DNA from: a virus
Virus record (IMG/VR): IMGVR_UViG_3300033144_006696
Span: 59,867 to 123,866 of that record
Direction: 5' to 3' (one strand)
DNA: 64,000 nt
Notes under the pieces: model-generated
Seen by the model: the letters and a program-made list of their open reading frames with translations, nothing else
Databases searched by the model: none
What the model was told of the DNA's origin: nothing
Program-made: the position numbers and the translations under genes
Part shown: positions 1 through 64,000 of the stretch, one piece after another
Layout: each line of letters starts with the position of its first letter
How positions within the stretch are numbered: position 1 is the stretch's first letter

Positions 1-1
1 A

Positions 2-367
2 GAATATAATCTTCCTGTAATGATGGAAAAAGAATATATGATTCCTGTTATTATTGAAAAAGAGTATGAACTTCCAATACTGATGGAAAAAGAATACGAA
101 AAACCAATACTGATTGAAAAGGAATATGAACTTCCTGTTGTAGCTGCTAAAGAATTCAAAGAGATCATTGAAGCATCCAAAGCGATGATTTGGGAATTAA
201 ATACAATAATTATTGGATTGAAAGAAACCATTAATCAAATAAATTCAACAATACCAAATCAGATCAAAATTCCTGAAATTGTGCATGAAAAAGTTTTAGT
301 AAAGGATGTTAAAATCATAGAAGAAACAATTACAGTTATTGGCAAAGTTATAACCAGAGGTAAATAA
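2..367 (+). CDS. Repeat-rich structural protein, 5' end outside window
   Basis: The frame is open to the left edge (codons from base 2), so the N-terminus is missing. The visible part begins with a ten-residue repeat of the form EKEYxLPxxx, present about five times, then a helical stretch and a short valine/isoleucine-rich C-terminus. At DNA level the repeat is about 30 bp and degenerate. It directly precedes a run of short + strand genes leading into tail-fibre genes with 1-9 base gaps, so it is probably a tail or baseplate accessory protein. No family is recognised; function is inferred from position only. Confidence 0.7.
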   Translation, partial: EYNLPVMMEKEYMIPVIIEKEYELPILMEKEYEKPILIEKEYELPVVAAKEFKEIIEASKAMIWELNTIIIGLKETINQINSTIPNQIKIPEIVHEKVLVKDVKIIEETITVIGKVITRGK

Positions 368-368
368 A

Positions 369-680
369 ATGGCAAGTTCACAGTATCATGAATTAAATCA
401 TCCAAGAAAAATATCTTCTGTTGAAGATGGTGAAATTGCTATTTATGGTACAAGTGATGGTGGGACAACTTGGCATCCAATTTCAGTAGATTCTTCTGGG
501 AATCTTAATATTGTAAATGGTTTAGTTCCTTCAGGATATGATTATATTGCACTATCATATACGGGAGATAATCTCACAGGAGTAGAATATAAAGAAGGAG
601 GAATCTCGGGTACTGTGGTTGCTTCATTGACACTTGTGTATGATTCCAATGACAATATAACATCCATTACTAAAATTTAG
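369..680 (+). CDS. Small tail-region structural protein
   Basis: Predicted 103-residue protein without cysteines. A glycine/serine/threonine-rich beta pattern (SDGGTTWHPISVDSSGNLNI) resembles phage virion decoration or neck-appendage proteins, but I do not recognise a defined family. It starts one base after the previous stop and is followed by another short gene, so it is co-transcribed with the tail cluster. Confidence 0.65.
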   Translation: MASSQYHELNHPRKISSVEDGEIAIYGTSDGGTTWHPISVDSSGNLNIVNGLVPSGYDYIALSYTGDNLTGVEYKEGGISGTVVASLTLVYDSNDNITSITKI

Positions 681-689
681 GTGTAAAAT

Positions 690-914
690 ATGGCTTATGT
701 ATTCAATGTTCTTACAGGAAATCTTGATTATTATGAACCAGCTTCTTCATCTCCCCCTGTATCAGTGGATGCTTATTTTCCTAAGTATGTTTTAACAAAC
801 GAAGAATTAACAATTCAAGCATTTGGGCAATATGTTCTACACGGAAAAGTTGCATTAACTTTAAATGGAACTGCTGAAATAATCTTAGAAGAAGGTGCGG
901 AGGTAATACTTTGA
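690..914 (+). CDS. Small tail-region protein
   Basis: 74 residues with a beta-rich C-terminal half ending in alternating hydrophobic residues (TAEIILEEGAEVIL). Its stop overlaps the TTG start of the next gene in a TTGA arrangement, which indicates translational coupling within the tail operon. Function unknown. Confidence 0.6.
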   Translation: MAYVFNVLTGNLDYYEPASSSPPVSVDAYFPKYVLTNEELTIQAFGQYVLHGKVALTLNGTAEIILEEGAEVIL

Positions 915-1099
915 GTGAACCAGCAAAAATCATACTAACAATGGGCACATCTATCCCTGCACAAAATCCAGCAATTGGAAAAATTGCACTATACCCAAAA
1001 ACAGATGGATGGTATCAACTTGATTCTGATGGTGTTGAAACAAAAATAGAAGGTGGAGTAATACAAGAAGAAGCAATTATGTGGGCAATGGTTTTATAG
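911..1099 (+). CDS. Small tail-region protein, TTG start
   Basis: 62 residues. The start is TTG, overlapping the previous stop, with GGAGG (bases 899-903) upstream as ribosome binding site. The middle (KIALYPKTDGWYQLDSDGVE) looks like a beta-strand segment seen in phage tail appendage proteins. It is followed by the long fibre gene after 9 bases. Function unknown. Confidence 0.6.
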   Translation: MSEPAKIILTMGTSIPAQNPAIGKIALYPKTDGWYQLDSDGVETKIEGGVIQEEAIMWAMVL

Positions 1100-1108
1100 G
1101 AGTATTTT

Positions 1109-3823
1109 ATGATTGTTTTAGAAATAGGGGATAAAATTCAAGGAGTAGCTTCAGTTAATTCTGTAGTTGATTTTTCACTTTCTGGATTGGATAACAATAC
1201 TTTAAGTCTTCTTAGTACAGGCCAAATAAGTTCATCTCTTGCAGATTTATATACAGCAGATAGTGTTGATGTAGTTAAAACACTGACATTTGTCAATACT
1301 CACTCTGATGTTGTATATTTGAATTTATATGTTCTTCCATTTGAAGGTGTTGCAAGAAGAATTTTAGCGAAAGATTTGAAACTTTCAATAGGTACTGCTA
1401 TTCATACTGATGGTGAAATTTTCTCACTTGTTCATCCTGTTGAAGAATCTTTTTTGGCAAGTGTTGATGATACACCATATGATGCAACAACATGGAATGG
1501 AAATACAGATGCTGCTACTAAAAATGCAATTCGTGATAAAATAGAAACTCTTGCAAGTGGTCATGATGCAGTAACTATAGATACAGCAAATGGTTTATCT
1601 CTCTCTACTCAAGTACTTTCCCTTGCTGCTGCAACTAATTCTATTCCTGGTGCAGCAACAGCAGCACAAATCACTGCCATTGAAGCAAATACAGGAAAAA
1701 CTACTAACGCAACACATACTGGTGATGTGACTGGTGATGTTATTTTAACTCTTGATAAAACTGCAATAACAGGACAAACTACAGTAACTGCTGATAATGC
1801 TGATTATGTGGTTATATCAGATACGAGTGACACAGGGGCATTGAAAAAAGCACTTGTTTCTGATTTTGGTGGTATTGCTATATCAAGCTTTACTCAAGAT
1901 TCAGGGATACTTGTAGGGACTGGTGCAGGCACATTTCAGGAAGAAACAGGTGCAACTCTCAGGACAAGTTTGAATGTTGATGTCTCTGGAACAGATAATA
2001 GCACTGATGTCACCTTGCATGCTTCCGCCACAACTGGAGGATTAAGCTTATCAACTCAAGAAATAAGCAGTCGAGCCGCATCAAACGCATTGACAGGCTA
2101 TGCCACAGCAGCACAAATAACAGCCCTTGAACTGGCCACAAACATCGAAAATTATGCAAATTCTCCAATGGTTATCACAGGCGGTGAAATTACCACTTTG
2201 GGAGCAGCTGCCGGGACTTTTGATGTATCTGCTATCACAGCGTTGGTAAGATCTACAGATAGCTATACAGGTGCCTTGGTTTATATAACTTTAGGGGATC
2301 AAAGTGATGTTACTATTTCATTAGCGAATACCACATATTTTGTGTTTTTGGATTATAACGGTGGCGCCCCTCAAATAAATTTAGATACAACAAATGTTTA
2401 TGAAGCAGGTACAGATAGAACACAGCTTCCTATTGGAAAAGTGATGAAGGACGGTTCCGATGTTGTTCATTATATTTCTGGTGGATATAATTTTCAAGAT
2501 GGTGTCAGAAAATTACAACGCAGAATAAGAGATTTACACAATCTTACTCTTGCTTCTGGATCTACAATAGAATATCAGGCCACGAATCAATTTACGATGA
2601 CTCAGGCGGTAATATATGCAGGTGTAAATAAATTCACTATTGCCAATTACGACAGTAATGCAACGGATTTTATTCATTTTTATTCAGCAGGAGGCGGTAA
2701 TTTTACTTATACCGCTGCGACTGACACAATAGATTTTGCTAATTACGATGCGGGTGCAGGATCTCTTGATAGCGTTAGTAATGCTAAGTTTGGGTGTTTT
2801 TGGGTGTATGTACATATTGATGGTCATGCATATGTGCGGTATGGGGAATGTAATGGATCATTAGCGGAAGCAGAAGCCTCGTTAGAGCCAAGTAAACCTA
2901 TACACTTGGCTGACTTTGGTATTTTGGTTGGTAAATTTATAATGCCTGCTGCCGGGGGTAGTTTTTCACTTGTTCAAATGGTGACTGATACACAATTTAC
3001 GGCAGTATCTGCGGCTGATCATGCTAATTTAACCAGTCTTGCTTACGCGAATTCTGGGCATACGGGTTTTGCAACTGATGATAACACCACTGATGTGACA
3101 CTGAGCGCTTCCGCCACGACTGGGGGAATGAGTCTATCCGGACAGGAAATCAGTAATAGATCTGCCACAAACGCGTTGACAGGATATGCTACTGCTGCAC
3201 ATATTACGGCTATCGAAACTAATACGGACAAAGTAAGTCTTGAAGATAATTCCGTTACTCTTGCAAAAATGGCAGGCGGAACTGATGGTAATTTAATCAC
3301 TTACGATGCGGCTGGTGATCCTGCCTATGTTGCTACAGGGACGGTAGGTCAAGTTCTAACAAGTGCTGGAGCTGGCGCAGCTCCTACTATGCAGGATGCT
3401 GGCGGTATTTCTGATGTGGTTAATGATACCACCCCTACGCTTGGCGGACCGCTGGATGCCGATGATAAAATAATCTCAAAGGCAGTAATGAAAGATACCG
3501 GAGAGACAATCAATGTTCTCGGAGACCTCGGGGGTGGCACAGATGATATTGATCTTGAAGATGGGAATGTGGTAACTGCTACTGTTTCCACAGCAGAGCA
3601 GACATTCACTTTTTCAAATCCTCCGGCAAGCGGAACGAATGGGAGCTTTACTTTGATCCTCACGAATGGTGGCTCGCAGACTGTTAATTGGCCTGCAAGC
3701 GTTGATTGGGTCGATGCCACTGCACCCACTTTAACCGCTGCTGGTGTTGATGTTTTGGTGTTTACGACCATAGATGCTGGTACGATTTATTTAGGCTTCA
3801 CCGCCGGATTGGATGTGTCATAA
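1109..3823 (+). CDS. Long tail fibre protein
   Basis: 904 residues, rich in Ser, Thr, Gly and Ala, without membrane segments. It carries three copies of a roughly 45-residue module containing 'GLSLSTQ', 'ALTGYATAA' and 'ITAIE' motifs (near residues 155-195, 305-350 and 650-700). This organisation is typical of trimeric phage tail fibres. The C-terminal 150 residues (ending TIYLGFTAGLDVS) probably form the distal tip or attachment part. The stop overlaps the next start (TAATG), so both are one operon. Codon composition becomes more GC-rich from about base 2000 onward, suggesting acquired fibre segments. Confidence 0.8.
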   Translation: MIVLEIGDKIQGVASVNSVVDFSLSGLDNNTLSLLSTGQISSSLADLYTADSVDVVKTLTFVNTHSDVVYLNLYVLPFEGVARRILAKDLKLSIGTAIHTDGEIFSLVHPVEESFLASVDDTPYDATTWNGNTDAATKNAIRDKIETLASGHDAVTIDTANGLSLSTQVLSLAAATNSIPGAATAAQITAIEANTGKTTNATHTGDVTGDVILTLDKTAITGQTTVTADNADYVVISDTSDTGALKKALVSDFGGIAISSFTQDSGILVGTGAGTFQEETGATLRTSLNVDVSGTDNSTDVTLHASATTGGLSLSTQEISSRAASNALTGYATAAQITALELATNIENYANSPMVITGGEITTLGAAAGTFDVSAITALVRSTDSYTGALVYITLGDQSDVTISLANTTYFVFLDYNGGAPQINLDTTNVYEAGTDRTQLPIGKVMKDGSDVVHYISGGYNFQDGVRKLQRRIRDLHNLTLASGSTIEYQATNQFTMTQAVIYAGVNKFTIANYDSNATDFIHFYSAGGGNFTYTAATDTIDFANYDAGAGSLDSVSNAKFGCFWVYVHIDGHAYVRYGECNGSLAEAEASLEPSKPIHLADFGILVGKFIMPAAGGSFSLVQMVTDTQFTAVSAADHANLTSLAYANSGHTGFATDDNTTDVTLSASATTGGMSLSGQEISNRSATNALTGYATAAHITAIETNTDKVSLEDNSVTLAKMAGGTDGNLITYDAAGDPAYVATGTVGQVLTSAGAGAAPTMQDAGGISDVVNDTTPTLGGPLDADDKIISKAVMKDTGETINVLGDLGGGTDDIDLEDGNVVTATVSTAEQTFTFSNPPASGTNGSFTLILTNGGSQTVNWPASVDWVDATAPTLTAAGVDVLVFTTIDAGTIYLGFTAGLDVS

Positions 3824-5973
3824 TGAGTTTACTTGCGAACAAATTAATAATGTGTGCAGGGAGTGGAGATGAAGAAATCCTCCCTGAAGCCATAGACTTT
3901 GACGGTACGAATGATTATTTGAGTCGGTCAAGTGATTTGGTGGGTAATACAGATGGTAAGACTTTTACTTTTAGTTGTTGGGTTTATAATTATCATACAA
4001 CGTCTCTTTCATTGTACTCAAGCAAAACGTCGGCAGGTACTATAAACATATATGTTAATAATTCAGGTACCTTGTATATACAGATGGTTAATGCTACCGG
4101 TACTGAGATTAGACTTAACTGGGAAGCACCGAGCAAAACAATACCTTTTGGCACATGGGTTAATATTATCATTAGTATGAATATGGCAAGTACTTCTTAT
4201 AGACATATTTATGTTAGTGATAAAGTAGTAACTGGTGCATATACCTTTTATGCAAATGAAGATATTTTATTTGCTCATACGGATCATTATATCAATAGTA
4301 ATTTGGGTAGCAGTGAGCGAGGCAAGGGCCGACTCTCTCATGCCTTCCTTGATTACACCTACAGAGATTTATCCACAGAATCAAACCGCCGTCTATTTTG
4401 CACTGAAGACCTAAAACCAGCAGATCCAGCCACATTAATTGCATTAAACCCGATTATGTATATGCAATTAACAGACCCAGACACAGCTCACGTAAACAGC
4501 GGCACAGGCGGGGATTTCGTGCTTAATGGGACTGTGGCTCTTAGTGAGCGGGGACCTAATCAGGATAATTGTGTGGCTTCTGAGTTTGATGGGAGTGCGG
4601 ATTATTTAAGTGTTGGAAGTGTAATCGGCTTATCTGATGGAAAAGAGCTAACATTATCATTTAATCTTAATCCACAAAGAACTGGAAATTCTGATACTTA
4701 TCAATTATATGTTGCGGATGGTGCTAACTACAAACTTCTTTTACGCTATGGCAGCGATGATATTATGCAGTTTGTTGTTAGAAATTCATCAAATACCGTG
4801 GTGTTGAATGTTACATATGCCTCTATCGGACCAGAGTTTAAGACTTATAGCATCGACATCTCAGTAGATTTGACTAACGCAGCAAATAGACATTTCATTA
4901 TTAACGGTGTTGATCTTACATCATCAGTCACATGGTCAATTTATACAAATAACAACATGGATTTAACTGGTGATACCTACGAAATAGGTCGAGGGTTTGC
5001 AATATTGCAGCCACAAACCATAGGAGAGTTTTGGTTCAATACCTCCTACACAGACCTATCAACATCAAACCCATTCTGGGACTCAGACCTAAACAAACCT
5101 GTACCAGTAAGACAAGTAATAGAAAACACAGGCGTAACGCCGTTAATTGCTTTGCCTATTAGAGCTGATGACGCAGGGAATAATCTTGGTACTGGTGGGG
5201 ATTTCACCTTGTATGGTGGTGGGCTGGTGGGTGCAAGAGGTGTATCTGAATTTTGGGCGAGATCTGCTAATTTTGATGGGAGCACTAATTATTTATCACG
5301 TACAACTCCGTTAGTTGGATCAGTGGATAGCAAACAAACTACTTTAGTATTTAGTTTTAATACAGATAGCGTTAGTGGAAATCATACTCTTTTTCATGCT
5401 CGTGATAGCACATCAAACAAGACGGCTGTAGTGTGTGATAACAATAGTACGTCATTGAGATTCTATCTCCAAGATAGTTCAGGGCAAATTCTGGCAATAT
5501 CGGGTGTTATGAGCACTGCTTTATCTATAAATACTTGGTATACTGTGCTTATTTCTGATGATAGAAGCACATCCACTACTCGTATTTATGTAAATGAAAT
5601 ACAACAGACCCCAACTCCATCAGTTGATATTGATAGTAATGTGACTTTAGCTAATGTGTGTATCGGAATAGGCGTGAATGAATATGATGGAGATTATGCA
5701 AATGATGGCTATTTTGATGGGGATATCGGATTTTTATATTTCTCAATAGATTACATAGACTTTTCTCAGGAATCAAACCGCCTATTATTTGTTGATGCTC
5801 TTGGATACCCAACAGACCTACAAAAGAAAATAGATGCCGGAGAAGTGCCTGAACCATTAATCTATATGCCATTTGATGACACAAGCGATTTTGGTGTCAA
5901 TTCAGGAACGGGTGGTGACTTCACTGAAAACGGAACAATAACAGCAGGCGCAGACATAGACCCTAACGCATAA
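3823..5973 (+). CDS. Tail protein with three LamG-like lectin repeats
   Basis: 716 residues made of three similar units of about 230 residues. Each begins with an FDG(T/S)xxYLS motif ('DFDGTNDYLS', 'EFDGSADYLS', 'NFDGSTNYLS'), followed by a beta-sandwich pattern and a 'NSGTGGDF' type closing strand. This is the concanavalin A-like/LamG fold used for glycan binding. The gene overlaps the upstream fibre gene by one base, so it likely encodes a receptor-binding or adhesin part of the fibre. No protease or hydrolase motif is visible. Confidence 0.75.
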   Translation: MSLLANKLIMCAGSGDEEILPEAIDFDGTNDYLSRSSDLVGNTDGKTFTFSCWVYNYHTTSLSLYSSKTSAGTINIYVNNSGTLYIQMVNATGTEIRLNWEAPSKTIPFGTWVNIIISMNMASTSYRHIYVSDKVVTGAYTFYANEDILFAHTDHYINSNLGSSERGKGRLSHAFLDYTYRDLSTESNRRLFCTEDLKPADPATLIALNPIMYMQLTDPDTAHVNSGTGGDFVLNGTVALSERGPNQDNCVASEFDGSADYLSVGSVIGLSDGKELTLSFNLNPQRTGNSDTYQLYVADGANYKLLLRYGSDDIMQFVVRNSSNTVVLNVTYASIGPEFKTYSIDISVDLTNAANRHFIINGVDLTSSVTWSIYTNNNMDLTGDTYEIGRGFAILQPQTIGEFWFNTSYTDLSTSNPFWDSDLNKPVPVRQVIENTGVTPLIALPIRADDAGNNLGTGGDFTLYGGGLVGARGVSEFWARSANFDGSTNYLSRTTPLVGSVDSKQTTLVFSFNTDSVSGNHTLFHARDSTSNKTAVVCDNNSTSLRFYLQDSSGQILAISGVMSTALSINTWYTVLISDDRSTSTTRIYVNEIQQTPTPSVDIDSNVTLANVCIGIGVNEYDGDYANDGYFDGDIGFLYFSIDYIDFSQESNRLLFVDALGYPTDLQKKIDAGEVPEPLIYMPFDDTSDFGVNSGTGGDFTENGTITAGADIDPNA

Positions 5974-5981
5974 GGATAAAT

Positions 5982-6533
5982 ATGAGATACTACGATGAAA
6001 ACACACAAAGAATATTGACAACCAAAGGCGTTAGGAAAGCAGTTTACCCTTCTTGCCTGCCAAAGAACTTTACTCTTGGAAATATTATCAGTTTTGGAAT
6101 TAAAGGATACGCTGAAACTCAAAAACCAGAGCCATCAACAAATCTAAAAAAGATCATTGCCGGTGATCCTGTTCAAACTGAAGATGGTAATTGGGCGCAG
6201 GTTTGGGCTGAGGTTGATAAATTCTCAGACATTCCGGATAGCTTAACCAAAGCAGAACAAGAAACAGCATATCTTGCAGAATTAATAATTAGTTCCAGGA
6301 TCAGAATCCAGAATCAAAACAAGGCAAATTGTAAATCACTTATATATACCAGGTACAATCAAGAATTTCAAAACAATATGGGAATTGGATTGATCCCGGA
6401 AGCCACAGCCGCAACCGCAGCAACTTGGATCATGGACATGCGCGAAGAAGAGAACAGGGTATTTGATCTACTTGAAGCAGCAACAACCCTTGAAGAGCTC
6501 AATGCAATAGAAACCCCCACATGGGAGGTATAA
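5982..6533 (+). CDS. Tail fibre assembly or accessory protein
   Basis: 183 residues with a helical second half rich in Glu, Ala and Arg (from about residue 85). It lies between the lectin-repeat protein and the lysis genes, the usual place of a tail-fibre assembly chaperone or a DUF4376-like domain. A compact N-terminal region (residues 1-60) precedes the helices. I infer the role from position and domain pattern, not from a clear family match. Confidence 0.6.
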   Translation: MRYYDENTQRILTTKGVRKAVYPSCLPKNFTLGNIISFGIKGYAETQKPEPSTNLKKIIAGDPVQTEDGNWAQVWAEVDKFSDIPDSLTKAEQETAYLAELIISSRIRIQNQNKANCKSLIYTRYNQEFQNNMGIGLIPEATAATAATWIMDMREEENRVFDLLEAATTLEELNAIETPTWEV

Positions 6534-6534
6534 A

Positions 6535-6690
6535 ATGGTAAAGCACAACTTAGACAGAACAGAATTTGAAGCGAAAAAAGTGGCAAAGGATGAATTAAAA
6601 AAACCACATACTCCTGCTAATTCAGTGCCGGGGATACGGGCGCGGGTTGATTTGATTGAACAGGTTTTGGGTATTGTAGTCGAAGAATAG
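6535..6690 (+). CDS. Short helical protein
   Basis: A 51-residue reading frame starting one base after the previous stop. It is charged at the N-terminus (MVKHNLDRTEFEAKK) and ends in an amphipathic segment (RVDLIEQVLGIVVEE). The upstream GGGAGG provides a ribosome binding site. It is tightly packed between tail and holin genes, so it is probably a real small lysis- or tail-associated gene. Function unknown. Confidence 0.55.
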   Translation: MVKHNLDRTEFEAKKVAKDELKKPHTPANSVPGIRARVDLIEQVLGIVVEE

Positions 6691-6703
6691 CCCGGAGGCG
6701 GAT

Positions 6704-6895
6704 ATGGAATGTAAAGACTGCACGGAACATACCGGAATCATAGCGAGGATCGTATCTTTGGAAAAACAAACAGAACATCAGCAAGAATGCCTTGAACAAA
6801 TGAAGGGTCGATTAAATCAAATCTTAGGAGCCGTGCTTGTGTCTGTGATTGGGGTTTTGGGCCAGGTGCTTTATGCCATGACCAAGGGGGGTTGA
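6704..6895 (+). CDS. Holin- or hemolysin-XhlA-like membrane protein
   Basis: 63 residues: a Cys-containing N-terminus (MECKDCTEH), a short coiled-coil (residues 14-40) and one C-terminal membrane helix (GAVLVSVIGVLGQVLYAM). This arrangement matches XhlA-type or other class III holin accessory proteins. It lies before a second small membrane protein and a lysozyme, so a lysis role is likely. It is preceded by CGGAGGCGG, a strong ribosome binding site. Confidence 0.65.
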   Translation: MECKDCTEHTGIIARIVSLEKQTEHQQECLEQMKGRLNQILGAVLVSVIGVLGQVLYAMTKGG

Positions 6896-6896
6896 T

Positions 6897-7070
6897 ATGA
6901 GCCTTGCACCGATTTCAAAAAGGATGATAATTGGTGGTTTAGTTGCCATGGGAATCATTGCAACTGCCGGCATGATTTTTAAATTAGTTGAACCTGTGAA
7001 CGCTATGTCTGTTATCACACCGATTGTCACAGGTTTTTTTGCACTCCTGAATCTTGGGGACGGTAAATGA
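6897..7070 (+). CDS. Putative holin
   Basis: 57 residues with two hydrophobic helices (about residues 11-27 and 35-52) separated by a short charged turn, ending NLGDGK. The small size, two membrane segments and position before a lysozyme support a holin that would permeabilise the inner membrane. It starts one base after the preceding stop, and its stop overlaps the next start in ATGA. Confidence 0.6.
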   Translation: MSLAPISKRMIIGGLVAMGIIATAGMIFKLVEPVNAMSVITPIVTGFFALLNLGDGK

Positions 7071-7489
7071 AAAAAATCGATATGCCGATTATGAGACCGG
7101 TGCCTGTAAATACCAAAAACCAATCAACATTTACTCAGTTAAAACGCTGGATAACCATCGTTAGGCAGTGGGAAATCATGGAAAACTGGCAATTCACACT
7201 GCCAAGCGGGGTAAAAATCACCATTCCAGCAGGTTTTGTTTTTGATGGTGCCAGTGTTCCTCGTGTTTTTTGGTGTGCCTTGTCCCCCACTGGTATTTTA
7301 TTTATTCCAAGCCTGATTCATGATTTTGGGTACCACAATGGGTTTTTCTGGGCTACATCGGAAGATGGGCATCGGTATCAGTATGGCGAACTTTTCAACC
7401 GGGAAACTTTTGATCAAATTTTTTATGATGTCTGTAAAAAGGTCAATGGGATAAAATATGTTTCCAGGGCAGCATGGTTAATGATTTGA
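7067..7489 (+). CDS. DUF1353 family protein
   Basis: 140 residues. The diagnostic DUF1353 signature is seen: 'FVFDGASVPRVFW', followed by 'SPTG' and 'LIHDFGY' (residues 57-97). The family is common in phage lysis or tail regions; its molecular role is not settled. The gene overlaps the holin candidate by four bases and sits just before the lysozyme. A second, diverged DUF1353 gene lies at 9758-10297 on the other strand. Confidence 0.85.
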   Translation: MKKIDMPIMRPVPVNTKNQSTFTQLKRWITIVRQWEIMENWQFTLPSGVKITIPAGFVFDGASVPRVFWCALSPTGILFIPSLIHDFGYHNGFFWATSEDGHRYQYGELFNRETFDQIFYDVCKKVNGIKYVSRAAWLMI

Positions 7490-7539
7490 ATGTTTGGATG
7501 GACTTCCTGGAACAAAAATGAAAAGACGAGGGTAGGGAT

Positions 7540-7953
7540 ATGATAATCAATAAAATACATAAATTGATCAAAGAGCATGAAGGGTTGAGACTTAAACCTT
7601 ACCGATGCACGAAGGGTAAACTTACAATTGGATGGGGCCATAATCTTGGAAATGGAATTACAGAAGACACAGCGCAATTTATTTTTGGTGAGGATCTGGC
7701 AGACTGTGCAGCAGACCTTGAATCAATATTCCCCGGGCAGCTTCAAAAATTGCCGATGGATGTTCAAATGGTTTTGATGGATATGCGATTCAACCTGGGG
7801 CATGGTGGTTTCCGGGGATTCAAAAAAATGATCCAAGCTGTTAAGCGGAGCAATTTGAAAGAGATGATTCGTCAGATGAAGGATTCCATGTGGTATCGGC
7901 AGGTGCCAGGCAGGGCCGAGGATTTAATCAAGATGATTAAAATTTTTGTTTGA
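7540..7953 (+). CDS. T4-type lysozyme (GH24 endolysin)
   Basis: 137 residues, the usual size for phage GH24 lysozymes. The catalytic Glu is E14 in 'HEGLRLKPY', followed at T4-equivalent spacing by C23 (T4 Asp20 position) and T29 in 'KLTIGWGH'. Cys at the Asp20 position is frequent in natural phage lysozymes, so the enzyme is probably active. It would cleave peptidoglycan glycan strands at lysis, downstream of the two holin-like genes. No signal peptide is visible, so export depends on the holin. Start chosen at ATG 7540 after a GGGTAGGG-type purine-rich site. Confidence 0.9.
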   Translation: MIINKIHKLIKEHEGLRLKPYRCTKGKLTIGWGHNLGNGITEDTAQFIFGEDLADCAADLESIFPGQLQKLPMDVQMVLMDMRFNLGHGGFRGFKKMIQAVKRSNLKEMIRQMKDSMWYRQVPGRAEDLIKMIKIFV

Positions 7954-8050
7954 TTAAATTTTAAATTTATGTAATGTTATTAAAGATTATTTTTATAAAA
8001 TAAAATAAAATAAAATATTGTACACTAAAATGTTTTGCAAGTAATTATTA

Positions 8051-8082
8051 TATTTTGATTTTAAATGATTGAAATCAAAATA
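8051..8082. repeat. Inverted repeat upstream of virion protein gene
   Basis: Two perfect 11-bp arms (TATTTTGATTT and AAATCAAAATA) flank a 10-base loop, 34 bases before a strongly expressed-looking virion gene with AAGGAG. The gap 7954-8115 is otherwise AT-rich and without a gene. The repeat could be an mRNA stabilising hairpin or an operator for late expression. Confidence 0.5.
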
Positions 8083-8115
8083 GTAATATAAATCCTATTA
8101 CAAGGAGATTTAAAA

Positions 8116-9138
8116 ATGTCAGAAATAGCTGATCGCAATGATAAAGAAAAATTCTACAAGGGACATTACGGAATTACAGGTACTTTTGCCCAAAAAATCA
8201 AAGAACTTGCTGTTGCTCATGATTACATTTACACTGATGGTTTATTGGCAATTGATTCCACTGATGGTGAAGTTATTATTACTTTGCCTCTTATGGCTGA
8301 AATTGAAGAAAGAGAATACAGACATATTTTCCCTATTATGCATGTTGCTGGAGACAACAATGTAAAAATTCAATGTTCTGGCTCAGAAACTTTTGCAAAT
8401 GGAGCAACTTTTTTTAATCTTGGAAAAGGATTATTTTGTTTTGATCTTTTTGTCCTGCAAACCGCTACTTATTCCACTTTTGGATTGTATTCACCATTAA
8501 CCATTAAAGCTAATCATACTTACGCTGGAACTTTTGACACTGCTTTATTTGCAACAACTGCTATTGCTCCATTGGCAACTGTGAAAAATAATGATCAAAG
8601 TGAAATCTTTCTGCTTCAGGGATTGTCTGATGGTACATTTACTTCCTGTGCCGATAGTACCCCTATTGGAGGAGATGTAGTTGTCACTGATGCCGCCCCT
8701 CATGGATTGACAACAGGTGAAGTCATTACAATTGCAGGAACAACCAGTTACAACAATGAATATGTAGTAACAGTTTTGTCCACAACTACTTTTTCCATTC
8801 CTACTCCACTTGCAGTAGGTACTGAAGCGGGTACTTGGATTCGTTCTGCTCGTTGTACCTGTCTTTTGACTGGACGATATAAAGTTGGATACCAAATGAC
8901 TGCTGTATCAACTGGTGGTGCTGCTTGGGTTATTACTGGATCTATTTTCAAAAATGGTTCTCTGCTTGCAAATACTTCAGTAGTACGAGGTGGTATTGTT
9001 TCTGGAACGGAATCTCTTGCTCTGCCAATGACAGATATTGAATTGGCTGCTGGGGACTTTATTGATCTTCGTGTTGATAATGATTCACTGACTGGCGCAT
9101 TGACAATTGCAATGCTTTCCGTGGAAATTACTGTTTAA
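8116..9138 (+). CDS. Virion surface/decoration protein
   Basis: 340 residues. The first half is a beta-rich virion-type domain. The middle has the 'APHGLTTGEVITIAG' motif, a small beta module repeatedly found in phage capsid and tail proteins. The C-terminal 120 residues resemble a C1q/TNF-like jelly roll ('LLTGRYKVGYQM', 'AAGDFIDLRVDND'). It has its own AAGGAG site and is followed by a bidirectional terminator, so it forms a separate late transcription unit. The exact place in the particle is inferred. Confidence 0.65.
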   Translation: MSEIADRNDKEKFYKGHYGITGTFAQKIKELAVAHDYIYTDGLLAIDSTDGEVIITLPLMAEIEEREYRHIFPIMHVAGDNNVKIQCSGSETFANGATFFNLGKGLFCFDLFVLQTATYSTFGLYSPLTIKANHTYAGTFDTALFATTAIAPLATVKNNDQSEIFLLQGLSDGTFTSCADSTPIGGDVVVTDAAPHGLTTGEVITIAGTTSYNNEYVVTVLSTTTFSIPTPLAVGTEAGTWIRSARCTCLLTGRYKVGYQMTAVSTGGAAWVITGSIFKNGSLLANTSVVRGGIVSGTESLALPMTDIELAAGDFIDLRVDNDSLTGALTIAMLSVEITV

Positions 9139-9155
9139 TTTATTGTTTCTATGTA

Positions 9156-9205
9156 AAAAAGCTAAACATCTTAAAATATCACAGAGTATTGTTGTTTAGC
9201 TTTTT
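9156..9205. terminator. Bidirectional terminator
   Basis: Perfect 12-bp arms AAAAAGCTAAAC / GTTTAGCTTTTT with A and T tracts on both sides. It separates the + strand structural block from the - strand block, which converge here. Confidence 0.85.
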
Positions 9206-9218
9206 ACAAAAGAATTGA

Positions 9219-9539
9219 TCAATAGTTTCCATGGAATTTTTTATGGAAACTATTATTAATTTCAGTATATTCATTATCCCACTTTTCACCATGTTTTCCA
9301 TCTGGGCCGATGGCTACGTGGGCCAGTTCATGAGCTAAGACATCAATTGCGCCTATTATCGAGATTTCTACATCAATACTTACAATAGGAATCCCGCCGT
9401 CATTCGGGAAAAATGTTTCTCCGTATGCATCCGCTTTTTCTTTCATGCCTTGGACATATTGAACGATTACTTTTTTCTTTGGATGTCGCTGCTCAAAAAT
9501 ATCTATTATTACTTGTATTGGATCTTGGAATGCTATCAT
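9219..9539 (-). CDS. SprT-like zinc metallopeptidase domain protein
   Basis: 106 residues. The motif 'LAHELAHVAIG' (HExxH) is followed after about ten residues by 'KHGEKWD', matching the HExxH...HGxxW arrangement of SprT/M48-like minimal zinc peptidases. Phages often carry such short domains; the substrate is unknown. It is the last gene of the leftward transcript before the shared terminator. Confidence 0.7.
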   Translation of the reverse strand: MIAFQDPIQVIIDIFEQRHPKKKVIVQYVQGMKEKADAYGETFFPNDGGIPIVSIDVEISIIGAIDVLAHELAHVAIGPDGKHGEKWDNEYTEINNSFHKKFHGNY

Positions 9540-9574
9540 TTTTTTATCCTTTTTAAATTGAGAGTTTATATATA

Positions 9575-9761
9575 TTATAAATTCACATAAATACCAGATC
9601 CCGCTGATACTATATTAGAGACATGTGTTGTGATAATTTCATCTTGAGATAATTCTTTCCCAGAATTTTCACAAATACTTGGATAGCCATTGATAAACCA
9701 CGGTACACCTTCTGGGTGGACATATACAAAATTCCATCAGATCTAATTTTAATTTTATCAT
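9575..9761 (-). pseudogene. Frameshifted small gene
   Basis: An ATG overlapping the previous stop (ATGA) opens 'MIKLKLDLMEF' and then goes out of frame at a TTTT run near 9735. A neighbouring frame continues with protein-like sequence 'VYVHPEGVPWFINGYPS' to a stop at 9575. Removing one T gives an uninterrupted 61-residue protein. Either the gene is decayed or the sequence has a single-base error. No family recognised. Confidence 0.5.
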
Positions 9762-10297
9762 TGATTTCCTTTTCGTCTATAATTCCACCAAGTAAACCAT
9801 CCTCCAATTGCAACACCAATATATGCCATATAAGGTAAAACTTTCATTCCTGTTATATACCAATTAATTAAACAAAATAATTTATCAGATTCATGTTTTG
9901 ATATTGGAATTTCTTTAAGATCGTGCATTCCTTCATTAATATTAGAATAATTCAATGCAAGAATTACATTTCCTTCTTTATAACATCTGTCATGAAAAAT
10001 TGCGCCAATGTACAATACACCTTCAGGAGAAACAAAACTTCTTAGAGGTTTTGGGATAGATACGCCATCTACTTCTGTTCCTTTTGGAAGTTTTATGTAA
10101 ATATGACTATAAGGTTTATTATTCACCATAAATTCAAAAGGAATATAAAGATAATAGTCTTCATCAATTATTATCTTTCTTGAAAATTTCAGAAAAATTA
10201 AAGCTCTTTTATACCAAGGAAGCAATCTTGTGTTTAATGGTACTTTTCTTTCCCACGGATATTCCATTGTGCCTTTTTCAAGATTGACGATTTTCAT
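9758..10297 (-). CDS. DUF1353-like protein with C-terminal membrane segment
   Basis: 179 residues. The core 'GTEVDGVSIPKPLRSFVSPEG' region keeps the DUF1353 pattern, followed by 'GAIFHDRCY'. It differs from the copy at 7067-7489 by an N-terminal extension and a hydrophobic C-terminus (about residues 150-172, YMAYIGVAIGGWFTWW), suggesting membrane association. It is transcribed with the downstream frameshifted gene through an ATGA overlap. Function unknown. Confidence 0.7.
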   Translation of the reverse strand: MKIVNLEKGTMEYPWERKVPLNTRLLPWYKRALIFLKFSRKIIIDEDYYLYIPFEFMVNNKPYSHIYIKLPKGTEVDGVSIPKPLRSFVSPEGVLYIGAIFHDRCYKEGNVILALNYSNINEGMHDLKEIPISKHESDKLFCLINWYITGMKVLPYMAYIGVAIGGWFTWWNYRRKGNQ

Positions 10298-10323
10298 TTT
10301 AATATTCCTTTTAAGTTTATTTT

Positions 10324-10482
10324 CTAATCATTTAAAGCTTCTCTTTCATAGCCATTTAATTTATGTGTTTTTGCACATATTTCACAAAGAAAGATTTTTG
10401 TATTAGTTTTTATGTGAAAATATACATGACCATCTGTGTCTGGATTTTTACATTCTGCACATGAAATTGGCAAATCTTTCAT
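10324..10482 (-). CDS. Small zinc-ribbon protein
   Basis: A 52-residue frame with two CxxC knuckles ('CAEC' at residues 8-11 and 'CEIC' at 33-36), a typical treble-clef or ribbon fold. It starts with ATG after AAGGAG and sits between the AntA gene and the DUF1353-like gene in the same transcript. It probably binds nucleic acid or a protein partner; no specific function is recognised. Confidence 0.6.
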   Translation of the reverse strand: MKDLPISCAECKNPDTDGHVYFHIKTNTKIFLCEICAKTHKLNGYEREALND

Positions 10483-10491
10483 AAATTCTCC

Positions 10492-11343
10492 TTAATAAAT
10501 ATCTTTATAATGGTCAATGATTTCATTGATATCAGATTCATAAAGTTTCAAGGCGATTTCATAAAGCTCCCCAAGCATTCCAAGACCATTTTCTACGAAA
10601 TCAACCATACTTTTTGATTTATATTTATGAGTTGCATCATACTTTGCTCTTCGTATTTGCAGATTCATATGATATTTTCTACTAAAATGATCATATAACA
10701 ACTGCCATCTTTTTTGGAAATCAGATCCTTTGAACCTGACAACTTTGTTCAACACTTGTCTTTGTGCTTCTAATCCAATTGATTTGCAAATTCCATCAAT
10801 AACTTCCTCTTTATATTCTAATTCTTTTTGAACTTTTTTATTAGTTTCTTCCAGAATTAATTTCTGTTTTTCTGAAATGACCAACTGCTCTAACGCTTCA
10901 ATATAATTAGTAGGAGTTATTTTTTTTGCAATCTTTTCCATTTCAATGAAATACTTTCTTGCTTCTTTTCCTTTCTGATTTCTTTCAACCATAGATAATT
11001 CTTTTGCCATATCAATTTTAATTGTATATTCTTTCCTTATAGAAGATCCTCTTACATTATTCTTACGTTTGATTTTTCTATCAAACGTAATAAAGTTTTG
11101 ATTTTCAAGAAAATCATAATCTTTTATTCTTTTTGTAATCCATGTTGTATATTCTTGTTTGCTTTCAAGAAATATCCATAATTCTCTTGCATCAACTGAA
11201 TTAACTTCTTCTTTTCCAATTGTTTGTTTTTCAATAATAATCAATTCTTTTGAATCTGTCATATTTACGATTTTTGGTTGCTTTGTTAATTGTTTCTGAT
11301 TTCGTTTTTTCTGTGTTTGTTTCATTGATCGTTTTTTTGCCAT
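10492..11343 (-). CDS. AntA/AntB-type phage antirepressor-like protein
   Basis: About 283 residues from the ATG that follows AGGAGAAATGAA. A basic leader (MAKKRSMKQTQKKRNQ) precedes an AntA/AntB domain ('VNSVDARELWIFLESKQEY', 'WITKRIKDYDF', roughly residues 40-140). Then comes the shared linker 'NYIEALEQLVISEKQK', also present in the ORF6N protein at 55031-55816, and a unique C-terminal helical region. AntA proteins relieve prophage repression by binding repressors. A possible three-way-junction leader lies just upstream. Confidence 0.75.
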   Translation of the reverse strand: MAKKRSMKQTQKKRNQKQLTKQPKIVNMTDSKELIIIEKQTIGKEEVNSVDARELWIFLESKQEYTTWITKRIKDYDFLENQNFITFDRKIKRKNNVRGSSIRKEYTIKIDMAKELSMVERNQKGKEARKYFIEMEKIAKKITPTNYIEALEQLVISEKQKLILEETNKKVQKELEYKEEVIDGICKSIGLEAQRQVLNKVVRFKGSDFQKRWQLLYDHFSRKYHMNLQIRRAKYDATHKYKSKSMVDFVENGLGMLGELYEIALKLYESDINEIIDHYKDIY

Positions 11344-11374
11344 TTCATTTCTCCTAAAATAAAAAAGCCTATTA

Positions 11375-11427
11375 AGAGTGGTGATGACTGGAATGTAGAA
11401 ACCAATAACCCTCGAAGGGTTCACTCT
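11375..11427 (-). promoter_or_regulatory. Three-way-junction leader upstream of AntA gene
   Basis: Read on the - strand, AGAGTG...CACTCT closes two hairpins, AACCCT-tcg-AGGGTT and ATTGG...CCAGT. The second stem contains a U-G wobble that pairs only in the - strand RNA. It is followed 30 bases on by the AntA ribosome binding site. The architecture resembles the four leaders in front of the initiator-like genes, although sequence is different. Confidence 0.45.
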
Positions 11428-11447
11428 CTTTCAATATTGAACTTCTA

Positions 11448-12202
11448 TTAATCAGTAATTAAAATTTTATATTTCACTAAAGAATTATAAACACGATTAT
11501 CTAAAACTTCTATATATTTATTTATCATGATTTTGATTTGTTCTTCTTTTGCTTTTTTATAAACTAAAAAAGTTTTTTCAGGATTACAAAAACATCTAAG
11601 ATATTTTTGTTTTCCATTTACAGCTATTTGTGCTATAAATTTATTTGATGATTTATCAAAACAAACCCCAATAGGATATTTACCTCTTGATTTATCACAT
11701 TTAACCAGTAATAAATTAATTGATTGAGGAACAAAGGAACAAAATTCAGGACAATATATTTTATTTTCTCTTTTAATAATATCTTTATCAAGTTCCACTC
11801 TTTCATCAAGAAGTTCATAGTAATTTTTATGAAACCATTCAGCAAAATTCTGAAAATTCAACCATTCTTTACACACGAAAACATCTTGATAAGTTTGTCT
11901 TCTGTTTATTGTATATGGTTCATAACATCTTCGTAGCATATTCTGCCATGTTTGATATTTAATGGTTTTTTGTTATTTATTTTTGTTTTATATTTACCAA
12001 TCCCAAAATAACCAATTCCATAAATACTTGGAAATAAGGGATCTTTTACGTTTCCTTTTTTAAAATGATTATAATCTGTCTTTATAATATACCCAGTTTT
12101 GAATTTAACTTTAATATCTCTTGCATTATTGTATTCAACGATCTTCATTAATCCATAATGACCTTTCTTAATTTCCCCAGTTCTATCAATAAATCTACCC
12201 AT
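11448..12202 (-). pseudogene. AP2-domain homing-type gene, frameshifted
   Basis: Two frames together match the intact AP2-type gene at 29185-29940. The first covers the N-terminus ('GEIKKGHYGLMKIVEYN'), the second continues from 'MLRRCYEPY' to '...YKILITD'. The break is a single-base shift after an A6 run near 11965; in the corrected frame the join reads 'IKYQTWQNMLRRCYEP'. The family (WxxMxxRCY, EWxNFxNFxxW, CSFVPxxIN) is found as free-standing HNH/AP2-like selfish genes in phages. It follows a hairpin at 12223-12288. Confidence 0.75.
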
Positions 12203-12222
12203 AACGTACTCCAAAAATAAAA

Positions 12223-12288
12223 ATGGCAACGTATTTTATCAGGTTGCGTATATGAAAATAAATCCATATCCAATAAAATAGTTGCCAT
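12223..12288 (-). terminator. Hairpin ATGGCAAC family, copy C
   Basis: Arms ATGGCAAC...GTTGCCAT extend inward through TATTTTAT/ATAAAATA with one bulge. On the - strand it is followed by TTTTTATTTT. A near-identical hairpin with 18-bp perfect arms ends the module at 57843-57929, and a shorter version precedes the AP2 gene at 29961-30025. Probably a terminator that closes the origin-like module. Confidence 0.6.
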
Positions 12289-12370
12289 GTATATTCACAG
12301 ATTGTCCCTTGACGCAACTCAAAGTTAAGATCAATATATCATAAGTTATATAAAGAATCAAGAATATTCA

Positions 12371-12753
12371 ATATAAGCATATACTCAAAACCGGAATACT
12401 CCTCTGATCTGCAATAAATGCTCTTAATAGACTTGATAAGCTTAATGTACATTTTTCTGAATCAATCACAATTCATCAAAGTTAAGATCAATATATCACA
12501 TCTTGATAAATTTGCAAATATAATCTTTGAAATTAAACTCAATTGATCAATTTTAGCTTATTTAACGATGATAAAAGTCAAATTAGATGCAATACTCTCA
12601 TTGTTTTGTAATCAAAGCGAAATGAGCAAAGATTGATCTTGATGTGCAATGAATAATCTTGAATCTGCAAAGATCAAGGATTTTTAATTCAACAAAGAAT
12701 CTTATTGCAATCAAAGCGAAGCTCCTTTCCCAGCAAACTTGCACAAGCAAGTT
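12371..12753 (-). other. Candidate origin region, module C
   Basis: A gene-free stretch of about 380 bases. On the - strand it starts with a hairpin (AACTTGC-acaa-GCAAGTT on +, 12736-12753), then the conserved block CTGGGAAAGGAGCTTCGC. AT-rich sequence with TTGCAAT and GATCAA repeats follows, ending in the conserved motif GGAGTATTCCGGTTTTGA (within 12371-12409). The same order occurs in modules A and B. Origin function is inferred from this architecture and from the adjacent initiator-like gene. Confidence 0.55.
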
Positions 12754-12847
12754 GTATAGAGTTGTAATCTTATGTTGTTGTGTATGATGTAATCATACTT
12801 AAATAATAACTTGTTATTGTTTATCAACATAAGAGTACAGCTCTTTC

Positions 12848-12904
12848 TATAGTTAGACATCTGTGTCGCACTATATTTGTCAGAGACACAGATGTCTAAC
12901 TATA
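12848..12904. repeat. Perfect 20-bp inverted repeat, module C
   Basis: Arms TATAGTTAGACATCTGTGTC / GACACAGATGTCTAACTATA are separated by 17 bases, immediately after the stop of the initiator-like gene. No T-run follows, so it is not a simple terminator. Modules A and B carry the same arrangement with unrelated sequence, as expected for binding sites of diverged cognate proteins. Confidence 0.75.
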
Positions 12905-12909
12905 TAAGT

Positions 12910-13573
12910 TTAAATATTTATTCTTAATTTCCTGAAACGACCATCAAAATATATTTCCTCAATTAATCCTTTGTTCATAAGCTTGATTCTATTTCGTTGA
13001 ATTGTTTTAGAAACACATGAAAGCAATTCAGCAGCTCTTGTATCAGATAATCCTGTAATACCTCCCTCAGAACCATTAGAAGCTTTATTTGGTGTTGTTG
13101 AATATGCTTTATACAACATAAGTAAAACTAATTCTATCGGACTTAATTTTTCTTCATCTTTTTTTATTCTGAATTAATTCTTCAAATATATTTCTTCTCA
13201 TGGTAAATTCTCCTGTGGAATTTTTCCAGTATATGCAAGATTTCAAAGCATAGGCTCCACATAATTTTAATTCTAACAAAATATCATGATATGGAATACC
13301 ATTATTTCTGATGAATTTTTTAAACATAATATATTGGTATTCAAAATCAGCAGATATTTTTGTAATTCCATATTTTAAAATTACAGAATAATTTATTGAT
13401 TCAGTTTCACGTTCAACAATAATATTGAAATCTTTGCAGACTTCCCTTAACTCTTGTAATGGATTTTTTGTTCTGAAGAAATTTGAATCCACAAATCTAA
13501 GCTCTTTGTGGTTTTTATTTTGGATTCTTTCGTAATAGAGATCTTCTTTGGAGGGAATTTTCTTGTTAAACAT
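12910..13573 (-). pseudogene. Winged-helix initiator-like gene C, frameshifted at A7
   Basis: The ATG at 13573 opens 'MFNKKIPSKEDLYYERIQN' and the frame stops just after an AAAAAAA run near 13164. The +1 frame continues 'SPIELVLLMLYKAYSTT' and ends with a winged-helix ('AAELLSCVSKTIQRNRIKL', 'MNKGLIEEIYF'). One A fewer gives a 220-residue protein, close in size to copies A (204) and B (189). The gene has the same promoters, folded leader and downstream inverted repeat as those copies. It may be inactive, use slippage on A7, or reflect a sequence error. Confidence 0.7.
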
Positions 13574-13608
13574 AATTTTACCTTTTGCCACAAGTAGCCA
13601 TAAATGAA

Positions 13609-13674
13609 TGTGGGAAAAGAGAATGGCAAATTCTCAGTTCAATACAAGGAGCAACCCTTATATCTATCCCCACA
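13609..13674 (-). promoter_or_regulatory. Three-way-junction leader, copy C
   Basis: On the - strand, TGTGGGGA and TTCCCACA close two hairpins: ATATAAGG/CCTTGTAT (one U-G pair) and GAGAAT/ATTCTC. The TSS predicted from the TTGCTT promoter lies about 10 bases upstream. The closing stem and the GATAGAT linker are conserved with copies A and B, while the inner stems differ in sequence but keep pairing. Confidence 0.7.
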
Positions 13675-13688
13675 ATTTTGGATGACTA

Positions 13689-13717
13689 AGTATAACAGAA
13701 GGTAAAATTTGAAGCAA
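13689..13717 (-). promoter_or_regulatory. Promoter TTGCTT-17-TATACT, module C
   Basis: On the - strand TTGCTT, 17 bases, then extended -10 TGTTATACT, followed by TAGTCAT and the folded leader. The same promoter precedes the leaders of modules A and B. Confidence 0.65.
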
Positions 13718-13740
13718 GATTATTTTTAAAATGTTTGAAT

Positions 13741-13769
13741 ATAATAGAAAATTAATACAAGAAAGTCAA
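13741..13769 (-). promoter_or_regulatory. Upstream promoter TTGACT-17-TATTAT, module C
   Basis: A second sigma70-type promoter on the - strand about 50 bases upstream of the TTGCTT promoter. The tandem arrangement is repeated in module A. The rest of 13675-13923 contains no gene. Confidence 0.6.
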
Positions 13770-13923
13770 TAAGAATAATGATTTTTTCAATAAAAATTAT
13801 TAATTAAAAATCGTCTTCTAAGAGCTATTTGTTGTTCTATATATCATTATATTCATTTTCTCTAAATCATTGTTAAATCGCATATAAAGCTTATTAAATC
13901 AATAAGTATTTTCAATGAGTGTT

Positions 13924-14211
13924 TTAATGAAGATTTTTAATGATCTTTTTTGTTTCATGTTCAGGCAAAGAATATATTACATGACCATTATTTTTAAATT
14001 TATTCAAATATTCTTGTTTAACAAAAATATTTAAAATCATCTGGATATTTTTATATATGCTCTGTTTTACTTCAGAAGCCTTAAAAGATGTTAAATCAGA
14101 AATAAAATATGTTCCTTCAATATTTGGACCATGTTTTTGAATTACATTTTTAATTTTTTCAGTCTGGATTTTTTTGCATAAATCAAGTATCATCTTTCTA
14201 TTTGAATTCAT
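13924..14211 (-). CDS. Hypothetical winged-helix-like protein
   Basis: 95 residues from the ATG preceded by AAAAGGAAATTT; the longer frame upstream runs through a structured leader and is unlikely to be translated. The sequence is basic and helical and ends with a wing-like 'HVIYSLPEHETKKIIKNLH'. It lies between ThyX and initiator-like gene C, transcribed in the same direction as ThyX. Possibly a DNA-binding regulator; no family recognised. Confidence 0.55.
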   Translation of the reverse strand: MNSNRKMILDLCKKIQTEKIKNVIQKHGPNIEGTYFISDLTSFKASEVKQSIYKNIQMILNIFVKQEYLNKFKNNGHVIYSLPEHETKKIIKNLH

Positions 14212-14221
14212 AAATTTCCTT

Positions 14222-14317
14222 TTAATCCCCAGAGGTACATGCATACTCTGCGTCTTTATTTATATTGCACATAAGATTTGCTTATGGATGCCCTGATTGA
14301 ATGCACATGGGGAAATT
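14222..14317 (-). promoter_or_regulatory. Structured leader ending GGGGATTAAAAGGA
   Basis: On the - strand TCCCC...GGGGA encloses a CATAAG-caaat-CTTATG hairpin and a CAGAG...CTCTG hairpin, directly before the ribosome binding site AAAGGAAATTT. The 3' edge GGGGATTAAAA recurs before other - strand genes (about 15705, 29945, 59761). Confidence 0.4.
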
Positions 14318-14327
14318 ATTTGAATTT

Positions 14328-14987
14328 TTACAACATTCCAGTTTCACTTAATTTTTTAATATCATTTTTATATTTTTCATATAATTTTTCAAAAATCACA
14401 GGAGTGCAAAAATAAAATTCAGCCAATAATGGCAACATCACTTCCCTTATTTGTGGATGTGATTTTTTACTGCATCTTAATTTAAATACATGCATCCATT
14501 CACGAAGATTACAAGACATCACAATACTTGTAGATAATGAATTTGGCAGCACTGAACGAGCTTCTTGTGCTGTAGCACCTCGTTTCAATAAAGTTATATA
14601 TGATTCTTCAGCTACCTGACAAGCTTGCTTCCACAATGTATATTGCATATGATTTGAAGGCCAAAAAATAGGGCGAATAACAGTAATTTCATTTCCAAAT
14701 TTATCTTTGCTGAAATTACAATATCGTGTGCTTTGGATGGCAAAACTTGATAATCTATGTCTTGTTAATTCTGCCATAACACCACGATCACAAATTATTT
14801 TGACTGTAGCAGAAGCAAATTCCAGTGGTGTTTCATGTCCATTTTTAATTAATTGTGAAATAAATTTTGAAGTATTTTCCGCAGTTGTTATTTCTGAAGC
14901 ATAGCAATTTCTACCAGCAATTTCAATTTTTTCAAGAGCATTTTCTGTAAAATCTATAATTTCAACTGATGGTGTGATAATTTTCAT
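14328..14987 (-). CDS. thyX: Flavin-dependent thymidylate synthase ThyX
   Basis: 219 residues, typical for ThyX. The defining motif RHRx7S is present (R76 H77 R78 ... S86, 'RHRLSSFAIQS') and binds FAD and dUMP. The enzyme makes dTMP from dUMP using methylene-tetrahydrofolate and reduced flavin. It is translationally coupled to a small zinc-ribbon gene upstream (ATGA). Together with dCMP deaminase (31675-32145) and the dNMP kinase (16060-16773) it supplies dTTP for an AT-rich genome. Confidence 0.95.
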   Translation of the reverse strand: MKIITPSVEIIDFTENALEKIEIAGRNCYASEITTAENTSKFISQLIKNGHETPLEFASATVKIICDRGVMAELTRHRLSSFAIQSTRYCNFSKDKFGNEITVIRPIFWPSNHMQYTLWKQACQVAEESYITLLKRGATAQEARSVLPNSLSTSIVMSCNLREWMHVFKLRCSKKSHPQIREVMLPLLAEFYFCTPVIFEKLYEKYKNDIKKLSETGML

Positions 14988-15145
14988 TTTTTCTTTCCCC
15001 TTTTCTTTGGTTTATATTTTGCTGCCTGTTTTTTATTGAATGCTGTTTCATCTTCTTTAATAAGATCTTGGCAATTTTTACAAACATTACTTCCAGGCTC
15101 ATAATTCATTTTTGAAATTACTTGACTACAAACTTTACATTTCAT
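14984..15145 (-). CDS. Small zinc-ribbon protein with lysine-rich tail
   Basis: 53 residues starting at 'MKCKVCSQVISKM'. Two CxxC pairs (CKVC, CKNC) form a zinc ribbon and the C-terminus is very basic (KYKPKKRGKKK). Its start overlaps the previous stop and its stop overlaps the ThyX start, so it is coupled to both. Probably nucleic-acid binding; function unknown. Confidence 0.65.
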   Translation of the reverse strand: MKCKVCSQVISKMNYEPGSNVCKNCQDLIKEDETAFNKKQAAKYKPKKRGKKK

Positions 15146-15327
15146 ATTGATGATCTTTCCAATGGAATATCTCTCCATTCAAAAACTTTATCAAGATTAA
15201 CCCATTTCTGCTGAAGAACATAAACTGAACCACCATAAACAGTAACCAAGGCAGGAGGATCATTTTCTGGAGTTGGATTCACTTCTTGCCATTTCAATTC
15301 GAGTGTAGGTGCCCATATATCTGACAT
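15142..15327 (-). CDS. Hypothetical small protein
   Basis: 61 residues with a tryptophan-rich beta pattern ('ELKWQEVNPTPENDPP', 'VLQQKWVNLDKVFEWRDIP'). Small proteins of this kind (query-like WRDIP ending) are common in phage genomes, but I cannot name a family. Coupled by overlap to the next zinc-ribbon gene. Confidence 0.6.
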   Translation of the reverse strand: MSDIWAPTLELKWQEVNPTPENDPPALVTVYGGSVYVLQQKWVNLDKVFEWRDIPLERSSI

Positions 15328-15338
15328 TTTAAAATTCC

Positions 15339-15689
15339 TTATAAAAACTTATATTTTCGATAATTTGAAGAATTAACACTTTCTTCAGCCCAATTACGTT
15401 TTACAGCAATTACTAAAACAATTCTCCAAAACCATTTACTTTCTTTCATTCCTCCTGGAATTTGATTTGCATGATATCTCAAAGTATCTTTTCCACATCC
15501 ATTTTTTAAACAATGACCATTTTCACTATGATAAAGTCTGTGTAATTGTTTCCAACCAGTTCTGAATTTACTTTCTGGTAAAATTAACATATTAATATCT
15601 TGTCTTTCTGCTTTCAAATATTGAAGTAAAGTTTCAAGTTCATCTAGATGGCCAAATGTTTTATTAAAAATACGCTCAATAGATGTCAT
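15339..15689 (-). CDS. Hypothetical protein
   Basis: 116 residues, with an N-terminal helix pair (residues 1-45), a Cys/His cluster ('HSENGHCLKNGCGKD', about residues 54-68) and a hydrophobic helix (WFWRIVLVIAVKRNW). The cluster could bind zinc. It starts after a GGGGATTAAAAAGG leader. No family recognised. Confidence 0.55.
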   Translation of the reverse strand: MTSIERIFNKTFGHLDELETLLQYLKAERQDINMLILPESKFRTGWKQLHRLYHSENGHCLKNGCGKDTLRYHANQIPGGMKESKWFWRIVLVIAVKRNWAEESVNSSNYRKYKFL

Positions 15690-15730
15690 AATATTTTATT
15701 CCTTTTTAATCCCCAAAATATGATGTCAAT

Positions 15731-15775
15731 TTATTCTGTAAACACTTGACCACAATAAGAACAAATATAATTTAA
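15731..15775 (-). pseudogene. Zinc-ribbon gene remnant
   Basis: A short open stretch encodes 'YICSYCGQVFTE' and a stop. This resembles the C-terminal knuckle of the neighbouring kinase ('MKVCDYCGQSFF'). No start is available. It sits directly downstream of the truncated AP2 gene and is probably the tail of a gene cut by that element. Confidence 0.35.
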
Positions 15776-15796
15776 GGTTCTTGTATTTTTTCAATT

Positions 15797-16058
15797 TTAC
15801 CATATTTTGTACCCAATTGCATGATTACTATTTATAGACATTTTATATTTACCTATACCAAGATATCCAGTTTTATAAATACTTGGAAATAAAGGATCTT
15901 TTACATTTCCAGTTTTAAAATGATCATATCTTGCTTTTACAACTGTTCCTGTTTTGAATTTAACTTTAATGTCTCTGCAACCATTATATTCAATGATCTT
16001 CATTACACCATAATTACCATTTTTAACCTCTCCAACTTTATTTTTTTAGTTTAGCCAT
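15797..16058 (-). pseudogene. AP2-type gene, truncated and frameshifted
   Basis: The ATG after AAAAGGAAT starts 'MAKLKK' and runs into a stop after an A7 tract. The next frame reads 'KVGEVKNGNYGVMKIIEYN' and continues as the AP2-type N-terminal domain up to 'AIGYKIW', then stops. The HNH-like middle and C-terminal parts seen in the intact copy are missing. Two lesions (one-base shift and deletion) mark an older relic. Confidence 0.75.
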
Positions 16059-16059
16059 T

Positions 16060-16773
16060 TTATTCCTTTTTAGAAAAAAAACTCTGTCCACAATAATCAC
16101 ACACTTTCATCATTGAATGTAAACTTTTAATTAGATGTCCATGATTGCATTTAGAACAAATATCTTCCATTGTAGATTTAAGTGCAGGTTCAAATTGATT
16201 AGATCCAGGACTGCATATTGTGTTTTTTATTAGAATTTTATTAATATATAAATCAGTAAAAACTTTTTCAATATGAGTTTTTAATTCATCCAAAGTTCCA
16301 TTATTATAAATATAAAGAGAATAGTCATATCTACCATACATTTTGTCACCTGTCAAAGATAGACATGATCGTTCTGCTTCCAATTCCTTATTTGTATTAC
16401 TAATTCTGCAAGTATGGCAAATGACTTTATTTTCTCTGCACCATTTAACAAGTTTATCAATTTCTGACGGTTCTCGGATATCCGTCACAATTAGGTCAAT
16501 TTCAGATGCTATGCTTTCTTTAATAACAGAAATAATTTTCTTAGTTGGTAAATTATTATATTTTATCATCGCTTGTTTCATTGTAGAAAGAAGATTTCTT
16601 CCAGCAGTATCTTTAACACCATTCCACCCAAAACTTTCTTTGGCAACTTCTTTGATATATTGAATTGAACTATATTCTTTTACATCCCAATCAAGAAGAA
16701 TTTCATCAATGAATTTGAACACTTCACCTTTGCCTGATCCAGCAGCACCGTTTAAGATAAGAATTTGCACCAT
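16060..16773 (-). CDS. Deoxynucleoside monophosphate kinase-like P-loop protein with zinc ribbon
   Basis: 237 residues. The P-loop 'GAAGSGKGE' (residues 9-17) is followed by the helical lid and 'VTDIREPSEID', a pattern of phage dNMP kinases that phosphorylate dNMPs to dNDPs. The C-terminal 45 residues add a zinc knuckle pair ('CSKCNHGH', 'CDYCGQSFF'), not part of the usual kinase. It overlaps the MazG-like gene by one base (TAATG), linking two nucleotide-pool functions. Confidence 0.75.
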   Translation of the reverse strand: MVQILILNGAAGSGKGEVFKFIDEILLDWDVKEYSSIQYIKEVAKESFGWNGVKDTAGRNLLSTMKQAMIKYNNLPTKKIISVIKESIASEIDLIVTDIREPSEIDKLVKWCRENKVICHTCRISNTNKELEAERSCLSLTGDKMYGRYDYSLYIYNNGTLDELKTHIEKVFTDLYINKILIKNTICSPGSNQFEPALKSTMEDICSKCNHGHLIKSLHSMMKVCDYCGQSFFSKKE

Positions 16774-17123
16774 TAAAATATTCCTTTTTCCCTTTCCTTT
16801 GTACCTTTATATTTTTGCCAAATAACCATCTTTTCCCATTTTCCAGGTTTTGCATCTTCTAATCTATCATGACATAAGATACCTTTTGCAACCAAAACAT
16901 CCACAACTGCAAGGAAATGACCTACCTCAGTTTCTAATTTTTCTTTATTTGTTTGATCTGGATTCAGTGTATTATTGAAAGTGTCTAATAAACCAAACCG
17001 TATTACTTTGGATTTGGCTTGTATAACTTCTGCTGCTTCCTCTGCCAATTCTTCAAGTACTAATGTGTAATCAGTAAACAATGTAGCTAAATCCTTTTTC
17101 TCAATAGTCATTTTCAACGCCAT
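16773..17123 (-). CDS. MazG-like all-alpha NTP pyrophosphohydrolase
   Basis: 116 residues. The metal-binding helices are visible as 'EELAEEAAEVIQAKSK' and 'ETEVGHFLAVVD', the ExxE...ExxxD pattern of MazG/dUTPase-like all-alpha NTP-PPases. Such phage enzymes hydrolyse (d)NTPs to monophosphates or clean up modified nucleotides. The N-terminal part of the gene overlaps the upstream coiled-coil gene by ten bases. Confidence 0.75.
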   Translation of the reverse strand: MALKMTIEKKDLATLFTDYTLVLEELAEEAAEVIQAKSKVIRFGLLDTFNNTLNPDQTNKEKLETEVGHFLAVVDVLVAKGILCHDRLEDAKPGKWEKMVIWQKYKGTKEREKGIF

Positions 17124-17287
17124 ATTCCTCTTATCAATTGTAGTCCAGTTAATTTATCTATCTTCTTTTCAATTCTATCTAATCTATTGATGACTTCTTT
17201 GTATAATTTTACAATATTATCTTCTCTTTTCTTTATTTCTTCAAAAAGGAATGTTTCCTTTGGCCAATTATTAAATAAATTACTCAT
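17114..17287 (-). CDS. Small coiled-coil protein
   Basis: 57 residues, a single charged helix with heptad pattern ('EIKKREDNIVKLYKEVINRL'). It overlaps neighbouring genes at both ends, consistent with a real coupled small gene. Function unknown. Confidence 0.5.
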   Translation of the reverse strand: MSNLFNNWPKETFLFEEIKKREDNIVKLYKEVINRLDRIEKKIDKLTGLQLIRGIWR

Positions 17288-17570
17288 ATTTATCCATTTT
17301 TTTAAGTAATGCTAATCCACGCATTCCTGAAAGACTGTGACATGCTTTTCTAACAAGGTTGACCACCTGGATGCATACAAATTTCACAATAATGAATTTA
17401 TAGACATCCAATTTATGAATCTGATATAAAGTCCATTGAATCTTATCCATTTTAAATTGCCAGCATATACACTGTGAATTTAATTCATGGCATTTTCTGC
17501 ATCGATCTTCAACGTATATCAAAGTTTCACTTATTGTTAAACTTTCTGTATTTAGTACGGCCATTCCCAT
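17280..17570 (-). CDS. Cysteine-containing hypothetical protein, possibly frameshifted
   Basis: 96 residues. The first half has a knuckle 'CRKCHELNSQCIC'. In the second half a different frame encodes 'HYCEICMHPGGQPC', a convincing second zinc knuckle, while the annotated frame reads hydrophobic sequence. The end 'GMRGLALLKKMDKYE' looks genuine in the annotated frame. A compensated pair of indels near 17345-17400 would explain this. Function unknown. Confidence 0.5.
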   Translation of the reverse strand: MGMAVLNTESLTISETLIYVEDRCRKCHELNSQCICWQFKMDKIQWTLYQIHKLDVYKFIIVKFVCIQVVNLVRKACHSLSGMRGLALLKKMDKYE

Positions 17571-17580
17571 AAATTTCTCC

Positions 17581-17898
17581 TTATATTTGCCTTTTCATTC
17601 GTTTAAGTTGCCGTCTAAAAGTATCAATACCTTGGTATTCTTTTTGTGAATCTTTGGCAGATTCTAAACATAACTCAATAAGTTTGTTAAATGAAGTATT
17701 ATTTTCATAAATACCAAAATGTTCAAAAATTATATTATCTATTTCTTGACTCATTTTAGTAAGTCCAGTTAAATATCTTTTATATGGACCACCTACACCA
17801 AATTTAAAAAATTGCCAATCTTCTTTAGAAAAAAGTTTTACTGCGTTTTCAAATTCATTTTCTAGTATTTTTAGAGCATATTCAATAGTTACTGCCAT
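17581..17898 (-). CDS. Hypothetical helical protein
   Basis: 105 residues, mostly helical, basic C-terminus (FRRQLKRMKRQI). It overlaps the nucleotidyltransferase gene by 17 bases and has no recognised family. The pair is likely co-expressed. Confidence 0.6.
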   Translation of the reverse strand: MAVTIEYALKILENEFENAVKLFSKEDWQFFKFGVGGPYKRYLTGLTKMSQEIDNIIFEHFGIYENNTSFNKLIELCLESAKDSQKEYQGIDTFRRQLKRMKRQI

Positions 17899-18940
17899 TT
17901 AAAATCTCCTTTATAAGTTTTTCACTAAGTAATGTAGGTCTGTAGATAGTAGCTTTTTCAATTTCCTCTGTAATTACCATCATTAACCAATTATTCCAAA
18001 ATTTTTGATTAACTTTATTTGGTAAGTTTGTTGTCTGTGATAAAATCTCAATTTCATTCATAAGACTTTCTAAAATTGGAGCAACTTGAGTGAGATAATT
18101 AAATTTACCCATTTTAACATTTCTCAAAAAATCAGCATTTTTCAAAGGAAAGATAATATCACCTTTAGTAAATAAATCTCTTATCTGCCAAGCATATCTT
18201 ATTGCATGTGAGACAGCTTTCCAATCAATTCCTTTGTTCTTCTCAGCTTCTTTTGCTCTGTGCCCATATGATTCTATAAATTTATCAAGTATGTCTTTAC
18301 AATAGCTTATATTTGCTGTTTTTTGTAGTCTTTTTCCGCATACTTGATAAAATACTTCAGTAGAATCTTTCTTGCCTCCTGTGACAAAATGTATATGATC
18401 GCCTTTGGGAAGTTTATCCCAAACATAACTCATTGATCTTATTGCGCCATACTTCCAAATCTGATTCCCAAGAAAATCAGAAACCTTTCTTGCATCAGCA
18501 ATACGACTTCCTTTAATACCATATTTTGCTGCCTGTTTTCTACAATACCCAACAAATCCTTTCAGATTATTTGTATAGAACAGGTTTTTATGCTTATGAA
18601 TAAATGTCCAGACTTGTGTGTACTCTATACAACTTTCTCTATTAACGTGAAGCATGTCAATTGCTACAGTCTCACCTTTGAAAGCAAGCTCTAAAAAATA
18701 ATGCAAAGAATATAACTCAATGTCAATATCTTCTTTAATATTCTTTGCATTTGGATTTCCACTACTGAATTGAATACATTTTGGAATCTTGTTGAGTAAG
18801 ATTTCTTCTTTTGTGGGCATAAAAATACCTTTGTAATCAGAATCGCTCTCCTTTGTTTCAGTGCCATAAAGATGAGAACCAAATTTCATAAGCAAGATTA
18901 TTTTTCTATTACCAATTACTTCTTTTAAATGTTCATTCAT
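17882..18940 (-). CDS. RlaP-type nucleotidyltransferase (DNA polymerase beta superfamily)
   Basis: 352 residues. The nucleotidyltransferase signature is near the N-terminus: 'FGSHLYGTETKESDSDYKG' (GSxxYGT...SDxDxKG), with a third acidic residue in 'DIDIELYSLHYF'. This fits the RNA-ligase-associated Pol beta family (RlaP, Pfam Nuc-transf_2). The C-terminal two-thirds is helical. Members are often next to RNA ligases, but none is seen here. The substrate is unknown; RNA repair or tRNA-end modification is a possible role. Confidence 0.8.
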   Translation of the reverse strand: MNEHLKEVIGNRKIILLMKFGSHLYGTETKESDSDYKGIFMPTKEEILLNKIPKCIQFSSGNPNAKNIKEDIDIELYSLHYFLELAFKGETVAIDMLHVNRESCIEYTQVWTFIHKHKNLFYTNNLKGFVGYCRKQAAKYGIKGSRIADARKVSDFLGNQIWKYGAIRSMSYVWDKLPKGDHIHFVTGGKKDSTEVFYQVCGKRLQKTANISYCKDILDKFIESYGHRAKEAEKNKGIDWKAVSHAIRYAWQIRDLFTKGDIIFPLKNADFLRNVKMGKFNYLTQVAPILESLMNEIEILSQTTNLPNKVNQKFWNNWLMMVITEEIEKATIYRPTLLSEKLIKEILNGSNY

Positions 18941-18984
18941 TTTGAATACAACTCCTTATTCTGTAATATCTATTAATTTAATAG

Positions 18985-19590
18985 TCAAGAAATAATCTCT
19001 GTAACTGTTGAAATATCATCTGTCTTAGTTACAATAAATTGCTTATCAGCATATTTTGCTAATGATTTTGAATGTGTTACAATTATGAATTGTAATCCAC
19101 CTTCCATTTTGCTTAACTGACTGATCATCATTGATGCCAATTCATGTTTTTCCAAAGAAAGGTACTTTGTGGGTTCATCCAAAATAAGAATATTGTTTGA
19201 ATCATTATCAAGTTTCCAATAAGCAACACGTAATGCCAAAGAAGCAATATCGGATGCACCAAACCCACATGAATTTAATGGTGAAAGTAGTTTTCCATTT
19301 CTGGAGAACCATAAATCGGTTTCAGTACTATTTCTTCTTGAAACAAAATTAACTACAAATTTATATGGAAAACCAACAGCTTCTAATGCGTTGGATACGA
19401 TCTTTTCAATTTGTGAAGATAATTGTACTTGAGTCATCTGAGAGGCTTTTTGGAAAATGACTCTTGCCTCTTCAAGATTATCAAGATGCTGAAGATGTTT
19501 ATCCAACTTTGACATCTCAAGTTCCAAAATCTTCTTAGTCATTTTTCTATTTGTTATATGTTCAGAAAGAGATTTCATTAATTTTTTCAT
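18985..19590 (-). CDS. SbcC/Rad50 C-terminal ATPase half
   Basis: 201 residues. After a coiled-coil N-terminus comes the C-terminal ABC ATPase half: a signature-like segment 'FGASDIASLALRVA', Walker B 'NILILDEPT' and H-loop 'FIIVTHS'. The matching N-terminal half (Walker A and zinc hook) is a separate gene at 21049-22275, with the SbcD nuclease between them. The split form should dimerise with that half and SbcD to process DNA ends, equivalent to T4 gp46. It is coupled to the preceding 81-residue coiled-coil gene. Confidence 0.8.
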   Translation of the reverse strand: MKKLMKSLSEHITNRKMTKKILELEMSKLDKHLQHLDNLEEARVIFQKASQMTQVQLSSQIEKIVSNALEAVGFPYKFVVNFVSRRNSTETDLWFSRNGKLLSPLNSCGFGASDIASLALRVAYWKLDNDSNNILILDEPTKYLSLEKHELASMMISQLSKMEGGLQFIIVTHSKSLAKYADKQFIVTKTDDISTVTEIIS

Positions 19591-19835
19591 TAATCATTTT
19601 CCAATAAATTCTGGTATTTCTTTTTAAAAGCACTTTTACCTTTAGCATAATGTGCCTCCATTTTTTCAACTTCTTTTTTCTTGATAGTAAGAGCTGTATT
19701 TGCTTCAGTTTTTGAATTAAAACCTAAATTTCCAAGTTCTTCAATAATCATACTTTTCCTACCCAATAGTTTGTCACGCAGTTTTTCTTTGTTTTTTATA
19801 ATTTCTGACATTTTTATTAAGTCAACTTCTGGCAT
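19590..19835 (-). CDS. Short coiled-coil protein linked to split SbcC
   Basis: 81 residues, nearly all predicted coiled-coil and rich in Lys and Glu. It lies between the SbcD gene and the C-terminal ATPase half, with its stop overlapping the ATPase start. It may supply part of the returning coiled-coil arm that is missing from the ATPase half. It is not recognisable alone. Confidence 0.6.
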   Translation of the reverse strand: MPEVDLIKMSEIIKNKEKLRDKLLGRKSMIIEELGNLGFNSKTEANTALTIKKKEVEKMEAHYAKGKSAFKKKYQNLLEND

Positions 19836-19850
19836 TTTTATCTCCTATTT

Positions 19851-20765
19851 CTATGCAATTCTTTCCATTGTATTTGAAATAATGTCCCTTACATTTTTTT
19901 TCGGGTTAGTTTGATTGATAACACTTTGTAAAATGGTTTTAAAATTTGGTTTTTCACGTTGATTCTTTGGTAAAGAGTCAATAAATTTAGATATCTTTTC
20001 TTCAGCTAATTTTTTGGATTCATCTTTCATTTCAGCAATTGCTATTTTACCAAAATCAAAAACATCTTTAGAAGGTAAACAAGGAATCTTAATAGCTTGT
20101 GATGTCCAGTCAGCAGTATTAACTCTATAGATTCTGGGTTGAAAATTAATTTGACTTTTTGTTGATCTCATCATAGACCCACAATTTGTATTAATAGCGC
20201 CATTTACACATAAAGAATGAGGTAAATGGTTATCGCCAGAAATAATTGCCTTTGACCATGGGTACTTACGTAAAATTGCATATGCGGAACTGTAATTAGT
20301 TTGTCCAGGCCATAAAGGATCTTTTTTAACTATCATTTTATGTATTACCAATACATCTGCTTCTATTTCAGGAATCTCTCCCCATCCAGCACCAACGAAA
20401 GAAATTCCATTAGATTTATATACTTCATTATTTTTTAAAATATGAATTACATTAGCAGCTTGTAAAATTCCAAGAGGCGTATTATTAAGTCCAGAAACGT
20501 GGTATCTCTGATCATGCTGGCCTGTTACCGATAATATATTTACATTACTTTTTTGAATGAACTCCAAAACTTTCCTTGTTACTTTGTATGGGGCCATGGC
20601 AGAATCGAAGAAATCGCCCGCAATCACTAATATTTTTGAATCAGTCTTTTCTGCTGTTTTCAAAATAAATTTAAATTTATCTATTATTTGAGAAAAATAA
20701 TCACCCTTTCTGTTTTTAGGAACTTTATTAGTTATGTGTAAATCTGCCGCACAAATGAATAACAC
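19851..20765 (-). CDS. SbcD/Mre11-like nuclease (T4 gp47-like)
   Basis: 304 residues with calcineurin-like phosphoesterase motifs: 'AADLHIT' (DxH), 'VIAGDFFD' (GDxxD), 'VTGQHDQ' (GNHD variant with Q) and 'GDNHLPH' near residue 180. It is the nuclease partner of SbcC/Rad50 and acts on double-strand ends and hairpins. It lies between the two parts of the split SbcC. The Asn of GNHD is replaced by Gln, which may alter but need not abolish activity. Confidence 0.85.
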   Translation of the reverse strand: MLFICAADLHITNKVPKNRKGDYFSQIIDKFKFILKTAEKTDSKILVIAGDFFDSAMAPYKVTRKVLEFIQKSNVNILSVTGQHDQRYHVSGLNNTPLGILQAANVIHILKNNEVYKSNGISFVGAGWGEIPEIEADVLVIHKMIVKKDPLWPGQTNYSSAYAILRKYPWSKAIISGDNHLPHSLCVNGAINTNCGSMMRSTKSQINFQPRIYRVNTADWTSQAIKIPCLPSKDVFDFGKIAIAEMKDESKKLAEEKISKFIDSLPKNQREKPNFKTILQSVINQTNPKKNVRDIISNTMERIA

Positions 20766-20776
20766 GTTATTTTCTC

Positions 20777-20816
20777 CTTTTAATCTGTAATTTCATCAAA
20801 GAATCATAACTTATAT
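20777..20816 (-). pseudogene. AP2-type gene 3' relic
   Basis: About 40 bases on the - strand match the 3' end of the intact AP2-type gene (TTATGATTCTTTGATGAAAT, then TTACAGAT), with about 13 internal bases deleted. Only this scar remains, next to the SbcD start. Confidence 0.5.
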
Positions 20817-21019
20817 TTTTCAACATTTTCAACATCAAGAGCTTTTTCATAACACTCACACATATTACAATCATATTCAGTTAATTTATATTTACACCAA
20901 TAAATATTTGGAGGAAATTTTATGTTTTGTATATTTTTAGTATATGTACAAAAAGGTTCTGCAATTGTACTGCATTTGCGATTTGCATTATATGTACAAG
21001 TTAAATATTTATTTTTCAT
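20804..21019 (-). CDS. Cysteine-rich small protein
   Basis: 71 residues with eight cysteines in pairs ('CTYNANRKC', 'CNMCECYEK'), likely zinc-binding. Its last codons (VEKYKL) run into an AP2-gene relic, so the natural C-terminus may be lost. It lies between the SbcC-N and SbcD genes. Function unknown. Confidence 0.5.
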   Translation of the reverse strand: MKNKYLTCTYNANRKCSTIAEPFCTYTKNIQNIKFPPNIYWCKYKLTEYDCNMCECYEKALDVENVEKYKL

Positions 21020-21048
21020 TATATTACTTCTTTTGTTAATTTCATATT

Positions 21049-22275
21049 CTATCCTTTACGCCCGCAGACAGGGCAAGCTTGATTAATCCATATTTCTTTG
21101 TATGTTATTTCTTCCTCATTCAAAGTTTTAATCACCCATTCAAGATCTTTTTTATTTGTACTAAATTTTTCCAGAACTGCTTCAATTTTTTCAATTTCAT
21201 CCTTATATTTTGTAATTTCAGTTTGTTTAAAATCAAGCTGTTTTAAAGCTGTTGCTGCTTCAGTGATATCAGTAGTAGCATTCAATTGTGTATTAACGTC
21301 ATTCAGTGTGATAATCAAGTTAAATAGAGTATTATATGCTGATTTTTTATCAAAGATTGTTTGATTATATTTTTTAAGTTTTTTAATTTCTAAATTCACT
21401 TGAACCAAATAATCATAATGTGTTAATTTATTATCTACTTTATTTAGCTCATCAAGAACATTATTGAGTTTTTTATATTCAGAAGATTTAATTGCTAATT
21501 GCTTTTGTTTTGTTTTCAATTCATTAATTTCTTTAACAGCTTCATCAACCATTAAATATTCAGCAATCTCAAGATCTACTTTATTTATTTCATAAATTAC
21601 AGAATCTAATTCATCACATATCTCTTGTTTATTCATTATCTTGAATTCAATATCTTCAAGTTTTGATGCCATTTTTTTAGCGAAATCAACCCATTCCGTA
21701 TTTTCTATCTCTTCTAATCTTGTATCAATTTCAAGTTTGGACACTTTTATTAAAGTATTACAGGATCTGACTTGTGAATTTATGTTTTGTATAGCTTTAT
21801 CCATTACAACAAGTCCAGCAACTTTATTGAACTCTTTTGCAATTTGTCCAGGTTTGTCACCAATTAGAAAATATTGATCACTGGGATGTTGAGTCTGTAT
21901 ATTTACATCTTTTATTCTGGTAATTTCTTGAACTTCATCAGGAACATCTGATTTTAAAGCTCTTAAAGGCTCTCCATCATTTATCTCATAATGATTAACT
22001 CCGCCTGAAGCTCCATCTCTTGCTCGTAAAATATTTTTTTTATCATATTTTATATTTACTTCTGTTAATTTAAGTTTATCCTTTTTTGAATCACTTAATG
22101 AATCACTTCTATAACTATCTCCTTGTGGACGATTATGTGCATTCCATTTTATTGCTCTAATTATACTGGACTTTCCGTTGTCACTCTCACCAACCAGAAC
22201 ATTACAGCCAGAATGTAATTCAATATGTGTATCTTTATGAGATTCAAAATTTTTGATTGATATGGAATTTATCAT
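21049..22275 (-). CDS. SbcC/Rad50 N-terminal half ending at the zinc hook
   Basis: 408 residues. The N-terminus has a Walker A 'GESDNGKSS' (residues 29-37) followed by Q-loop 'NIQTQHPSDQYF'. A coiled-coil of about 250 residues follows, and the protein ends with the zinc-hook 'CPVCGRKG' (C401, C404). A full SbcC would continue back through a second coiled-coil to a C-terminal ATPase half; here that half is at 18985-19590. Hook dimerisation and ATP-driven end tethering are expected. The split point exactly at the hook argues for a functional split, not decay. Confidence 0.85.
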   Translation of the reverse strand: MINSISIKNFESHKDTHIELHSGCNVLVGESDNGKSSIIRAIKWNAHNRPQGDSYRSDSLSDSKKDKLKLTEVNIKYDKKNILRARDGASGGVNHYEINDGEPLRALKSDVPDEVQEITRIKDVNIQTQHPSDQYFLIGDKPGQIAKEFNKVAGLVVMDKAIQNINSQVRSCNTLIKVSKLEIDTRLEEIENTEWVDFAKKMASKLEDIEFKIMNKQEICDELDSVIYEINKVDLEIAEYLMVDEAVKEINELKTKQKQLAIKSSEYKKLNNVLDELNKVDNKLTHYDYLVQVNLEIKKLKKYNQTIFDKKSAYNTLFNLIITLNDVNTQLNATTDITEAATALKQLDFKQTEITKYKDEIEKIEAVLEKFSTNKKDLEWVIKTLNEEEITYKEIWINQACPVCGRKG

Positions 22276-22286
22276 TTTGAATCCTT

Positions 22287-22589
22287 TTATTTTCTTTTTA
22301 CATAAATTGTTGGCACATGACCTTGTGCATTTTCAATTTTTAAATAAAGACCTTTTTGATCAACAATAATATCACTTATTCTTTTCAACATCTCTTGTTG
22401 TGTGACGAAATTATTATCATGATTATATATCGGAACTGACATATTAAAATTTAATGAATGTTCAATAAATGCAATTGCCATCAAATATGTTCTTCCTGAA
22501 CCTCTTTGTCCCATTGGATTAGTCAACCATTTAACTGCTTCATAATACTTGAATTGATTTTTACATAAATTTATTGAAAATGGTTTCAT
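22287..22589 (-). CDS. Small P-loop-like protein
   Basis: 100 residues with a possible P-loop 'MGQRGSGRTYLMA' (residues 26-38) but no clear Walker B ('IIVDQKGLYLKI' is a weak candidate). Too short for a full ATPase. It directly follows the SbcC N-terminal gene on the upstream side and may be a recombination accessory or a reduced RecA-fold protein. Confidence 0.5.
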   Translation of the reverse strand: MKPFSINLCKNQFKYYEAVKWLTNPMGQRGSGRTYLMAIAFIEHSLNFNMSVPIYNHDNNFVTQQEMLKRISDIIVDQKGLYLKIENAQGHVPTIYVKRK

Positions 22590-22958
22590 TTATTTACCTT
22601 TTAATAATTCTATCGATGCACTCTTTATATTAATTATCATTTTGCCGCTGATAGATGTCACGAAGGGAATATCAGTGATTGGAAATTCAAGGACTATTAT
22701 TGAATCTTCTGGTAATTGTATTTTACCTTGATCTTCTAAGCCAACCATTTTATCTGGAATCATTCCTGGCAGGGCTTTTAATTCTATCAATTCGTCCACA
22801 TCATCAGGATTTAAATCAGTTGGTACTTCATACTCCTTGTAATTATCTTCTTTGTTAGCCGTACATAAATACCAATCCATATCTCCATCTATTTCTTCCT
22901 CACTCACCCATGATCCATCGGGCCAGACCATAATAATTATGTGATTTTTATCAGTCAT
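22590..22958 (-). CDS. Acidic hypothetical protein
   Basis: 122 residues, acidic, with a beta-strand rich C-terminus ('DSIIVLEFPITDIPFVTSIS'). It abuts the P-loop-like gene without a gap. No family recognised. Confidence 0.55.
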   Translation of the reverse strand: MTDKNHIIIMVWPDGSWVSEEEIDGDMDWYLCTANKEDNYKEYEVPTDLNPDDVDELIELKALPGMIPDKMVGLEDQGKIQLPEDSIIVLEFPITDIPFVTSISGKMIINIKSASIELLKGK

Positions 22959-22968
22959 TTTATCTCCA

Positions 22969-23415
22969 TTAATTATTTAATTTTTGCCATTCTTCCTGAA
23001 AATTACGACCAATCATAAAATCAACATAGATTGAATTATCTTGACGGAGATAATAATCAACAACATTTTTTAGATTCAATATTAATTCTTTTGGATATAT
23101 TGTTTTTGTTTCTTCAAGAAAACTGATGCAGAAGAGAACAATACTTGAAATATGAATATCTTCTTTCTTTTGATTATCTTTGGACATTATTTGATTGAAT
23201 TTTTTCAGGTAAATTTCAATTTCTTTTTTATTTTGGATAAAGATATTATTATCTCTTGCAAACATACCATTGAGTTGATTAGTGACAAAGAAGTCAATAT
23301 TTTGGAGTTTTGTTCTTAATCTTCCAGGTTTTAATGGTTCTTTTAAAAAAGACTGAAGAGACTTTAGAATACCTAACTCTGATAGTGTAACAAGTGTATT
23401 ATGTGAAGCTTTCAA
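22969..23415 (-). CDS. Hypothetical helical protein
   Basis: 148 residues, helical, no cysteine pairs. It begins after AAGGAGATTTATTTTG and follows the 245-residue gene by 14 bases. No family recognised. Confidence 0.55.
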   Translation of the reverse strand: MKASHNTLVTLSELGILKSLQSFLKEPLKPGRLRTKLQNIDFFVTNQLNGMFARDNNIFIQNKKEIEIYLKKFNQIMSKDNQKKEDIHISSIVLFCISFLEETKTIYPKELILNLKNVVDYYLRQDNSIYVDFMIGRNFQEEWQKLNN

Positions 23416-23429
23416 AATAAATCTCCTTT

Positions 23430-24167
23430 TTATAATGGATATCTTTTCCGCATGGAAAGAACATCATTTCTTATTTTTTCTTTAATATCATAAAAATTTG
23501 TAAATAAACAAGAATAACTTTGCATTGCACTTTCTCCACAATTATATGATGTAGTTCCTTTGCCTGGATGCGATATTCCTTTGTTCAAATCAACATCAAT
23601 TCTTGTAATAGAAGACTTAGGAACATACCATCTACGTATTCTCGTGAATTCTTCAATAATGTATTTAGCTTTGTAATCTCCTTCTGGCATTGCTATTGTT
23701 AAATTACCAGAAGATATAATTTCTTTGACCGTTTTATAATCACCAAGAAAGAAATCAATAAGATTAAAATTCCAAGAATGCTTGAATGTACTTCCTTTAC
23801 TATATCCACATTCATCACAGAACCAAGAAAACCAAATAGTCCAATCAAATATCCTGACATTAGTTGTTAATCCATTGTATATCTGTTTTTTATGGAACCA
23901 ATTTCTGATTTTCTTTGTAAATATACTCTCATACACAAAATAAAATCTACCTATAATTGGAAGACTTAGATTACATTGAAAATCTTCTTCTTCATCCCCG
24001 ATGGTAAATCCAATTGAGCAATGAATCCCGCCAAAATGCCATTCAGTTCTAAACTCTTGCTGGTTTTTTCGTCCTAATCTTAACCAGCATCTACCAGCTT
24101 TAAGCATTGATTTTTTATCAAGCACTTGTGAATGAAAATGATAAATTGGTTCACTTAAATTTTTCAT
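23430..24167 (-). CDS. Conserved-looking phage protein of unknown function
   Basis: 245 residues, rich in aromatic residues. The region 'RTEWHFGGIHCSIGF' and 'WTIWFSWFCDECGY' resembles proteins that occur widely in large phages without known function. One CxxC is present. It is coupled to the upstream frameshifted gene by an ATGA overlap. Confidence 0.6.
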   Translation of the reverse strand: MKNLSEPIYHFHSQVLDKKSMLKAGRCWLRLGRKNQQEFRTEWHFGGIHCSIGFTIGDEEEDFQCNLSLPIIGRFYFVYESIFTKKIRNWFHKKQIYNGLTTNVRIFDWTIWFSWFCDECGYSKGSTFKHSWNFNLIDFFLGDYKTVKEIISSGNLTIAMPEGDYKAKYIIEEFTRIRRWYVPKSSITRIDVDLNKGISHPGKGTTSYNCGESAMQSYSCLFTNFYDIKEKIRNDVLSMRKRYPL

Positions 24168-24372
24168 TTCTTTTCCTCAATCTCACCAAAAAATTCATTT
24201 AGTTCTGGATCATCAACATCAATATACAATAAGTCAAAAAATCACAAGAATTATTAGTTAGCCCAATAACATGTTCATAGTGATCACTACCATGTCTATT
24301 CGTAACTGTTGGTGCTATGTAAAAAATCGTACCCTTTGGAATTATAATATCTTTCTTTAGTATTTTTGGCAT
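24164..24372 (-). pseudogene. Frameshifted small gene (T6 run)
   Basis: Starts 'MPKILKKDIIIPKGTIFYIA' and runs in frame to a T6 tract near 24238. The next frame continues 'LLYIDVDDPELNEFFGEIEEKK' and ends in a stop overlapping the next ATG. Adding one T restores a 69-residue acidic-tailed protein. The coupling at both ends supports a real gene. Confidence 0.6.
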
Positions 24373-24396
24373 TTGTATTTGCTCCTTTATTTTAAA

Positions 24397-25017
24397 TTAA
24401 ATTTTCTTTCGTTTTCTTTTTCGTAATTTGTTATTTGCTTTAAAAACAGCATTTGCAAATCCTTCGGGGGTAGTACTTCTTATCTCAACCCTTTCTGGAG
24501 TATTAGGAAGCAAATGCATTTTACTACCTTGTGTTGGTTCAACCTCGTTCTTGATAGGCATTATGAAACCACCGCCAGTCCATAAACATGTTCTTTTTTT
24601 ATATGGATCACCATACATGTATGGATGAAAAGTGTAATTTGGTTTTCTCCAATATGTGCTTATTGTACTTACAGGATTTTCAATGTAATATGGTGCTTCG
24701 CACCATTCTGCAATTTTAATTGAAACTTCAAATAATTTTAATGCATTAATCAAAGCACCAATACCTTTATCTTTGAACCATCTTGCTCCAGATACTGCTA
24801 CATCTGTACATGGAGGATAGAATGCTGCAAATTTAATATTGCCTTTTGGGGGTAACCAATTTAGCATATCTGCGCCAACTTTTATTATATTTCCTTCTTT
24901 ATGCTCTCCTTTAGTATGTTGTATATCAACACAATAACAAAAATAACCAGCATCAGCCCATGGTTTTGCTCCAATAGTGGATTTATCAAAACAACTGATC
25001 ATTACAGGTCTACTCAT
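24397..25017 (-). CDS. DNA cytosine methyltransferase-like protein, short form
   Basis: 206 residues. It has the C5-methyltransferase-like catalytic loop 'FAAFYPPCTDVAVSGARWF' (PC motif) and a motif VI-like 'YIENPVSTISTYW' (ENP instead of ENV), then 'KRTCLWTGG'. There is no obvious target recognition domain or GNxVPP-like motif X. Such short relatives are frequent in phages; some may act on modified pyrimidine metabolism or be inactive. Overlaps the 58-residue gene upstream. Confidence 0.6.
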   Translation of the reverse strand: MSRPVMISCFDKSTIGAKPWADAGYFCYCVDIQHTKGEHKEGNIIKVGADMLNWLPPKGNIKFAAFYPPCTDVAVSGARWFKDKGIGALINALKLFEVSIKIAEWCEAPYYIENPVSTISTYWRKPNYTFHPYMYGDPYKKRTCLWTGGGFIMPIKNEVEPTQGSKMHLLPNTPERVEIRSTTPEGFANAVFKANNKLRKRKRKKI

Positions 25018-25190
25018 CTTTTAAATCTCTCTTTTAGTAATTTTCTATTTTTATGCAATTCCAAAAGTAATTCTTGAATTGCATTTTTATTTTCATCATT
25101 TGTTAAATGCTCATTACCTTTTAATTCAAGAAAAAGAGAATCAGATAAACGATCACATAATAGAATCATTTTATTTATGGTTTCGTTCAT
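25014..25190 (-). CDS. Small helical protein
   Basis: 58 residues, helical and amphipathic ('MNETINKMILLCDRLSDSLF'). Its stop overlaps the start of the methyltransferase-like gene and its start overlaps the zinc-ribbon gene, so it is coupled on both sides. Function unknown. Confidence 0.5.
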   Translation of the reverse strand: MNETINKMILLCDRLSDSLFLELKGNEHLTNDENKNAIQELLLELHKNRKLLKERFKR

Positions 25191-25381
25191 TTGGCATCAT
25201 CTCTTGTTGATTCTACTCTTTTCAGATTTGATTCTTTACAGTCTTTATTCCAAAGTCTTGACTTGCATTGAGGGCACGCAATTGGCTTTTTAGTTCTTGG
25301 CAGCCATTTATGATTGCATCTTTTGCAGGTTAATTCAATAAACACTTCATTAAACACTTCACGCACTTTTTGATCTTTCAT
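25187..25381 (-). CDS. Zinc-ribbon protein
   Basis: 64 residues with a classic ribbon 'CKRCNHKWLPRT' ... 'CPQCKSRLWN'. These four cysteines bind one zinc. The flanks are basic. Similar small ribbons occur in phage genomes as putative nucleic-acid binding proteins. Confidence 0.65.
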   Translation of the reverse strand: MKDQKVREVFNEVFIELTCKRCNHKWLPRTKKPIACPQCKSRLWNKDCKESNLKRVESTRDDAK

Positions 25382-25397
25382 TTAATAAGTTTTCCTT

Positions 25398-26168
25398 TTA
25401 TTTGTATTTTTCTTTCAATCTATTACAAAAATAAATCTGACCTAAAGGAGTAATCATTACTCTCTTTGATAATCTGACACCAAATAATGTGTTATAAGTG
25501 GTTTCTATTACATTGAAAAAGCCTTTTTCTAACATATTTTGGTAGGGTAAATTGTTATCCATGATATATTTCTGAGTTCTCATCCATTTATAAAGACGAT
25601 TCCTGCCAATACCTAAATGTTGATCTTTAACGAGTTTGGCAAATGTTTCAAAATCAATTGCATCATTAGAATTAGAAACTTGTTCTGCAAATTCTACAAG
25701 TGGTTTATCATTCTTGATTTTCTCCTCTAATGTTATTGCTTTCTTTTCTGCTTTATAATAAGCTTCTAATAATTCTAATTTAGTTCTTGGTTGAATTGAA
25801 TATGATCCTGTTTTCCTAATTGTAGGTAAAACTTCTGTTTTTATCCATTTTTTGAAAGCTTTTGCTTTGGGCATTTTACTACCAAAAATTGCCTCATATA
25901 ATCCTGATTCATTTATAACTGTTTGATTTCTATACTGATTTGAGCTGACATTCCGTAACGGCGTGTTAGCTTTTTCATCTTTATCAAGTCTTTTAGTCAT
26001 TTTATTTGTGCCAGAATATTCTAAAATATCTGCAATCTCTTTGGCAATAAACCAAGCTTCTCCGTCTTTTTCAAGAACAGTAAGTTTTCCAAATTCATTA
26101 TTTTTGAAAATTGTTAATTCTGAATTTTTATTTACTTTAATTTTTTCAATTCGTTGTAATTTTTTCAT
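25398..26168 (-). CDS. Antirepressor: BRO-N plus KilAC-type C-terminal domain
   Basis: 256 residues. The BRO-N domain (residues 16-125) shows 'GEAWFIAKEIADILEYS', 'INESGLYEAIFGSKMPKAK' and 'WIKTEVLPTIRKTGSY'. The C-terminal domain ('AIDFETFAKLVKD', 'GRNRLYKWMRTQKYI') is the KilAC/ANT DNA-binding type. A near-identical C-terminal domain occurs in the protein at 32142-32937. It likely counteracts a repressor. It has its own promoter (26199-26227), divergent from module A. Confidence 0.85.
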   Translation of the reverse strand: MKKLQRIEKIKVNKNSELTIFKNNEFGKLTVLEKDGEAWFIAKEIADILEYSGTNKMTKRLDKDEKANTPLRNVSSNQYRNQTVINESGLYEAIFGSKMPKAKAFKKWIKTEVLPTIRKTGSYSIQPRTKLELLEAYYKAEKKAITLEEKIKNDKPLVEFAEQVSNSNDAIDFETFAKLVKDQHLGIGRNRLYKWMRTQKYIMDNNLPYQNMLEKGFFNVIETTYNTLFGVRLSKRVMITPLGQIYFCNRLKEKYK

Positions 26169-26198
26169 TCTTACTCCTTTATAATTAATGTTGAAAAT

Positions 26199-26227
26199 AC
26201 AGTATCATGATAAAGAAGCAATGTCAA
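26199..26227 (-). promoter_or_regulatory. Antirepressor promoter TTGACA-17-TACTGT
   Basis: On the - strand TTGACA, 17 bases, TACTGT, about 30 bases before the antirepressor start with AAAGGAG. It is divergent from the tandem promoters of module A. Confidence 0.6.
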
Positions 26228-26263
26228 TTTATTATTTTTTCATTGATTTGAGTCGATTTTATA

Positions 26264-26292
26264 TTGACTTTTTCACTTGATTATCATAATAT
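26264..26292 (+). promoter_or_regulatory. Upstream promoter TTGACT-17-TAATAT, module A
   Basis: The -35 and the following 17-base spacer are almost identical to those at 56056-56084 in module B, although the regions downstream differ. Confidence 0.65.
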
Positions 26293-26315
26293 GATTTCTC
26301 AATAAAATAAATAAC

Positions 26316-26344
26316 TTGCTTCATAATAATATCTCTGTTACACT
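26316..26344 (+). promoter_or_regulatory. Promoter TTGCTT-17-TACACT, module A
   Basis: An extended -10 (TGTTACACT) follows. The predicted start is near 26351, so the RNA would begin just before the folded leader. Confidence 0.6.
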
Positions 26345-26358
26345 TCAGTCATTCAAAT

Positions 26359-26423
26359 TGTGGGAATAGATTCAGCCTTATAACCTGAATTGAAAATCGG
26401 CTTTGTTAACCGACCTTCCCACA
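26359..26423 (+). promoter_or_regulatory. Three-way-junction leader, copy A
   Basis: TGTGGGAA (26359-26366) pairs with TTCCCACA (26416-26423). Inside are ATTCAG/CTGAAT and TCGG/CCGA hairpins. Compared with copies B and C the outer stem and the AATAGAT linker are conserved, while both inner stems change on both sides and remain paired. Confidence 0.75.
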
Positions 26424-26458
26424 TCTTTTTAATGACACACCGTAACAAAGGTGAAAGT

Positions 26459-27073
26459 ATGAATCAGAAATTTAGTGATGAAATTTATGAAAAACTCCTC
26501 GAAGATCCTCCTTTAGCAAAATTATACCTTTCTGGCTATCCTGAACAAAAATCCAAAGTAAAGAAAATATTCCCAAAAGATTTTATTTGGTGGAAGAATA
26601 AAAAATTCAATAATATCAAAAAGAGATATAAACCTATTGAAGCCATAATTACTGAATTTAACAGTAAACCTAATAGATTATCTCACACTAAAGCTCTTAT
26701 AGAATGTGAAGGAATGGATTTAAAGCATTATGTCTTTATAAAAAATAAGAATAAGAGTAAAAGAGATAAAAGTAATCAATACAAACATCCAGCATTGTTA
26801 AAATTAAACTGTAAGGTGATGATTGCTGAAAAACTGGGCATTTCTATTTATTCAATAAAAGAATATATTGCAATGCTTGTCCGGTGCGGCATATTAAGAG
26901 TCACACATCTTGGAAATGGAAAAATATATCTTTCATCAGGTTATTGGCAATTTTATCCATGCGAAGACAAAACAACAAGATATAAAGTTCAACCATACAT
27001 GAATGAAAAAATCGGAAAAAACCTTCTTGATCCAGACAAAGCTTATCTTAGAAAACCAAAATTAAAATTTTAA
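26459..27073 (+). CDS. Winged-helix initiator-like protein A
   Basis: 204 residues from the ATG after AAAGGTGAAAGT. The N-terminal 25 residues ('IYEKLLEDPPLAKLYLSGY') are shared with protein B and the 113-residue relative. A basic middle follows, then a winged helix with recognition helix 'LGISIYSIKEYIAMLVRCG' and wing 'THLGNGKIYLSSGYW'. It stands opposite to the surrounding genes, with its own promoters, a folded leader, a terminator and a cognate-looking inverted-repeat array. A replication initiator (Rep) or autoregulatory DNA-binding protein is inferred; no named family is recognised. Confidence 0.7.
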   Translation: MNQKFSDEIYEKLLEDPPLAKLYLSGYPEQKSKVKKIFPKDFIWWKNKKFNNIKKRYKPIEAIITEFNSKPNRLSHTKALIECEGMDLKHYVFIKNKNKSKRDKSNQYKHPALLKLNCKVMIAEKLGISIYSIKEYIAMLVRCGILRVTHLGNGKIYLSSGYWQFYPCEDKTTRYKVQPYMNEKIGKNLLDPDKAYLRKPKLKF

Positions 27074-27075
27074 TT

Positions 27076-27116
27076 AAAGGGAATATTCAAACAAACTATC
27101 TTTGAATATTCCCTTT
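27076..27116 (+). terminator. Terminator of initiator-like gene A
   Basis: Perfect 16-bp arms AAAGGGAATATTCAAA / TTTGAATATTCCCTTT with a 9-base loop, followed by TTTTA, 3 bases after the stop codon. Confidence 0.85.
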
Positions 27117-27148
27117 TTTATAAAATTGAAATGTATTACGATGTAATT

Positions 27149-27175
27149 TCATGGGTGTGTCGGACACACCCATGA
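27149..27175. repeat. Perfect palindrome, module A binding-site candidate
   Basis: TCATGGGTGTGTC, one base, GACACACCCATGA. The half-site TCATGGGTGTG reappears twice in the next inverted repeat (27187-27248). It has no T-run and is not the gene terminator, so an iteron/operator role is likely. Confidence 0.75.
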
Positions 27176-27186
27176 TTATTCCCTAA

Positions 27187-27248
27187 AACACACCCATGAT
27201 TTTCTAAGAAGTGCGTCAATGCTGGATGTTGAAAATCATGGGTGTGTT
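27187..27248. repeat. 18-bp inverted repeat, module A
   Basis: AACACACCCATGATTTTC and GAAAATCATGGGTGTGTT are exact reverse complements, 26 bases apart. Together with the palindrome at 27149 they give four copies of the same half-site within 100 bp. Confidence 0.75.
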
Positions 27249-27472
27249 GAAGCATTTATACATTTCTTTCATCTCTTTAATGATTTCAATAAGTTACAAG
27301 GATTTTCAAAACTACTTTTTGAAGTCTCCCTATTAAAACCTACATACTTACTGTATATATATAGAATACTTCATATTTTATTTTAATTTGTTAATACTCC
27401 TTTGGAGCTAAGACGTTACACATCTTCTTTATTATCAAATTAAAAAAAAGATAAAGTATTACGCGTTGTTCC

Positions 27473-27700
27473 AACGCTGGGGAAAGAGGCTTCGCCTTGG
27501 TTGCAAGAGCTTAATCCTATTGCATATCATTACTCATTGCAAATTCATGAATATCATTGCACAACAAGATCAATTCTTGTTCATTGCAGAGCATTTCAGA
27601 AATATCCTATATATTGCTATTCAAGATTATCATTGCAATTCTAAGAACATCTTATTGCACATCAGGGGAGTATTCCGGTTTTGAACATATGCTTATATTA
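27473..27700 (+). other. Candidate origin region, module A
   Basis: No gene is seen here. It opens with hairpin GCGTTG-ttc-CAACGC (27473-27487), followed by TGGGGAAAGAGGCTTCGCC. Then seven ATTGC(A/T) repeats occur at 27519, 27536, 27556, 27583, 27613, 27632 and 27654, with CAAGATCAATTCTTG between them. It ends with GGAGTATTCCGGTTTTGA and ATATGCTTATATT. About 65 bp around CAAGATCAATTCTTG is nearly identical in module B. The stretch 27249-27472 before it is AT-rich without clear features. Confidence 0.55.
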
Positions 27701-27890
27701 ATACTAAACCACGTCCAATTTTATATTTGTGTTTTGGTCTACTGTATTCTAAATCAGATATTTTACGATCTATTTCTCTATTTTTCTTTGCATCTTCACA
27801 ATTACACTCAAAGTAATTTGTCATTTCATCCCAATGCTCTTTCTTTTCTTGACCACAAAAAAAGCATGTACTGCTAAAATCGTTTTCCAT
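27693..27890 (-). CDS. Small zinc-binding protein
   Basis: 65 residues: 'CFFCGQEKKEHWDE' and 'FECNCEDAKK' provide four cysteines. Such short Cys4 proteins are common in phages. The 3' end overlaps the conserved terminal motif of module A by a few bases. Function unknown. Confidence 0.6.
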   Translation of the reverse strand: MENDFSSTCFFCGQEKKEHWDEMTNYFECNCEDAKKNREIDRKISDLEYSRPKHKYKIGRGLVLI

Positions 27891-27915
27891 ATTTCCTCCA
27901 ATAAGAATTAATATA

Positions 27916-28110
27916 TTATAAAGTTGAACTTGTTGTAATGAAATGGTCTTTCAGAATAAATTTTGGACATAACCACCCATTTATTGAAGCCCGTAATTCT
28001 CCAGAAAAATTCATATATTCTTTATAGTCAATACTTGTCTGTGATTTACATCGTTGACATTGTGTTGCCAATGGACAATATGTTGCTATACAATACACAT
28101 CTATAATCAT
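27916..28110 (-). CDS. Cysteine-rich small protein
   Basis: 64 residues with five cysteines ('CIATYCPLATQCQRCKSQ', 'WLCPKF'), likely zinc-binding. It lies in a run of small leftward genes. No family recognised. Confidence 0.55.
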   Translation of the reverse strand: MIIDVYCIATYCPLATQCQRCKSQTSIDYKEYMNFSGELRASINGWLCPKFILKDHFITTSSTL

Positions 28111-28137
28111 TTTATTCCCATCAAATTTAATGCACTG

Positions 28138-28371
28138 TTAATTCTTATCTGTTTTTGGACATATAGTAAGTGAAGGAAGTGTGCGTCTTGGTGTTTTTCC
28201 CAAATAAAATTTACAATCATTACACTTATTTATAAATCCAAATTCTCCTAAAAGTTTATATAATTGACTTATAGGATCAACAGGTTCTTCTTTTAATCTA
28301 TCTCTTAATTCCTCTGGAGATAATGTAAGTAGTTCTTCAAAAACTTTCTGCATTGCCTGATTGACATCCAT
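28138..28371 (-). CDS. Small helical protein with Cys motif
   Basis: 77 residues. A helical N-terminus ('LTLSPEELRDRLKE') is followed by 'CNDCKFYLGKT' and a last Cys, possibly a zinc site. Related to no family I can name; coupled by position to the methyltransferase gene. Confidence 0.55.
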   Translation of the reverse strand: MDVNQAMQKVFEELLTLSPEELRDRLKEEPVDPISQLYKLLGEFGFINKCNDCKFYLGKTPRRTLPSLTICPKTDKN

Positions 28372-28402
28372 ATTTCTCCTTTAAAATAGATTATCTGTTT
28401 TT

Positions 28403-29173
28403 TCATATAAGCACTCTTTGTTTTGGTTTTTTCTCATTTTTTATTGCTTCAATAATTCTATTCTTTGCAATTTTGAAATATTTAGATTCTTTTTCAATAC
28501 CTATGCCGTTTCTGTTTAAGTTTTTAGCTGCTACTATAGTTGTTCCACTGCCCATTGTAAAATCCAAAACTGTTTCGTTTTCATTTGTATATGTTTTAAT
28601 TAAGTATTCCATTAGTGTTACTGGCTTTTGGGTTGGGTGTACTGTCCTCCCTAATTCTCTGGGGTAGTTTAAATATGTTATGGGATATTTATATTTATAA
28701 GTTTTTTCTGTCCACTTTTTATCAGGATTATTTTTAACAGGAATAGCTTCGCTTGTTTTTACACTGCCTGCATTAATAGGTTTATCTCTCAGTGTCATTT
28801 GTGGGTAATAATTTGGTAATGTTTTTTCTATACTAAAAACACTGATTGTTTCAATAGTTTTTAATGGCATCCTTTTAACTTGAACAAAATTACTGTCAAA
28901 TTTTTTATTCCAATACCAATCATACTTATAATTCTTAATATTACTCATCCGCAAAGCGGAACTGAAAGGTTCACTTCCAAACAATACAATTGCACCATTA
29001 GATTTAATTAGTTTATTAAGTCTTAACCACATCTTATCAAATGGTATAATTGAATCCCATTTGCAGGCAACAATTCCAAATGGTGGATCTGTGATAATAG
29101 CGTCTACTTTAATATTATCACAGATCAATTTATCCATTACATCTAAACAATCACCACGATAAAGTTTTATCAT
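28403..29173 (-). CDS. DNA N6-adenine/N4-cytosine methyltransferase
   Basis: 256 residues. Motif IV 'ITDPPFG' (residues 27-33) lies near the N-terminus, a target-recognition segment follows, and motif I 'VLDFTMGSGTT' is C-terminal after 'VHPTQKPVTLMEYLI'. This order is the beta class of N6A/N4C methyltransferases (DNA_methylase N4/N6 family). It has no restriction enzyme partner nearby, so it probably protects phage DNA or regulates transcription. An AP2-type homing gene lies directly upstream. Confidence 0.9.
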   Translation of the reverse strand: MIKLYRGDCLDVMDKLICDNIKVDAIITDPPFGIVACKWDSIIPFDKMWLRLNKLIKSNGAIVLFGSEPFSSALRMSNIKNYKYDWYWNKKFDSNFVQVKRMPLKTIETISVFSIEKTLPNYYPQMTLRDKPINAGSVKTSEAIPVKNNPDKKWTEKTYKYKYPITYLNYPRELGRTVHPTQKPVTLMEYLIKTYTNENETVLDFTMGSGTTIVAAKNLNRNGIGIEKESKYFKIAKNRIIEAIKNEKKPKQRVLI

Positions 29174-29184
29174 AATTATCTACT

Positions 29185-29940
29185 TTAATCTATAATTTCA
29201 ACTTCATATTTCATCAAAGAATCATAAACTCTGACATTCAAAACTTTTCTATATTTGTTTGCCATTATTTTAATCTGTTTTTCTTTTTCAATTTTATAAG
29301 CATTGAAAGCTTTTTTCGGAGTAGAAAATAATCCAAGGTGTTTTTGTTTTCCATTAATAGCCACTTTTGCTATATATTTATTTGATGGTTTATGAAAGTA
29401 TGCCCCAATAGGATATTTACCTCTTGAATTATCCCCCTTAATTAATAAACAATTAATTGAGTGTGGTACAAAAGAACAATTTTTTGAATTATAATGTTTA
29501 TTTCCTCTTTTTATTATATCTTTATTCAAATCTACTTTTTCATCAAGGAGTTCATAATGATTTTTATTATACCATTCTGCAAAGTTTTGAAAATTCAGCC
29601 ATTCATCACATATCGTTGCATTTTGATAAGTTAAATTTTTATTTATTATATAAGGATCATAACATCTTTGAATCATATTATACCATGTTTCATATTCAAT
29701 AGTCATTTTACAATTTATTTTTGCTTTATATTTACCAATTCCAAGATAACCAGTCTCATAAACAATGGGAAATAATGGATCTTTTACTTCACCATTTTTA
29801 AAATTATTGTATTGAGTTTTTATAATACTTCCAGTTTTAAATTGAACTTTGATATCCATACAACCGTTATATTTAATGATTTCCATTAAACCACAACTAC
29901 CTTCCCTAATTTCACCTATACGATCAATAAATGTTACCAT
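29185..29940 (-). CDS. AP2-domain HNH-like homing-type protein, intact copy
   Basis: About 251 residues from 'MVTFIDRIGEI'; the longer frame upstream crosses a hairpin. The N-terminal domain ('CGLMEIIKYN', 'DIKVQFKTG') occurs in phage AP2-type proteins. The middle 'WYNMIQRCYDPY', 'WLNFQNFAEWY' and 'CSFVPHSIN' form an HNH-like part, and the C-terminal 'PIGAYFHKPSNKY' region is AP2-like. Five decayed relatives are spread across the window. These are free-standing selfish endonuclease-type genes in phages; activity is not proven. Confidence 0.8.
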   Translation of the reverse strand: MVTFIDRIGEIREGSCGLMEIIKYNGCMDIKVQFKTGSIIKTQYNNFKNGEVKDPLFPIVYETGYLGIGKYKAKINCKMTIEYETWYNMIQRCYDPYIINKNLTYQNATICDEWLNFQNFAEWYNKNHYELLDEKVDLNKDIIKRGNKHYNSKNCSFVPHSINCLLIKGDNSRGKYPIGAYFHKPSNKYIAKVAINGKQKHLGLFSTPKKAFNAYKIEKEKQIKIMANKYRKVLNVRVYDSLMKYEVEIID

Positions 29941-29960
29941 TTTAATTCCCCAAAATAAAA

Positions 29961-30025
29961 ATGGCAGTAAAGTAAATGGGGTGATATATATCAATAAATT
30001 GATATCCCATAAACAGAACTGCCAT
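29961..30025 (-). terminator. Hairpin ATGGCAGT family upstream of AP2 gene
   Basis: Arms ATGGCAGT/ACTGCCAT with an inner ATGGG...CCCAT and GATAT repeats. On the - strand it is followed by TTTTTATTTTGGGG and then the AP2 start. Related hairpins occur at 12223-12288 and 57843-57929. Probably a terminator of the upstream transcript or a mobile-gene boundary. Confidence 0.55.
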
Positions 30026-30066
30026 ATTATCTACGAATTGTAAACTTGATATCACACAAGTTAATG

Positions 30067-30294
30067 TTAAAATTCAGCGGCGCTGCCACTCATATAAAGT
30101 TCATGATGAAACTCTCTGGCGTCCGTTGCAATTTCTTTATTAGGAGGCTGCTCAATTGCAACGAGTAGGCCCCTAACAAAAGGCTCCCATTCAGCCGGAA
30201 TTTCATACCCGAATAAGGGGCTATACTCTGGTGGCTTCAACTGGGGCCGTACTTCAAAATACTTTTTGATTAATTCGTGGTCGATATGTTCCAT
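30067..30294 (-). CDS. Hypothetical small protein with higher GC
   Basis: 75 residues ('KYFEVRPQLKPPEYSPLFGY', 'EIPAEWEPFVRG'). The gene is about half GC in its central part, well above its neighbours, suggesting recent acquisition. No family recognised. Confidence 0.6.
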   Translation of the reverse strand: MEHIDHELIKKYFEVRPQLKPPEYSPLFGYEIPAEWEPFVRGLLVAIEQPPNKEIATDAREFHHELYMSGSAAEF

Positions 30295-30349
30295 CTAAAA
30301 TGTCCTCTTAATAGTATTATTGCATAGATTTGTAAGATTCACAAGAGAA

Positions 30350-31666
30350 TTAACGATTTAACATATCTTTCAATGTATCAGCATGATCTTTATCGAACCG
30401 AAATTCAAGTGAATCAATCTTACCCTGTGATTTCTTTCTTCTTGGCAAGTAAAGTGAATAGCATTTTGAAGATTTATCCTTGATTAGTCCCTCATAATCA
30501 ACTGAAATAATTTTACCAATATGCTCATCCCAATCCATTGCTCTCATTTCGTCTGAAAATCCAGAAATACTTACTTTCACTTTACCATCTTCTGATTCAA
30601 CCAATACAGCACCCATCATTTCAGAAAATCTTGTATCTTCTTTACCATATTTCCACCCCACAACCCTCATTTCTGCTGTGTCTATATTTTTTAATTTAAC
30701 CATATCAGGAGAATTGTGGAACTTCCATTTACCATTATAATTCTTTATGATGGCACCTTCACGATTAGTTGCTCTCATTCTATCATAAAACTCCCGAGCT
30801 TCTTCATAATTTTGTACAATTTCAGTTTCAATAGCAGTAAACAAATCATTATTAATATGGTGCACAATATTTTTTATTTTTCCCCATCTTTCAATATAGG
30901 AAACATTGAACACTTCTTCAAAGAAGGCTTTTTCACTTATACAATCCCATACTTTACAAATTATATTTTTTGCATCTTTAAGATCAGCAGTACCTTGTAA
31001 ACAAGAATTTAAGATTCCATTCCCTGTTTTTCTATCAAGAATTTTACCATTTTTTTTAACAAGCAATTCACCATGAATCATTAAATGTTGTGGAAAATCT
31101 TTAAATAGTTCAGTAATATGTTCTATTTGGTGAATTGCTTTCCAATTTCTTGTTCTTGCCTCGCATTTGCTTGTTGAAAAATTTACAAAACATCCATCAG
31201 CTTTTTCTTGGACAAGTGCAGGATATTTTATATTATTGATCTTTTTTGAAGTGCTACAACGCATATACGGAGCCGAGAAAACAGTATTTGGTTTTGCTTT
31301 ATTTATGGACTTCACCCCAAAGCCACATTTACAATCTTTCACAACAATCATTTTTACAATATCGTAAGTTTTTTGATCAATACTTGCCAATTGCACAAGC
31401 ATTGCTTTATCTAAATTAGTAGTTCCTTTTTGTGTTGCCAGAAGTTCCAGTAAATCAAACAATTCCTTATTCCCTTTGGTGTGAAATCCTCTCTTCATTG
31501 GAGGCATTTTCTTAATACCATATTGGTAATTTGAATCATAAATAAATTTAATAACTCTTAGAAAAGTTTCATCCTCAAGAAATTCTTTAAGTTTATCAAT
31601 CTTGTCATTGGTCCCTGGTGTATTTTTAATTTCCATTAAGAAATCGTAATGCTCTTTTAAACTCAT
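30350..31666 (-). CDS. ATP-dependent DNA ligase (T4 gp30-like)
   Basis: 438 residues. The adenylated lysine is K155 in 'QEKADGCFVNF', with motif III 'HGELLVKKNG', motif IV 'REGAIIKN' and motif V 'MVKLKN'. The C-terminal OB-like region ends with 'SLEFRFDKDHADTL'. It seals nicks between Okazaki fragments and in recombination intermediates. It follows the dCMP deaminase gene by 8 bases, in a replication/nucleotide operon. Confidence 0.95.
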   Translation of the reverse strand: MSLKEHYDFLMEIKNTPGTNDKIDKLKEFLEDETFLRVIKFIYDSNYQYGIKKMPPMKRGFHTKGNKELFDLLELLATQKGTTNLDKAMLVQLASIDQKTYDIVKMIVVKDCKCGFGVKSINKAKPNTVFSAPYMRCSTSKKINNIKYPALVQEKADGCFVNFSTSKCEARTRNWKAIHQIEHITELFKDFPQHLMIHGELLVKKNGKILDRKTGNGILNSCLQGTADLKDAKNIICKVWDCISEKAFFEEVFNVSYIERWGKIKNIVHHINNDLFTAIETEIVQNYEEAREFYDRMRATNREGAIIKNYNGKWKFHNSPDMVKLKNIDTAEMRVVGWKYGKEDTRFSEMMGAVLVESEDGKVKVSISGFSDEMRAMDWDEHIGKIISVDYEGLIKDKSSKCYSLYLPRRKKSQGKIDSLEFRFDKDHADTLKDMLNR

Positions 31667-31674
31667 AATTCTCC

Positions 31675-32145
31675 TTATTTCCAGTTAAATTTCCATTCAG
31701 TGAAGTTTTTGCAAGAAACAATATTACCAATCTCTGAAAATAATGCTATTGTATCCAGATCTGGGTATAATCCTGAATAAACAATTCTTTTTGGTTTTAT
31801 TCCCAAAAGCATCTTTGCACAGATAATACAGGGAGAATGTGTAATATAAATATCACAACCTTTTATATTGACACCTGTGATTGCTGCTTGAATAATGAGG
31901 TTTTGTTCTGCATGATCAGCAAAACATTTCTCATGCTGCTTTCCTGATGGAATATTCTGTTCATCTCTTAGACAACCACCCCTATCTTCACAATGCATTA
32001 TATTGGGTGGCGCACCATTGAAACCAGTGGCAAGACATCGTTTATCTCTCACAGCAACAGCCCCTACATTACGACGTAGACAGGTAGATCTGGTAGCAAC
32101 TAATTGTGTTTGTTTTATCCAATACTCATCCCAAGACTCTCTCAT
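31675..32145 (-). CDS. dCMP deaminase
   Basis: 156 residues. Zinc ligands and catalytic residues are visible as 'HAEQN' (H78, E80) and 'PCIIC' (C106, C109). Residues around 'GFNGAPPNIMHCEDRGGC' match phage dCMP deaminases with a structural second zinc site. The product dUMP feeds ThyX. Its start overlaps the antirepressor stop by 4 bases. A degraded partial copy lies at 32965-33129. Confidence 0.95.
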   Translation of the reverse strand: MRESWDEYWIKQTQLVATRSTCLRRNVGAVAVRDKRCLATGFNGAPPNIMHCEDRGGCLRDEQNIPSGKQHEKCFADHAEQNLIIQAAITGVNIKGCDIYITHSPCIICAKMLLGIKPKRIVYSGLYPDLDTIALFSEIGNIVSCKNFTEWKFNWK

Positions 32146-32937
32146 TTGAATTCCGCCTTTAGTTTATTGCAAAACCATACTTGACCTAAAGGAGTTATCA
32201 TGATTCTTTTTGAAAGACGAATACCAAAAGAAGTATGATATGTCGTTTCTACAACAATAAGGAATTGTCTTTCTATTATGTGCTGATAGGGTAAATTGTT
32301 ATCCATGATATATTTTTGAGTACGCATCCATTTATAAAGACGATTCCTACCAATAGGGATAAATTGGTCTTTAACCAATTTTGCAAATGTCTCGAAATCA
32401 ATTGCATCATTACTCTTTGTAACTTGTTCTGCAAATTCAACTAATGGACGATCTTCTTTTATCTTTTCTTCTAATATTTCATTTTTTTCAATTTCATCAG
32501 CAAGTTGTCTGAGATGTTCAGAATAAGTTTTTTTAGTAAATGAATATGATCCAGTTTTTCTGATTGTAGGCAAAACTTCATCAGTTACCCAATCTTGAAA
32601 ATCTACAGCACTTGGAAGATGTGAACGCATAATCAATCTATATAAATCTTTTTCATTAATAATCTGTATTCCCCTTGGAGGAACTTCAAATGGAAATTTC
32701 AGAGACTCCGCAATGTCTTGTTTGAGTATTTTCAAATACTTACAATGCATTCTGATAGCTTTTCCAGTGTCTTTGTATCCAAGTTTATCTGCTACTTCTC
32801 TTCCAATAAACCAAACATCATTGTCATCAGAAATGACTGTTAAACTACCAAATAGATCATGCATAAATTCTTTAACTTCTGCGGATTTTGTAAATTTTGC
32901 TGGTGATGTAATTCTCTGTAATTTTTTTATTTTTCAT
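32142..32937 (-). pseudogene. Antirepressor (BRO-N plus KilAC), N-terminal frameshift
   Basis: The long frame from 32864 encodes 240 residues: BRO-N ('VWFIGREVADKLGYKDTG', 'LPTIRKTGSY') and a KilAC-type domain almost identical to that at 25398-26168. The ATG at 32937 reads 'MKN', but an A7 run shifts the frame. With six A it reads 'MKNKKLQRITSPAKF', matching the paralogue's 'MKKLQRI' start. The protein may still be made from the internal ATG at 32864. Confidence 0.7.
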
Positions 32938-32964
32938 TCTCCTTTAAATACTTCTTAATAGTTT

Positions 32965-33129
32965 TCAACTAAATTTCCATTTCATAAAGTTTTTGTTTGT
33001 CATAATTAATTTACTAACTTCAGATAATAAATCAATTGAATCAGCATCTATGCTACGATGTAAACATGTAGATCTGGCAGTAACCAATCGTGTTTGTTTT
33101 AACCAATATTCATCCCAAGATTCTCTCAT
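32965..33129 (-). CDS. Internally deleted dCMP deaminase copy
   Basis: 54 residues in one open frame. The first 25 ('MRESWDEYWLKQTRLVTARS') match the N-terminus of the intact deaminase, and the last 25 ('SIDLLSEVSKLI', 'FMKWKFS') match its C-terminus. About 100 central residues containing all zinc ligands and the catalytic Glu are gone. It cannot deaminate; it may be decay in frame or a short regulatory remnant. The antirepressor gene lies between it and the intact copy. Confidence 0.7.
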   Translation of the reverse strand: MRESWDEYWLKQTRLVTARSTCLHRSIDADSIDLLSEVSKLIMTNKNFMKWKFS

Positions 33130-33140
33130 TTTTCTCCATG

Positions 33141-33335
33141 TTATTCAGGAACATTGTACATTATGCATTCTTTTACATCTGCAAGAGGGACCATCTTCAT
33201 AATTCCTTTTCCAATCCAAAATACAACTCTATCATTCTGACCAAAAGACGCATATGGGATTTTCTTTTTTTCATAAACTGTACCATTTTTCATTTTAATT
33301 GTAATTGTTATTTCTTCATTCATCGTTTTTTCCAT
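33141..33335 (-). CDS. Hypothetical small protein
   Basis: 64 residues (or 60 from the second ATG). Beta-rich: 'ITITIKMKNGTVYEKKKIPY' then 'VVFWIGKGIMKMVPLADVK'. It resembles small Sm-like or SH3-type folds, but no family is recognised. Confidence 0.55.
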   Translation of the reverse strand: MEKTMNEEITITIKMKNGTVYEKKKIPYASFGQNDRVVFWIGKGIMKMVPLADVKECIMYNVPE

Positions 33336-33592
33336 TCTCCTTTTTTAAATAATTCCATTCGTCTGTAAAATTCAACTTGATATTCTTTTTCATCACCAAA
33401 ACAAGGAGCACATAGTACAGACATACATGATCTGTTATTTGATCTCGTTGATCAGTGTCATCATATCCTCCTTCAACTATTTCAAGGAGTAGATCAGAAG
33501 GAAGACCACTTTCTTTTACCTGTTCTGGTGTAAACTCAAACCCCCAAACATTTTGTTACTTCTTTCCATTTTTCATCAGAGATTATTTTCAT
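33320..33592 (-). pseudogene. Frameshifted zinc-knuckle gene
   Basis: From the ATG at 33592 the frame reads 'MKIISDEKWKEVTKCLG' and stops after a G5 run. The next frame continues 'FEFTPEQVKESGLPSDLLL', and a third carries 'CMSVLCAPCFGDEKEYQV' to a stop at 33320. Two single-base corrections give about 88 residues with a zinc knuckle. It overlaps the next gene's start. Confidence 0.5.
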
Positions 33593-33623
33593 CAATTTTG
33601 TATTCACATCTTTAAGAAACAAT

Positions 33624-33789
33624 TTATACCTCCTTCAGTTTATGTACTTGTTTTTCAAGACATTCAATTTTTTCTGGAATTCTAAATACATCAATTTTTG
33701 ATTTGTATTTTAAATGGGCTATTTCATTATAAGTCAGAAACATTCCAGCATGAGGGCGTCTATGAATTGAAATCTTGTAGTTTTTTCAT
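33624..33789 (-). pseudogene. Frameshifted small gene (A6 run)
   Basis: The ATG overlaps the stop of the RHH gene. After an A6 tract the frame is lost; with five A it reads 'MKNYKISIHRRPHAGMFLTY' and continues to 'LEKQVHKLKEV'. The restored 54-residue protein ends in a coiled-coil. Function unknown. Confidence 0.5.
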
Positions 33790-33926
33790 TTTTCATTTTT
33801 TTTTAAATATTTTTTAATAGTTTTTAATAAAACTTCTGTCATGGTCGTTCCATTTTTTAATGCTGCAATTCTAAATCGCAATCTAAGATCAGATGGAATT
33901 TTTATTGTAATTGTAGGTGATTTCAT
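33786..33926 (-). CDS. Ribbon-helix-helix (Arc/CopG-like) repressor
   Basis: 46 residues: beta strand 'TITIKIPSDLRLRFRIAA', helix-turn 'LKNGTTMTEVLLKTIKKYL'. This is the RHH fold of Arc/CopG DNA-binding proteins. A perfect 12-bp inverted repeat overlaps its promoter -10, which suggests autoregulation. Four more RHH genes with the same layout occur in the window. Confidence 0.75.
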   Translation of the reverse strand: MKSPTITIKIPSDLRLRFRIAALKNGTTMTEVLLKTIKKYLKKNEK

Positions 33927-33946
33927 TGTAATTTCCTTTTATTACG

Positions 33947-33996
33947 CTAACACTGCTATAATATCTATTAATAGCAGTGTTAGTATGCAATGTCAA
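33947..33996 (-). promoter_or_regulatory. RHH gene promoter with operator
   Basis: On the - strand TTGACA (33991-33996), 17 bases, TATTAA (33968-33973). The arms CTAACACTGCTA (33947-33958) and TAGCAGTGTTAG (33972-33983) flank and overlap the -10. About 20 bases further is the RHH start. Confidence 0.7.
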
Positions 33997-34064
33997 GCGA
34001 ATTTTTATAAAAAAAGCTAATATAATATAAAAGTGTATTAGTTTTAAAAAGTACATAAGTCATT

Positions 34065-34349
34065 TTACTTTTTTAGTGTCAAAACTGCTTCAGATTTTAA
34101 TGTGATTGGTGCTATTGGTTCAGGTAATGAATCAATAGAAATACTTATTGGATTATTATTTTTCAATTTTAATGGGTATTTAATATTGCCTTTTTTCAAT
34201 TGAAATATTGCAGGAAAAAGTACTTCTGCATAATTCAAATGTAAATTGTGTGTTCTGAAACTTATAGAATCCATGCTTCTTGTAATTGTGTAATCTTGAA
34301 AATACATATTTCTCTCAACATTGATAGTAAATATATTGACATCTTTCAT
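34065..34349 (-). CDS. Hypothetical beta-rich protein
   Basis: 94 residues, mostly beta strands, ending 'PITLKSEAVLTLKK'. It follows the endonuclease VII gene by one base. No family recognised. Confidence 0.55.
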   Translation of the reverse strand: MKDVNIFTINVERNMYFQDYTITRSMDSISFRTHNLHLNYAEVLFPAIFQLKKGNIKYPLKLKNNNPISISIDSLPEPIAPITLKSEAVLTLKK

Positions 34350-34350
34350 T

Positions 34351-34899
34351 TTACTTTCCTTTTAAAAATGAAGGTTTTAATTTAAATTCTTCATAGAATT
34401 TTTTGAGAGTTTTTGAAAGTTTTTTACCATTTTTTTCATCTTGTGCATTATAAATAAAACAAGAAGGAATTTTTCTATTTGAATAATTTACTTGAAAAAG
34501 CTTCATGAGTTTTTTAACACTGGTCTTTTTTAATCGTTTGGGTTTAGGAGCTTCAGAAGGATGAAGATATTGAAGATGAGTTAAAGGTGGATTTTCAATA
34601 AAATCTGCCAGATTTCTAAGAAATTCAGGAAGTGAAATATTAAATTTATGCAGTCCTACCCTGATATATGAATTGGCTATCTTACCTTCTATTGAATTAG
34701 AAGCTCTATGAATTACACCACGAATTAATCCAATTTCATTAGGTTTTCCAAGATTTTTTGCATTATTAGCATGCTGATGATCTACCACCATATCTTCTAC
34801 AGGAAATTTCATTTTGAGAATAGGGCATATTCCATTTTGTTTTTTATGAAAAAATGCCCTAATCTTTTTTAAATCTTTTTGTTTAAGTTGTTTTGACAT
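34351..34899 (-). CDS. Recombination endonuclease VII-like Holliday junction resolvase
   Basis: 182 residues. The core 'GICPILKMKFPVEDMVVDHQ' and 'GLIRGVIHRASNSIEG' match T4 gp49 (endonuclease VII) with the DHxH/N catalytic region. The usual CxxC zinc pairs of gp49 are largely absent, so it is a zinc-less variant. It would resolve branched DNA before packaging. It lies next to the FEN/UvsX cluster. Confidence 0.8.
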   Translation of the reverse strand: MSKQLKQKDLKKIRAFFHKKQNGICPILKMKFPVEDMVVDHQHANNAKNLGKPNEIGLIRGVIHRASNSIEGKIANSYIRVGLHKFNISLPEFLRNLADFIENPPLTHLQYLHPSEAPKPKRLKKTSVKKLMKLFQVNYSNRKIPSCFIYNAQDEKNGKKLSKTLKKFYEEFKLKPSFLKGK

Positions 34900-34901
34900 A
34901 T

Positions 34902-35136
34902 TTATTCTTTTGCATTAAAAATAACGTCTAACGCTTGTTTAATCTTCTGCCCACTGTATGACGTAGGTACCATATTAAAAGCTTCACAGAGGAGAAATAA
35001 AGCTTCTTTTTTTTGGAGATAATGAATCAATCATGCATCTCTTATTTCTACATTTAGGACACATAGATAAATCTTGTTTATTAAATCTGATAAAACCACA
35101 TATAGTACATCGACAATGCTTTTTTTTATCTGTCAT
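34902..35136 (-). pseudogene. Frameshifted zinc-ribbon gene (A8 run)
   Basis: Starts 'MTDKKKHCRCTICGFIRFN' with a second knuckle 'CPKCRNKRC', then meets an A8 run near 35008. In the next frame 'EALFLLCEAFNMVPTSYSG' continues to 'VIFNAKE' and a stop 2 bases before the endonuclease VII start. Seven A would restore about 78 residues. Confidence 0.6.
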
Positions 35137-35320
35137 AATAATCCTCAATAAGTTCTTCACCAGTTTCAATAATAAAACCAATATCTCCACATGTACATTG
35201 TATTTCTTTAAGAAGTACATGCTCAGGTCTGATTGCCATCCATCTATATAAACATTTTAAGCAAATAACTTCAGACAGTTTGTGAGACATATTGGTTTCA
35301 ATAGGTACTATATCTGCCAT
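35126..35320 (-). CDS. Zinc-ribbon protein
   Basis: 64 residues: 'CLKCLYRWMAIRPEHVLL', then 'CTCGDIGFIIETGEEL'. This Cys4 ribbon type is common in phage genomes. It overlaps the frameshifted zinc gene by 11 bases and abuts the 145-residue gene. Confidence 0.65.
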   Translation of the reverse strand: MADIVPIETNMSHKLSEVICLKCLYRWMAIRPEHVLLKEIQCTCGDIGFIIETGEELIEDYYDR

Positions 35321-35757
35321 TATTTCAATCCTTTATTTTTCTTTTTAAAAACCCAATTGAATTTCTTTTTTGACCATTTAGCAACTGCTTTAACAGAACT
35401 ATCTGAACTTATCTCCCAGACAAAATCACCATCATCACCAATTTCATCAAGAGCTTGATCCATAATGTCAAATATTCCAGCACTATATGTTGAAAATTCT
35501 CTTCCCATTTCATTGCCAATTGCATACTTTTTAATACTGTATCGCAACTTCTCTATTGATGGTGATGGTAATGGGCCAATCCAACCAAAAATAACTTTCT
35601 TGTAAGGTTGATCAGATCCAGGCCGACTCCATTTATTATCAGAAGACCAGACCAATAATTCCTTCTTAGGATAGGGAGCATTGCCAATATCAGAATAAAC
35701 CACATAAGTACCTATTTTAGTTGGATATCCTGTTCTGATATTAATTTTCATATTCAT
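35320..35757 (-). CDS. Hypothetical protein
   Basis: 145 residues with a tryptophan-rich N-terminal domain ('KKELLVWSSDNKWSRPGSDQ', 'VIFGWIGPLP') similar in style to small phage DUF551-like domains. The C-terminus is basic. No firm family. Confidence 0.55.
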   Translation of the reverse strand: MNMKINIRTGYPTKIGTYVVYSDIGNAPYPKKELLVWSSDNKWSRPGSDQPYKKVIFGWIGPLPSPSIEKLRYSIKKYAIGNEMGREFSTYSAGIFDIMDQALDEIGDDGDFVWEISSDSSVKAVAKWSKKKFNWVFKKKNKGLK

Positions 35758-35926
35758 TCTTATTCTTCAATGCTCTATCGCTATAATCTCGATATACTTT
35801 ATTTCCACATCTAAAACAATAGCAAGGAGATGTTTTTGAAGATCTTGCTGTATCATAGCTACATTTTGTACATGGTTTATACCATCTATCATAATCTTTT
35901 AGCTTATATGTCTTTTTATTATTCAT
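35741..35926 (-). CDS. Zinc-ribbon protein
   Basis: 61 residues: 'CTKCSYDTARSSKTSPCYC' and 'CFRCGNK'. It follows the exonuclease gene by 4 bases and overlaps the next by 17. Probably nucleic-acid binding. Confidence 0.6.
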   Translation of the reverse strand: MNNKKTYKLKDYDRWYKPCTKCSYDTARSSKTSPCYCFRCGNKVYRDYSDRALKNKNEYEN

Positions 35927-35930
35927 TATT

Positions 35931-37940
35931 TTACCTCAACTTTAATGATTTACACCAAAAATCAATATCTGAAAGAATTGCTTTAAAATTATACTTTTCT
36001 GCAATCCTGATTAATCCTTTCTTTTTCAATCTATCAGGGCGAATAGAATATTTTGGTGTGCCTCTGAATGGTAATATTACCAATGCTTTATTACGATTTA
36101 TTACGTCCTTACCGCGTCGACTTTCAATTGCTTTATAAGCTTGTGTTGTTGGTTTCATTTTTCCAGTAATGTAATTGAGCGCACCTTTTTCGGCCACGTG
36201 TCTTTGTTTTTTTGTTGGATCTGATTGTGGGATTGGGACACCTTTGACATTATCAGAAACGCAATTACTACTCCATGCAACAGTACCATTTCTTCTGATC
36301 AATATTGTATGATGTGGTTCTGTAGTAATGTCATATACAAAGTCATTAAAAGGTATTTTTGTTATTGTTTTTTTCATGATATTTGCATTTTTTGATTTAT
36401 TAATTTTTAAATGATAATTTGTAGAACTTACTCCAGATTTTCCCCTAATATTCCATTCTCTTCCATCTCTTTTTATAATTTTTGTAGCATGACCAAGTTT
36501 AATTGCAATTTCTTGAACATCATCAATTAATTTTTTACTACTGGAAAAATAAGAAATTCTTTCAGTTATTCCTTCTTTTCCAAAAACATTATACTCTTCT
36601 ATTGAAACACAGCCATCACCAGATATTAATGAATTAAATAAAATTTGCAATTGTTCCCGTGATAAATTAAGAAATTCTCTTGGTATATATTTTTCTTTTG
36701 CTTTTCCTAATTGATTTAAATATTCAGCCAATTGAACATTATCAGTTCTCCATCCTTTTTTACCTCTACACCAATTCCAAGGGGTTGCAAATAATATTGG
36801 TGTAAAGAAATCTAATTTTCGTTTTTTACATGCTGATATTCCTATTGTCCCTATATTACCATTTCTATTTTTAGAAACATGACCATCAGCAAGATATATG
36901 CCCAAAAAAGATAACCATATATCCATATCTATTTCAACGGGGTCAAATTTTCTTGTTGATATAAATTTTCCTCTTATTTTACAATTAGTTTCCCATTGGA
37001 TAGTGATTTCAGGAAGTAAAAATTTATCTTTTTTTATTCCATTCCAATCTGATGTGAGTGGTATTGTAAAATTTTTATATTTAACAATTTCTTGAATCTC
37101 TTTAAAGGTAATTATACTTTTTGATTTTTTTGTTGGATATGCTTGTGTAGTACTGCCAAAGAATTTATGATTTGGAGTTACAACAAAATCTATTAATCTT
37201 CCTTTTATCTTATACATTTCTCCTTTATAAATATATTTAATTCGTTTTGTTATTTTTTCATAAGAAGCATTTCTTGAAAGAGGGTCCATACTATATACTT
37301 TGTCTGATTTTTTAATACTTGGAAATTGAATCCATCCTCTATCAGTTAAAATTTCTGTTTTTTTATCAAAGCATCCGCCAATTGCCTTAATCCTTTTCCA
37401 CATCTTTGGTTCAATGTTGTATTTATTTTCAAAGTCAGTTATGGAAAAGAATGCATCAGTTTTTGCATTTAAAATGCAGATATTGTTGGTTATAATTTGA
37501 TATAGATCATGGTCAGTTGTACATATTACTATTTGATTATCTGAATATGATTTGCAAATTCTACCAATAATGTCGTCTGATTCAAAACCATCTTCACCAA
37601 ACATATTCATACACCCAAGAGTAGGTAATACATAATTAATTATTTCATCAAATTGAGGGTATGCAAGAGCATCAAGACGTTTTTGTTCTTCTGTCTTATT
37701 CACATAGCTTCTATTCTCTTTATACTGAGCGTATATTTGCTTCCTGAGTGATGTTTTGCTATCAAGACCCCATACAATTACATTTGCTTTTGATTTCTTT
37801 ATCAGAGCGTTTAATTTAAACAAAAATCCATAAATAATGAAAGTCTTTTCATCAGCTTTTGTTAATCTTCCTTTTCCAATACTGTATTTTAATTGATGCA
37901 ATAATGAAAGAGTATCAATTAATAAAATTCGTTTAAACAT
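35931..37940 (-). CDS. 5'-3' exonuclease/flap endonuclease with LAGLIDADG intein
   Basis: 669 residues. The N-extein has the PIN-like FEN core: D9 in 'ILLIDTLSL', 'DDIIGRIC' and 'CTTDHDLYQII' metal ligands. The intein (residues 190-559) interrupts the H3TH metal/K+ loop between 'KAIGG' and 'CVSDNVKGVP'. After splicing the protein is about 299 residues, similar to T4 RNase H or PolA 5' nuclease. It would remove RNA primers and flaps. The last domain is basic. Confidence 0.9.
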   Translation of the reverse strand: MFKRILLIDTLSLLHQLKYSIGKGRLTKADEKTFIIYGFLFKLNALIKKSKANVIVWGLDSKTSLRKQIYAQYKENRSYVNKTEEQKRLDALAYPQFDEIINYVLPTLGCMNMFGEDGFESDDIIGRICKSYSDNQIVICTTDHDLYQIITNNICILNAKTDAFFSITDFENKYNIEPKMWKRIKAIGGCFDKKTEILTDRGWIQFPSIKKSDKVYSMDPLSRNASYEKITKRIKYIYKGEMYKIKGRLIDFVVTPNHKFFGSTTQAYPTKKSKSIITFKEIQEIVKYKNFTIPLTSDWNGIKKDKFLLPEITIQWETNCKIRGKFISTRKFDPVEIDMDIWLSFLGIYLADGHVSKNRNGNIGTIGISACKKRKLDFFTPILFATPWNWCRGKKGWRTDNVQLAEYLNQLGKAKEKYIPREFLNLSREQLQILFNSLISGDGCVSIEEYNVFGKEGITERISYFSSSKKLIDDVQEIAIKLGHATKIIKRDGREWNIRGKSGVSSTNYHLKINKSKNANIMKKTITKIPFNDFVYDITTEPHHTILIRRNGTVAWSSNCVSDNVKGVPIPQSDPTKKQRHVAEKGALNYITGKMKPTTQAYKAIESRRGKDVINRNKALVILPFRGTPKYSIRPDRLKKKGLIRIAEKYNFKAILSDIDFWCKSLKLR
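36264..37373 (-). mobile_element. Intein with LAGLIDADG endonuclease in FEN
   Basis: 370 residues. Block A 'CFDKKTEILTDRGW', block B 'VVTPNHKFFG', DOD motifs 'LGIYLADGHV' and 'LISGDGCVS' (two LAGLIDADG helices), block F 'FVYDITTEPHHTIL', block G 'VAWSSN' followed by Cys. The penultimate residue is Ser instead of His. The insertion point is the most conserved DNA-binding loop of the host enzyme, as usual for inteins. Confidence 0.9.
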
Positions 37941-38022
37941 TTTGAATATTTTCCTTTACATATTCTATATTTTATACTATGAGCCATTGACGCAAGATCG
38001 AGTATCAGTATTCTTGGGTGAA

Positions 38023-38529
38023 TCATAAATGTTTCTCTACTATTGCAATAGTACAATGTTGTGCGCCACCATGTGCAAAAACACACATTTTTAATAATTT
38101 ATACCCTCTCTTTTTGCCAAGAAAAGAGGAATGATAACCAAATGAAATTATATTCGCATTTTTAGTTATTATATCTGGCAATACATCAGCTATTCTTTTA
38201 AATCTACTACTATAATTTCCCTTATACATCTCTATTGCCTTCCTAAAAGAATATGGTGGATCAAGTATTACTGTGCTGAATTTTTTATTGTTGTGTTTAT
38301 TTTTCCAAAATTTAATAAAATCTAATGCATCATATTGATATTTTGCATTTACAATTATATCAATATCATTTCGTATTTCTTTTATATTTAATTTTGTTTT
38401 TCCAGCAAATAAGTTAAGAGTAATTCCATTTTTATTACATTGATCTTCTGTCCATTTTTTTATTTTTTTATTCTCAAAAGTATATCTTCTTAGATTTGTT
38501 TTTATTAATTTAATTTTTGTATTCGGCAT
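38023..38529 (-). CDS. DNA methyltransferase-like protein (DPPY motif)
   Basis: 168 residues. 'STVILDPPYSFRKAIEMY' is a motif IV, and 'TLNLFAGKTKL' is a motif I-like stretch before it. This order and size fit a short adenine methylase-like fold. The lack of a target-recognition domain leaves substrate and activity open. It ends a leftward unit before the exonuclease gene. Confidence 0.65.
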   Translation of the reverse strand: MPNTKIKLIKTNLRRYTFENKKIKKWTEDQCNKNGITLNLFAGKTKLNIKEIRNDIDIIVNAKYQYDALDFIKFWKNKHNNKKFSTVILDPPYSFRKAIEMYKGNYSSRFKRIADVLPDIITKNANIISFGYHSSFLGKKRGYKLLKMCVFAHGGAQHCTIAIVEKHL

Positions 38530-38542
38530 TTCTTAACCTATG

Positions 38543-38574
38543 AAAAAGGGGCACTCAAAATGAGTGTCCCTTTT
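38543..38574 (-). terminator. Terminator between UvsX operon and methylase-like gene
   Basis: A 12-bp stem (AAAGGG-G-CACTC with GAGTG-T-CCCTTT, one G-T pair) with an AAAAT loop and a T5 tract on the - strand. Confidence 0.75.
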
Positions 38575-38621
38575 ATTTACTCAATAATGGCTTTAGCCAT
38601 GTTATTTATCAAACTGTATCA

Positions 38622-39275
38622 TTAGTCATCTTCCCATTCTGAGTCATCCCATTCATCCGTACCATCACTACTGTCTTCACTGCTGTCGGTAGAATCATCT
38701 TCTTCAAACAATGCATCAATCACAGCAAGACGGAGATCATTGATCTTTTTATGATCTTTGTGATCAAGATCATTAATACCTTCTGTTTCGATGAGTTCAG
38801 CCAGTTCCTTACGTTTCATGACCATGATTTTTTCTTCTGAAATTTCATCTTTCTCATCAGGGGTATCTTCAGGTTCGGACTCTTTGTGTTCTAGTTCATC
38901 ATCAGAAGTATCTTCAGATTTGGACTCTTTGGGTTCCGATTCATCATCAGGGGTATCTTCAGGTTCCTGTGCATCACCATCAACCACATCTTCATATGGT
39001 TTGAGTTTTTCATCAACTTTTGCTTCAACAGTTTCAAAGATCGTATCCAGTGCAGCATTGACATCAGCATCAGCAGAGATTTGTTCTGTAACAGAAAATT
39101 CAATACGAGTGGATTCAAAATCACCGAGATTAACGGTTCTGGATTGTACAGCACAGATTGTTTTCATTGGGATTTGTTTGATCATTTTTTCTTCCTTTTG
39201 TGTTTCTGTTTTTTTGGGAGTTTCTATTTTTTTGTCAACGCTTGTTGGTGTTGTTCTAACTTTTCTTTTAGCCAT
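38622..39275 (-). CDS. Acidic protein next to UvsX, SAP-like C-terminal part
   Basis: 217 residues. A basic N-terminus precedes a folded segment (residues 35-95). Repeats of 'EPEDTPDDESEPKES' type follow, then a segment 'MKRKELAELIETEGIND' with SAP/LEM-like pattern, and a very acidic tail (DEWDDSEWEDD). It starts two bases after the UvsX gene stop, so the pair is co-translated. Acidic tails of phage SSB-associated proteins recruit partners; such a role is inferred. Confidence 0.6.
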   Translation of the reverse strand: MAKRKVRTTPTSVDKKIETPKKTETQKEEKMIKQIPMKTICAVQSRTVNLGDFESTRIEFSVTEQISADADVNAALDTIFETVEAKVDEKLKPYEDVVDGDAQEPEDTPDDESEPKESKSEDTSDDELEHKESEPEDTPDEKDEISEEKIMVMKRKELAELIETEGINDLDHKDHKKINDLRLAVIDALFEEDDSTDSSEDSSDGTDEWDDSEWEDD

Positions 39276-39277
39276 TC

Positions 39278-40429
39278 TTAATATTTCCTTTTTCTTTGAG
39301 GTCGTAATTTTTCCATAATGGAATCATATGTTTCTTGACAAATTTGGAACAAATCATCTTCTAAATTATTATTTTCAATATACAAAATAAGTTGTGCTTT
39401 ATTGGTACCTTTTTTCTCTTTCTTCTTGCTGTCAAGAGAATTTGGGGCAAATCCATTTGTGTTGACTACGCCTTTTGCATCTGTCCAATTACCTTCATCA
39501 CATATAAAATTAATGCATCCAACAATATTATCGACTCCATAATCAAATAGAATTGGAAAGTAAGCTTCTCCATGTCTACCAGTCAATTTGTTTTTTGTTA
39601 TTTTTGCAATAACATTGGTTACTACTGTACGTTTGCCTTTTTTTTCCTTCTTTTCACAAGCAAGCCAAATTTCATGAGCAGCATAGAACCTCAATGCTTT
39701 TCCACCTGATCTTACTTTTGGAGTAAACTTTGCACCAAATCCAATGTTGTCTCTTGTCTGAGAAATAATTATAAGTAATGACCCATGGTCTGATAAATCT
39801 TGGATTCGCTGAGAAAACATTTCTGATGCCTTCTTTGCTTTTCCATCACCATAACTACCATCAGTTTTATTTCCCTTTTCTCTTTTAGTTCTATTTTCTG
39901 AATCTTTTTTTATTGCAGCTTCAGAAGTAAGACCATCAAAAGAATCTAATATGTAAATAAACTTTTTATCATCTTCTAAAGCTCTGGCAAGATTATCATT
40001 GAACTCTTCAATGGTTTTACTTCTGATAGTTTGGTCAATTCGATCATTAACTTTATTACCAAAAAGATAAGGAAGATCAAATTCATTTGCAGCTTCAACA
40101 TCATCATAAATGAATTCAAAATCATCAAATCTTTCTTGTAATGAACATTCAGCAAATGTAGTCAGCGCAAATAGGGTTTTACCCGCAGAACTATCACCTA
40201 TTATATTGATAAGTTTACCTAATGCAAATGCACCTTCAATTCTACTAGAACATTCAAGATTAAAAGTAATTGATCCAGTTGGAACAAGTTTAGCAGGATC
40301 AATCTTCATACTTGATGATGAAGTTTTTTGCTTAAATGATTTTGAAAGTTGTTTTTCAATCTTACTTACACCTTTTGTAATATTCTTGACAACTTTTTTA
40401 TCAGTATCTATCTTTTTGATTCGTTTCAT
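39278..40429 (-). CDS. UvsX/RecA-like recombinase
   Basis: 383 residues. Walker A 'IIGDSSAGKT' (residues 77-85), Walker B region 'FIYILDSFDGL', L1/L2-like loops around 'TDGSYGDGKAKK' and 'IISQTRDNIG', then 'RSGGKALRFYAAHEIWL', all as in RecA/UvsX. The enzyme forms filaments on ssDNA and drives strand exchange. Genes for gp32-like SSB and a UvsY-like mediator lie directly upstream. Confidence 0.9.
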   Translation of the reverse strand: MKRIKKIDTDKKVVKNITKGVSKIEKQLSKSFKQKTSSSSMKIDPAKLVPTGSITFNLECSSRIEGAFALGKLINIIGDSSAGKTLFALTTFAECSLQERFDDFEFIYDDVEAANEFDLPYLFGNKVNDRIDQTIRSKTIEEFNDNLARALEDDKKFIYILDSFDGLTSEAAIKKDSENRTKREKGNKTDGSYGDGKAKKASEMFSQRIQDLSDHGSLLIIISQTRDNIGFGAKFTPKVRSGGKALRFYAAHEIWLACEKKEKKGKRTVVTNVIAKITKNKLTGRHGEAYFPILFDYGVDNIVGCINFICDEGNWTDAKGVVNTNGFAPNSLDSKKKEKKGTNKAQLILYIENNNLEDDLFQICQETYDSIMEKLRPQRKRKY

Positions 40430-40439
40430 TTAGATATCC

Positions 40440-41366
40440 CTATTTTCGACGACGACGTTTCTTCCGATCAACAGGACGTTTTCTTTGAACTTTTTTCTTT
40501 GGAGGATCATCATCAAATGGCATATCATCAGGCATATCATCAGGCATATCATCAGACATATCATCAGGCATATCATCAGGCATATCATTTTCCAGAAGAT
40601 TCATAATCTTCAAAGTTGCTTTAAGCTCTTTTTTAATAATATCATATTCAGGATGCATATTCACAATATTATCAAGAGGGAAAGTAGAATCAAGAATTCT
40701 GTTTGGTATTGGTGATTCACGTTCTACAAAGCGATGACCCAAGAATTGTGTGTTTTCCATTCCAGAACCTTTACGAGTCCATGCCAATGATTTGCCTGTA
40801 TCTGGATGTGAGAAATTTTCAAATCCTCCACCTCTTGGAAGTTGTGCAATTTCTTCAATCTTCTCTTCCATGAAGAAATGAGATGCTTCAAAAATCTGTA
40901 CTCCTTTCTTCTCATCTTCTTTTGTAGCGTGTGACCAGATCAAATATACAACTCGGTGCTTGGCAACAAGTTTTTTCCAATCTTTCTTATCAAGACGATT
41001 TGCTTTGATAAATTCACAGATAGGACAAGGTTCACCAAAATTTTCATATGGACAGACATATGGTTTTTTCATTTTTCCAACATTCTGATGTACAAACAAA
41101 TCAAGAACATAATCAAGATTGCCTTCAGGTGTTATAGGTTTAAGTTTTTCATCAAATGGCATATTTGAACCAGCTTCAAACGGTAAGATATCAAGAAGAT
41201 GTTTCCCTTCTGCACACTTCCAGAACTCTACTCCTTCTGGAACCTTATTTTTATCAAATATTGTTGGATATCGTCCCCCTCCACTAGTCTTTTTTGTTCC
41301 TGCATTATGACGTTTTTGAAGAGTTCTTTCACCTTTGTTTTTTGCCATTCTATCGCGAAACGACAT
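40440..41366 (-). CDS. gp32-like single-stranded DNA-binding protein
   Basis: 308 residues. Basic N-terminus (LAST-like, cooperative binding), OB core with a zinc site 'VCPYENFGEPCPICEF', and conserved 'LIWSH'. The C-terminal tail has six MPDD or MSDD repeats encoded by a 12-bp minisatellite (about 40510-40590), then a basic end (RPVDRKKRRRRK). The acid repeat probably replaces the acidic tail of T4 gp32 that recruits replication partners. Confidence 0.85.
   Translation of the reverse strand: MSFRDRMAKNKGERTLQKRHNAGTKKTSGGGRYPTIFDKNKVPEGVEFWKCAEGKHLLDILPFEAGSNMPFDEKLKPITPEGNLDYVLDLFVHQNVGKMKKPYVCPYENFGEPCPICEFIKANRLDKKDWKKLVAKHRVVYLIWSHATKEDEKKGVQIFEASHFFMEEKIEEIAQLPRGGGFENFSHPDTGKSLAWTRKGSGMENTQFLGHRFVERESPIPNRILDSTFPLDNIVNMHPEYDIIKKELKATLKIMNLLENDMPDDMPDDMSDDMPDDMPDDMPFDDDPPKKKVQRKRPVDRKKRRRRK
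40508..40593. repeat. 12-bp minisatellite in SSB tail
   Basis: About seven copies of GGCATATCATCA (on +), one with a point change. It encodes repeated Met-Pro-Asp-Asp in the SSB C-terminus; copy number could vary between relatives. Confidence 0.8.
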
Positions 41367-41369
41367 ATT

Positions 41370-41897
41370 TTAATTCCTTTTTATCTTTTTACGTTTACGG
41401 GATATTACCCTTATACCTTTGTCTTTTTCTTCATTTAATACTTGTCTCTGTGCTATTCCAACTTTACCTCCTTTTGATATTTGTCTGACTTTATTTTTTG
41501 GTTCAGAATAAAAACCACTTATTTTCAGTGATACTAAATTACTTAATGCCAGTTTCCTGTGATCAAAGGAAGTTTTTACATTAAGAAAAATATTAGCATT
41601 TCTAGTTGCTTTAATAAATGTCAATTCAGCTTCTCTATATTTTGGATTTCTGGTTATCCATTCCTTTATTGCAGCTTCAGTTGGTTTGGAATCAAAATGC
41701 TTTTTCCAATCCTTTTTAACCTCATCATACAATATTGAATGCGTATAATCCAATTCAGACTTTTTTAAATCCTTTTGATAAATTGCTTCTGCATGACTTT
41801 CACTATAATACAAATAATAAGATGGTTGTGTTAGCCATTCATTTTCCAAATTACAAGGATCAATAAGGATCTCTTTTGCATAATCATGATCTTTCAT
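41370..41897 (-). CDS. UvsY-like recombination mediator candidate
   Basis: 175 residues. Pattern 'DPCNLENEWLTQPSYYLYYS' at the N-terminus, a long helical middle and 'SFDHRKLALSNLVSLKISGF' near the C-terminus. Phage proteins with this layout sit next to SSB and recombinase genes and are often annotated as UvsY-like mediators. Its position between SSB and clamp loader genes fits. Assignment rests on pattern and neighbours. Confidence 0.6.
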   Translation of the reverse strand: MKDHDYAKEILIDPCNLENEWLTQPSYYLYYSESHAEAIYQKDLKKSELDYTHSILYDEVKKDWKKHFDSKPTEAAIKEWITRNPKYREAELTFIKATRNANIFLNVKTSFDHRKLALSNLVSLKISGFYSEPKNKVRQISKGGKVGIAQRQVLNEEKDKGIRVISRKRKKIKRN

Positions 41898-42067
41898 ACC
41901 ATATAACCTTCAAGTTCTTCTTTCTCTACAAACCAAGGCTCAATTTCCACTACTAAATCATCATAGTCATTAATTACTGATTTTGGTATCCAAACATCTC
42001 TCTCATCAAAATAAAATAAAACCGCATCATCTGTTTCATGACTAACACCATCATGGCAAATTTCCAT
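41894..42067 (-). CDS. Small acidic protein
   Basis: 57 residues ('MEICHDGVSHETDDAVLFYF', 'VVEIEPWFVEKEELEGYMV'). Its start overlaps the clamp loader stop (TAATG) and its stop overlaps the mediator start (ATGA), so it is a coupled member of the replication operon. Function unknown. Confidence 0.6.
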   Translation of the reverse strand: MEICHDGVSHETDDAVLFYFDERDVWIPKSVINDYDDLVVEIEPWFVEKEELEGYMV

Positions 42068-44169
42068 TATTCACCCCCAAACACAGATTTATAACAAGCT
42101 AAAGTTAATCCTGCTTTCCCAGAATCAAAGAAATTATTCTCAAAATTTTCCATCATGAAAAATATATTGTCATCACCATTATTAAGCATGATAGAATTCA
42201 TGTACATTAATATTGGCCTTCTTGCTGATTCACCATCACCTTTAAAATCTTTTAGGATTTTTTTAATCTTTGCCCATTTTGTTTTTGGAGGCATATTGTA
42301 ATGTGAAAGAGTTCTGCAAATTTCAATAACCTCAGTTTCACTGGTTCCTGCTGATTTAAGGGTATTAATGGCACGTTCAGAATCATCCATATCAATTACT
42401 TGATCAAGAAGTTTCAATGCTTGCCCTGCTGAACCATCTGCAAGCTCAATGATGTGATCTCTTACATCCATTGAAATACATTCGCGTTTTTCTTTCTTTA
42501 AAATCATTCTGAAAAGTTTTTGAAGATCAGAACTTTTCAGAAATTCAAGTTCATACGTGTGACATCTACGTTTTAAAGTGGATTTTAACGCTTCTGGATT
42601 CGTTGTACACAAAATCCAATGCACATATGCAGGAGGTTCTTCAAGTGCCTTAAGTAAACTTTCCTGTGCAATTTTTGTTATAGAGTGACAATTGTGAACC
42701 ATATTTCCATTTGCAATATAAGAATGATTTTCTTTTACTTGCAAATCATAGAACTCTACAAAGCCTTGATCTCTTTCTTTATGTCCAATAATACTTGAGA
42801 AAGATTCATCATTACTTCCTCGTTTGTAAATCTCAACACTTTCCACCCTTTCCATCGAAGAAGAGACTCTTTCTTTTTGTCCAGTTTTCGTCTCTGAATA
42901 GAGTTGTGTCCCTTTCCGTCTATTTCTATTGCAATCTTTAATTTTGGATTTCCCAAATCCACTTTGTAAGAAGTTGGAATTCTTTTTTTGCGGCACCAAA
43001 CTTCCCGTTGTTTCATAGGCAAATGATCTGCTGTTTTCACTGCAACTTCTGATTGCCAAGCTAATGCAGCCATTAATAATTTCTGTGGTTCTGTCAACTG
43101 ACCATTCCCACCACGCTTTCCTTTCCAAACATGAAGAGTTCCATTTACTCTTTTTGTTTCTATTGCCTTCTCTTTCACACCAGAAAGATTCATCGGATTG
43201 TTTTCCTTCATACGTTCTGATGATTTTTGTGCAAATTCCTTGCCTTCTTTTGTTTGATAAAAATCTAAAGACTTTTTGCTTATTTTTTCCCTTGTCTCTT
43301 TTGATCGTCCAGTTTTCTTTACACAACTTTTTGCATATTTCCCTGAACAACTTTTTGAGCAAAATTTTCGTGTCTTTCGATCTGTGGTAAATATCTTTTT
43401 GCACCATAAACAACTTTTTGAATCTAAAACACTTTTTTCTTTTAATGATTCTCTGTAAAATGCTGAACAACTGTTTGAACAAAACTTTCTGCTTTTGTTC
43501 TTCGGAAAAAATTCCTTTTCGCAAAATTGACATATCTTTTTGTAAGTCATTTTGTACCTCGCATAGTGAACTTGTGTTAATCATAGGTTCACTATACCTT
43601 ACAAGAAGTATGTTTGTCAAGTCTTTTGCTTTAATCCAATTACCATCAAGATAATACTCCTGATCTTCAGAACAAAATGTACTTGACCCGTCAGATTTAT
43701 TGATTTTAATAACCCTACTTAAAGGAACTTTGTTAATAAATACTTTCTCAACAATATCAGTTCCATTTAAGTTAAAAACTGCGTCATTAACTTTAATTAA
43801 ATCAATTCTCTTTTGTCCTTCTGAAGTTGGTATTGAAGTACAAGCACTAAAGCACTCATCTAATAGAATAACTTTTTTAGTTCCTGATAAAGGTGCAAAC
43901 TTCATTGATTGAATTAATCCCCTTACCCCATCAATACCTCTATCATCAGCAGCATTTAATTCTTTAAAATCAGCATCAGAACATTTTAAAGCTCTTTTGA
44001 TAACTCTTCCCATACTGGTTTTCCCGGTCCCAGATCCCCCAGTGAATAAAAATGCAGCAGGAGGATTATCTCTTTTTAAAACAGCAGAGAGACTTTTTTT
44101 AACATCATCATTTCCAATAAAAGTTTTAAATGATTTTGGTCTGTAAAATGTTGCTAATCCTGCCATCAC
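42067..44169 (-). CDS. Clamp loader subunit (DnaX/gp44-like AAA+) with intein
   Basis: 700 residues. The N-extein has Walker A 'GGSGTGKTS' (44-52) and ends at Walker B 'VILLDE'. The intein covers residues 106-493, and the C-extein resumes with 'CHSITKIAQESLLKALEEPP', sensor 1 'CTTNP' and the arginine/zinc-less lid domain. The mature AAA+ protein of about 312 residues loads the sliding clamp (48700-49698). The open frame continues unbroken across an out-of-frame endonuclease gene inside the intein (42756-43550). Confidence 0.9.
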   Translation of the reverse strand: MMAGLATFYRPKSFKTFIGNDDVKKSLSAVLKRDNPPAAFLFTGGSGTGKTSMGRVIKRALKCSDADFKELNAADDRGIDGVRGLIQSMKFAPLSGTKKVILLDECFSACTSIPTSEGQKRIDLIKVNDAVFNLNGTDIVEKVFINKVPLSRVIKINKSDGSSTFCSEDQEYYLDGNWIKAKDLTNILLVRYSEPMINTSSLCEVQNDLQKDMSILRKGIFSEEQKQKVLFKQLFSILQRIIKRKKCFRFKKLFMVQKDIYHRSKDTKILLKKLFREICKKLCKENWTIKRDKGKNKQKVFRFLSNKRRQGICTKIIRTYEGKQSDESFWCEREGNRNKKSKWNSSCLERKAWWEWSVDRTTEIINGCISLAIRSCSENSRSFAYETTGSLVPQKKNSNFLQSGFGKSKIKDCNRNRRKGTQLYSETKTGQKERVSSSMERVESVEIYKRGSNDESFSSIIGHKERDQGFVEFYDLQVKENHSYIANGNMVHNCHSITKIAQESLLKALEEPPAYVHWILCTTNPEALKSTLKRRCHTYELEFLKSSDLQKLFRMILKKEKRECISMDVRDHIIELADGSAGQALKLLDQVIDMDDSERAINTLKSAGTSETEVIEICRTLSHYNMPPKTKWAKIKKILKDFKGDGESARRPILMYMNSIMLNNGDDNIFFMMENFENNFFDSGKAGLTLACYKSVFGGE
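42691..43854 (-). mobile_element. Intein in clamp loader carrying out-of-frame endonuclease gene
   Basis: 388 residues in the host frame, inserted in the Walker B DE|C site. Block A 'CFSACTSIPT', block B-like 'CSEDQEYYLDGNWIKAKDL' (Gln where His is usual), block F 'FYDLQVKENHSYI', block G 'MVHN' followed by Cys. Between them the host-frame translation is a long basic sequence without family resemblance. It overlaps the endonuclease gene in another frame. The split between intein halves occurs exactly at the gene ends. Confidence 0.85.
42756..43550 (-). CDS. Vsr/EDxHD-type homing endonuclease nested out of frame in intein
   Basis: 264 residues in a frame shifted from the clamp loader. It has GAGGT five bases before its ATG. 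Two or three zinc knuckles ('CQFCEKEFFPKNKSRKFC', 'CLWCKKIF...KFCSKSC'), a NUMOD-like linker and a C-terminal Vsr/DUF559-like nuclease ('YKVDLGNPKLKIAIEIDGKG', then H, and 'WKVLRFTNEEV'). This family is known as homing endonucleases in phage introns and fractured split-intein genes. Its stop lies at the start of the intein C-terminal block. Confidence 0.9.
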   Translation of the reverse strand: MTYKKICQFCEKEFFPKNKSRKFCSNSCSAFYRESLKEKSVLDSKSCLWCKKIFTTDRKTRKFCSKSCSGKYAKSCVKKTGRSKETREKISKKSLDFYQTKEGKEFAQKSSERMKENNPMNLSGVKEKAIETKRVNGTLHVWKGKRGGNGQLTEPQKLLMAALAWQSEVAVKTADHLPMKQREVWCRKKRIPTSYKVDLGNPKLKIAIEIDGKGHNSIQRRKLDKKKESLLRWKGWKVLRFTNEEVMMNLSQVLLDIKKEIKAL

Positions 44170-44417
44170 TTCTCCTTTTTAGGAATATACCCTGCACATG
44201 TTAATGCTTCATGCCTGGGTGCTTTGCACACAATGCCAAAATTTCTACAGTATTCATTTTCTTGATGAATACATCCATTGCCAAAATTACATTGTTCTTC
44301 CCACTTAAAGAGAATTTCACCAATAAATCTGGATCTTGATACTCCTTTTTTTTTTGCACAATCCCTAAGTTTTTTTTCTAATGGTTCTGGGATCGTGATG
44401 CTGAAGGTCATTCCCAT
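44166..44417 (-). CDS. Ribbon-helix-helix protein with Cys-rich tail
   Basis: 83 residues. N-terminal RHH 'MTFSITIPEPLEKKLRDCAK', 'GVSRSRFIGEILFKWEEQC', then a cysteine cluster ('CIHQENEYC', 'CKAPRHEALTC') likely binding zinc. It heads the clamp-loader operon, overlaps that gene by 4 bases and has a near-consensus promoter upstream. Probably a regulator of the replication operon. Confidence 0.7.
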   Translation of the reverse strand: MGMTFSITIPEPLEKKLRDCAKKKGVSRSRFIGEILFKWEEQCNFGNGCIHQENEYCRNFGIVCKAPRHEALTCAGYIPKKEK

Positions 44418-44469
44418 TTTTTCACCTATTTATATGATTGACTAATCATTAAAATTCACAGCTAAAATT

Positions 44470-44498
44470 ATTATAATGATTTCTTAATGAAAAGTCAA
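44470..44498 (-). promoter_or_regulatory. Strong promoter TTGACT-17-TATAAT for clamp-loader operon
   Basis: On the - strand with ideal 17-base spacing. It is located between the HU gene and the RHH gene. Confidence 0.8.
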
Positions 44499-44516
44499 TC
44501 ATTAATTAATAAGAAT

Positions 44517-44828
44517 TTAATTAATTTCGACTTCATTCATCAATTCTTTATACGATTTAGACAATTTGAAGGAAACAGAAGCTTTTGCAGGGACATCAAC
44601 AGATTTTCCAGTTGCTGGATTTCTTGCTTTACGTGCAGCTCTCTCTTTATATTTAAAAATTCCAAGATCATTAATCCTTACATTTTCACCTTTACTTGTT
44701 TGTTCTTTGAGTGCTTCAACAAAAGATTCAATCACATCATTGGTTTGTTTTTGAGTGACAGTTTCATCATCAACATACGCATAAACTTCTTTGGTAAATT
44801 CCTTGTAATTCATAGTAACTTTCTCCAT
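44517..44828 (-). CDS. HU-family DNA-binding protein
   Basis: 103 residues, typical HU/IHF length plus a short N-terminal extension. The hallmark 'GIFKYKERAARKARNPATGK' arm region with the conserved RNP and the C-terminal 'ASVSFKLSKSYKELM' are present. It bends and compacts DNA and could help origin opening. It lies between polymerase and clamp loader genes. Confidence 0.95.
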   Translation of the reverse strand: MEKVTMNYKEFTKEVYAYVDDETVTQKQTNDVIESFVEALKEQTSKGENVRINDLGIFKYKERAARKARNPATGKSVDVPAKASVSFKLSKSYKELMNEVEIN

Positions 44829-44920
44829 TGATTAATTGTTTATTTCTCAAACATAAAAACACTATACAACAAACTGATTAATAAATCATTAACTTTTTAT
44901 TTTATTTTTAACTTAATTTG

Positions 44921-47900
44921 TTAATACATTTTATTTATTTGATCAATATCTATCTCCTCCATAAAGGCAAAATTACCTCCTTCCTCTTTTAATTTTGATA
45001 ATTCAAATTCCATTTCAATAGGAACAATTAACCATTTGAACTTATTTTTAAGATTTTTAACAATATCATTTACACCATTTAAAATAAATTTGATTTCTTC
45101 TTTATGTAGGTTAAAAATTATTGAATCGTGCACTTGGCCAGTTATTTTGGTTTTACATTTATTTTTTCTGAGGAATTTTTCAACTTCGATCAAAGTAAAT
45201 AATAATAAATGAAAACTGGTAGATTGTATAGGAAAATTGGTGCATTGCTTCTTATTCATGTATCCAGTAAATCTGAATCCAAAATATGTTTCAATAAAAC
45301 CATACCTTTGATAAGACTCAACTATGTTCTCTTTCCATTCTGTATAAACTGGAAATCTTTCTTTCCACATTTTACTTTCAATATTTTTACAATGTTCAAG
45401 GAATGAACCAGGAGTTGGTTCATATTTTATCATTTCCCCAAGTTCATATATTCCTTGACCTTCAAGCCAATGTTTTACTGTTTCACCATTTGGAAGTGTT
45501 AATCCAGCTTCTACTACATTTTCCCATAAATTCGGAGCACATGACCCAAACCAATCACCATAAAATTGAGCAAATGTCCAATTATTCTTGGCATAAAATC
45601 GAATATTTTTGATCATTTTTATTTGAGCTTTGCTATACCCAGGATAATGTTTATTCATTAGTTTAAGTGGTAATTTAAACAATTCCATTGCCAGATCACG
45701 ATGCATGTCCCCCTGAGTTACGTCAAAAATAAACGTAGGGTCTTTATGATATGCTGCCGAAGTTATTATTTCAGCACCAGAAAAATCACACTCACACAAA
45801 ACACAATTTTTTGAAGGAACTATGCCTTTTCGTACTAATGCTTTAATTTCGGGATTTCTGGCAGGAAGATTTTGGTGATTTGGCTTACTGGATGAATTAT
45901 GCACACAAATTTCATTTACAAAAAAGTTATGACAATCCTCAACTTCAATATCATAAACATCAGTTTTTTTACCTATCCACTCAATCTTAGTTATTATATG
46001 ATTTCCAGGTTTAAACTCTCCGAATTGATTTCTCCATTTCCTCTTTGAATCAATTCCATAATAATCATATAATTCAAGTAATCTATAATGGTTATGACCA
46101 AGAATATCTTTAACTTTTGCCCTTCCAAGTTTTGATAAGTCTTCAAGTCTTTGTTTTGATATAAATTTATCATGTTTATCAAAACATAAGTTTATTTTTT
46201 TCCAATTAATTTTATTAATTACAAGATATTTTTTGAATGTACTAAAATCTATTGAAAATTTATCTGCTGTTTTTTTTGGTTTGCCAGCACATTCCATTAA
46301 CATACAAACACACTGATCTTTTGATAAATTAAATGATCGTGGATTATCTTTGCCTCTTTTTATTGTGTGATCATATCTTCCTTCTTTCCATCCTTTCTTA
46401 ACTGCTTTAATATTATTTATTCTTGACTTCTTTGAACATATAGTATCTTTACTGTGTAACTTTGCATGACTTGATTTTGTATGTTTTTCAAGATTTAATG
46501 GATTATGATTAAAATGATTTTTATCTTTATGGTGAACAATGTCACCACATGTCAATTCACCTATAAAATTTTCATAAATTAATCTATGCTCTAATACGCC
46601 CTTTCCACCTTGTAAATGTCCTGTAAAATTTAATTTATCTCCACTTCTTTTACATGCTAAAGCCCTACAATTTCCATCCTTTGCTTTACTTTTTTTATAG
46701 TGTTGTTTTTTTAAGAGGTTTTGAGCTTCTACATACTTACCATTTATTAATCTAACTTTATGCTCAGGTGTGCAATCAAAATGTCCATGACCACCTTTTC
46801 TATAATAATAAACACGAATTATTTCCCTGTGTCCTGTTTTTCCTTGCCATAATACTTTTTTAATTGCAGGATTTAATTCATTATCAAAACAATATACATA
46901 ATCACCAACTTTAATGTCTTTTATTGGGATTCCTTCTGGATGTAATTCAAAATCTTTCGCCACAAGAACTTTTTCATATTCAGCAATACAGGAACGGTAA
47001 CTTACTGGAATATGAAGATCCCAAAACGGATGAATAATACCTTTATAAACTTCTCTTGCAAATTGTGCAAGATAGGTTCCTTTTGCTTTCTCAAGCTTTT
47101 TCATTTGAATAAGTTTATCAACAAATGGCAAATTTAAAGATTCAAGAGTCAATGCATCTGTTTTGTAATTATTATTTGCTGTATATACTGGAGTTTTACC
47201 AAGCACTTCATAAAAAAGTTTGCCAAGATCAGTATTTGATGTAATGTTTATTTCTTTTCCAATTTGTTCTTTAAATTTTTTTGCTTCTCTACCTTCAGTT
47301 AATTCCTTCTTTGTTATGTCAATTCTTTCTTTTAATTCAACATTTGTCTTTTTGTAATACTCAGTATTAACAGTGATACCATTGAGTTGTATAGTTCCCA
47401 TTGTACGGATTCCACGCATAAAGAACTTAAAAGCATTATGTAATTTATCCATTTTTGAAAAATAAGCTTTTTGATCATTATAAAGCATGTATGTGAAAAT
47501 ACAATCAAGACCATTATAAACCAAAAGATCTTTTAAAGGTACTTTCTCTACTGTATTAAACTCTGTGCCTTTTTTTGATTTTAGAAAAGGTGATATTGAG
47601 TCATCGTAAGGGCGAACACCATATCGTACAAATGCTTGAAACTTCAAACCTATTGCAGCAGCTCTATTATCAGTGCATTTTTGACCAATCATCGTACAAT
47701 GAATTACATTTCTTATACGAGTTCCAATTTGAATGGCTGACCACATGTCCTCAAATTTTGCATTGTGCGCTATCTTTTCAATATCTTTATGTGCAAGAAT
47801 TTCTTTCCATAATGCTTTGATTTCACTTAATTCACTTTTTGTCCAGAAAGAATTAAAATCAAATGGAAATGCATATGCTTTTTTTGCTGATATTGCAAGA

Positions 47901-48685
47901 GCTATCGTAACTATTTTGTGTCCATTACGATATGGTTTCAAACCAGTTGTCTCATAATCAAAAGCAATTTTTTGTTTTCTTTTTATGACTCGTTTTAAGA
48001 GTGATTTAACGTCGATAAAGTTTGTAAGAGTGACAACATACTTCTCAAAGTTTGTTTGCTTCTTATACGTCTTATTTAAACATGTATTAATGAGTTTTAG
48101 ATCTCGTTTAAACGTAGAATGTAGATTTTTGTCTTTATCTTTTTTAACAAGTTCCCATGGATGAAATAATGGAAGTACATAACACTTAAATTTTTCATCT
48201 GGAATTTGAAATGCACGCCAACGCATTATTTTACGATTGGAAAAGTTTTCACCAAATACAGATGTTATTGCAATACTCCCAAGTAGTACAATAAGTTTTG
48301 GTTTAAGTTTAAGAATTGTCCTTTGTATCATTGGATAACAACAAGAAATTTCTTTATGTGAAGGGATTCTATCATGTGGAGTTCTACAATTTACAGCTCC
48401 AATTTTCCAACAATCCTTATGCAGTGAAATTTTTATATGTCTTAGTTCTTTTTTTAGGAAATCACCATTTTCACCAACAAGATGAATCCCAAACTCATCT
48501 TCTTCTTGTCTTGGAGCTTCCCCAATTATCAGAATCCTTTTTACACCTTCACCAGTAACATCTAATTTAGGATGCAAACAATTTTTATATAATCCACATT
48601 TTCCACAATCAGGAGTTAATTGGTTTATATCAATTTTTTTCTTTGTTTTTTTAACTAATTCACTTTTGGTAAAAAATCCAACCAC
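44921..48685 (-). CDS. UDG-DNA polymerase I fusion with HNH intein
   Basis: 1254 residues. Residues 24-205 form a family 4-like uracil-DNA glycosylase domain: FeS-type 'CGKCGLYKNC', 'GEAPRQEEDEFG', 'LLGSIA' and 'LFHPWE'. A 3'-5' exonuclease follows (D243xE in 'FDYETTGL'), then the PolA domain: motif A 'CDFSGAEIITSAAYH', motif B around 'FYAKNNWTFAQFYG', motif C 'GQVHDSIIF'. The intein (566-930) lies just before 'SSSKPNHQNLPA'. The mature replicative enzyme has about 889 residues. No 5' nuclease domain is fused; it is encoded at 35931-37940. Confidence 0.9.
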   Translation of the reverse strand: MVGFFTKSELVKKTKKKIDINQLTPDCGKCGLYKNCLHPKLDVTGEGVKRILIIGEAPRQEEDEFGIHLVGENGDFLKKELRHIKISLHKDCWKIGAVNCRTPHDRIPSHKEISCCYPMIQRTILKLKPKLIVLLGSIAITSVFGENFSNRKIMRWRAFQIPDEKFKCYVLPLFHPWELVKKDKDKNLHSTFKRDLKLINTCLNKTYKKQTNFEKYVVTLTNFIDVKSLLKRVIKRKQKIAFDYETTGLKPYRNGHKIVTIALAISAKKAYAFPFDFNSFWTKSELSEIKALWKEILAHKDIEKIAHNAKFEDMWSAIQIGTRIRNVIHCTMIGQKCTDNRAAAIGLKFQAFVRYGVRPYDDSISPFLKSKKGTEFNTVEKVPLKDLLVYNGLDCIFTYMLYNDQKAYFSKMDKLHNAFKFFMRGIRTMGTIQLNGITVNTEYYKKTNVELKERIDITKKELTEGREAKKFKEQIGKEINITSNTDLGKLFYEVLGKTPVYTANNNYKTDALTLESLNLPFVDKLIQMKKLEKAKGTYLAQFAREVYKGIIHPFWDLHIPVSYRSCIAEYEKVLVAKDFELHPEGIPIKDIKVGDYVYCFDNELNPAIKKVLWQGKTGHREIIRVYYYRKGGHGHFDCTPEHKVRLINGKYVEAQNLLKKQHYKKSKAKDGNCRALACKRSGDKLNFTGHLQGGKGVLEHRLIYENFIGELTCGDIVHHKDKNHFNHNPLNLEKHTKSSHAKLHSKDTICSKKSRINNIKAVKKGWKEGRYDHTIKRGKDNPRSFNLSKDQCVCMLMECAGKPKKTADKFSIDFSTFKKYLVINKINWKKINLCFDKHDKFISKQRLEDLSKLGRAKVKDILGHNHYRLLELYDYYGIDSKRKWRNQFGEFKPGNHIITKIEWIGKKTDVYDIEVEDCHNFFVNEICVHNSSSKPNHQNLPARNPEIKALVRKGIVPSKNCVLCECDFSGAEIITSAAYHKDPTFIFDVTQGDMHRDLAMELFKLPLKLMNKHYPGYSKAQIKMIKNIRFYAKNNWTFAQFYGDWFGSCAPNLWENVVEAGLTLPNGETVKHWLEGQGIYELGEMIKYEPTPGSFLEHCKNIESKMWKERFPVYTEWKENIVESYQRYGFIETYFGFRFTGYMNKKQCTNFPIQSTSFHLLLFTLIEVEKFLRKNKCKTKITGQVHDSIIFNLHKEEIKFILNGVNDIVKNLKNKFKWLIVPIEMEFELSKLKEEGGNFAFMEEIDIDQINKMY
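45896..46990 (-). mobile_element. Intein with HNH endonuclease in DNA polymerase
   Basis: 365 residues. It starts at C566 ('CIAEYEKVLVAKDF'), with 'IPIKDIKVGDYVY' and block B 'GHFDCTPEHKVRLI'. An HNH segment ('HRLIYENFIGELTCGDIVHH', 'HFNHNPLNLEKH') lies in the middle. Block F 'DVYDIEVEDCHNFFV' and block G 'CVHN' precede Ser+1. It interrupts the template-binding 'SSSKPN' region, a known polymerase insertion site. Confidence 0.9.
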
Positions 48686-48699
48686 TTTACAATACCTCC

Positions 48700-49698
48700 T
48701 TATGAAAAAAATAAAGTAAGCAAAGAGAAACTATTTCCAGTTTGTAGTTTTGCTTTATCATCACCAACAGTAATAGTTGCTGAATGAGACATCATCTCTT
48801 TGAGAAAATCTGGATTTATTGTAAAATTAATTTCTTCACCATTATATTTGATTTTTGATCTGTGAGTAATAGTTCCTGCATCTGAATTTGAAGACAGCAT
48901 ACAAAAACCTTTAGTGATCTTGAATTTGATAGCAGGGTCAGAATCCCCAGCCAGGATGGATGTTAAATTAATACCTTCTAGAATTTCTTTTGGAAGATTT
49001 ATTTCTTTTCCATCAAAATTAAAGAACTGAAGATAATCAGGAAATTCCCCAGTAATCTTTCTAATTGAGAAAATACAATTATCAGCATTTTTAAAATGAA
49101 GCCAAGACTTAGTGATTGAGTATTGTTTAGGTTGTATAGTATCAAGGTTTTTAATTTCAGATGCTTTAATGAACATATCATCCATTTCTTCTGTCAATAT
49201 TGCATGAGAAATCCTGTTATTATCAGATGATATGCAGTTTTTCCCATCAATATTTACACAGGTAAGAGTTCCATCAGAATCTTTTGTAGATGTAGAGGGT
49301 AAACAGAGGATTATACTATTACAAAAGTTTTCTGGTAAGGATTTCCATTTTACTTTTTTTAGGGAATCAGAAACATTTTTAATTTTCTCTATCATCTCTG
49401 AATCATTTATTGTATTTAGATTGGCTTTAAGAGTTTTGCAGGTTAAATTTAATTTATTATTTTTTTCTTCAATCTTAATTTCTTTTTCGGTGAGTTTGGA
49501 AATTAATTTATAAAGATCCTGTGCTTTTACAAACAAATTAAATTCAGATTTGAACGGATGTTGAATGGATATTTGATCATTATAAGTAATGATATCTGTA
49601 CCAGAAAAATAAAAATAGGTCATACTTTCAATAACATTTTTTGAAGCAATTCCCGGTTTTACCATTTCTAAAACAGTTAATAATTCTTTTGTTTTCAT
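48700..49698 (-). CDS. DnaN-like sliding clamp
   Basis: 332 residues. Three-domain beta clamp pattern; recognisable pieces are 'ISSDNNRISHAIL' (DxxR of DnaN), 'EFPDYLQFF' (FPxY) and a C-terminal 'FSLLTLFF' replacing the usual 'MPMR(L)' end. It confers processivity on the polymerase encoded 14 bases downstream. It is more diverged than bacterial DnaN, as typical for phages. Confidence 0.8.
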   Translation of the reverse strand: MKTKELLTVLEMVKPGIASKNVIESMTYFYFSGTDIITYNDQISIQHPFKSEFNLFVKAQDLYKLISKLTEKEIKIEEKNNKLNLTCKTLKANLNTINDSEMIEKIKNVSDSLKKVKWKSLPENFCNSIILCLPSTSTKDSDGTLTCVNIDGKNCISSDNNRISHAILTEEMDDMFIKASEIKNLDTIQPKQYSITKSWLHFKNADNCIFSIRKITGEFPDYLQFFNFDGKEINLPKEILEGINLTSILAGDSDPAIKFKITKGFCMLSSNSDAGTITHRSKIKYNGEEINFTINPDFLKEMMSHSATITVGDDKAKLQTGNSFSLLTLFFS

Positions 49699-49700
49699 AG

Positions 49701-50822
49701 TTATATCCCATTATTTTTATACATTTGAATATCTTCTTTTATCATATTATGATTTGTGATAGCATCTTTTGATTCAATATATTCTTCAAAAGACATCTTT
49801 GAATATATACCACGCATTAACCAATAAAAACGAAATGCACGACCAAGCCTAAGAGTCCAATGTTTCCCAATAAAAAGATCTTTTGTGCTAAGAATATTTA
49901 ATGGTTTGTAATATTGAGGATAAGGACGAACTTTCATATCAAAGCAAGTTTTCGCTCTGTAATAAGCATCCTGCGGTTTATCAGTGAAATTGAATAGAAC
50001 ATAGGACATCATACTGTTCGGAGATACTCCAGCATCCAAAAGCATTTTAACAGCATTCTGAAATACTCCATCCTCTTCAATTCTATCAAAAGCTACCCTC
50101 ATACCATTACGAATATACTTGAGTTTTGCTAATCTTGGAGCCATTTCTTTGGTGATATATTTTACATCAAATCCATTTTCAAAAAGAACTCTTTTATCAT
50201 GCTTCAAAGCAAAATCAATTACTTCATTTAGATGCTCAATGGGAGCAGCAGATAAATTGTTATCAAAGATCATGAGATTTGGTTTTGAAAGATCCACAAC
50301 TTCTTTCCAATGCTTATTAATCCATAATCCTTTTTCTATTCTTGGTACAGGACAATATGCACATTTATTGACACAGCCCCTGGTTGTAAATACATATGAA
50401 AATGTGTACCATGGATCTTCAATATTTCCCATAATTTCAGGATCAGGAGTATAAGTATCTAATCTTTTTGAGTATCCAGAAAACAAGAATGTATTTTCAA
50501 AATCTTTAAAAACTTTTGGCATTAGTGAAGAAAAGACTCCACCAAATAAAATTGGAGTATCAACATTAAAGAAACTACGCTGTTTAGTGATCTCAAATAC
50601 TGGTTTGGAATAATATGTAAATAGGGTTGTAACACATATTAGGTCAAATTTCTTCGGAAGGATATGGTTTGCAAATTCAACATGTTTACCTTTACTGAGT
50701 AAATATGATTTTATTTTTGCAAGACCAAGGGGTGGATATTTCTTTTTATATTCTGGTTCTATCAGCAATACTGAATTTGCTTTATCAAACATTTCAAAAA
50801 CAGCTTTTTCAGATATAATCAT
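49701..50822 (-). CDS. Radical SAM protein with B12-binding-like N-terminal domain
   Basis: 373 residues from 'MIISEKAVFEMF', whose ATG overlaps the methyltransferase stop. N-terminal Rossmann region with 'PPLGLAKIKSYLLSKG' resembles cobalamin-binding radical SAM proteins; the cluster motif is 'RGCVNKCAYCPVPRIE' (CxxxCxxC). The lower-axial His motif of B12 (DxHxxG) is not seen. Phages carry this family next to DNA genes; substrate unknown. Coupling to a C5 methyltransferase suggests a nucleobase-modification role, which is inference. Confidence 0.75.
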   Translation of the reverse strand: MIISEKAVFEMFDKANSVLLIEPEYKKKYPPLGLAKIKSYLLSKGKHVEFANHILPKKFDLICVTTLFTYYSKPVFEITKQRSFFNVDTPILFGGVFSSLMPKVFKDFENTFLFSGYSKRLDTYTPDPEIMGNIEDPWYTFSYVFTTRGCVNKCAYCPVPRIEKGLWINKHWKEVVDLSKPNLMIFDNNLSAAPIEHLNEVIDFALKHDKRVLFENGFDVKYITKEMAPRLAKLKYIRNGMRVAFDRIEEDGVFQNAVKMLLDAGVSPNSMMSYVLFNFTDKPQDAYYRAKTCFDMKVRPYPQYYKPLNILSTKDLFIGKHWTLRLGRAFRFYWLMRGIYSKMSFEEYIESKDAITNHNMIKEDIQMYKNNGI

Positions 50823-51701
50823 AGAGCATCCTCCAATAACCATAATTTTAGCAAAGAATAAACACATAAAGGAACTTGACCATTTCCTACTGCGGCTATT
50901 CTTTGTTTTTGATTTTTTACTGATTTTATTGGTTTTATTTTTCGCATATTATTTATTGTCCATTTAGGAATAAGAATTTTCTTTAGTGGTTTTAGGGATG
51001 TCCAATTTAATGGCCATCCCATTATGAATTCAAATACAACAGGATTTGTATTTTGTGGATTAGTGATTAATTTTGTACTTGTTTTTAAATCATATACATT
51101 CAATAATTTTCTTATATAAGAATCAACAGATGATCCAATTCTAAAACCAGCACAAGAACTAATTGTTGTCACTACTGGTTTTCTTACCAAAAATCCATAA
51201 TCTATTCCTTTTATGGAGTGCTCCCACATCTTTTGCTGATAAAGTACTCCATCTAATATCATACCCGAGTTTGGACAAGTTTCCGAATATGGAGTAAGTG
51301 TAGGGAAAATTGAGCATGTTCGATACGTTTTCAAAAAAGAAAAATCTTGGTTGAATGATGCGAACGGTTTCTTGCGTTGCTGGCCACATATCTCTTTCAT
51401 CGTCTTCAGCTTGACGTAATCCCGAGCTTGCGAACGGTTGGCAAGGCGGACCTCCTGTAATGATATCAACCATTCCCTTATATGCTTTGGCGTAACCTTC
51501 TGAATTGAAAGTCCTAATATCTCCAAAGATTGGACATTTATGCAAGAGTTCATCTTTTTGTCTTTGAATAAGGACTTTTTGACAGTATTCATTATATTCC
51601 ACCATTCCAATAGTCTCAATCCCAAGATGCAAGGAAGTGCCAATTAGACCACCTCCTGCACCAGAGAATAAACTGAGTTCTTTAAGAATTGTCGTTGACA
51701 T
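50819..51701 (-). pseudogene. C5 cytosine DNA methyltransferase, frameshifted
   Basis: The first frame (51701 to 51159) has motif I 'LFSGAGGGLIG', motif IV 'GGPPCQPFASSG', motif VI 'FENVSNM' and motif VIII 'KRNRLWIFG'. It then leaves frame at an A4 run near 51173. The second frame continues with 'PVVTTISSCAGFRIGSSVDS' (target recognition) and motif IX/X 'RIAAVGNGQVPLCVYSLLKL'. With three A it would be a complete enzyme of about 293 residues. The lesion leaves motifs I-VIII without a recognition domain. Confidence 0.8.
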
Positions 51702-52311
51702 GTTTCATAACACAAACAACAGTGGAAACTGTACTGGTGATGTTTCTGCCTGGAAATTTATCTTGAATAACTTCCACAATTTCTTTTGTAGTAGTAATAT
51801 TATCTAAAATATACACTCTAACTGCTTCAGCAACAATGCCAAGATTCTTACCTGGAGAAGTAGTTAGTTTTTCTTTCTTTTCTTTCTTTTTTTCATTAGC
51901 AAGGGCAGATTTCTTGATCTTCTTGGTTTTTTTAGTCTTTTTGGTTTTCTTATCATCAGGAACATCAGCATCAGAAACATCTTCTATATCTTCTACATCA
52001 TTAGAAACATCAACATCAGAAACATCTTCTATATCTTCTACATCATTAGAAACATCAGCATCAGAAACATCTTCTACATCATCAGGAGCATCTTCTGCAA
52101 TAAATTCATTATAGAAATCTATAACACTTTCTGGCAGTGCCTTTATTTTATCATTTTCAATAAAATCAAGAACTGCATTGGTAAAATCTTCAATAACCTT
52201 CGCTTTCTTTACAGCAACGATCTTGATAGTAGACTTTTCATCAGCTTTCAGAACTGCATTCAGGGCTGAGACTGCTTCTTTAAATTCTTTGTTTGGCATA
52301 CTTTTGGTCAT
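51682..52311 (-). CDS. Acid-repeat protein with basic linker and helical C-terminal domain
   Basis: 209 residues. N-terminal helical region, then three acidic repeats ('VSDADVSNDVEDIED'), then a KKTKKTKK linker, and a small C-terminal domain ('VAEAVRVYILDNITTTKEIV', 'FPGRNITSTVSTVVCVMK') with a winged-helix-like pattern. It overlaps the methyltransferase start by 20 bases. Possibly a replication or chromatin-like accessory protein; not recognised. Confidence 0.6.
   Translation of the reverse strand: MTKSMPNKEFKEAVSALNAVLKADEKSTIKIVAVKKAKVIEDFTNAVLDFIENDKIKALPESVIDFYNEFIAEDAPDDVEDVSDADVSNDVEDIEDVSDVDVSNDVEDIEDVSDADVPDDKKTKKTKKTKKIKKSALANEKKKEKKEKLTTSPGKNLGIVAEAVRVYILDNITTTKEIVEVIQDKFPGRNITSTVSTVVCVMKHVNDNS
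51958..52085. repeat. 54-bp tandem repeat in acidic protein gene
   Basis: About two and a half near-identical units around 'acatcttctatatcttctac' on +. It encodes the repeated VSDxDVSNDVEDIED segments. Confidence 0.75.
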
Positions 52312-52545
52312 TTTAAAACTCCTTCTTGTGGTTTGTTATTACTTATTGAATTTACAATACATTATTCATTTAAAAACATAATAAGAATTTAATAATTTTT
52401 AAATAAAAAGTCAATGAAAAAATGTTTAAAAAATAATAATAATTGAAAATAATAATGTTCATTTTTGTAAGTGCTTTAATTTGTATGATTTTTCACCAAT
52501 TATTATTTATTCAATTCTTCATAAAAATCCCTATAATCTTCTTTT

Positions 52546-53292
52546 TTAATCAGTAATTAAAACTCTATAATTCATCAGTGAATTATAGATACATGCATCC
52601 AAAACTGCTTTGTACTTATTTGTCATTATTTTAATATGTTTTTCTTTTTCAATTTTATAAACTTTGAAAGTTCCTCCAGGAGTAGAAAAATACCCAATAT
52701 GTTTACCGCATAAATAAGAGACATATCTATTTGTACTTTTCTGCAAGTTTACTCCAATAGGATATTTACCTCTGGATTTATTTCTTTTAGTTAATAATTT
52801 ATTAATTGATTAGGGAACAAAAGAACAAAACTCAGGAGAATAGACTTTATTACCTTTTCTGATAATATCTTTATCAAGATTTACTTCTTCATCTAAAAGT
52901 TCATAATAATTATTTTGGAACCATTCAGCAAAGTTTTGGAAATTCAACCATTTTTCACAAACTATAACATTTTGGTATGTTAAATTTTTATTTATATAAT
53001 ATAGATCATAACAATGTCTAAGCATATTATGCCATGCATTATACCAAATTGTATTTTTACCATTTATTGATAGTTTATATTTTCCTACCCCAAAATAACC
53101 AATCCCAAAAACATTTGGAAATAAAGGATCTTTTACATTTCCAGTTTTAAAATGATTATACTGTGTTCTTACAATTGGACCAGTTTTAAATTTAACTTTA
53201 ATATCATTTGAGCCATTGTATTCAATAATTTTCATTAAGCCACTATTGCCTTTTCTGATTTCGCCTGTACGATATTTTATTTGTATTACCAT
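52546..53292 (-). pseudogene. AP2-type gene interrupted by a nonsense codon
   Basis: N-terminal part 52810-53292 ends '...PEFCSFVP' at a TAA where intact relatives have CAA (FVPQSIN). The frame resumes in phase 'SINKLLTKRNKSRGKYPIG' and runs to 'NYRVLITD'. One C-to-T change explains it. The gene begins inside the 3' end of an RHH gene, suggesting insertion there. The flank 52312-52545 is AT-rich without clear features. Confidence 0.8.
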
Positions 53293-53443
53293 TTTTCAGT
53301 ACTCTTGATTCTTGTTCTTTCTTAATTACTCTTTTCATATATTGGTATAATATATCTGACATTGTTGTTTTTTTCATAAGTGCAATAGTTTTGAACTGCA
53401 AATGTTCTTCTTCAGATACAGCAAAAATTAAATTCTTTTTCAT
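53243..53443 (-). CDS. Ribbon-helix-helix protein with displaced C-terminus
   Basis: 66 residues. The RHH fold is 'FAVSEEEHLQFKTIALMKKT' and 'TMSDILYQYMKRVIKKEQ'. The last 15 residues (after 'ESRVLKNGN') are read from the 5' end of the AP2-type gene in another frame, so the original end has probably been replaced by insertion of that gene. TTGACA upstream suggests its own promoter. Confidence 0.65.
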   Translation of the reverse strand: MKKNLIFAVSEEEHLQFKTIALMKKTTMSDILYQYMKRVIKKEQESRVLKNGNTNKISYRRNQKRQ

Positions 53444-53497
53444 TTTACTCTCTTATTAATTTATTTGTTTATTATTATATTCTTGCTGTGTCAAGAA

Positions 53498-55018
53498 CTA
53501 TTTAAAAGGATAATACGAATCCAAATATGAACATCCGGCCTTCAAATCCACCAAAACTGTACAAGTCTTTCCAGGAATAAATGGTTGTGATCGTGCTTCA
53601 GTGATTCCATATCGAATAATACCTTTTTCCTTTTCTTCAGGAGTTTGATTAAGACCACACATGGTGTTGACATGTTGGTTTTTTCCATAATATCCACCTT
53701 GATGCGTTGAATTCAATGTTTGTGCTGAATGTCCTTCCTTATTGGCTTGTGTTGCTGTAATAAACAAAGCATTATACTCACCTGCCATACGTGCAACTAA
53801 TTTCCATGCTTGATCCACCGCTCTATAGTCATCAAACTTTGATCCAATATCTAAGATATCAATATAATCTAAAATAAAAATATCAGGAACAAAACCATCT
53901 TGAGCATTCAATACCTCTATATCTCTTTTCATTTTGTCATATGTAAGAGTGTATTTATTATGCACAGAAAGTCTTCCATATTTTCCTAATACATCACTAA
54001 GACCTACTGCTCTATCTGTTCCTGTGAGCATATTATTTACTGTAAAGATATCATCAGCATCTCTGTAGATTTGATCATAGTAAATTGTCATAGTAAATTT
54101 ATGTGGTCCTTTACCGTACATACATTTTGTACAAGGAATATGACTCGGGTCTTCTAAAACTTCATCATCTTCTAAAACAATAACAGGAGATAATCTATCA
54201 ACACATTCACCAGTCTGATTTTTGAGACAATCAAAAGTTGGGAATGTGTAAATTCCTGGTTCTTCAATCATAGGATGGAATGCTTTCATAATTCTTGGTG
54301 TGATTTCTGTTTTTGTCATTTCTATTGACCAGAAGATTGTTTTCTTTTTTTGTAAAACTGCATGTTTAAAATGATCTACAAGGGCGAAGGTCTTGCCTTT
54401 TTTAGCCGCAGCATAGTATCCTACAACATCCCCTCTTTTGAAAGCACCAAGATATCGTCCAAGATCTCCTGGCATTTTGAAAAACTTTTTATCTCCTTCT
54501 TCCCGCTGCTTATATATTTCAGTAATTTGATCAAGATTACCAAGATTTATCAGAGATCCAGCATCAAGTTCCAAAGAGACTTTGGTAAAATCAGTGATTA
54601 TTTTTTCAGCTTCATCATAATCACCCCTTTCTTTTAAAATTGATAGATTATTTACAACAATCTCTAATTCTCTTTTACGGATATAATCAACTGCACAATC
54701 TCTGAGATAATCAACATTAACAGAATCAGGATCATATTGATCAGAAAGGGTTTCTAAAAGCTCACCAATCAATTCAGCGTCAGTTTCTTTGAGGCGATGA
54801 GATTCAGATTCATAAATATCCTTTATATGTATATTTGGCACTTTTTCATGTTCTTGATAAAATGCTATTGCCCAACTTGCAACTGTTCTGAGATATGAAT
54901 TTGTGAAATGATCAAGTTCAAGAATTGGTAGAATTTCTTTTGTGAATTTATCTGATGTGATTAATGCTATAGTTATTCTTTTTTCTTCGGTTACTGATAC
55001 AGTACGGGATTGAATCAT
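53498..55018 (-). CDS. DnaB/gp41-like replicative helicase
   Basis: 506 residues. The N-terminal 160 residues are helical. The RecA-like core has an unusual Walker A 'YYAAAKKGKTFAL' (AKKGKT, residues 205-210), Walker B 'IFILDYIDIL' and 'ITATQANKEGH'. An insertion with two Cys pairs ('CLKNQTGEC', 'CTKCMYGKG') suggests a bound zinc. DnaB-type hexameric helicases unwind the fork; a primase gene is not recognised in the window. The downstream ORF6N antirepressor gene is read in the same direction. Confidence 0.85.
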   Translation of the reverse strand: MIQSRTVSVTEEKRITIALITSDKFTKEILPILELDHFTNSYLRTVASWAIAFYQEHEKVPNIHIKDIYESESHRLKETDAELIGELLETLSDQYDPDSVNVDYLRDCAVDYIRKRELEIVVNNLSILKERGDYDEAEKIITDFTKVSLELDAGSLINLGNLDQITEIYKQREEGDKKFFKMPGDLGRYLGAFKRGDVVGYYAAAKKGKTFALVDHFKHAVLQKKKTIFWSIEMTKTEITPRIMKAFHPMIEEPGIYTFPTFDCLKNQTGECVDRLSPVIVLEDDEVLEDPSHIPCTKCMYGKGPHKFTMTIYYDQIYRDADDIFTVNNMLTGTDRAVGLSDVLGKYGRLSVHNKYTLTYDKMKRDIEVLNAQDGFVPDIFILDYIDILDIGSKFDDYRAVDQAWKLVARMAGEYNALFITATQANKEGHSAQTLNSTHQGGYYGKNQHVNTMCGLNQTPEEKEKGIIRYGITEARSQPFIPGKTCTVLVDLKAGCSYLDSYYPFK

Positions 55019-55030
55019 ATTTTAGATCCT

Positions 55031-55816
55031 TTAAATATTTTCTAATAAATCTAAAATGAACTCACGGCCCTTCTCGGTCCAAACTGTAGAATGGGAGGTT
55101 TGTTTACTTACTTGTCTACCATTATTAATGATATGAGTTCGTGTATTAACCAATCCTCTATCTTGGTATTGTTGTTTAAGCAACCATTGACCACTTTGTT
55201 TAAATTGAACTCCAGACTGTTCAAGAACTGTATTTAAGGAATGAGCCGTCATTTCGACCTGTTTCGCAATCTGAGTTATTGTAAAATCTGATTTTGAATC
55301 CAGAACTTTATCATAATATTTGACTTTTGGGCGATCTTTTTTGATTTTGCGTGTTTGCTTTTTTACTACTTTTTTCTGTTTTTCAATTTCTTCAAGAGCA
55401 AGAACCTTTTGCTTTTCTGAAATGACTAACTGTTCTAATGCTTCGATATAATTAGTGGGCAATGATTCTTTTTTGTTATAATCTGTAAATGCTCTCATAA
55501 TCTGAATTGATCTTTTCACAGCAATGTCAGATCTAAGAATTGAAGAGAGTTGATTTGCTCCATATTGTGTAAAAATGTATGTAAGTGCTGGGGATTGTTG
55601 ACTTATCGCATTTTGCGATAACAGAAATTTCTGTTCAATATCAGTGACTTGGAACATAAAATCATCAGGGAATTTATTTTTATTTCTTTTTACTGCTTCA
55701 TTTAATCGTCCAGTTTTAACTTGATAAATCTTTGCAAGATCTTTTGCAAACATTCCGTCAGGTCTTCCCGGTAAACTTATGATTAAAGATTGGATTCGTT
55801 CAATTATTGCTTTCAT
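55031..55816 (-). CDS. ORF6N plus KilAC-type antirepressor
   Basis: 261 residues. The ORF6N domain (residues 1-110) shows 'PDGMFAKDLAKIYQVKTGRL', 'FPDDFMFQVT' and 'AISQQSPALTYIFTQYGANQ'. The shared linker 'NYIEALEQLVISEKQK' is identical to that in the AntA protein, and the C-terminal KilAC part ('FTITQIAKQVEMTAHSLNTV') ends 'TEKGREFILDLL'. It is coupled to an upstream RHH gene by overlap. Confidence 0.85.
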   Translation of the reverse strand: MKAIIERIQSLIISLPGRPDGMFAKDLAKIYQVKTGRLNEAVKRNKNKFPDDFMFQVTDIEQKFLLSQNAISQQSPALTYIFTQYGANQLSSILRSDIAVKRSIQIMRAFTDYNKKESLPTNYIEALEQLVISEKQKVLALEEIEKQKKVVKKQTRKIKKDRPKVKYYDKVLDSKSDFTITQIAKQVEMTAHSLNTVLEQSGVQFKQSGQWLLKQQYQDRGLVNTRTHIINNGRQVSKQTSHSTVWTEKGREFILDLLENI

Positions 55817-55958
55817 TTTCTTTCTCCTTTTCTTTAATAAAATCCTTCATCATTTCAATAATTATATGAGTCATTGGTTTATCCTCTTTCAATGCAGCAA
55901 ATTTAAAGTTTCTGTGCAGCTCTCTTGGTATTAAGATAGTCATGGAAAATTTTTGCAT
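55800..55958 (-). CDS. Ribbon-helix-helix repressor upstream of antirepressor
   Basis: 52 residues: 'KFSMTILIPRELHRNFKFAA' and 'DKPMTHIIIEMMKDF' form the RHH fold. Its stop overlaps the antirepressor by 17 bases and the RBS AAAGGAG precedes it. A repressor/antirepressor pair in one transcript is implied. Confidence 0.7.
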   Translation of the reverse strand: MQKFSMTILIPRELHRNFKFAALKEDKPMTHIIIEMMKDFIKEKEKENESNN

Positions 55959-55993
55959 TTTTGCTCCTTTATTTTTTTTGATTAAACTATTAT

Positions 55994-56023
55994 TTTATAC
56001 AATAAAAAGTTATATATTGTCAA
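55994..56023 (-). promoter_or_regulatory. RHH-antirepressor promoter TTGACA-18-TATAAA
   Basis: On the - strand, divergent from the + strand promoter at 56056. Confidence 0.6.
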
Positions 56024-56055
56024 GCTTTTTTTAATATATTTTTATTAAGTTTTTA

Positions 56056-56084
56056 TTGACTTTTTCACTTGATTATCATAAGAT
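56056..56084 (+). promoter_or_regulatory. Promoter TTGACT-17-TAAGAT, module B/D
   Basis: Nearly identical in -35 and spacer to the promoter at 26264-26292. Start expected near 56091, just before the folded leader D. Confidence 0.65.
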
Positions 56085-56112
56085 GATTTCTCAATAAATT
56101 ACTTCATGATTT

Positions 56113-56164
56113 TGATAGCAAAGGGTCCATGGCCCTGGGAGGATTGGTCTCCTCCCTGCTATCA
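56113..56164 (+). promoter_or_regulatory. Three-way-junction leader, copy D
   Basis: TGATAGCA (56113-56120) pairs with TGCTATCA (56157-56164), enclosing AGGG/CCCT and GGGAGGA/TCCTCCC hairpins with almost no unpaired bases. All three stems differ in sequence from copies A-C yet keep the same architecture. Much richer in GC than its surroundings. Confidence 0.75.
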
Positions 56165-56200
56165 TAATTTTCAATGACCACCATTAACCAAGGTGATATT

Positions 56201-56515
56201 ATGTTTAATCTGGATATTTATGCAGAACTTCTTGAGAAAAATCCCTCTTTAGCAAAAACATACTTTGAAGACCATTCACAACCACAAGATTTACCTACTC
56301 ATAAAGTACCTTCATTACTAAATCCTGATATTATTGAGACATTGGCTAAAAAATTTGGATGTTCAGTTGAAGAATTAACTGAAAATTTTGATTTTTTAGT
56401 TTGTGTTGAAGAATTAGAAAAATATGATATTGATGGAGTAATCCATTATGCAGTAAATGAAGATTCTGATTTTCATAATTATGTACGTGATACAGGTGAA
56501 TATCCTAAGTTATAG
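56201..56515 (+). CDS. Initiator-related small protein without winged helix
   Basis: 104 residues from the ATG after AAGGTGATATT. The first 25 residues ('LDIYAELLEKNPSLAKTYF') match proteins A and B, but the rest is acidic ('VEELTENFDFLVCVEELEKY', 'HNYVRDTGEYPKL') and lacks the winged helix. It may modulate initiator B by occupying a shared interaction surface. It is followed by the promoter and leader of gene B. Confidence 0.65.
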   Translation: MFNLDIYAELLEKNPSLAKTYFEDHSQPQDLPTHKVPSLLNPDIIETLAKKFGCSVEELTENFDFLVCVEELEKYDIDGVIHYAVNEDSDFHNYVRDTGEYPKL

Positions 56516-56531
56516 TAATTAAATAAACTTC

Positions 56532-56561
56532 TTGCTTCTTTCATAATACTTCTGTTATGCT
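56532..56561 (+). promoter_or_regulatory. Promoter TTGCTT-18-TATGCT, module B
   Basis: The -10 TATGCT is preceded by TGT (extended -10 type) and followed by TAGTCATTCAAA as in module A. Confidence 0.55.
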
Positions 56562-56574
56562 TAGTCATTCAAAT

Positions 56575-56640
56575 TGTGGGAATAGATACGAAAGTCATGA
56601 GTCGTATTGAAAATTGATCCCGTCAATCAACTTTCCCACA
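56575..56640 (+). promoter_or_regulatory. Three-way-junction leader, copy B
   Basis: TGTGGGAA/TTCCCACA enclose ATACGA/TCGTAT and TTGAT/ATCAA hairpins. Linkers AATAG and TGAAAA are the same as in copy A; both inner stems are compensated changes. Confidence 0.75.
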
Positions 56641-56673
56641 TTCTTTTATGACGGCTTTTGGCGGGAAAATATT

Positions 56674-57243
56674 ATGAATAACCAAGAAATATATCAAAAA
56701 TTCCTCGAATTAGATCCTTCCTTTGCTAAGAAATTCAAAACAGAAAACATCACAAAATCCAAAAAGAAAATCCCCTGGCCTTTAAAACACAAATGGTATC
56801 ATCATAAAAAATTCGATAGCGTCAAGAAGCGTTTCAAGTATCTTGAGACAATTCTTATTGAGATTGGTAATTCTCTATATAGATTAACCCAAAATAAATG
56901 TAAAAAACTAATATCTAATGATAAACTTACGAAAGATCATTCTTTTATTCTTAATAGAAAAAGAAAAACTCCTGCGTTTATGCGCTTAAATTGCAAATTC
57001 TTAATTGCAAAGAAAGTTGGTTGTTCTGTCCGTACTGTTGAATACATACTTAGAGCTTTAGTTCGTATAGATGCATTAAAAGTTTCAAATTTTGGAAAAG
57101 GAAAATCATATTATCATTGTGGTTATTGGGGAAAGTACAAAAACAAAGAAGATGTAATTGATTTCAAAATCCATATGTACATGAATCAAAAAGTTGCTAA
57201 AGAAATGGCTGATCCAGATAAATTCTATAAAAGAAAAATCTAA
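56674..57243 (+). CDS. Winged-helix initiator-like protein B
   Basis: 189 residues. The N-terminus 'EIYQKFLELDPSFAKKF', basic middle and winged helix 'VGCSVRTVEYILRALVRIDA', wing 'SNFGKGKSYYHCGYW' and C-terminus 'MYMNQKVAKEMADPDKFYKR' align with protein A along the whole length. The recognition helix differs, in line with the different repeat array downstream (57256-57359). Replication initiator or autoregulator is inferred. Confidence 0.7.
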   Translation: MNNQEIYQKFLELDPSFAKKFKTENITKSKKKIPWPLKHKWYHHKKFDSVKKRFKYLETILIEIGNSLYRLTQNKCKKLISNDKLTKDHSFILNRKRKTPAFMRLNCKFLIAKKVGCSVRTVEYILRALVRIDALKVSNFGKGKSYYHCGYWGKYKNKEDVIDFKIHMYMNQKVAKEMADPDKFYKRKI

Positions 57244-57255
57244 AATATAGCTCTA

Positions 57256-57285
57256 ATTTAAGATACGCCCGGGCGTATCTTAAAT
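57256..57285. repeat. 30-bp perfect palindrome, module B
   Basis: ATTTAAGATACGCCC/GGGCGTATCTTAAAT without spacer, 12 bases after the gene. Half-site AAGATACGCCC is repeated in the next inverted repeat. It could also act as terminator stem, but no T-run follows. Confidence 0.75.
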
Positions 57286-57292
57286 ATTCCAC

Positions 57293-57359
57293 TGGGGCGT
57301 ATCTTAAAATTCGTAAGTGATTGATTTTATTAATTTCAAGAATTTTAAGATACGCCCCA
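57293..57359. repeat. 20-bp inverted repeat, module B
   Basis: TGGGGCGTATCTTAAAATTC and GAATTTTAAGATACGCCCCA, 27 bases apart, are exact reverse complements. Together with the palindrome they give four half-sites in about 100 bp, as in module A. Confidence 0.75.
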
Positions 57360-57548
57360 ATGAAAATCAGTAATATTGATATTTAGAGTTATTTCAATAG
57401 ATTACAATAGAATTAATATTCTGTTTTGATTTTCTATGGAAAAATACATAAGAGTACCCCTTATATAGAGAGTCTTTTCCGTTCGACTTACGTTATTGTA
57501 AGCATCATGTTATCACATGTCTTTAGTCTCTCTCCAAAGTACTCTCAT

Positions 57549-57779
57549 GCGTTGCAAAGCAACGCTGGGGAGAGGGGCTTCGCTTTGGTTACAAGAGCAT
57601 ATCGTTGTTCATTACACAGCAAGATTATTCATTGCACAACAAGATCAATTCTTGCTCATTGCAGAGCATTTTAGAAATATCCTATATATTGCTATTGCAT
57701 ATTAATCATTGCATATCTAAGAGCATTTATTGTAGATCAGAGGAGTATTCCGGTTTTGAGCATATACTTATATTGATTC
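57549..57779 (+). other. Candidate origin region, module B
   Basis: Hairpin GCGTTGC-aaa-GCAACGC, then TGGGGAGAGGGGCTTCGC, ATTGCA repeats with CAAGATCAATTCTTG, and the terminal GGAGTATTCCGGTTTTGA motif. About 65 bp in the middle is nearly identical to module A. The stretch 57360-57548 is gene-free. Function as an origin is inferred. Confidence 0.55.
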
Positions 57780-57842
57780 TTTTTCTATGATATGATAAGA
57801 TTTAATTTCTCAAGTTGATTAAGTATGCAATATGTTTTTATT

Positions 57843-57929
57843 ATGGCAACTTATTTTATCGGATGCACGAAGAAATTATTACCTAAAAGATTTCTCTTTG
57901 CATATTGACCTGATAAAATAAGTTGCCAT
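57843..57929 (+). terminator. Terminator hairpin closing module B
   Basis: Perfect 18-bp arms ATGGCAACTTATTTTATC / GATAAAATAAGTTGCCAT with an inner AGAAAT...ATTTCT hairpin, followed by TTTTTTT on +. The remainder up to 58127 is AT-rich with no gene that I can support. Confidence 0.75.
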
Positions 57930-58127
57930 TTTTTTAAGAGAATCTTTTGATTCTCCTCAAATAGGAATAGCTCTGATTAATTTTCAGAGCTATTTAAGAT
58001 TATTGACTATCTTGTTGTGAAAAAGTTCTTATAATGAGCTATATTACTTTCAAATTCACTTAGTAAAAATAATATAAAACTCTTAAAGAAATACAAATAC
58101 ACACAATAGAATTATCTTTTACATTAT

Positions 58128-58439
58128 TTATATCTGTTCTTGTTGATCAGTAGCGTCATCAATTATTGAATCAATGGGAGTCCATCCAAAAGTGGTATAT
58201 TTACCAAATTTGTGAAACAATTTTCTCATTGTCTGTGCTTCTTCCTCTGTAATATTCATTATAGTAATATCAAAAATAATGTCATTTGTACTTTCAAATT
58301 CATAATTCTTATTAGAACTAAAATATACTTCAATTGGATATTTTACAATTTTGAGACTTCTTTCAAATTTGGCATATTTTTCATCTGACATCAATTCAAA
58401 TCCAGCCCAGTTTTCTTTTTCCCATTTTACTAATTTCAT
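58128..58439 (-). CDS. Hypothetical protein
   Basis: 103 residues with alternating beta strands and a C-terminal helix ('MNITEEEAQTMRKLFHKFGK'). It follows the next gene by 20 bases. No family recognised. Confidence 0.55.
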   Translation of the reverse strand: MKLVKWEKENWAGFELMSDEKYAKFERSLKIVKYPIEVYFSSNKNYEFESTNDIIFDITIMNITEEEAQTMRKLFHKFGKYTTFGWTPIDSIIDDATDQQEQI

Positions 58440-58459
58440 TTTTCTCTCCTTGTTTTGGA

Positions 58460-59410
58460 TTATATATGTGCGTCAACCATCGTAATCAATGAGTCTTCTG
58501 GAATTTCTTTCCAAAGCTCTTTGAATTGACTTCCCCAATCACTTTCTTCATTTACAGACATTCCAAACATCAGCATCTTACCTTTCTCATACCACTTTCC
58601 TTCGTAGACAAGAGCGTAAGGATACCACACTGAATTACAGGCAACGTATTCTTCTTTTGTCATGTTTATTAATCTTTCCATCGCTTCAGCAATGCGAAAG
58701 TATCCGATATTCTCATTTATCCACTTAATCTGCTTTTTATCATCATCTCTGAGAAATTTGATTTCATTGTGCCACTGTGACCATGTACTTGATGCACGTT
58801 CACGCATGGGTTTTTCCATACCTTTAATGTCAATCTGTCCCTTCTTTGCAATATCAGCACGATTAGAGGTAAAGGTTTCATTCATAAAGTTTTTTTCCTT
58901 AAACTTTGCATCTTTGGAATATCTGTCTTTTTTCCATCGTTCCATGATTGCATTGATCAGTTTTGTTTTGCCCTGGTATTTTGCAGTAATATGATTAAAT
59001 ACATCCTTGTCATGCTCAAACTTCTTGAATAATCCAAACATTTCATTATCCAAAAAACCCAGCTCATTCGTATTGGTATTTTGATCTTTCAGCAGAGGAA
59101 TAGGTTTAATGACAAGTTCACCACTCCAGCGACCACCAACCTGAAACCAATCCCATTTTGAATTTGGATTAGTGAAATTTCCCCACTTTTTTGTTTTCTC
59201 ATCGAACTCATATCCATAATATTCTTCTATGAAATTACTCTTTGATGTATACTCTTCGCCATATTGAATATAATCCTGATCAACTTCTTCCATATCTGCC
59301 AGAACAAAACTGACAAATTCATCCAGTATACCTGTGCTTTCATACTCATGGTATGGCTGCAATTGTTTCTCAAAATCATTTCCAACCACCATAATGGTAA
59401 AATGACTCAT
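58460..59410 (-). CDS. Conserved phage protein of unknown function
   Basis: 316 residues beginning 'MSHFTIMVVGNDFEKQLQPY' with 'NSKWDWFQVGGRWSGEL' in the middle. Proteins with the SHFTV(L/M)VxG and WDWYQVGGRW motifs are widespread in phages and mobile elements, without known function. The GC content is slightly above neighbours. Confidence 0.75.
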   Translation of the reverse strand: MSHFTIMVVGNDFEKQLQPYHEYESTGILDEFVSFVLADMEEVDQDYIQYGEEYTSKSNFIEEYYGYEFDEKTKKWGNFTNPNSKWDWFQVGGRWSGELVIKPIPLLKDQNTNTNELGFLDNEMFGLFKKFEHDKDVFNHITAKYQGKTKLINAIMERWKKDRYSKDAKFKEKNFMNETFTSNRADIAKKGQIDIKGMEKPMRERASSTWSQWHNEIKFLRDDDKKQIKWINENIGYFRIAEAMERLINMTKEEYVACNSVWYPYALVYEGKWYEKGKMLMFGMSVNEESDWGSQFKELWKEIPEDSLITMVDAHI

Positions 59411-59451
59411 GTTTAAATCTCCTTTAAAATTAAATATGCTGTTTTACTTCT

Positions 59452-59709
59452 TTAATCAATCGTTAGTTCATTTAACAACATTTTGAGAACTTTTTCGTAA
59501 ATTTTACCTTTATTAAGTTTTCTTGGTTGATCTATAATAAATTCACGAATTGCATATTGAACTCTATTTTCCTTACAATACGAATTATTTGCTTTAATGA
59601 AACAATACATAGATTCAAATTCCCTAATAACACCCATCAGTGTTGTATTGTCAATTGTTACAGCACCATGATATTCTTCTTCATATTTTGCTAATTCATT
59701 TTTGAGCAA
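59452..59709 (-). CDS. Hypothetical helical protein
   Basis: 85 residues, helical. It begins 'MLKNELAKYEEEYHGAVTID'. A hairpin lies 57 bases upstream. Function unknown. Confidence 0.5.
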   Translation of the reverse strand: MLKNELAKYEEEYHGAVTIDNTTLMGVIREFESMYCFIKANNSYCKENRVQYAIREFIIDQPRKLNKGKIYEKVLKMLLNELTID

Positions 59710-59765
59710 TTTTAATAATGGAGATTCTTTAATTGCTATTTCACTCCTTATTTTAACTTTTTAAT

Positions 59766-59813
59766 CCCCGCTAGAAATACATGAAAATTTGAATTAAGTA
59801 AAATCTAGCGGGG
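59766..59813. terminator. Long-armed hairpin CCCCGCTAGA/TCTAGCGGGG
   Basis: 10-bp perfect arms with a 28-base loop. On + it is followed by TTTT; on - it ends GGGGATTAAAAAG before the 59452-59709 gene, like other leaders. Either terminator or leader. Confidence 0.6.
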
Positions 59814-59902
59814 TTTTCAATAATAAATGATAACAAAGGAGACGAACCTCCAAGAACATCCCCTATTTGATACTCTTCTTACATAAATCACCTCCCAACG
59901 GG

Positions 59903-60190
59903 TTAGTTTATAATTTGTATTTGCCATCCAGTTTTATAAATATACACTAATTTTCCATACGTTCCTATATTTTTATTGATTGTGTTTACAAAAGCAAATT
60001 TCACACTGAATTCTCTTCTATCTGGATACAATTCTACTACAATGTTGCCTACTCTATTTATTGCCATTTGTTCAAGATGTTTCATGTTCTTTTTTAATGA
60101 CTCTCTTAAAGGATTATGCCATGCAAATTGCAGTAATTCAGTAAACTGTCCTTCTGTTTTATCAATAATTATATCGTAGTTAATTTTCAT
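59903..60190 (-). CDS. Hypothetical protein
   Basis: 95 residues, mixed alpha/beta. 'VVELYPDRREFSVKFAFVNT' and 'GKLVYIYKTGWQIQII' are predicted strands. No family recognised. Between this gene and 59814 there is no gene, only a purine-rich segment resembling a tRNA T-arm that I rejected. Confidence 0.5.
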   Translation of the reverse strand: MKINYDIIIDKTEGQFTELLQFAWHNPLRESLKKNMKHLEQMAINRVGNIVVELYPDRREFSVKFAFVNTINKNIGTYGKLVYIYKTGWQIQIIN

Positions 60191-60199
60191 TTATCTTCT

Positions 60200-60289
60200 T
60201 ATCCATTTGATGAGTTTCTTTGTATCTCATAAAGCACTTTTGCATTTTGGACATGTACAGACATCTGTTTTTTTTTGGATTTCATTCAT
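60200..60289 (-). CDS. Very short zinc-ribbon peptide
   Basis: 29 residues with 'CTCPKCKVLYEI'. It ends 10 bases before the next gene. The A9 run in its start and the missing ribosome binding site make it uncertain. Confidence 0.3.
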
Positions 60290-60327
60290 ATTATACCGCA
60301 AATATTTTAATTGGTATTTAATTTAAA

Positions 60328-60367
60328 TTATCTTACTTTGAAAGTATACTTATAAAGTAAGATAATC
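60328..60367. repeat. Nested perfect palindrome
   Basis: 13-bp arms ATTATCTTACTTT / AAAGTAAGATAAT enclose the decamer palindrome AAGTATACTT. No T-run is seen on either side. It lies in a gene-free gap (60290-60491) and may be an operator or a cruciform site. Confidence 0.6.
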
Positions 60368-60491
60368 AACAACAAAATACACAATGTAAAATCTTTTATT
60401 AAATCTCTTTTCAGTGCGTTTCTATGTTGATTTTAAGCACTTTGAAGTATTTCTGATGTAATAGTATATCTTTTGGAATAATGTTTATTAT

Positions 60492-60917
60492 TCAACTAAA
60501 ATATATATTGTTAATCTCTTTGTATAATCTTTCTCCGTTTGCATAACATTTATAGTAAGAATAACGCGGATCAAGATATTCAAAAAGCCATACAACCTGT
60601 TTAGAAATAATATTAAATGAATCTTTATGCCATTTGTTATTTGAATTTTTATCTATTTCATCTATAAATGTCAATATCATAGAAAATGATATTATTGCCT
60701 TGGATACCTCACTTATTGTTTCCATAGCTCCAATATGAAATGTTTTCTCTATCAAATATTCTACTATTTTATTAATTTGTTTTATCTCTTTTTTATTAAT
60801 TAATCCACCAGGATAATTACTAGTTATTGTTTGACAAGATTTTCTCAAAACGCTCACTCTGTATTTGAGTTTTGGATCTATTGACGTTTCCTCAGCCTTT
60901 TGTAAAATGGCCATCAT
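60492..60917 (-). CDS. Hypothetical all-helical protein
   Basis: 141 residues, predicted four-helix bundle with a C-terminal 'YLDPRYSYYKCYANGERLY'. No recognised family or motif. Confidence 0.55.
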   Translation of the reverse strand: MMAILQKAEETSIDPKLKYRVSVLRKSCQTITSNYPGGLINKKEIKQINKIVEYLIEKTFHIGAMETISEVSKAIISFSMILTFIDEIDKNSNNKWHKDSFNIISKQVVWLFEYLDPRYSYYKCYANGERLYKEINNIYFS

Positions 60918-60971
60918 ATATCCTAAAATGCTAAAATCTCTGTTTCGTATATTAATAATATCACCTCATTT

Positions 60972-61037
60972 TTAATCTGTAATTTTGATTTCATATTGCA
61001 TTAATGATTTAAAAACCTTTATTTCCCAGAAATCCAT
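60972..61037 (-). pseudogene. AP2-type gene C-terminal relic
   Basis: A 21-codon frame ends 'FKSLMQYEIKITD', matching the end of the intact AP2-type protein ('YDSLMKYEVEIID'). Everything upstream is lost. Fifth decayed copy in the window, besides the intact one. Confidence 0.6.
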
Positions 61038-61044
61038 TTTTATT

Positions 61045-61239
61045 TTATTTCTCCTTTATTGTTTTTAGTAACTTTATTGATAATTCTACAGCACCATGAT
61101 CAGGATTATGTTTTACTATAGATCCATCATCAATTTTATATTCAACTTCACCTGTCTTTGGATCAACTTTTCCTGTATTTACAGCAGATCGTGTCATAAT
61201 AGGATTACCATTTATCATTATTGCAACGGATATCATCAT
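61045..61239 (-). CDS. Conserved small phage protein
   Basis: 64 residues: 'ISVAIMINGNPIMTRSAVNT' followed by 'GEVEYKIDDGSIVKHNPDHG'. Small proteins with this pattern (TRSAVNTG...DDGS...HNP) are common in phages; function unknown. Confidence 0.65.
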   Translation of the reverse strand: MMISVAIMINGNPIMTRSAVNTGKVDPKTGEVEYKIDDGSIVKHNPDHGAVELSIKLLKTIKEK

Positions 61240-61325
61240 TCACTCCATTTTAAATAATTCTAATATCACTGGCTTCAGGCCCATAACCATATAGAAAATT
61301 GCTAAATAAATTGTTTGTTAATATA

Positions 61326-61622
61326 TTATAATAAAGTCTCTATTTTTCTAACCATCTCGTTGTGACCCTTGACAGCTTCATCCCATGTTTCGTATCTATT
61401 CATTTCACCATCAATAGGTCCACCAAAAACCAATGTTTCAAAAAGCAATGGAGACCCATCTTTGAAAGAGTGGTCCAACCCTAAAAACACGGTTGAAATA
61501 TCCGATTTCCCCACAATTTCTCTTTTTACTTTTCTATCTGCTTTAGCCAGCCATTCTCCCCATAATTTTATATCAATACATGGGGTCACATCATGTCTAT
61601 CAAGTATGTAAAAATCTCCCAT
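61326..61622 (-). CDS. Conserved phage/bacterial protein of unknown function
   Basis: 98 residues. 'VFLGLDHSFKDGSPLLFETL' and 'YETWDEAVKGHNEMVRKI' are hallmark segments of a small protein found in many phages and actinobacterial elements. No enzymatic motif. Confidence 0.7.
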   Translation of the reverse strand: MGDFYILDRHDVTPCIDIKLWGEWLAKADRKVKREIVGKSDISTVFLGLDHSFKDGSPLLFETLVFGGPIDGEMNRYETWDEAVKGHNEMVRKIETLL

Positions 61623-61776
61623 TTCATCTCTCTTTTAAATCAAACTTAATGCCCTGTAAAATTAAATTTTATAGAGTATTGCCAGTTTTAATTAACAACA
61701 TACAGAAATTCATGAGTCTATTGATGATTCATGTTGCCTGTTTATGTGGGATAACTTCATTTGCATCAAGAACTGT

Positions 61777-61926
61777 TTATACAGAATGAAATGCTGGTGC
61801 CGGTCTATTCATCACGATCATACTACAATACACATCTGATTCAAAATCACTTGGCTCTGTAATGGGTATTAATTGATGCCAATTTGTGTACAATTTATCA
61901 TTTGTTTTAATATAAGCTTGTACCAT
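61777..61926 (-). CDS. Small hypothetical protein
   Basis: 49 residues, 'MVQAYIKTNDKLYTNWHQLI' to 'MNRPAPAFHSV'. It has normal amino-acid composition. The stretch 61623-61776 has no gene. Confidence is limited by small size. Confidence 0.4.
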   Translation of the reverse strand: MVQAYIKTNDKLYTNWHQLIPITEPSDFESDVYCSMIVMNRPAPAFHSV

Positions 61927-61966
61927 GACCTACTTAAGTCTTGAATCTTTGCGAAAAAACATTCAA

Positions 61967-62272
61967 TTAAGTTGAGAGTGCAATATGTTGACTTGATGTA
62001 AAACATTGACCGTATTCTGTCTTCTCTTTGCTATCATATTTAAACTTAAATACTCTACCTTTTGAAGTATTCATGATTATCCTAGGTTCCATTACCAATC
62101 TTTTTGAGTCCTGCAATGTGAATCTCATTGATCTTAGTGAACACTGCATGAGAACCACTTACATAATCTGATATTTTTTTACTAAATTACAATATTCCTT
62201 TGAAATTCCATTTTTAGAGAATAATTTTTCAGGTTCAGTTATGTATAAAATTTTTTTTATTTCTGCTGTCAT
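61967..62272 (-). pseudogene. Small gene with two frameshifts
   Basis: From the ATG at 62272: 'MTAEIKKILYITEPEKLF', frame lost at an A7 run. Continuing in another frame is 'ISDYVSGSHAVFTKINEIHI', and after a second shift 'PRIIMNTSKGRVFKFKYDSK' to a stop at 61967. Two single-base corrections give about 103 residues. No family recognised. Confidence 0.55.
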
Positions 62273-62298
62273 TATGATTCCTTCTTTTAACTTAATTG

Positions 62299-62424
62299 TT
62301 ATTTTCCAAAAATTTCTATTAGAGCAACAAAAAACATGATATCTATAACAACAGAACCGAAATATAATGCCGTAAAATCACCTTTATATTTGGCATCAAT
62401 AAATGCAATTATTGCTGTAATCAT
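62299..62424 (-). CDS. Small membrane protein
   Basis: 41 residues with one hydrophobic segment ('LYFGSVVIDIMFFVALIEIF'). Its start overlaps the RHH stop in ATGA, so it is translated from the RHH message. Function unknown. Confidence 0.5.
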   Translation of the reverse strand: MITAIIAFIDAKYKGDFTALYFGSVVIDIMFFVALIEIFGK

Positions 62425-62570
62425 GATTTTTCCTTTTGGTCCTTCTTCACTTGTCTTTTGATACAAGCAATTAAAATATCAGTCATAGTCTTTTTCTGTT
62501 TAAGAGCTGCCATTTTGAAAGCTGCTCTTAACTCTTCTGGTAATTTAATGGTAATTGTTGTTGATTCCAT
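62421..62570 (-). CDS. Ribbon-helix-helix repressor
   Basis: 49 residues from the ATG after AAAGGAGATGT: 'TTITIKLPEELRAAFKMAAL' and 'KKTMTDILIACIKRQVKK'. A promoter with TTGACA lies about 35 bases upstream. Similar in layout to the other RHH genes. Confidence 0.75.
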   Translation of the reverse strand: MESTTITIKLPEELRAAFKMAALKQKKTMTDILIACIKRQVKKDQKEKS

Positions 62571-62604
62571 ACATCTCCTTTTTATTATATTGTGTAATGA
62601 AATC

Positions 62605-62634
62605 ATAATATAATAATATTATTACGTTTGTCAA
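62605..62634 (-). promoter_or_regulatory. RHH gene promoter, TTGACA with AT-rich -10
   Basis: On the - strand TTGACA (62629-62634), then TATTAT or TATATT at 16-18 bases. AATAATATTATT repeats in the spacer may form the operator. The gap 62635-62812 shows nothing else. Confidence 0.55.
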
Positions 62635-62812
62635 TAATTTTCTAAATATTTTTTTGAATATTTTAAAATCTTTTCTGAATTTCTGCTTTATGATCTTTCA
62701 ATTGACTCAAATATTGATTTATAATGCAATAATCTTCTGTTTCAGCGTGTTTCAATAGTTTTATATATGCTTGCTTATGTTAGAATAAAAACTGTCTTAA
62801 ATCAGCTCAAAA

Positions 62813-64000
62813 TTAGCTATCACATCTTTGAGATAAATTTCTTTTTGATTTAGATTTTTTCTTTAATGTATTTCCTCTAACCATAATATCAATAAAATCA
62901 TCTTGTGTAATTTCGGTTGAAATATATCCCAATTTCCAAGTAACACCTTTACTTATCATTTTCTGCAATATAAAATTGGTAAATACATGTATCATTGCAA
63001 TTTTTGGGCGAATCCCTATTTGATCAGAAATAAATTCATATTCTTTTTCAACTTCATCTATGAATGTTGCTGCATTATTTAAATTATAAATGGATAATTT
63101 TTCAAAAGCTTCAATATCATGTTTATTGTTTTCTTTTTCAATTTTCTTTTTGAGATTCTTATATAATAATTTGGCTTTTTCTGATAAAGCATCATTACCT
63201 TTCATAAATCTGGCACCCCAAGTAAGTAATGGTGACCAAGGTTCTTTGTTAATATTTACGTCAAAGATAATAAATTGTTTTATATTCTTAATTGATTTTT
63301 TATTAAATTTCATCTGATATGCAAAAACATCAGCAAAGAAATCAATCTGATTAATCCAATCTTCATCATCTCCCTTTTCAAAGTTGTTTGCTCTTAGAAG
63401 AGGTGATTTATATTTTTTTGGATTAGGATTAAATAATTCATGAATACAATCCATTGTGTCAAAGTATGATTGTTTAGTTTCAATTTGTTTTGTAGATCCT
63501 AATCCAAGCAATTTGATATAAATTTGATGATCTGAAATGGTATGTTTCCATTCTCCTTTTGCAATCTTTGAATTTGATTTGCAAGATTTATTGTTTGCTT
63601 TGCGATCTGAAACATCCGGGGTAGGAACAATATGTTTTGCAATGTTTGAACTTGATGTGCAATTAGATGATTTGGATTTGATCTTTCTTTTTCTCTTACG
63701 AACTTTCTTAATTGCAACATTTCCCCCCTTCTCACACGCTGCGCTTTTTGCAGCGTGTTGTAAAGATTTATCTTTACTTAAATGATTCTTTTCAAAATTG
63801 ATTCTCTTATGTCTATCGTTTTCGATAGTAGTACTACTGTTGATTTCGATAGTAGTCTCCCCACTACTGTTGTTTTCGATAGCAGTACTACTGTTGTTTT
63901 CGATAGCAGTACTACTGTTGTTTTCGATAGCAGTACTACTGTTGTTTTCGATAGCAGTATATTCTCTGTCATATAATCTTGAATATGGAAAGAGATATTC
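62813..64000 (-). CDS. Large protein with tandem-repeat N-terminal region, start outside window
   Basis: The frame is open from the right edge to 62813 (395 codons visible), although no ATG, GTG or TTG occurs before 63511. The first visible part has four copies of an eight-residue repeat (SSTAIENN), then a lysine/serine-rich linker (KKVRKRKRKIKSKSSN). A folded C-terminal domain follows, starting 'GEWKHTISDHQIYIKLLGLG' and including 'WSPLLTWGARFMKG'. No family is recognised. It is probably the C-terminal part of a larger DNA-associated protein. Confidence 0.7.
   Translation of the reverse strand, partial: EYLFPYSRLYDREYTAIENNSSTAIENNSSTAIENNSSTAIENNSSGETTIEINSSTTIENDRHKRINFEKNHLSKDKSLQHAAKSAACEKGGNVAIKKVRKRKRKIKSKSSNCTSSSNIAKHIVPTPDVSDRKANNKSCKSNSKIAKGEWKHTISDHQIYIKLLGLGSTKQIETKQSYFDTMDCIHELFNPNPKKYKSPLLRANNFEKGDDEDWINQIDFFADVFAYQMKFNKKSIKNIKQFIIFDVNINKEPWSPLLTWGARFMKGNDALSEKAKLLYKNLKKKIEKENNKHDIEAFEKLSIYNLNNAATFIDEVEKEYEFISDQIGIRPKIAMIHVFTNFILQKMISKGVTWKLGYISTEITQDDFIDIMVRGNTLKKKSKSKRNLSQRCDS
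63819..63959. repeat. 24-bp tandem repeat
   Basis: Five to six units of TTTTCGATAGCAGTACTACT plus GTTG (24 bp), the first two slightly diverged. It encodes SSTAIENN repeats on the - strand. Units directly abut, so it is a minisatellite. Confidence 0.8.

Follow-up and report, generated by a model that had tools for sequence, protein, structure and literature searches.

Module organization in the phage genome

The window analysed here, a 64 kb stretch of viral DNA, covers positions 59867-123866 of a 123,866-bp virus record and is thus its final 64 kb. The ends of the record overlap by 114 bp, indicating that it is probably complete or terminally redundant, and a 24-bp minisatellite is found at the record ends (window positions 63809-63982 and the start of the record). 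Family matches identified structural genes encoding a portal, a large terminase and an Ig-domain tail protein, as well as replication genes encoding a DNA polymerase A with a UDG domain, a clamp, a clamp loader, a RecA-like protein, a ligase, a DnaB-like helicase and a primase. As judged from these family matches, the gene content resembles that of T5-like siphophages. Its polymerase had no near relative in the phage collection, every match being below 60% identity. Intein-domain matches were seen in an exonuclease, the clamp loader, DNA polymerase A and a helicase (window positions 35931-37940, 42067-44169 and 44921-48685, and L011:8739-11132).

Three modules are present in the window, here called A (minus strand, 13769-12360), B (plus strand, 26264-27705) and C (plus strand, 56056-57784). 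The common order and conserved chassis claimed for them in an earlier note were confirmed, as each module carries a promoter-like site, a leader predicted to fold into a three-way junction, a gene, perfect inverted repeats, a hairpin, ATTGCA repeats and an 18-nt end motif. Judged from their sequence, the modules are a real and unusual set of cassettes, most simply read as a fixed chassis with an exchangeable unit of protein plus sites. Four antirepressor-type genes (AntA, Bro-N/KilAC and ORF6N/ANT) lie at 10492-11424, 25398-26168, 32142-32864 and 55031-55816, one near each module, and a paralogous gene family occupies 11435-12178, 15794-16033, 29172-29916 and 52533-53265, with HNH endonuclease matches for 29185-29994.

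Searches for relatives of the modules returned no match of module DNA in phages or plasmids, no relatives of proteins A, B and C by tblastn in phages or of protein C in plasmids, and no relatives of proteins B and C by pattern search in IMG/VR and GTDB genomes.

Promoter-like sites and folded RNA leaders

The promoter-like site opening each module follows the consensus TTGACT-17-TAnnnT, with the same spacing in all three: TTGACT-17-TATTAT in A (13741..13769, minus strand), TTGACT-17-TAATAT in B (26264..26292, plus strand) and TTGACT-17-TAAGAT in C (56056..56084, plus strand). Promoter-like sites were no more numerous in the regions of modules A, B and C than in shuffled sequences, and the calls made here rest on common position and spacing, not on abundance.

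Downstream, folded leaders are predicted at 13571..13705 in A (minus strand; core of leader model R1 at 13597-13687), 26330..26453 in B (plus strand; three-way-junction core at 26347-26436) and 56541..56676 in C (plus strand; core at 56563-56652). Compared to dinucleotide shuffles, the fold z-scores were -3.0 for B, -3.5 for C and -5.6 for A (-5.64 before rounding). Base-pairing in the outer stem takes in the Shine-Dalgarno region of all three leaders and, in C, the start codon as well, while both arms of the stem differ in sequence between modules. When the three core sequences were aligned, 94.8% of cells were paired and six pairs carried compensated changes, as compared to 32-48% of cells paired in shifted controls; with as few as three sequences, this supports the predicted fold but falls short of proof. 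Module C has two extras between promoter and main leader, namely an additional structured leader with a stem and two hairpins (56105..56170, plus strand) and a small ORF (56174..56515, plus strand) with the N-terminal motif IYxxLLExxPxxAKxY common to proteins B and C. Among 128 upstream regions of the phage, that of module A ranked first in predicted stability, and those of the small and main ORFs of module C ranked fourth and fifth.

A known riboswitch or ribozyme was rejected as an identity for the leader, since no match at gathering score was obtained from Rfam in the window or the remaining record, and relaxing the search to E-values up to 5 gave only chance-level matches in B and C. A pattern search of viral contigs yielded five matches, none of which folded like the leader, and in the kin records (identified via portal protein and DnaB) the R1 model found nothing except an identical copy of the head region of this phage. 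A structured-looking intergenic stretch was also noted in the unrelated viral contigs L001 (10480-10190, minus strand) and L002, the former giving no Rfam match. Within the phage itself, an R1-type three-way-junction leader (E 0.001) and a promoter-like site were observed directly 5' of an HNH endonuclease gene (L012:14049-16035; record positions 34049-36035). This gene sits between the scaffold and major head protein genes, and its Shine-Dalgarno sequence lies outside the stem.

Cassette proteins

Module B encodes a protein of 204 aa (26459..27073, plus strand) with a weak wHTH signal, and module C a protein of 189 aa (56674..57243, plus strand) that is 36% identical to it. Divergence between the two proteins is relatively high in the candidate recognition helix (4 of 15 residues identical), the N- and C-terminal segments being better conserved. 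The winged-helix assignment made from the sequence earlier was weakly supported: a FaeA match (E 0.0013) fell below the Pfam cut-off, and structure prediction, which had been proposed as a check and was run on protein B, placed a helix-helix-strand-strand arrangement at 117-160 with very low confidence, in an AlphaFold model whose mean pLDDT of 34 made it unusable for fold search. Weak matches among the cassette proteins were of FaeA and HTH_36 type, and protein C in addition matched HTH and O-like replication families weakly (E 0.015-0.05). No Pfam family scored above its curated cut-off for any cassette protein, and hence no recognised Rep family was found; nor did any cassette protein scanned match the RepA_N domain.

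The gene of module A is split between frames. Its first ORF (13154..13573, minus strand; 139 aa, no family) ends at 13154, just past an A7 run, and an HTH-like coding segment (12910..13170, minus strand) goes on in the +1 frame to 12910, a split that may reflect an assembly error, slippage or a broken gene. Protein A had no detectable relation to B or C and, as far as its sequence can tell, is an unrelated protein carried in the same chassis. The suggestion that the modules are paralogous cassettes thus holds for B and C but not for A.

A constant chassis with swapped cargo, even to an unrelated protein in A, would also be expected of mobile or competition cassettes, that is, selfish elements or immunity/exclusion units that diverge in specificity under phage competition and spread by recombination in the chassis. 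In line with this, the kin record G011 has approximately 650 bp between its exonuclease and ligase genes compared to 8 kb, including module B, in the present phage, indicating that the surroundings of module B are variable, and the leader upstream of the HNH endonuclease gene is related to those of the modules. However, no nuclease, transposase or recombinase domain was found in the cassette proteins, and neither a second phage with a different cassette set nor kin showing exchange was present in the collections searched. We consider this explanation unlikely.

Inverted repeat arrays

Perfect repeat copies lie directly downstream of the gene in all modules and are mostly inverted rather than direct. 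In B, four exact copies of TCATGGGTGTG in the orientation + - - + lie at 27149, 27165, 27189 and 27236 (array 27149..27246, plus strand), and in C, four exact copies of TTTAAGATACGCCC in the same orientation lie at 57257, 57271, 57295 and 57344 (array 57257..57357, plus strand). Module A has a single inverted pair of 23-nt arms at 12885..12907 (TAGTTAGACATCTGTGTC plus flank) and 12845..12867 (both minus strand), so that the repeat array previously ascribed to each module is found in B and C but not in A. The order in which the repeat sequences had been assigned was also incorrect, as TCATGGGTGTG belongs to B, AAGATACGCCC to C and AGACATCTGTGTC to A. That the repeats differ between modules, forming diverged protein/repeat pairs, was on the other hand borne out, the B and C arrays being unrelated in sequence.

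Despite their unrelated sequences, the B and C arrays are nearly identical in geometry, both being arranged + - - +, with spacings of 87 bp between the outer copies (1 and 4) and 24 bp between the inner ones (2 and 3) (11-mer positions 0, 16, 40 and 87 in B; 0, 17, 41 and 87 in C). Agreement of both spacings has a probability of about 5e-4 under a crude random-placement model; since B and C share ancestry, this figure would gauge retention of the spacing and not its independent origin. Clustering of at least three inverted 11-mer copies in 150 bp or less was seen in B and C only, across the phage and 111 kb of kin records. Each exact repeat unit is confined to its own module across the 124 kb, and allowing one mismatch added one further site each for B and C. 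With no other exact copies in the genome, the target of each protein is likely to be local.

In B, a terminator-like hairpin (27076..27120, plus strand) with a perfect 16-bp stem and then a T run separates the gene from the array; its loop of 9 is above the limit of 8 set in the terminator scan, which therefore missed it. This hairpin favours the view that the array acts as DNA rather than as mRNA.

A small DNA-binding-like protein adjoining an array of presumed sites is also what a ParB- or TubR-like protein with its centromere would look like, and the modules could in principle serve partition, packaging or other DNA handling. Yet no ParA, TubZ or integrase was found among the proteins scanned, a set covering some but not all of the small ORFs, and three different partition sites would be odd on one lytic-looking phage. 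We therefore regard a role of this kind as very improbable.

The conserved 3' region

Beyond the repeats, each module has a hairpin followed by a conserved block: ACTTGC..GCAAGT with CTGGG..GCTTCGC in A (12700..12752, minus strand), and GCGTTG..CAACGC with CTGGGG..GCTTCGC in both B (27463..27512, plus strand) and C (57549..57596, plus strand). The ATTGCA repeat regions lie at 12410..12705 in A (minus strand), 27519..27658 in B (plus strand) and 57601..57730 in C (plus strand), and in a genome-wide ranking of ATTGC cluster density B and C took the top two places, with A tied for third. The end motif GGAGTATTCCGGTTTTGA is found at 12385..12402 in A (minus strand; conserved block 12360-12426), 27667..27684 in B (plus strand; conserved block 27652-27705) and 57742..57759 in C (plus strand; conserved block 57718-57784). 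These are its three exact sites in the window, which contains no others even when three mismatches are allowed (0.02 expected), and the 15-nt core of the motif occurs three times in the entire record. Overall, B and C share 82% DNA identity in their 3' regions, compared to 36% identity between their proteins.

Outside this phage, the end motif gave no match in genome contigs and three matches in viral contigs, which we read as unrelated coding sequence. The hairpin pattern had no match in viral contigs, and nothing was found with the 3' region DNA in eight kin records, most of which are short fragments.

Past the end motif, terminator-like hairpins of the form TGGCAAC..GTTGCCA are present in A (12219..12290, minus strand) and C (57846..57933, plus strand) only. 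Together with a promoter-like site, TAGACA-17-TATAGT, that spans the repeat arms of A, and with protein matches of the FaeA and HTH_36 types typical of regulators, they could point to local transcription-control cassettes, in which the array-bound protein would control either its own operon or a non-coding transcript made from the region of the hairpin and ATTGCA repeats, with no role in replication. Against this, the arrays lie downstream of the gene instead of overlapping its promoter, B and C have no conserved promoter in the interval from array to hairpin, and promoter-like sites are at least as frequent in shuffled sequences as in the module regions. Transcription control thus seems a rather unlikely function for the modules.

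Candidate initiator-origin cassettes

The constant part of the modules is kept even with an unrelated protein, protein and repeats differ jointly, and the sole apparent target of each protein is its own array, which argues for a DNA function that is local and acts in cis, with specificity residing in an exchangeable unit. We tentatively propose, with less than even confidence, that each module is a cis-acting cassette of a DNA-binding protein and its sites, most likely an initiator and a replication origin. Replisome genes were found but no initiator family was matched among the phage proteins scanned, and the set may therefore lack an initiator. That the modules are three compatible origins, as the earlier note had suggested, is plausible by analogy.

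According to this proposal, transcription from a sigma70-type promoter would yield an mRNA with its ribosome-binding site concealed by the folded leader, which would keep protein levels low. The protein would bind only the repeats just 3' of its own gene, and the bound protein would then act on the conserved part, comprising a weak duplex, the hairpin, the ATTGCA repeats and the end motif, which may be recognised by common phage or host machinery. Binding at the array would start replication, the hairpin and ATTGCA repeats having presumed roles in the process, and protein and repeats would change jointly, forming an exchangeable specificity unit on a constant chassis. Sequence comparison directly supports the chassis, the predicted leader fold with its Shine-Dalgarno pairing, the array geometry, kept despite the changed sequence, and the uniqueness of the sites. 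It is possible, though doubtful, that the three modules are orthogonal initiator-origin cassettes on a common chassis, with the leader limiting initiator translation and specificity being a plug-in unit that possibly keeps the origins from inhibiting one another or competing phages or satellites from interfering.

Several observations speak against an origin function. GC skew, which had been suggested as a check, showed no reversal at any module when calculated at third positions (coding strand of minus-strand genes), the values on the two sides being 0.29/0.12 for A, 0.12/0.15 for B and 0.15/0.26 for C, with small blocks outside A and C; this is weak evidence either way. As a sign of an AT-rich unwinding element next to the repeats, the weakest duplex between array and hairpin gave a marginal signal, close to the 5% threshold of -1.096 in B (-1.08) and C (about -1.10) and weaker in A (-1.12). 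In addition, no replication family reached its curated cut-off, A is frame-split with two repeat copies, and there is no requirement for a lytic phage to have multiple origins that differ in specificity.

If the modules are origins, three separable specificities on one chassis would constitute a natural experiment on how an initiator and its origin repeats change together, and would offer a way to ask how the constant part recruits the replisome. Even if they are regulatory, constant geometry with wholly changed sequence would be a clear case of a protein and its DNA sites changing in step.

Comparison with known systems

In IncFII and ColE2-type plasmid replicons, a structured leader controls translation of the initiator and the origin lies just 3' of the initiator gene. 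The layout of leader and downstream sites in the modules is alike, but there is no sequence relation and no plasmid homologue was found.

A close precedent for the proposed function is offered by the PLE satellites of Vibrio, in which RepA and ori covary as a modular replicon, with the C-terminal domain of RepA conserved (PMC8263062). The modules resemble this system in that initiator specificity and origin repeats covary while another part remains constant, as predicted here from sequence, and semi-palindromic repeats are a further likeness, as replication on phage machinery would be (PMC8263062, PMC7145576). However, PLE satellites have a single replicon each and a RepA_N protein, whereas the phage genome has three cassettes, no RepA_N match and a putative origin role. 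Several origins in one phage genome are found in T4, which has at least five, one of them (oriE) with iterons (PMC3016281); promoter, downstream unwinding element and, in oriE, repeats are features that may have counterparts in the candidate origins described here. The T4 origins lack a common sequence motif, in contrast to the modules, which have a chassis in common and differ in the specificity part.

Finally, the leaders of T4 homing-endonuclease genes also sequester the ribosome-binding site in RNA structure (PMC2988022), and a similar leader precedes the HNH gene of the present phage. T4 overcomes the block through a late promoter located within the structure, whereas here the promoter-like site is upstream and the whole structure would be transcribed.

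Follow-up and report, generated by a model that had tools for sequence, protein, structure and literature searches.

The 64-kb window, that is, the whole stretch of DNA analysed here, covers bases 59867 to 123866 of a virus record of 123,866 bp, and positions below are those of the window unless another record is named. The phage genome is probably circular and complete, since the last 114 bases of the record repeat its first 114, and its exact closure is uncertain because this end repeat sits in a tandem array. Family and sibling matches indicate that a tailed phage is encoded, with a major capsid protein, a DnaB-like helicase and a RecA-like gene among others. A noncoding hairpin followed by a short block is carried three times in the 124-kb genome, in modules A and B on the plus strand and in module C on the minus strand. 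Antirepressor genes of the KilAC/Bro/AntA type adjoin modules A and B and lie near C. Related HNH endonuclease genes or fragments (about 75% DNA identity) occur at 11448-12229, 15794-16018, 29185-29994 and 52533-53295. Extra segments whose starts and ends look intein-like, and which are candidate inteins, are apparent in the DNA polymerase, clamp-loader-like and exonuclease-like genes (44921-48685, 42067-44169 and 35931-37940, respectively).

The gene of module A (26456-27073, plus strand) encodes about 205 amino acids with an HTH-like region that weakly matches FaeA/HTH_36; that of module B (56671-57243, plus strand; about 190 amino acids) is related to it at 36-39% identity. In the gene region of module C (12911-13574, minus strand) the frame that comes first shows no relation to the proteins of A and B. 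Beyond an A7 run there is a second frame that looks HTH-like but is out of register with the first, so that this region may be either a broken gene or a frameshift. No replication-initiator family matched the module proteins above noise, the only matches being generic, sub-threshold HTH ones, and Pfam and PHROGs scans gave no match to RepL. The AlphaFold models have mean pLDDT values of 34 and 37, too low for a fold search, and a sequence search of the PDB gave nothing beyond chance, TPR-like matches in the N-terminal part. Relatives of these proteins were found neither in viral contigs, phages, plasmids and 21 related viral records, nor in 124 genomes of the phylum to which the metagenome-assembled genome (MAG) described below belongs. 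A terminator-like hairpin follows the module A gene (approximately 27076-27120). Beyond the end boxes of B (57843-57929) and C (12223-12289) there are long inverted repeats (ATGGCAAC..TTATTTTATC), similar to each other and with a T-run on the sense side of the module, which are probably terminators.

The noncoding element and its three copies

In module A the hairpin GCGTTG-ttc-CAACGC (6-bp stem, TTC loop) occupies 27463-27477 of the plus strand; the earlier note had seen the hairpin correctly, but the start it gave, 27473, falls within the 3' arm. The block GGGGAAAGAGGCTTCGCC lies at 27479-27496 (plus strand), matches exactly and includes GCTTCGC, which reads GCGAAGC on the other strand. Module B has the hairpin GCGTTGC-aaa-GCAACGC (57549-57565, plus strand; 7-bp stem, AAA loop) and the block GGGGAGAGGGGCTTCGCT at 57567-57584 (plus strand), with three mismatches to A. 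Module C has AACTTGC-ttgt-GCAAGTT (12736-12753, minus strand; 7-bp stem, TTGT loop) and TGGGAAAGGAGCTTCGCT at 12715-12732 (minus strand), with four mismatches to A and a hairpin-to-block gap 2 nt longer. The blocks had been described as nearly identical, which holds for B (15 of 18 positions); for C (14 of 18) the wording is too strong, given the four mismatches and the longer gap. When the A block was sought with up to three mismatches, two matches (A and B) were obtained against 0.01 expected in shuffles. A covariance model of hairpin plus block picks out three sites of the genome and no more (E values of 5e-14 to 2e-12); the best match after them, at E 0.08, is the antisense of B. This result gives the copy number and is not independent support, because the model was built from the same three copies.

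That the three modules carry hairpins with different, paired stems can be read directly from the sequence. In C, three pairs of this first hairpin (stem c) are altered on both sides, which are compensatory changes, and 95% of cells are paired; when the partners were slid by 1-3 columns as a control, 33-47% of cells were paired over two helices. The stem covariation is thus modest evidence from three sequences, with clean sliding controls. Hairpins with at least 6 pairs and a 3-4 nt loop occur about once per kb in the window, so that finding one at the same place ahead of the block in every copy is unlikely to be chance. The small hairpin that the earlier note saw in the block (GGCTTCGCC) does form on the sense strand, with five pairs only if G-U is allowed, but it is weak as DNA. 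GCTTCGC is invariant in all three elements, and its complement GCGAAGC, which as DNA forms an extraordinarily stable minihairpin (PMC4686876), has four further copies in the genome outside the modules.

Alignment and self-comparison show that hairpin and block form only the left margin of a longer noncoding element, about 235 nt in all, which extends about 200 nt past the block to GGAGTATTCCGGTTTTGA..CTTATATT. The parts after the block are better conserved than the hairpin and block themselves, A and B being 97% identical in 27561-27620. They hold an iteron-like array with the consensus TYATTGCANATC, of which loose copies, all in one orientation, number 6 in A, 6 in B and 5 in C. The six YATTGCA copies of A (27501-27660, plus strand) are spaced by 17, 20, 27, 49 and 22; the six of B (57609-57740, plus strand), two of them degenerate, by 20, 27, 36, 14 and 21; and the five of C (12405-12712, minus strand) form a wider, interrupted array. 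The spacing is irregular. An invariant terminal box, GGAGTATTCCGGTTTTGA..CATATGCTTATATT at 27667-27703 in A (plus strand), closes the element and recurs as GGAGTATTCCGGTTTTGA.. at 57742-57780 in B (plus strand) and at 12365-12402 in C (minus strand); the distance from block to end box differs by about 140 nt in C. TTGCA occurs as often as 7 times per 170 nt; in 20 simulated windows of 64 kb the maximum was 3-4. Eight of the nine strict YATTGCA sites of the genome fall in the three modules, and their YATTGCA clusters are the densest among about 900 kb examined. Short repeats of one orientation thus cluster near a candidate initiator gene and are rare elsewhere, as in iteron replicons. Just before the open helicase frame of a helicase-gene relative there are three 22-nt CCCCTTAAGG-type repeats (L076:12-77), a possible counterpart of the array.

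The noncoding character claimed for the hairpin and block is borne out: frame analysis of the three copies of the element gave no protein in common, the similar stretches lie in several frames of either strand, and the frame changes from copy to copy, so that a coding origin was rejected. Between A and B the proteins are 39% identical and the array region 83-97%; that the noncoding ends outlast the gene between them is as expected if specificity parts diverge and the sites of a shared factor stay.

Between gene and hairpin each module has palindromes of its own. Module A has four half-sites ACACACCCATGA, as a tight pair and a spaced pair, at 27149-27250; module B four half-sites TTTAAGATACGCCC at 57256-57365; and module C one spaced palindrome with two half-sites TAGTTAGACATCTGTGTC at 12845-12907. 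The half-sites adjoin the gene of their own module, and no exact site is found elsewhere in the genome. The segments that follow, 27365-27461 in A, 57447-57548 in B and 12754-12844 in C, each fold as a closing stem with two hairpins, an architecture kept in all three copies without conservation of sequence. Together with hairpin c, the three folds have z-scores of -2.8, -2.7 and -4.2 on the sense strand and of -5.0, -3.6 and -6.0 on the antisense strand. The AT content is 76% in A, 71% in B and 74% in C (window mean 69%, 95th percentile 76.5%); AT-richness is unexceptional in B and C and apparent only in A.

A candidate leader RNA before the module genes

Each module gene is preceded by a 5' leader predicted to fold as an RNA three-way junction (26347-26436 in A and 56563-56653 in B, plus strand; 13597-13687 in C, minus strand). 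Six of its pairs are altered on both sides between copies, 97% of cells are paired, and a promoter-like TTGCTT-17/18-TAnnCT precedes all three leaders. The fold, GGGAUAG..UGAAA..UUUCCC, recurs ahead of a homing-endonuclease-like gene that is free-standing and lies upstream of the capsid gene, both in this phage (L018:14089-14163; E 5.5e-4) and in two related records (L031:6773-6844 and L033:8306-8377; E about 3e-5 per genome and 5e-4 when all searched loci are counted); the weaker of these matches depend on a short calibration of E-values. The matches have the junction letters AUAG and UGAAA in common. Nothing in Rfam reached the gathering cut-off with the leader, the A leader gave nothing at E up to 5, and a pattern scan for the leader returned three chance matches. 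The fold is a candidate new phage leader RNA, and with six compensatory pairs, three further places and no Rfam match it is the best-supported new item of the analysis. A fourth leader-like three-way junction of different sequence (56095-56180, z -4.3) precedes the gene at 56174-56515, whose protein has N-terminal and HTH-like stretches in common with the module proteins.

The probable main replication site and the possible role of the modules

A lambda-O-type initiator gene lies at 62813-64000 and continues at the record start (L017:1-435), thus crossing the record ends. It has an HTH_36 domain and in-gene 24-bp iterons at 63818-63959, and the end repeat of the record falls within this iteron array. 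In lambda the origin is located within gene O (PMC6022878), and the O-like gene with its iterons is probably the main origin of this phage. Relatives were found through the capsid protein, among them a contig of 102,562 bp, collinear with the present phage and also binned in a Cloacimonadota MAG; this single MAG points weakly to Cloacimonadota as a possible host. In the relative the DnaB helicase gene is immediately followed or preceded by an initiator gene that has HTH_36 at its N-terminal end and three tandem 24-nt in-gene repeats, the arrangement of lambda O. All three modules are missing from the relative, and module B sits, in this phage, in a 7.8-kb insertion (55019-62812) between the helicase and initiator genes, which are neighbours in the relative (G031:C25). 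No KilAC gene was found among the 29 related records. On these comparisons the modules are accessory.

The pattern of lambda O, with iterons inside an O-like gene beside a helicase or loader gene, is absent at modules A-C; the in-gene iterons are found at 62.8-64.0 kb, and the DnaB adjacency in the collinear relative. Nor is the element conserved with the phage replication genes, for the relative keeps the O-like and DnaB genes without it. The idea that the modules are the main origin of the family was therefore rejected. Searches further afield found no other copy of the element: a degenerate block pattern had no match in viral contigs, the covariance model gave nothing convincing in the 29 related viral records (many of them fragments), exact-pattern scans for the terminal box in viral and genome contigs returned only chance matches in unrelated contexts, and tblastn and blastn in phage and plasmid records gave no match. 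The check that had been proposed, a search for the block in other genomes, was thus negative in the viral contigs and the 29 related records.

The element could act as RNA or as DNA. In the two-hairpin segment, strand-specific G-U pairs favour an antisense transcript by 10 to 2; those in the block's small hairpin point to the sense strand, and a clean antisense-RNA reading was set aside for this reason. Promoter and terminator scans around the element showed no excess over shuffles and no consistent promoter, and Rfam covariance models, introns included, matched no known structured RNA. Because the strand signals conflict, the spacing changes in C and the repeats all run in one direction, we argue for a putative protein-bound DNA site, possibly with hairpins when single-stranded. 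The palindromes, the AT-rich segment of A, the array and GCGAAGC together make the kind of anatomy seen in replication origins.

Our first, tentative choice is therefore that the hairpin and block belong to the cis-acting, protein-binding or origin half of an accessory, plasmid-type replicon-like cassette carried three times. The HTH-type protein of each cassette would bind its private palindromes just 3' of its gene, and a second factor, of phage or host, common to the three cassettes would bind the TYATTGCANATC array. The segment between might then open or extrude, exposing the hairpin and the GCGAAGC minihairpin, which, once single-stranded, could mark where replication proteins are loaded. 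Between copies, palindromes and protein would have diverged so as to avoid cross-reaction, the array and end box being kept the same. We infer the binding, the opening and any replication from the arrangement of these parts. This reading is ranked first because private protein-palindrome pairs with a common iteron-like core fit the diversification of replicons, and because P1 shows that one phage can hold two, the lytic one being kilA-repL (PMC9948254), so that several replicons per phage have a precedent. Against it, the phage already has a lambda-O-like initiator and the collinear relative manages without the modules; the module proteins fit no initiator family; AT-richness is unexceptional in B and C; the leader fold stands before a homing-endonuclease-like gene as well, suggesting a general role in gene regulation; and three replicons besides a main origin would be odd in one genome. 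If the reading is right, specificity (protein and palindromes) has diverged around a kept core three times in one virus, and replicon compatibility could be tested within a single genome. A stronger form, that the modules are three mutually orthogonal accessory replicons besides the lambda-O-type origin, each with its own initiator and palindromes, a common iteron-hairpin core and a leader RNA setting initiator dosage, is doubtful; it would mean a natural set of compatible origins evolving within a single genome.

It is possible instead, and nearly as likely as an origin-like replicon, that each module is a regulatory cassette switched by the antirepressor, in which a repressor-like HTH protein regulates its own cassette, with the palindromes as operators, and the element acts as a structured RNA, be it a 3' UTR, a small RNA of its own or an antisense transcript running toward the gene. 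The neighbouring antirepressor genes, the clearly structured leader predicted for each gene, the terminator-like hairpin after the A gene and the inverted repeats with T-runs beyond the B and C end boxes all agree with this, as do the antisense bias of the G-U pairs and a fold that all copies share almost without common sequence in its first part. The small hairpin of the block, however, pairs well only as sense RNA, opposite to that bias; promoter and terminator scans stay at shuffle level and Rfam offers no family; the difference of about 140 nt in C is unlike one compact RNA; and an RNA fold leaves the same-orientation array unexplained. No computed result decisively separates these two explanations. 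If the regulatory one is true, the modules represent a phage control cassette not described before, whose structured leader RNA is also found ahead of a homing-endonuclease-like gene in related phages.

Three other explanations are less likely than either. The leader and terminal box might be the ends of a non-autonomous mobile element with exchangeable cargo, perhaps helped by HNH proteins, given the conserved ends, the unrelated cargo of C, the absence of the modules from the relative, the insertion that holds B and the several related HNH genes in the same regions; this is unlikely, as neither a target duplication nor shared terminal repeats were found and the HNH genes are not at fixed places relative to the modules. 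The earlier note had proposed a single-strand initiation or primer RNA site, and as a site for the phage's own main replication this is very improbable. The hairpins, the minihairpin sequence and the noncoding conservation speak for it, and the noncoding, paired, conserved and HTH-gene-linked parts with an origin-like anatomy do stand; yet the element is not found in related phage records, is absent from the relative that keeps the O-like/DnaB pair, and the phage has a separate O-type initiator. Nothing found speaks for the primer RNA itself: the strand signals conflict, and no consistent, shared promoter was found for the segment. That the element is a functionless leftover of recent duplication, as its having been found in only one genome might suggest, is the least probable of all: selection is suggested by the compensatory changes and by an array that persists even where the gene beside it has diverged to 39% or given way to another.

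Comparison with known systems

The invariant 7-mer on one strand of the three elements is exactly that of the d(GCGAAGC) minihairpin (PMC4686876). This is a chemical property only, and four further copies of the 7-mer in the genome lie outside the modules.

In the immI-type immunity of P1 and P7 an antirepressor is controlled by an antisense RNA. The modules resemble it in having an antirepressor beside a regulatory gene and a predicted structured RNA, and differ in the lack of any Rfam match in the window, the three paralogous copies and the iteron-like array.

With lambda O and ori-lambda the likeness lies in the O-like HTH_36 gene with in-gene 24-bp iterons at 62.8-64.0 kb and the record start, found also in the relative; modules A-C lie elsewhere, with iteron-like sites outside the gene and without a helicase partner of their own. 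The P1 lytic replicon (kilA-repL, oriL; PMC9948254) likewise has a KilA/antirepressor-type gene near the gene proposed as initiator and is a second replicon in one phage genome, as the modules would be if they replicate. Unlike kilA-repL, the two genes here are divergent and not in one operon, the element lies 3' of the gene and not inside it, and no RepL match was obtained.

An iteron-type plasmid origin has a Rep gene beside Rep-binding direct repeats and an AT-rich opening region. The modules differ from it in that the array is common to all three and private palindromes would carry the specificity, in that the module protein lies outside the known Rep families, and in the irregular spacing of the repeats. 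They are like it in that an HTH-like gene stands beside short same-orientation repeats and, clearly in A alone, an AT-rich segment, and in that the specificity parts diverge between module copies.

Follow-up and report, generated by a model that had tools for sequence, protein, structure and literature searches.

Can a homing endonuclease (EN) gene lie out of frame inside an intein while the reading frame of the host protein stays open? This question is raised by a clamp loader gene in the window, by which we mean the whole 64-kb stretch of DNA that was analysed, part of a virus record of 123,866 bases. The initial annotation had described a clamp loader frame of 700 codons without a stop, and its coordinates, 44169 to 42067 on the minus strand, were found to hold. 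The ORF starts with a GTG at 44169, with an ATG at 44166, and is divided as follows (L-numbers denote individual related loci).

42067..44169, minus strand: host ORF, a phage DNA polymerase clamp loader with an intein inside, 700 codons, stop-free (PF13177, PF00004 and PF14890; PHROG 5846 and 168)
43855..44169, minus strand: N-extein, the last residues of which are Walker B ...ILLDE (alignment with the intein-less L253, L254 and L257)
42691..43854, minus strand: intein of 388 residues in the host frame, from Cys1 to Asn388, followed by a +1 Cys (Hint fold by AF2 and Foldseek)
43591..43854, minus strand: N-terminal Hint part, residues 1-88 (pLDDT about 95)
42691..42864, minus strand: C-terminal Hint part, residues 331-388, ending in VHN (pLDDT about 95)
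42067..42690, minus strand: C-extein, the first residues of which are CHSITK (sequence, domain matches and alignment)

The intein interrupts the Walker B motif, with the junctions LLDE/CFSACT...NMVHN/CHSITK (slashes mark the splice points). A profile search matched it to the gp41-1 intein (E=3e-18), which was also the best match among solved structures and which we take to come from the work of Dassa et al. in 2009; the Hint model matched 6qaz in Foldseek (E=6.5e-7). The score against PF14890 was 24.2 bits, under the curated cut-off of 35.8, and many relatives score above this cut-off. The AF2 model of the intein as read in the host frame was confident in residues 1-88 and 331-388 only, with low confidence in residues 93-330. 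The intein blocks had been called clear at both ends, and this is true of the catalytic residues Cys1, His387, Asn388 and the +1 Cys, all of which are present, but not of block B, in which Gln65 (codon 43660-43662) replaces the His found in 30/30 aligned relatives. The block-B His is not strictly required in every known intein. The assignment of the window copy to the intein family stands despite Gln65, and the activity of this copy is doubtful, as judged from its sequence: because of the substitution, it may be impaired, splice poorly, or contain a sequence error. Elsewhere in the window, a predicted ssDNA-binding protein (40440-41366, minus strand) was seen to have C-terminal DMPDD-type repeats, which correspond to QAYHQAYH repeats on the opposite strand.

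Within the intein, a second gene is read in another frame of the same strand.

42756..43550, minus strand: nested EDxHD homing endonuclease ORF, 264 aa plus stop (PF04480; I-Bth0305I profile; AF2 and Foldseek)
43556..43560, minus strand: Shine-Dalgarno-like (SD) GAGGT of the EN, five bases upstream of its ATG (sequence)

The earlier description of a 264-residue Vsr/EDxHD-type EN with its own GAGGT was thus confirmed, with the ORF running from 43550 to 42756. The host frame equals the EN frame + 2, and the third frame contains 24 stops. The N-terminus of the EN carries zinc-finger-like CxxC motifs, and residues E168, D198, E209, D211, H215, D224 and K227, predicted to be catalytic, are invariant across 41 ENs. 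The AF2 model of the EN (pLDDT 93) had 3r3p, the structure of I-Bth0305I, as its best PDB match in Foldseek (prob 1.00, E=3e-3, TM 0.63 on target), and the profile match to 3r3p had E=3.7e-4. Sequence and model both identify the gene product as a predicted EDxHD homing endonuclease of I-Bth0305I-like fold. Cleavage and homing by the EN are likewise predicted, with indirect support from alleles with and without the insert, described below.

The initial annotation held that an open shadow frame of this length was unlikely by chance, and this view was upheld by calculation. With the EN protein fixed, the exact probability of an open host frame was 3.8e-21 if codons are used as in the phage and 5.0e-12 if they are used as in the EN itself, and the synonymous-codon shuffle that had been proposed as a check gave an expectation of 20.9 host-frame stops in the window EN, compared to none found. 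A host-frame stop arises from a T-ending EN codon followed by AA, AG or GA. It was found that 16/16 of the NNY codons ahead of these dinucleotides in the window EN end in C, whereas the remaining NNY codons comprise 67 ending in T and 6 in C.

Stop statistics were obtained for 76 ENs with <60% identity. Zero host-frame stops were found in 73/76, whereas the number expected in these ENs was 908 by synonymous codon shuffle and 1341 by flank codon usage; in the other phase, 1589 stops were observed versus 1485 expected, as in unconstrained sequence. The proportion of T-ending NNY codons before AA, AG or GA was 0/1300 in the divergent ENs, compared to 66% elsewhere in the ENs and, for codons followed by these dinucleotides in the host frame but outside the EN, 55%. 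The free-standing relative L090 had 39 stops versus 33 expected. These results support the interpretation that the host frame is held open by selection and not by chance, and that this selection is mostly against stops alone, the 3′ end of the EN excepted. The avoidance of stops is observed; its cause would be the purging of stops that destroy the replication protein. Because a third-position change from T to C is always silent, the EN + 2 phase of the host frame allows every stop to be purged with the EN protein unchanged, and this may be why no other phase was seen. Alternatively, the fixed phase might reflect common descent only.

Relatives were searched for in viral contigs, bacterial genomes and isolated phages with the EN protein alone as the query, and so the search was blind to the host frame. 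The host frame was stop-free across the EN in 142/150 classified loci (some contigs are in both sets), with the phase identical throughout, and the intein C-terminal motif followed the EN in the host frame in nearly all of the 142 open loci. The other eight were L090, L103, L175, L177 and L204, which lack the intein motif; L222 and L235, which are fractured; and L022, which has one stop. Homologues with a closed host frame had been named as a finding that would refute the claim; those that reside in inteins were found to be open, save L222, L235, L022 and L009, the last of which has a frameshift.

Several loci merit individual mention. The lone stop of L022 is near the middle of the EN in a locus that is otherwise typical of the nested arrangement, and comparison of L009 with L008 revealed a deletion near the 3′ end of the EN of L009 that disrupts EN and host frame alike, due to either mutation or an assembly error. 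The ENs of L037 and L052 were considered to be broken, but this was rejected as a start-finding artefact, and both are intact. At L175, the free-standing EN relative sits immediately upstream of a helicase gene, with a slight overlap; genes of this type carry nested inteins at other loci. A second intein further upstream in the host ORF is suggested by a LAGLIDADG match in L070 and by a CxxTHN-like junction in L064.

The host proteins of the nested ENs are DnaX-like AAA+ clamp loaders, ResIII/UvsW helicases, and SNF2-type proteins or helicases, and the insertion point is nearly always at the Walker B DE or a few codons past it; for example, the intein of the close relative L010 is two codons further (DEAH/CF) than that of the window (DE/CF). 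The same phage has a second nested EN outside the window, at L002 (G000:C1:9551-10102), in the intein of a UvsW-like helicase with an open host frame. The helicase EN at L002 clusters with the ENs from the clamp loaders of the window and L011 (97), but its C-terminus resembles that of helicase-type ENs. This mismatch between core and C-terminus, judged by eye, suggests a chimera resulting from exchange of ENs between inteins. The nested EN was annotated in 0/6 phage records (L167-L172), in which the host ORF is the sole annotation at the locus, and so this class is probably under-counted.

The suggestion that there is selection for dual coding proved to be correct in part: stops are avoided along the EN and its 3′ end is bifunctional, but most of the shadow peptide is unconserved. 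Substitutions between the window and L010 at the three codon positions were 0.21/0.15/0.38 in the EN and 0.38/0.21/0.18 in the shadow frame. Hence the comparison by codon position, also proposed earlier, yielded the pattern of the EN as a coding frame, whereas the shadow frame gave only that pattern shifted. Divergence at EN four-fold sites was approximately equal to, or slightly below, that at extein four-fold sites. Because the substitutions follow EN codon positions and model confidence is low in the middle of the intein, most of the shadow peptide is interpreted as filler, mostly unconserved, basic, and about 240 residues in length.

The situation is different at the end of the EN, where one more feature was recognised.

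42757..42864, minus strand: dual-coding 3′ stretch, in which the EN C-terminus overlaps Hint residues 331-366, including RVESVE (AF2 model and codon statistics)

The stop of the EN had been placed exactly where the C-terminal block of the intein begins. This was incorrect, because the EN ends at intein residue 366, and its last ~35 codons double as coding sequence for the conserved Hint strand RVESVE; residues 331-366 are confident in the Hint model, with a strand at 333-342. In the host frame, RVESVE is read from the same bases (42822-42848) as GWKVLRF of the EN. The EN glycine at this site is encoded by GGG in 52/63 loci, compared to 269/886 of the other EN glycines (p=2e-16) and to 9/67 in non-intein relatives (p=6e-16), a codon choice that sets the host Val. 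Similarly, the EN leucine codon at this site, which when ending in G sets the host Glu, does so in 51/58 versus 31/69 (p=3e-7). The four-fold synonymous conservation of the EN rose from 0.34 to 0.55 within the 3′ stretch, as calculated from pairs that are not independent. The dual coding is asymmetric: stops are avoided over the whole EN, and amino acids are constrained in both frames at the 3′ end alone.

How the EN is translated was evaluated from signals around its start. The SD match at the first EN ATG was better than at later ATGs (4.19 versus 2.51 bases, p=4e-14). Upstream of the ATG, the EN frame stays open for 30 nt in the window and for a median of 16.5 nt overall. The strong SD combined with the short open stretch favours internal initiation over frameshifting, and we infer from the SD that the EN probably starts at its own ATG. 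Immediately upstream there is a structure that may affect access to this site.

43561..43597, minus strand: RNA hairpin with an 11 bp stem (arms 43597-43587 and 43571-43561), abutting the SD of the EN (folding z-score -3.4)

The hairpin abuts or contains the SD in many clamp-loader inteins. Its enrichment over controls is genuine, though moderate. Because it is not universal, we take it to be an accessory and not a defining part; translation of the EN could possibly be coupled to melting of the hairpin by host-frame ribosomes.

A kinship with fractured split inteins had been suggested, and it was borne out by L222 and L235, which look like fractured forms of the same EN family. In both, the N-half has a stop near the start of the EN, and host-frame stops within the EN number 20 and 27, respectively. 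The C-half could begin at an ATG within the EN that follows the last stop by about 7 codons and precedes the end of the EN match by about 37, with the VESI strand retained. The window locus itself is not a fractured split intein, because no stop closes its host frame within the EN. L222 and L235 form one clade (99) beside the nested L194 (84), and nested forms are present throughout the tree, which has many weak forks. The sequences fit a change from nested to fractured, although on an unrooted tree the direction of change is not proven. The window locus had also been called a possible uninterrupted intermediate. It is indeed related to the fractured form, but the term is too weak, because nesting is a widespread and stable state and the fractured pair is a single clade beside a nested relative.

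Alleles with and without the insert were found in Vibrio phages. The helicases of phages CP-T1 and vB_VchM-138 are 96% identical, with an insert of 353 codons in CP-T1 alone and a difference at the +1 codon (Cys versus Ala), and the insert of 1.088.O has an exact empty site in 1.024.O, at lower identity. These are better evidence of empty sites than the nearest intein-less clamp loaders (L253-L256), which were judged to be weak in this respect because they have DEAH and not DECH and are 65% identical.

Taken together, these results lead us to favour, with a probability of roughly 85%, a mobile intein in which the EN is a separate gene, nested out of frame and with its own start, and in which splicing and homing are presumed from sequence comparison. 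In the model that we propose, ribosomes in the host frame would read the N-extein, the N-terminal Hint part, the filler that is mostly the shadow of the EN, the C-terminal Hint part and the C-extein as one chain, from which the Hint domain would excise all that is between the exteins. Other ribosomes would initiate at the EN's own ribosome-binding site to produce a free EDxHD nuclease, which would cleave the Walker B codons of alleles that lack the intein, after which the entire unit would be copied in. A replication protein would be lost to any host-frame stop, and such stops would be purged by silent T-to-C changes in EN third positions, and the 3′ end of the EN would serve both as nuclease C-terminus and as Hint strand. 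Should a start for the C-half arise within the EN, this constraint would lapse, giving a fractured split-intein gene. Against this model stand the long, unconserved and basic linker, which might hinder folding, the Gln in place of the block-B His, which may mean that the window copy splices poorly, the absence of the hairpin from some relatives, and the chance that the phase is fixed by common descent alone. More broadly, we think it somewhat better than an even chance that these loci represent a widespread, undescribed class of mobile intein, with the EN overlapping in a fixed second frame, a bifunctional 3′ end, and a role as a reservoir for fractured split inteins.

The Gln65 substitution, at a position that is His in all of the aligned relatives, is also the basis of a different reading, in which the window copy is decaying: the EN still works or is passing, splicing has been lost, and the clamp loader comes from another source. 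We regard this as rather unlikely, given that Cys1, His387, Asn388 and the +1 Cys are intact and both frames are open. It is less probable still that programmed ribosomal frameshifting joins the N-terminal Hint part to the EN, yielding an intein fusion in place of independent initiation. In its favour, the EN frame continues without a stop for a small distance upstream of the ATG; against it, the stretch available for a shift is very short, and the SD match at the first ATG is strong.

The two remaining explanations concern the open host frame. The first is that the shadow peptide is a functional domain under amino-acid selection from end to end. In its favour, conservation of EN four-fold third bases somewhat exceeds that of the exteins, and the last ~35 codons are clearly dual; however, the tracking of EN codon positions by the substitutions and the low model confidence of residues 93-330 make full dual coding very improbable. 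The idea that the amino-acid and codon composition of the EN, or an assembly frameshift in an ordinary in-frame intein EN, accounts for the open frame can practically be discounted. No support for it was found beyond the richness of the EN in Lys, Arg and Glu, which limits T-ending codons. Chance and composition were rejected by the calculations in which the EN protein and codon usage are held constant, and by the free-standing control L090; an assembly frameshift was rejected because homologues have the same arrangement, which occurs in 142 loci.

In the literature searched, which covered recent preprints incompletely, no report was found of an out-of-frame EN inside a splicing intein, and this appears to be a largely undescribed packing of a mobile element. 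It would provide a large natural series for the study of overlapping genes, with the free-standing and fractured relatives as built-in controls, and a testable route to natural split inteins. In the fractured genes reportedly described by Dassa et al. in 2009, a free-standing EN of the Vsr/EDxHD type separates the two halves of a split intein. They resemble the window locus in having phage replication or repair hosts and a Vsr/EDxHD EN as its own gene in an intein locus, but their host gene is split in two, whereas the host frame in the window is uninterrupted through the EN. The ShiLan domain (Arsenault et al. 2025, PMC11855218) is an HNH EN read out of frame with the phage DNA methylase that contains it; a splicing domain was not found in it, and its authors expect the insert to be retained in the protein (PMC11855218). 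Like the window EN, it is read in a different frame from its host, within an insertion that leaves the host frame free of added stops, and has a mobile distribution, but it is HNH without a splicing domain, whereas the window EN is EDxHD within a Hint intein. I-Bth0305I, the EDxHD homing endonuclease of a group I intron (PDB 3r3p; PMC3943268), has a catalytic fold and motif in common with the window EN and differs in being intron-encoded, whereas the window EN is inside an intein and overlaps Hint coding sequence. A 1254-aa ORF in the window (44921-48685, minus strand), with a uracil-DNA-glycosylase-like domain, a 3′-5′ exonuclease and a family A polymerase, contains a conventional in-frame HNH intein, and so both EN styles are present within one genome. 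Canonical inteins of this kind also combine Hint and EN in one insert, but their EN is in frame and is spliced out with the intein, whereas that of the window is a separate, overlapping gene, which would represent a third mode of pairing between intein and EN, beside in-frame fusion and separate genes.
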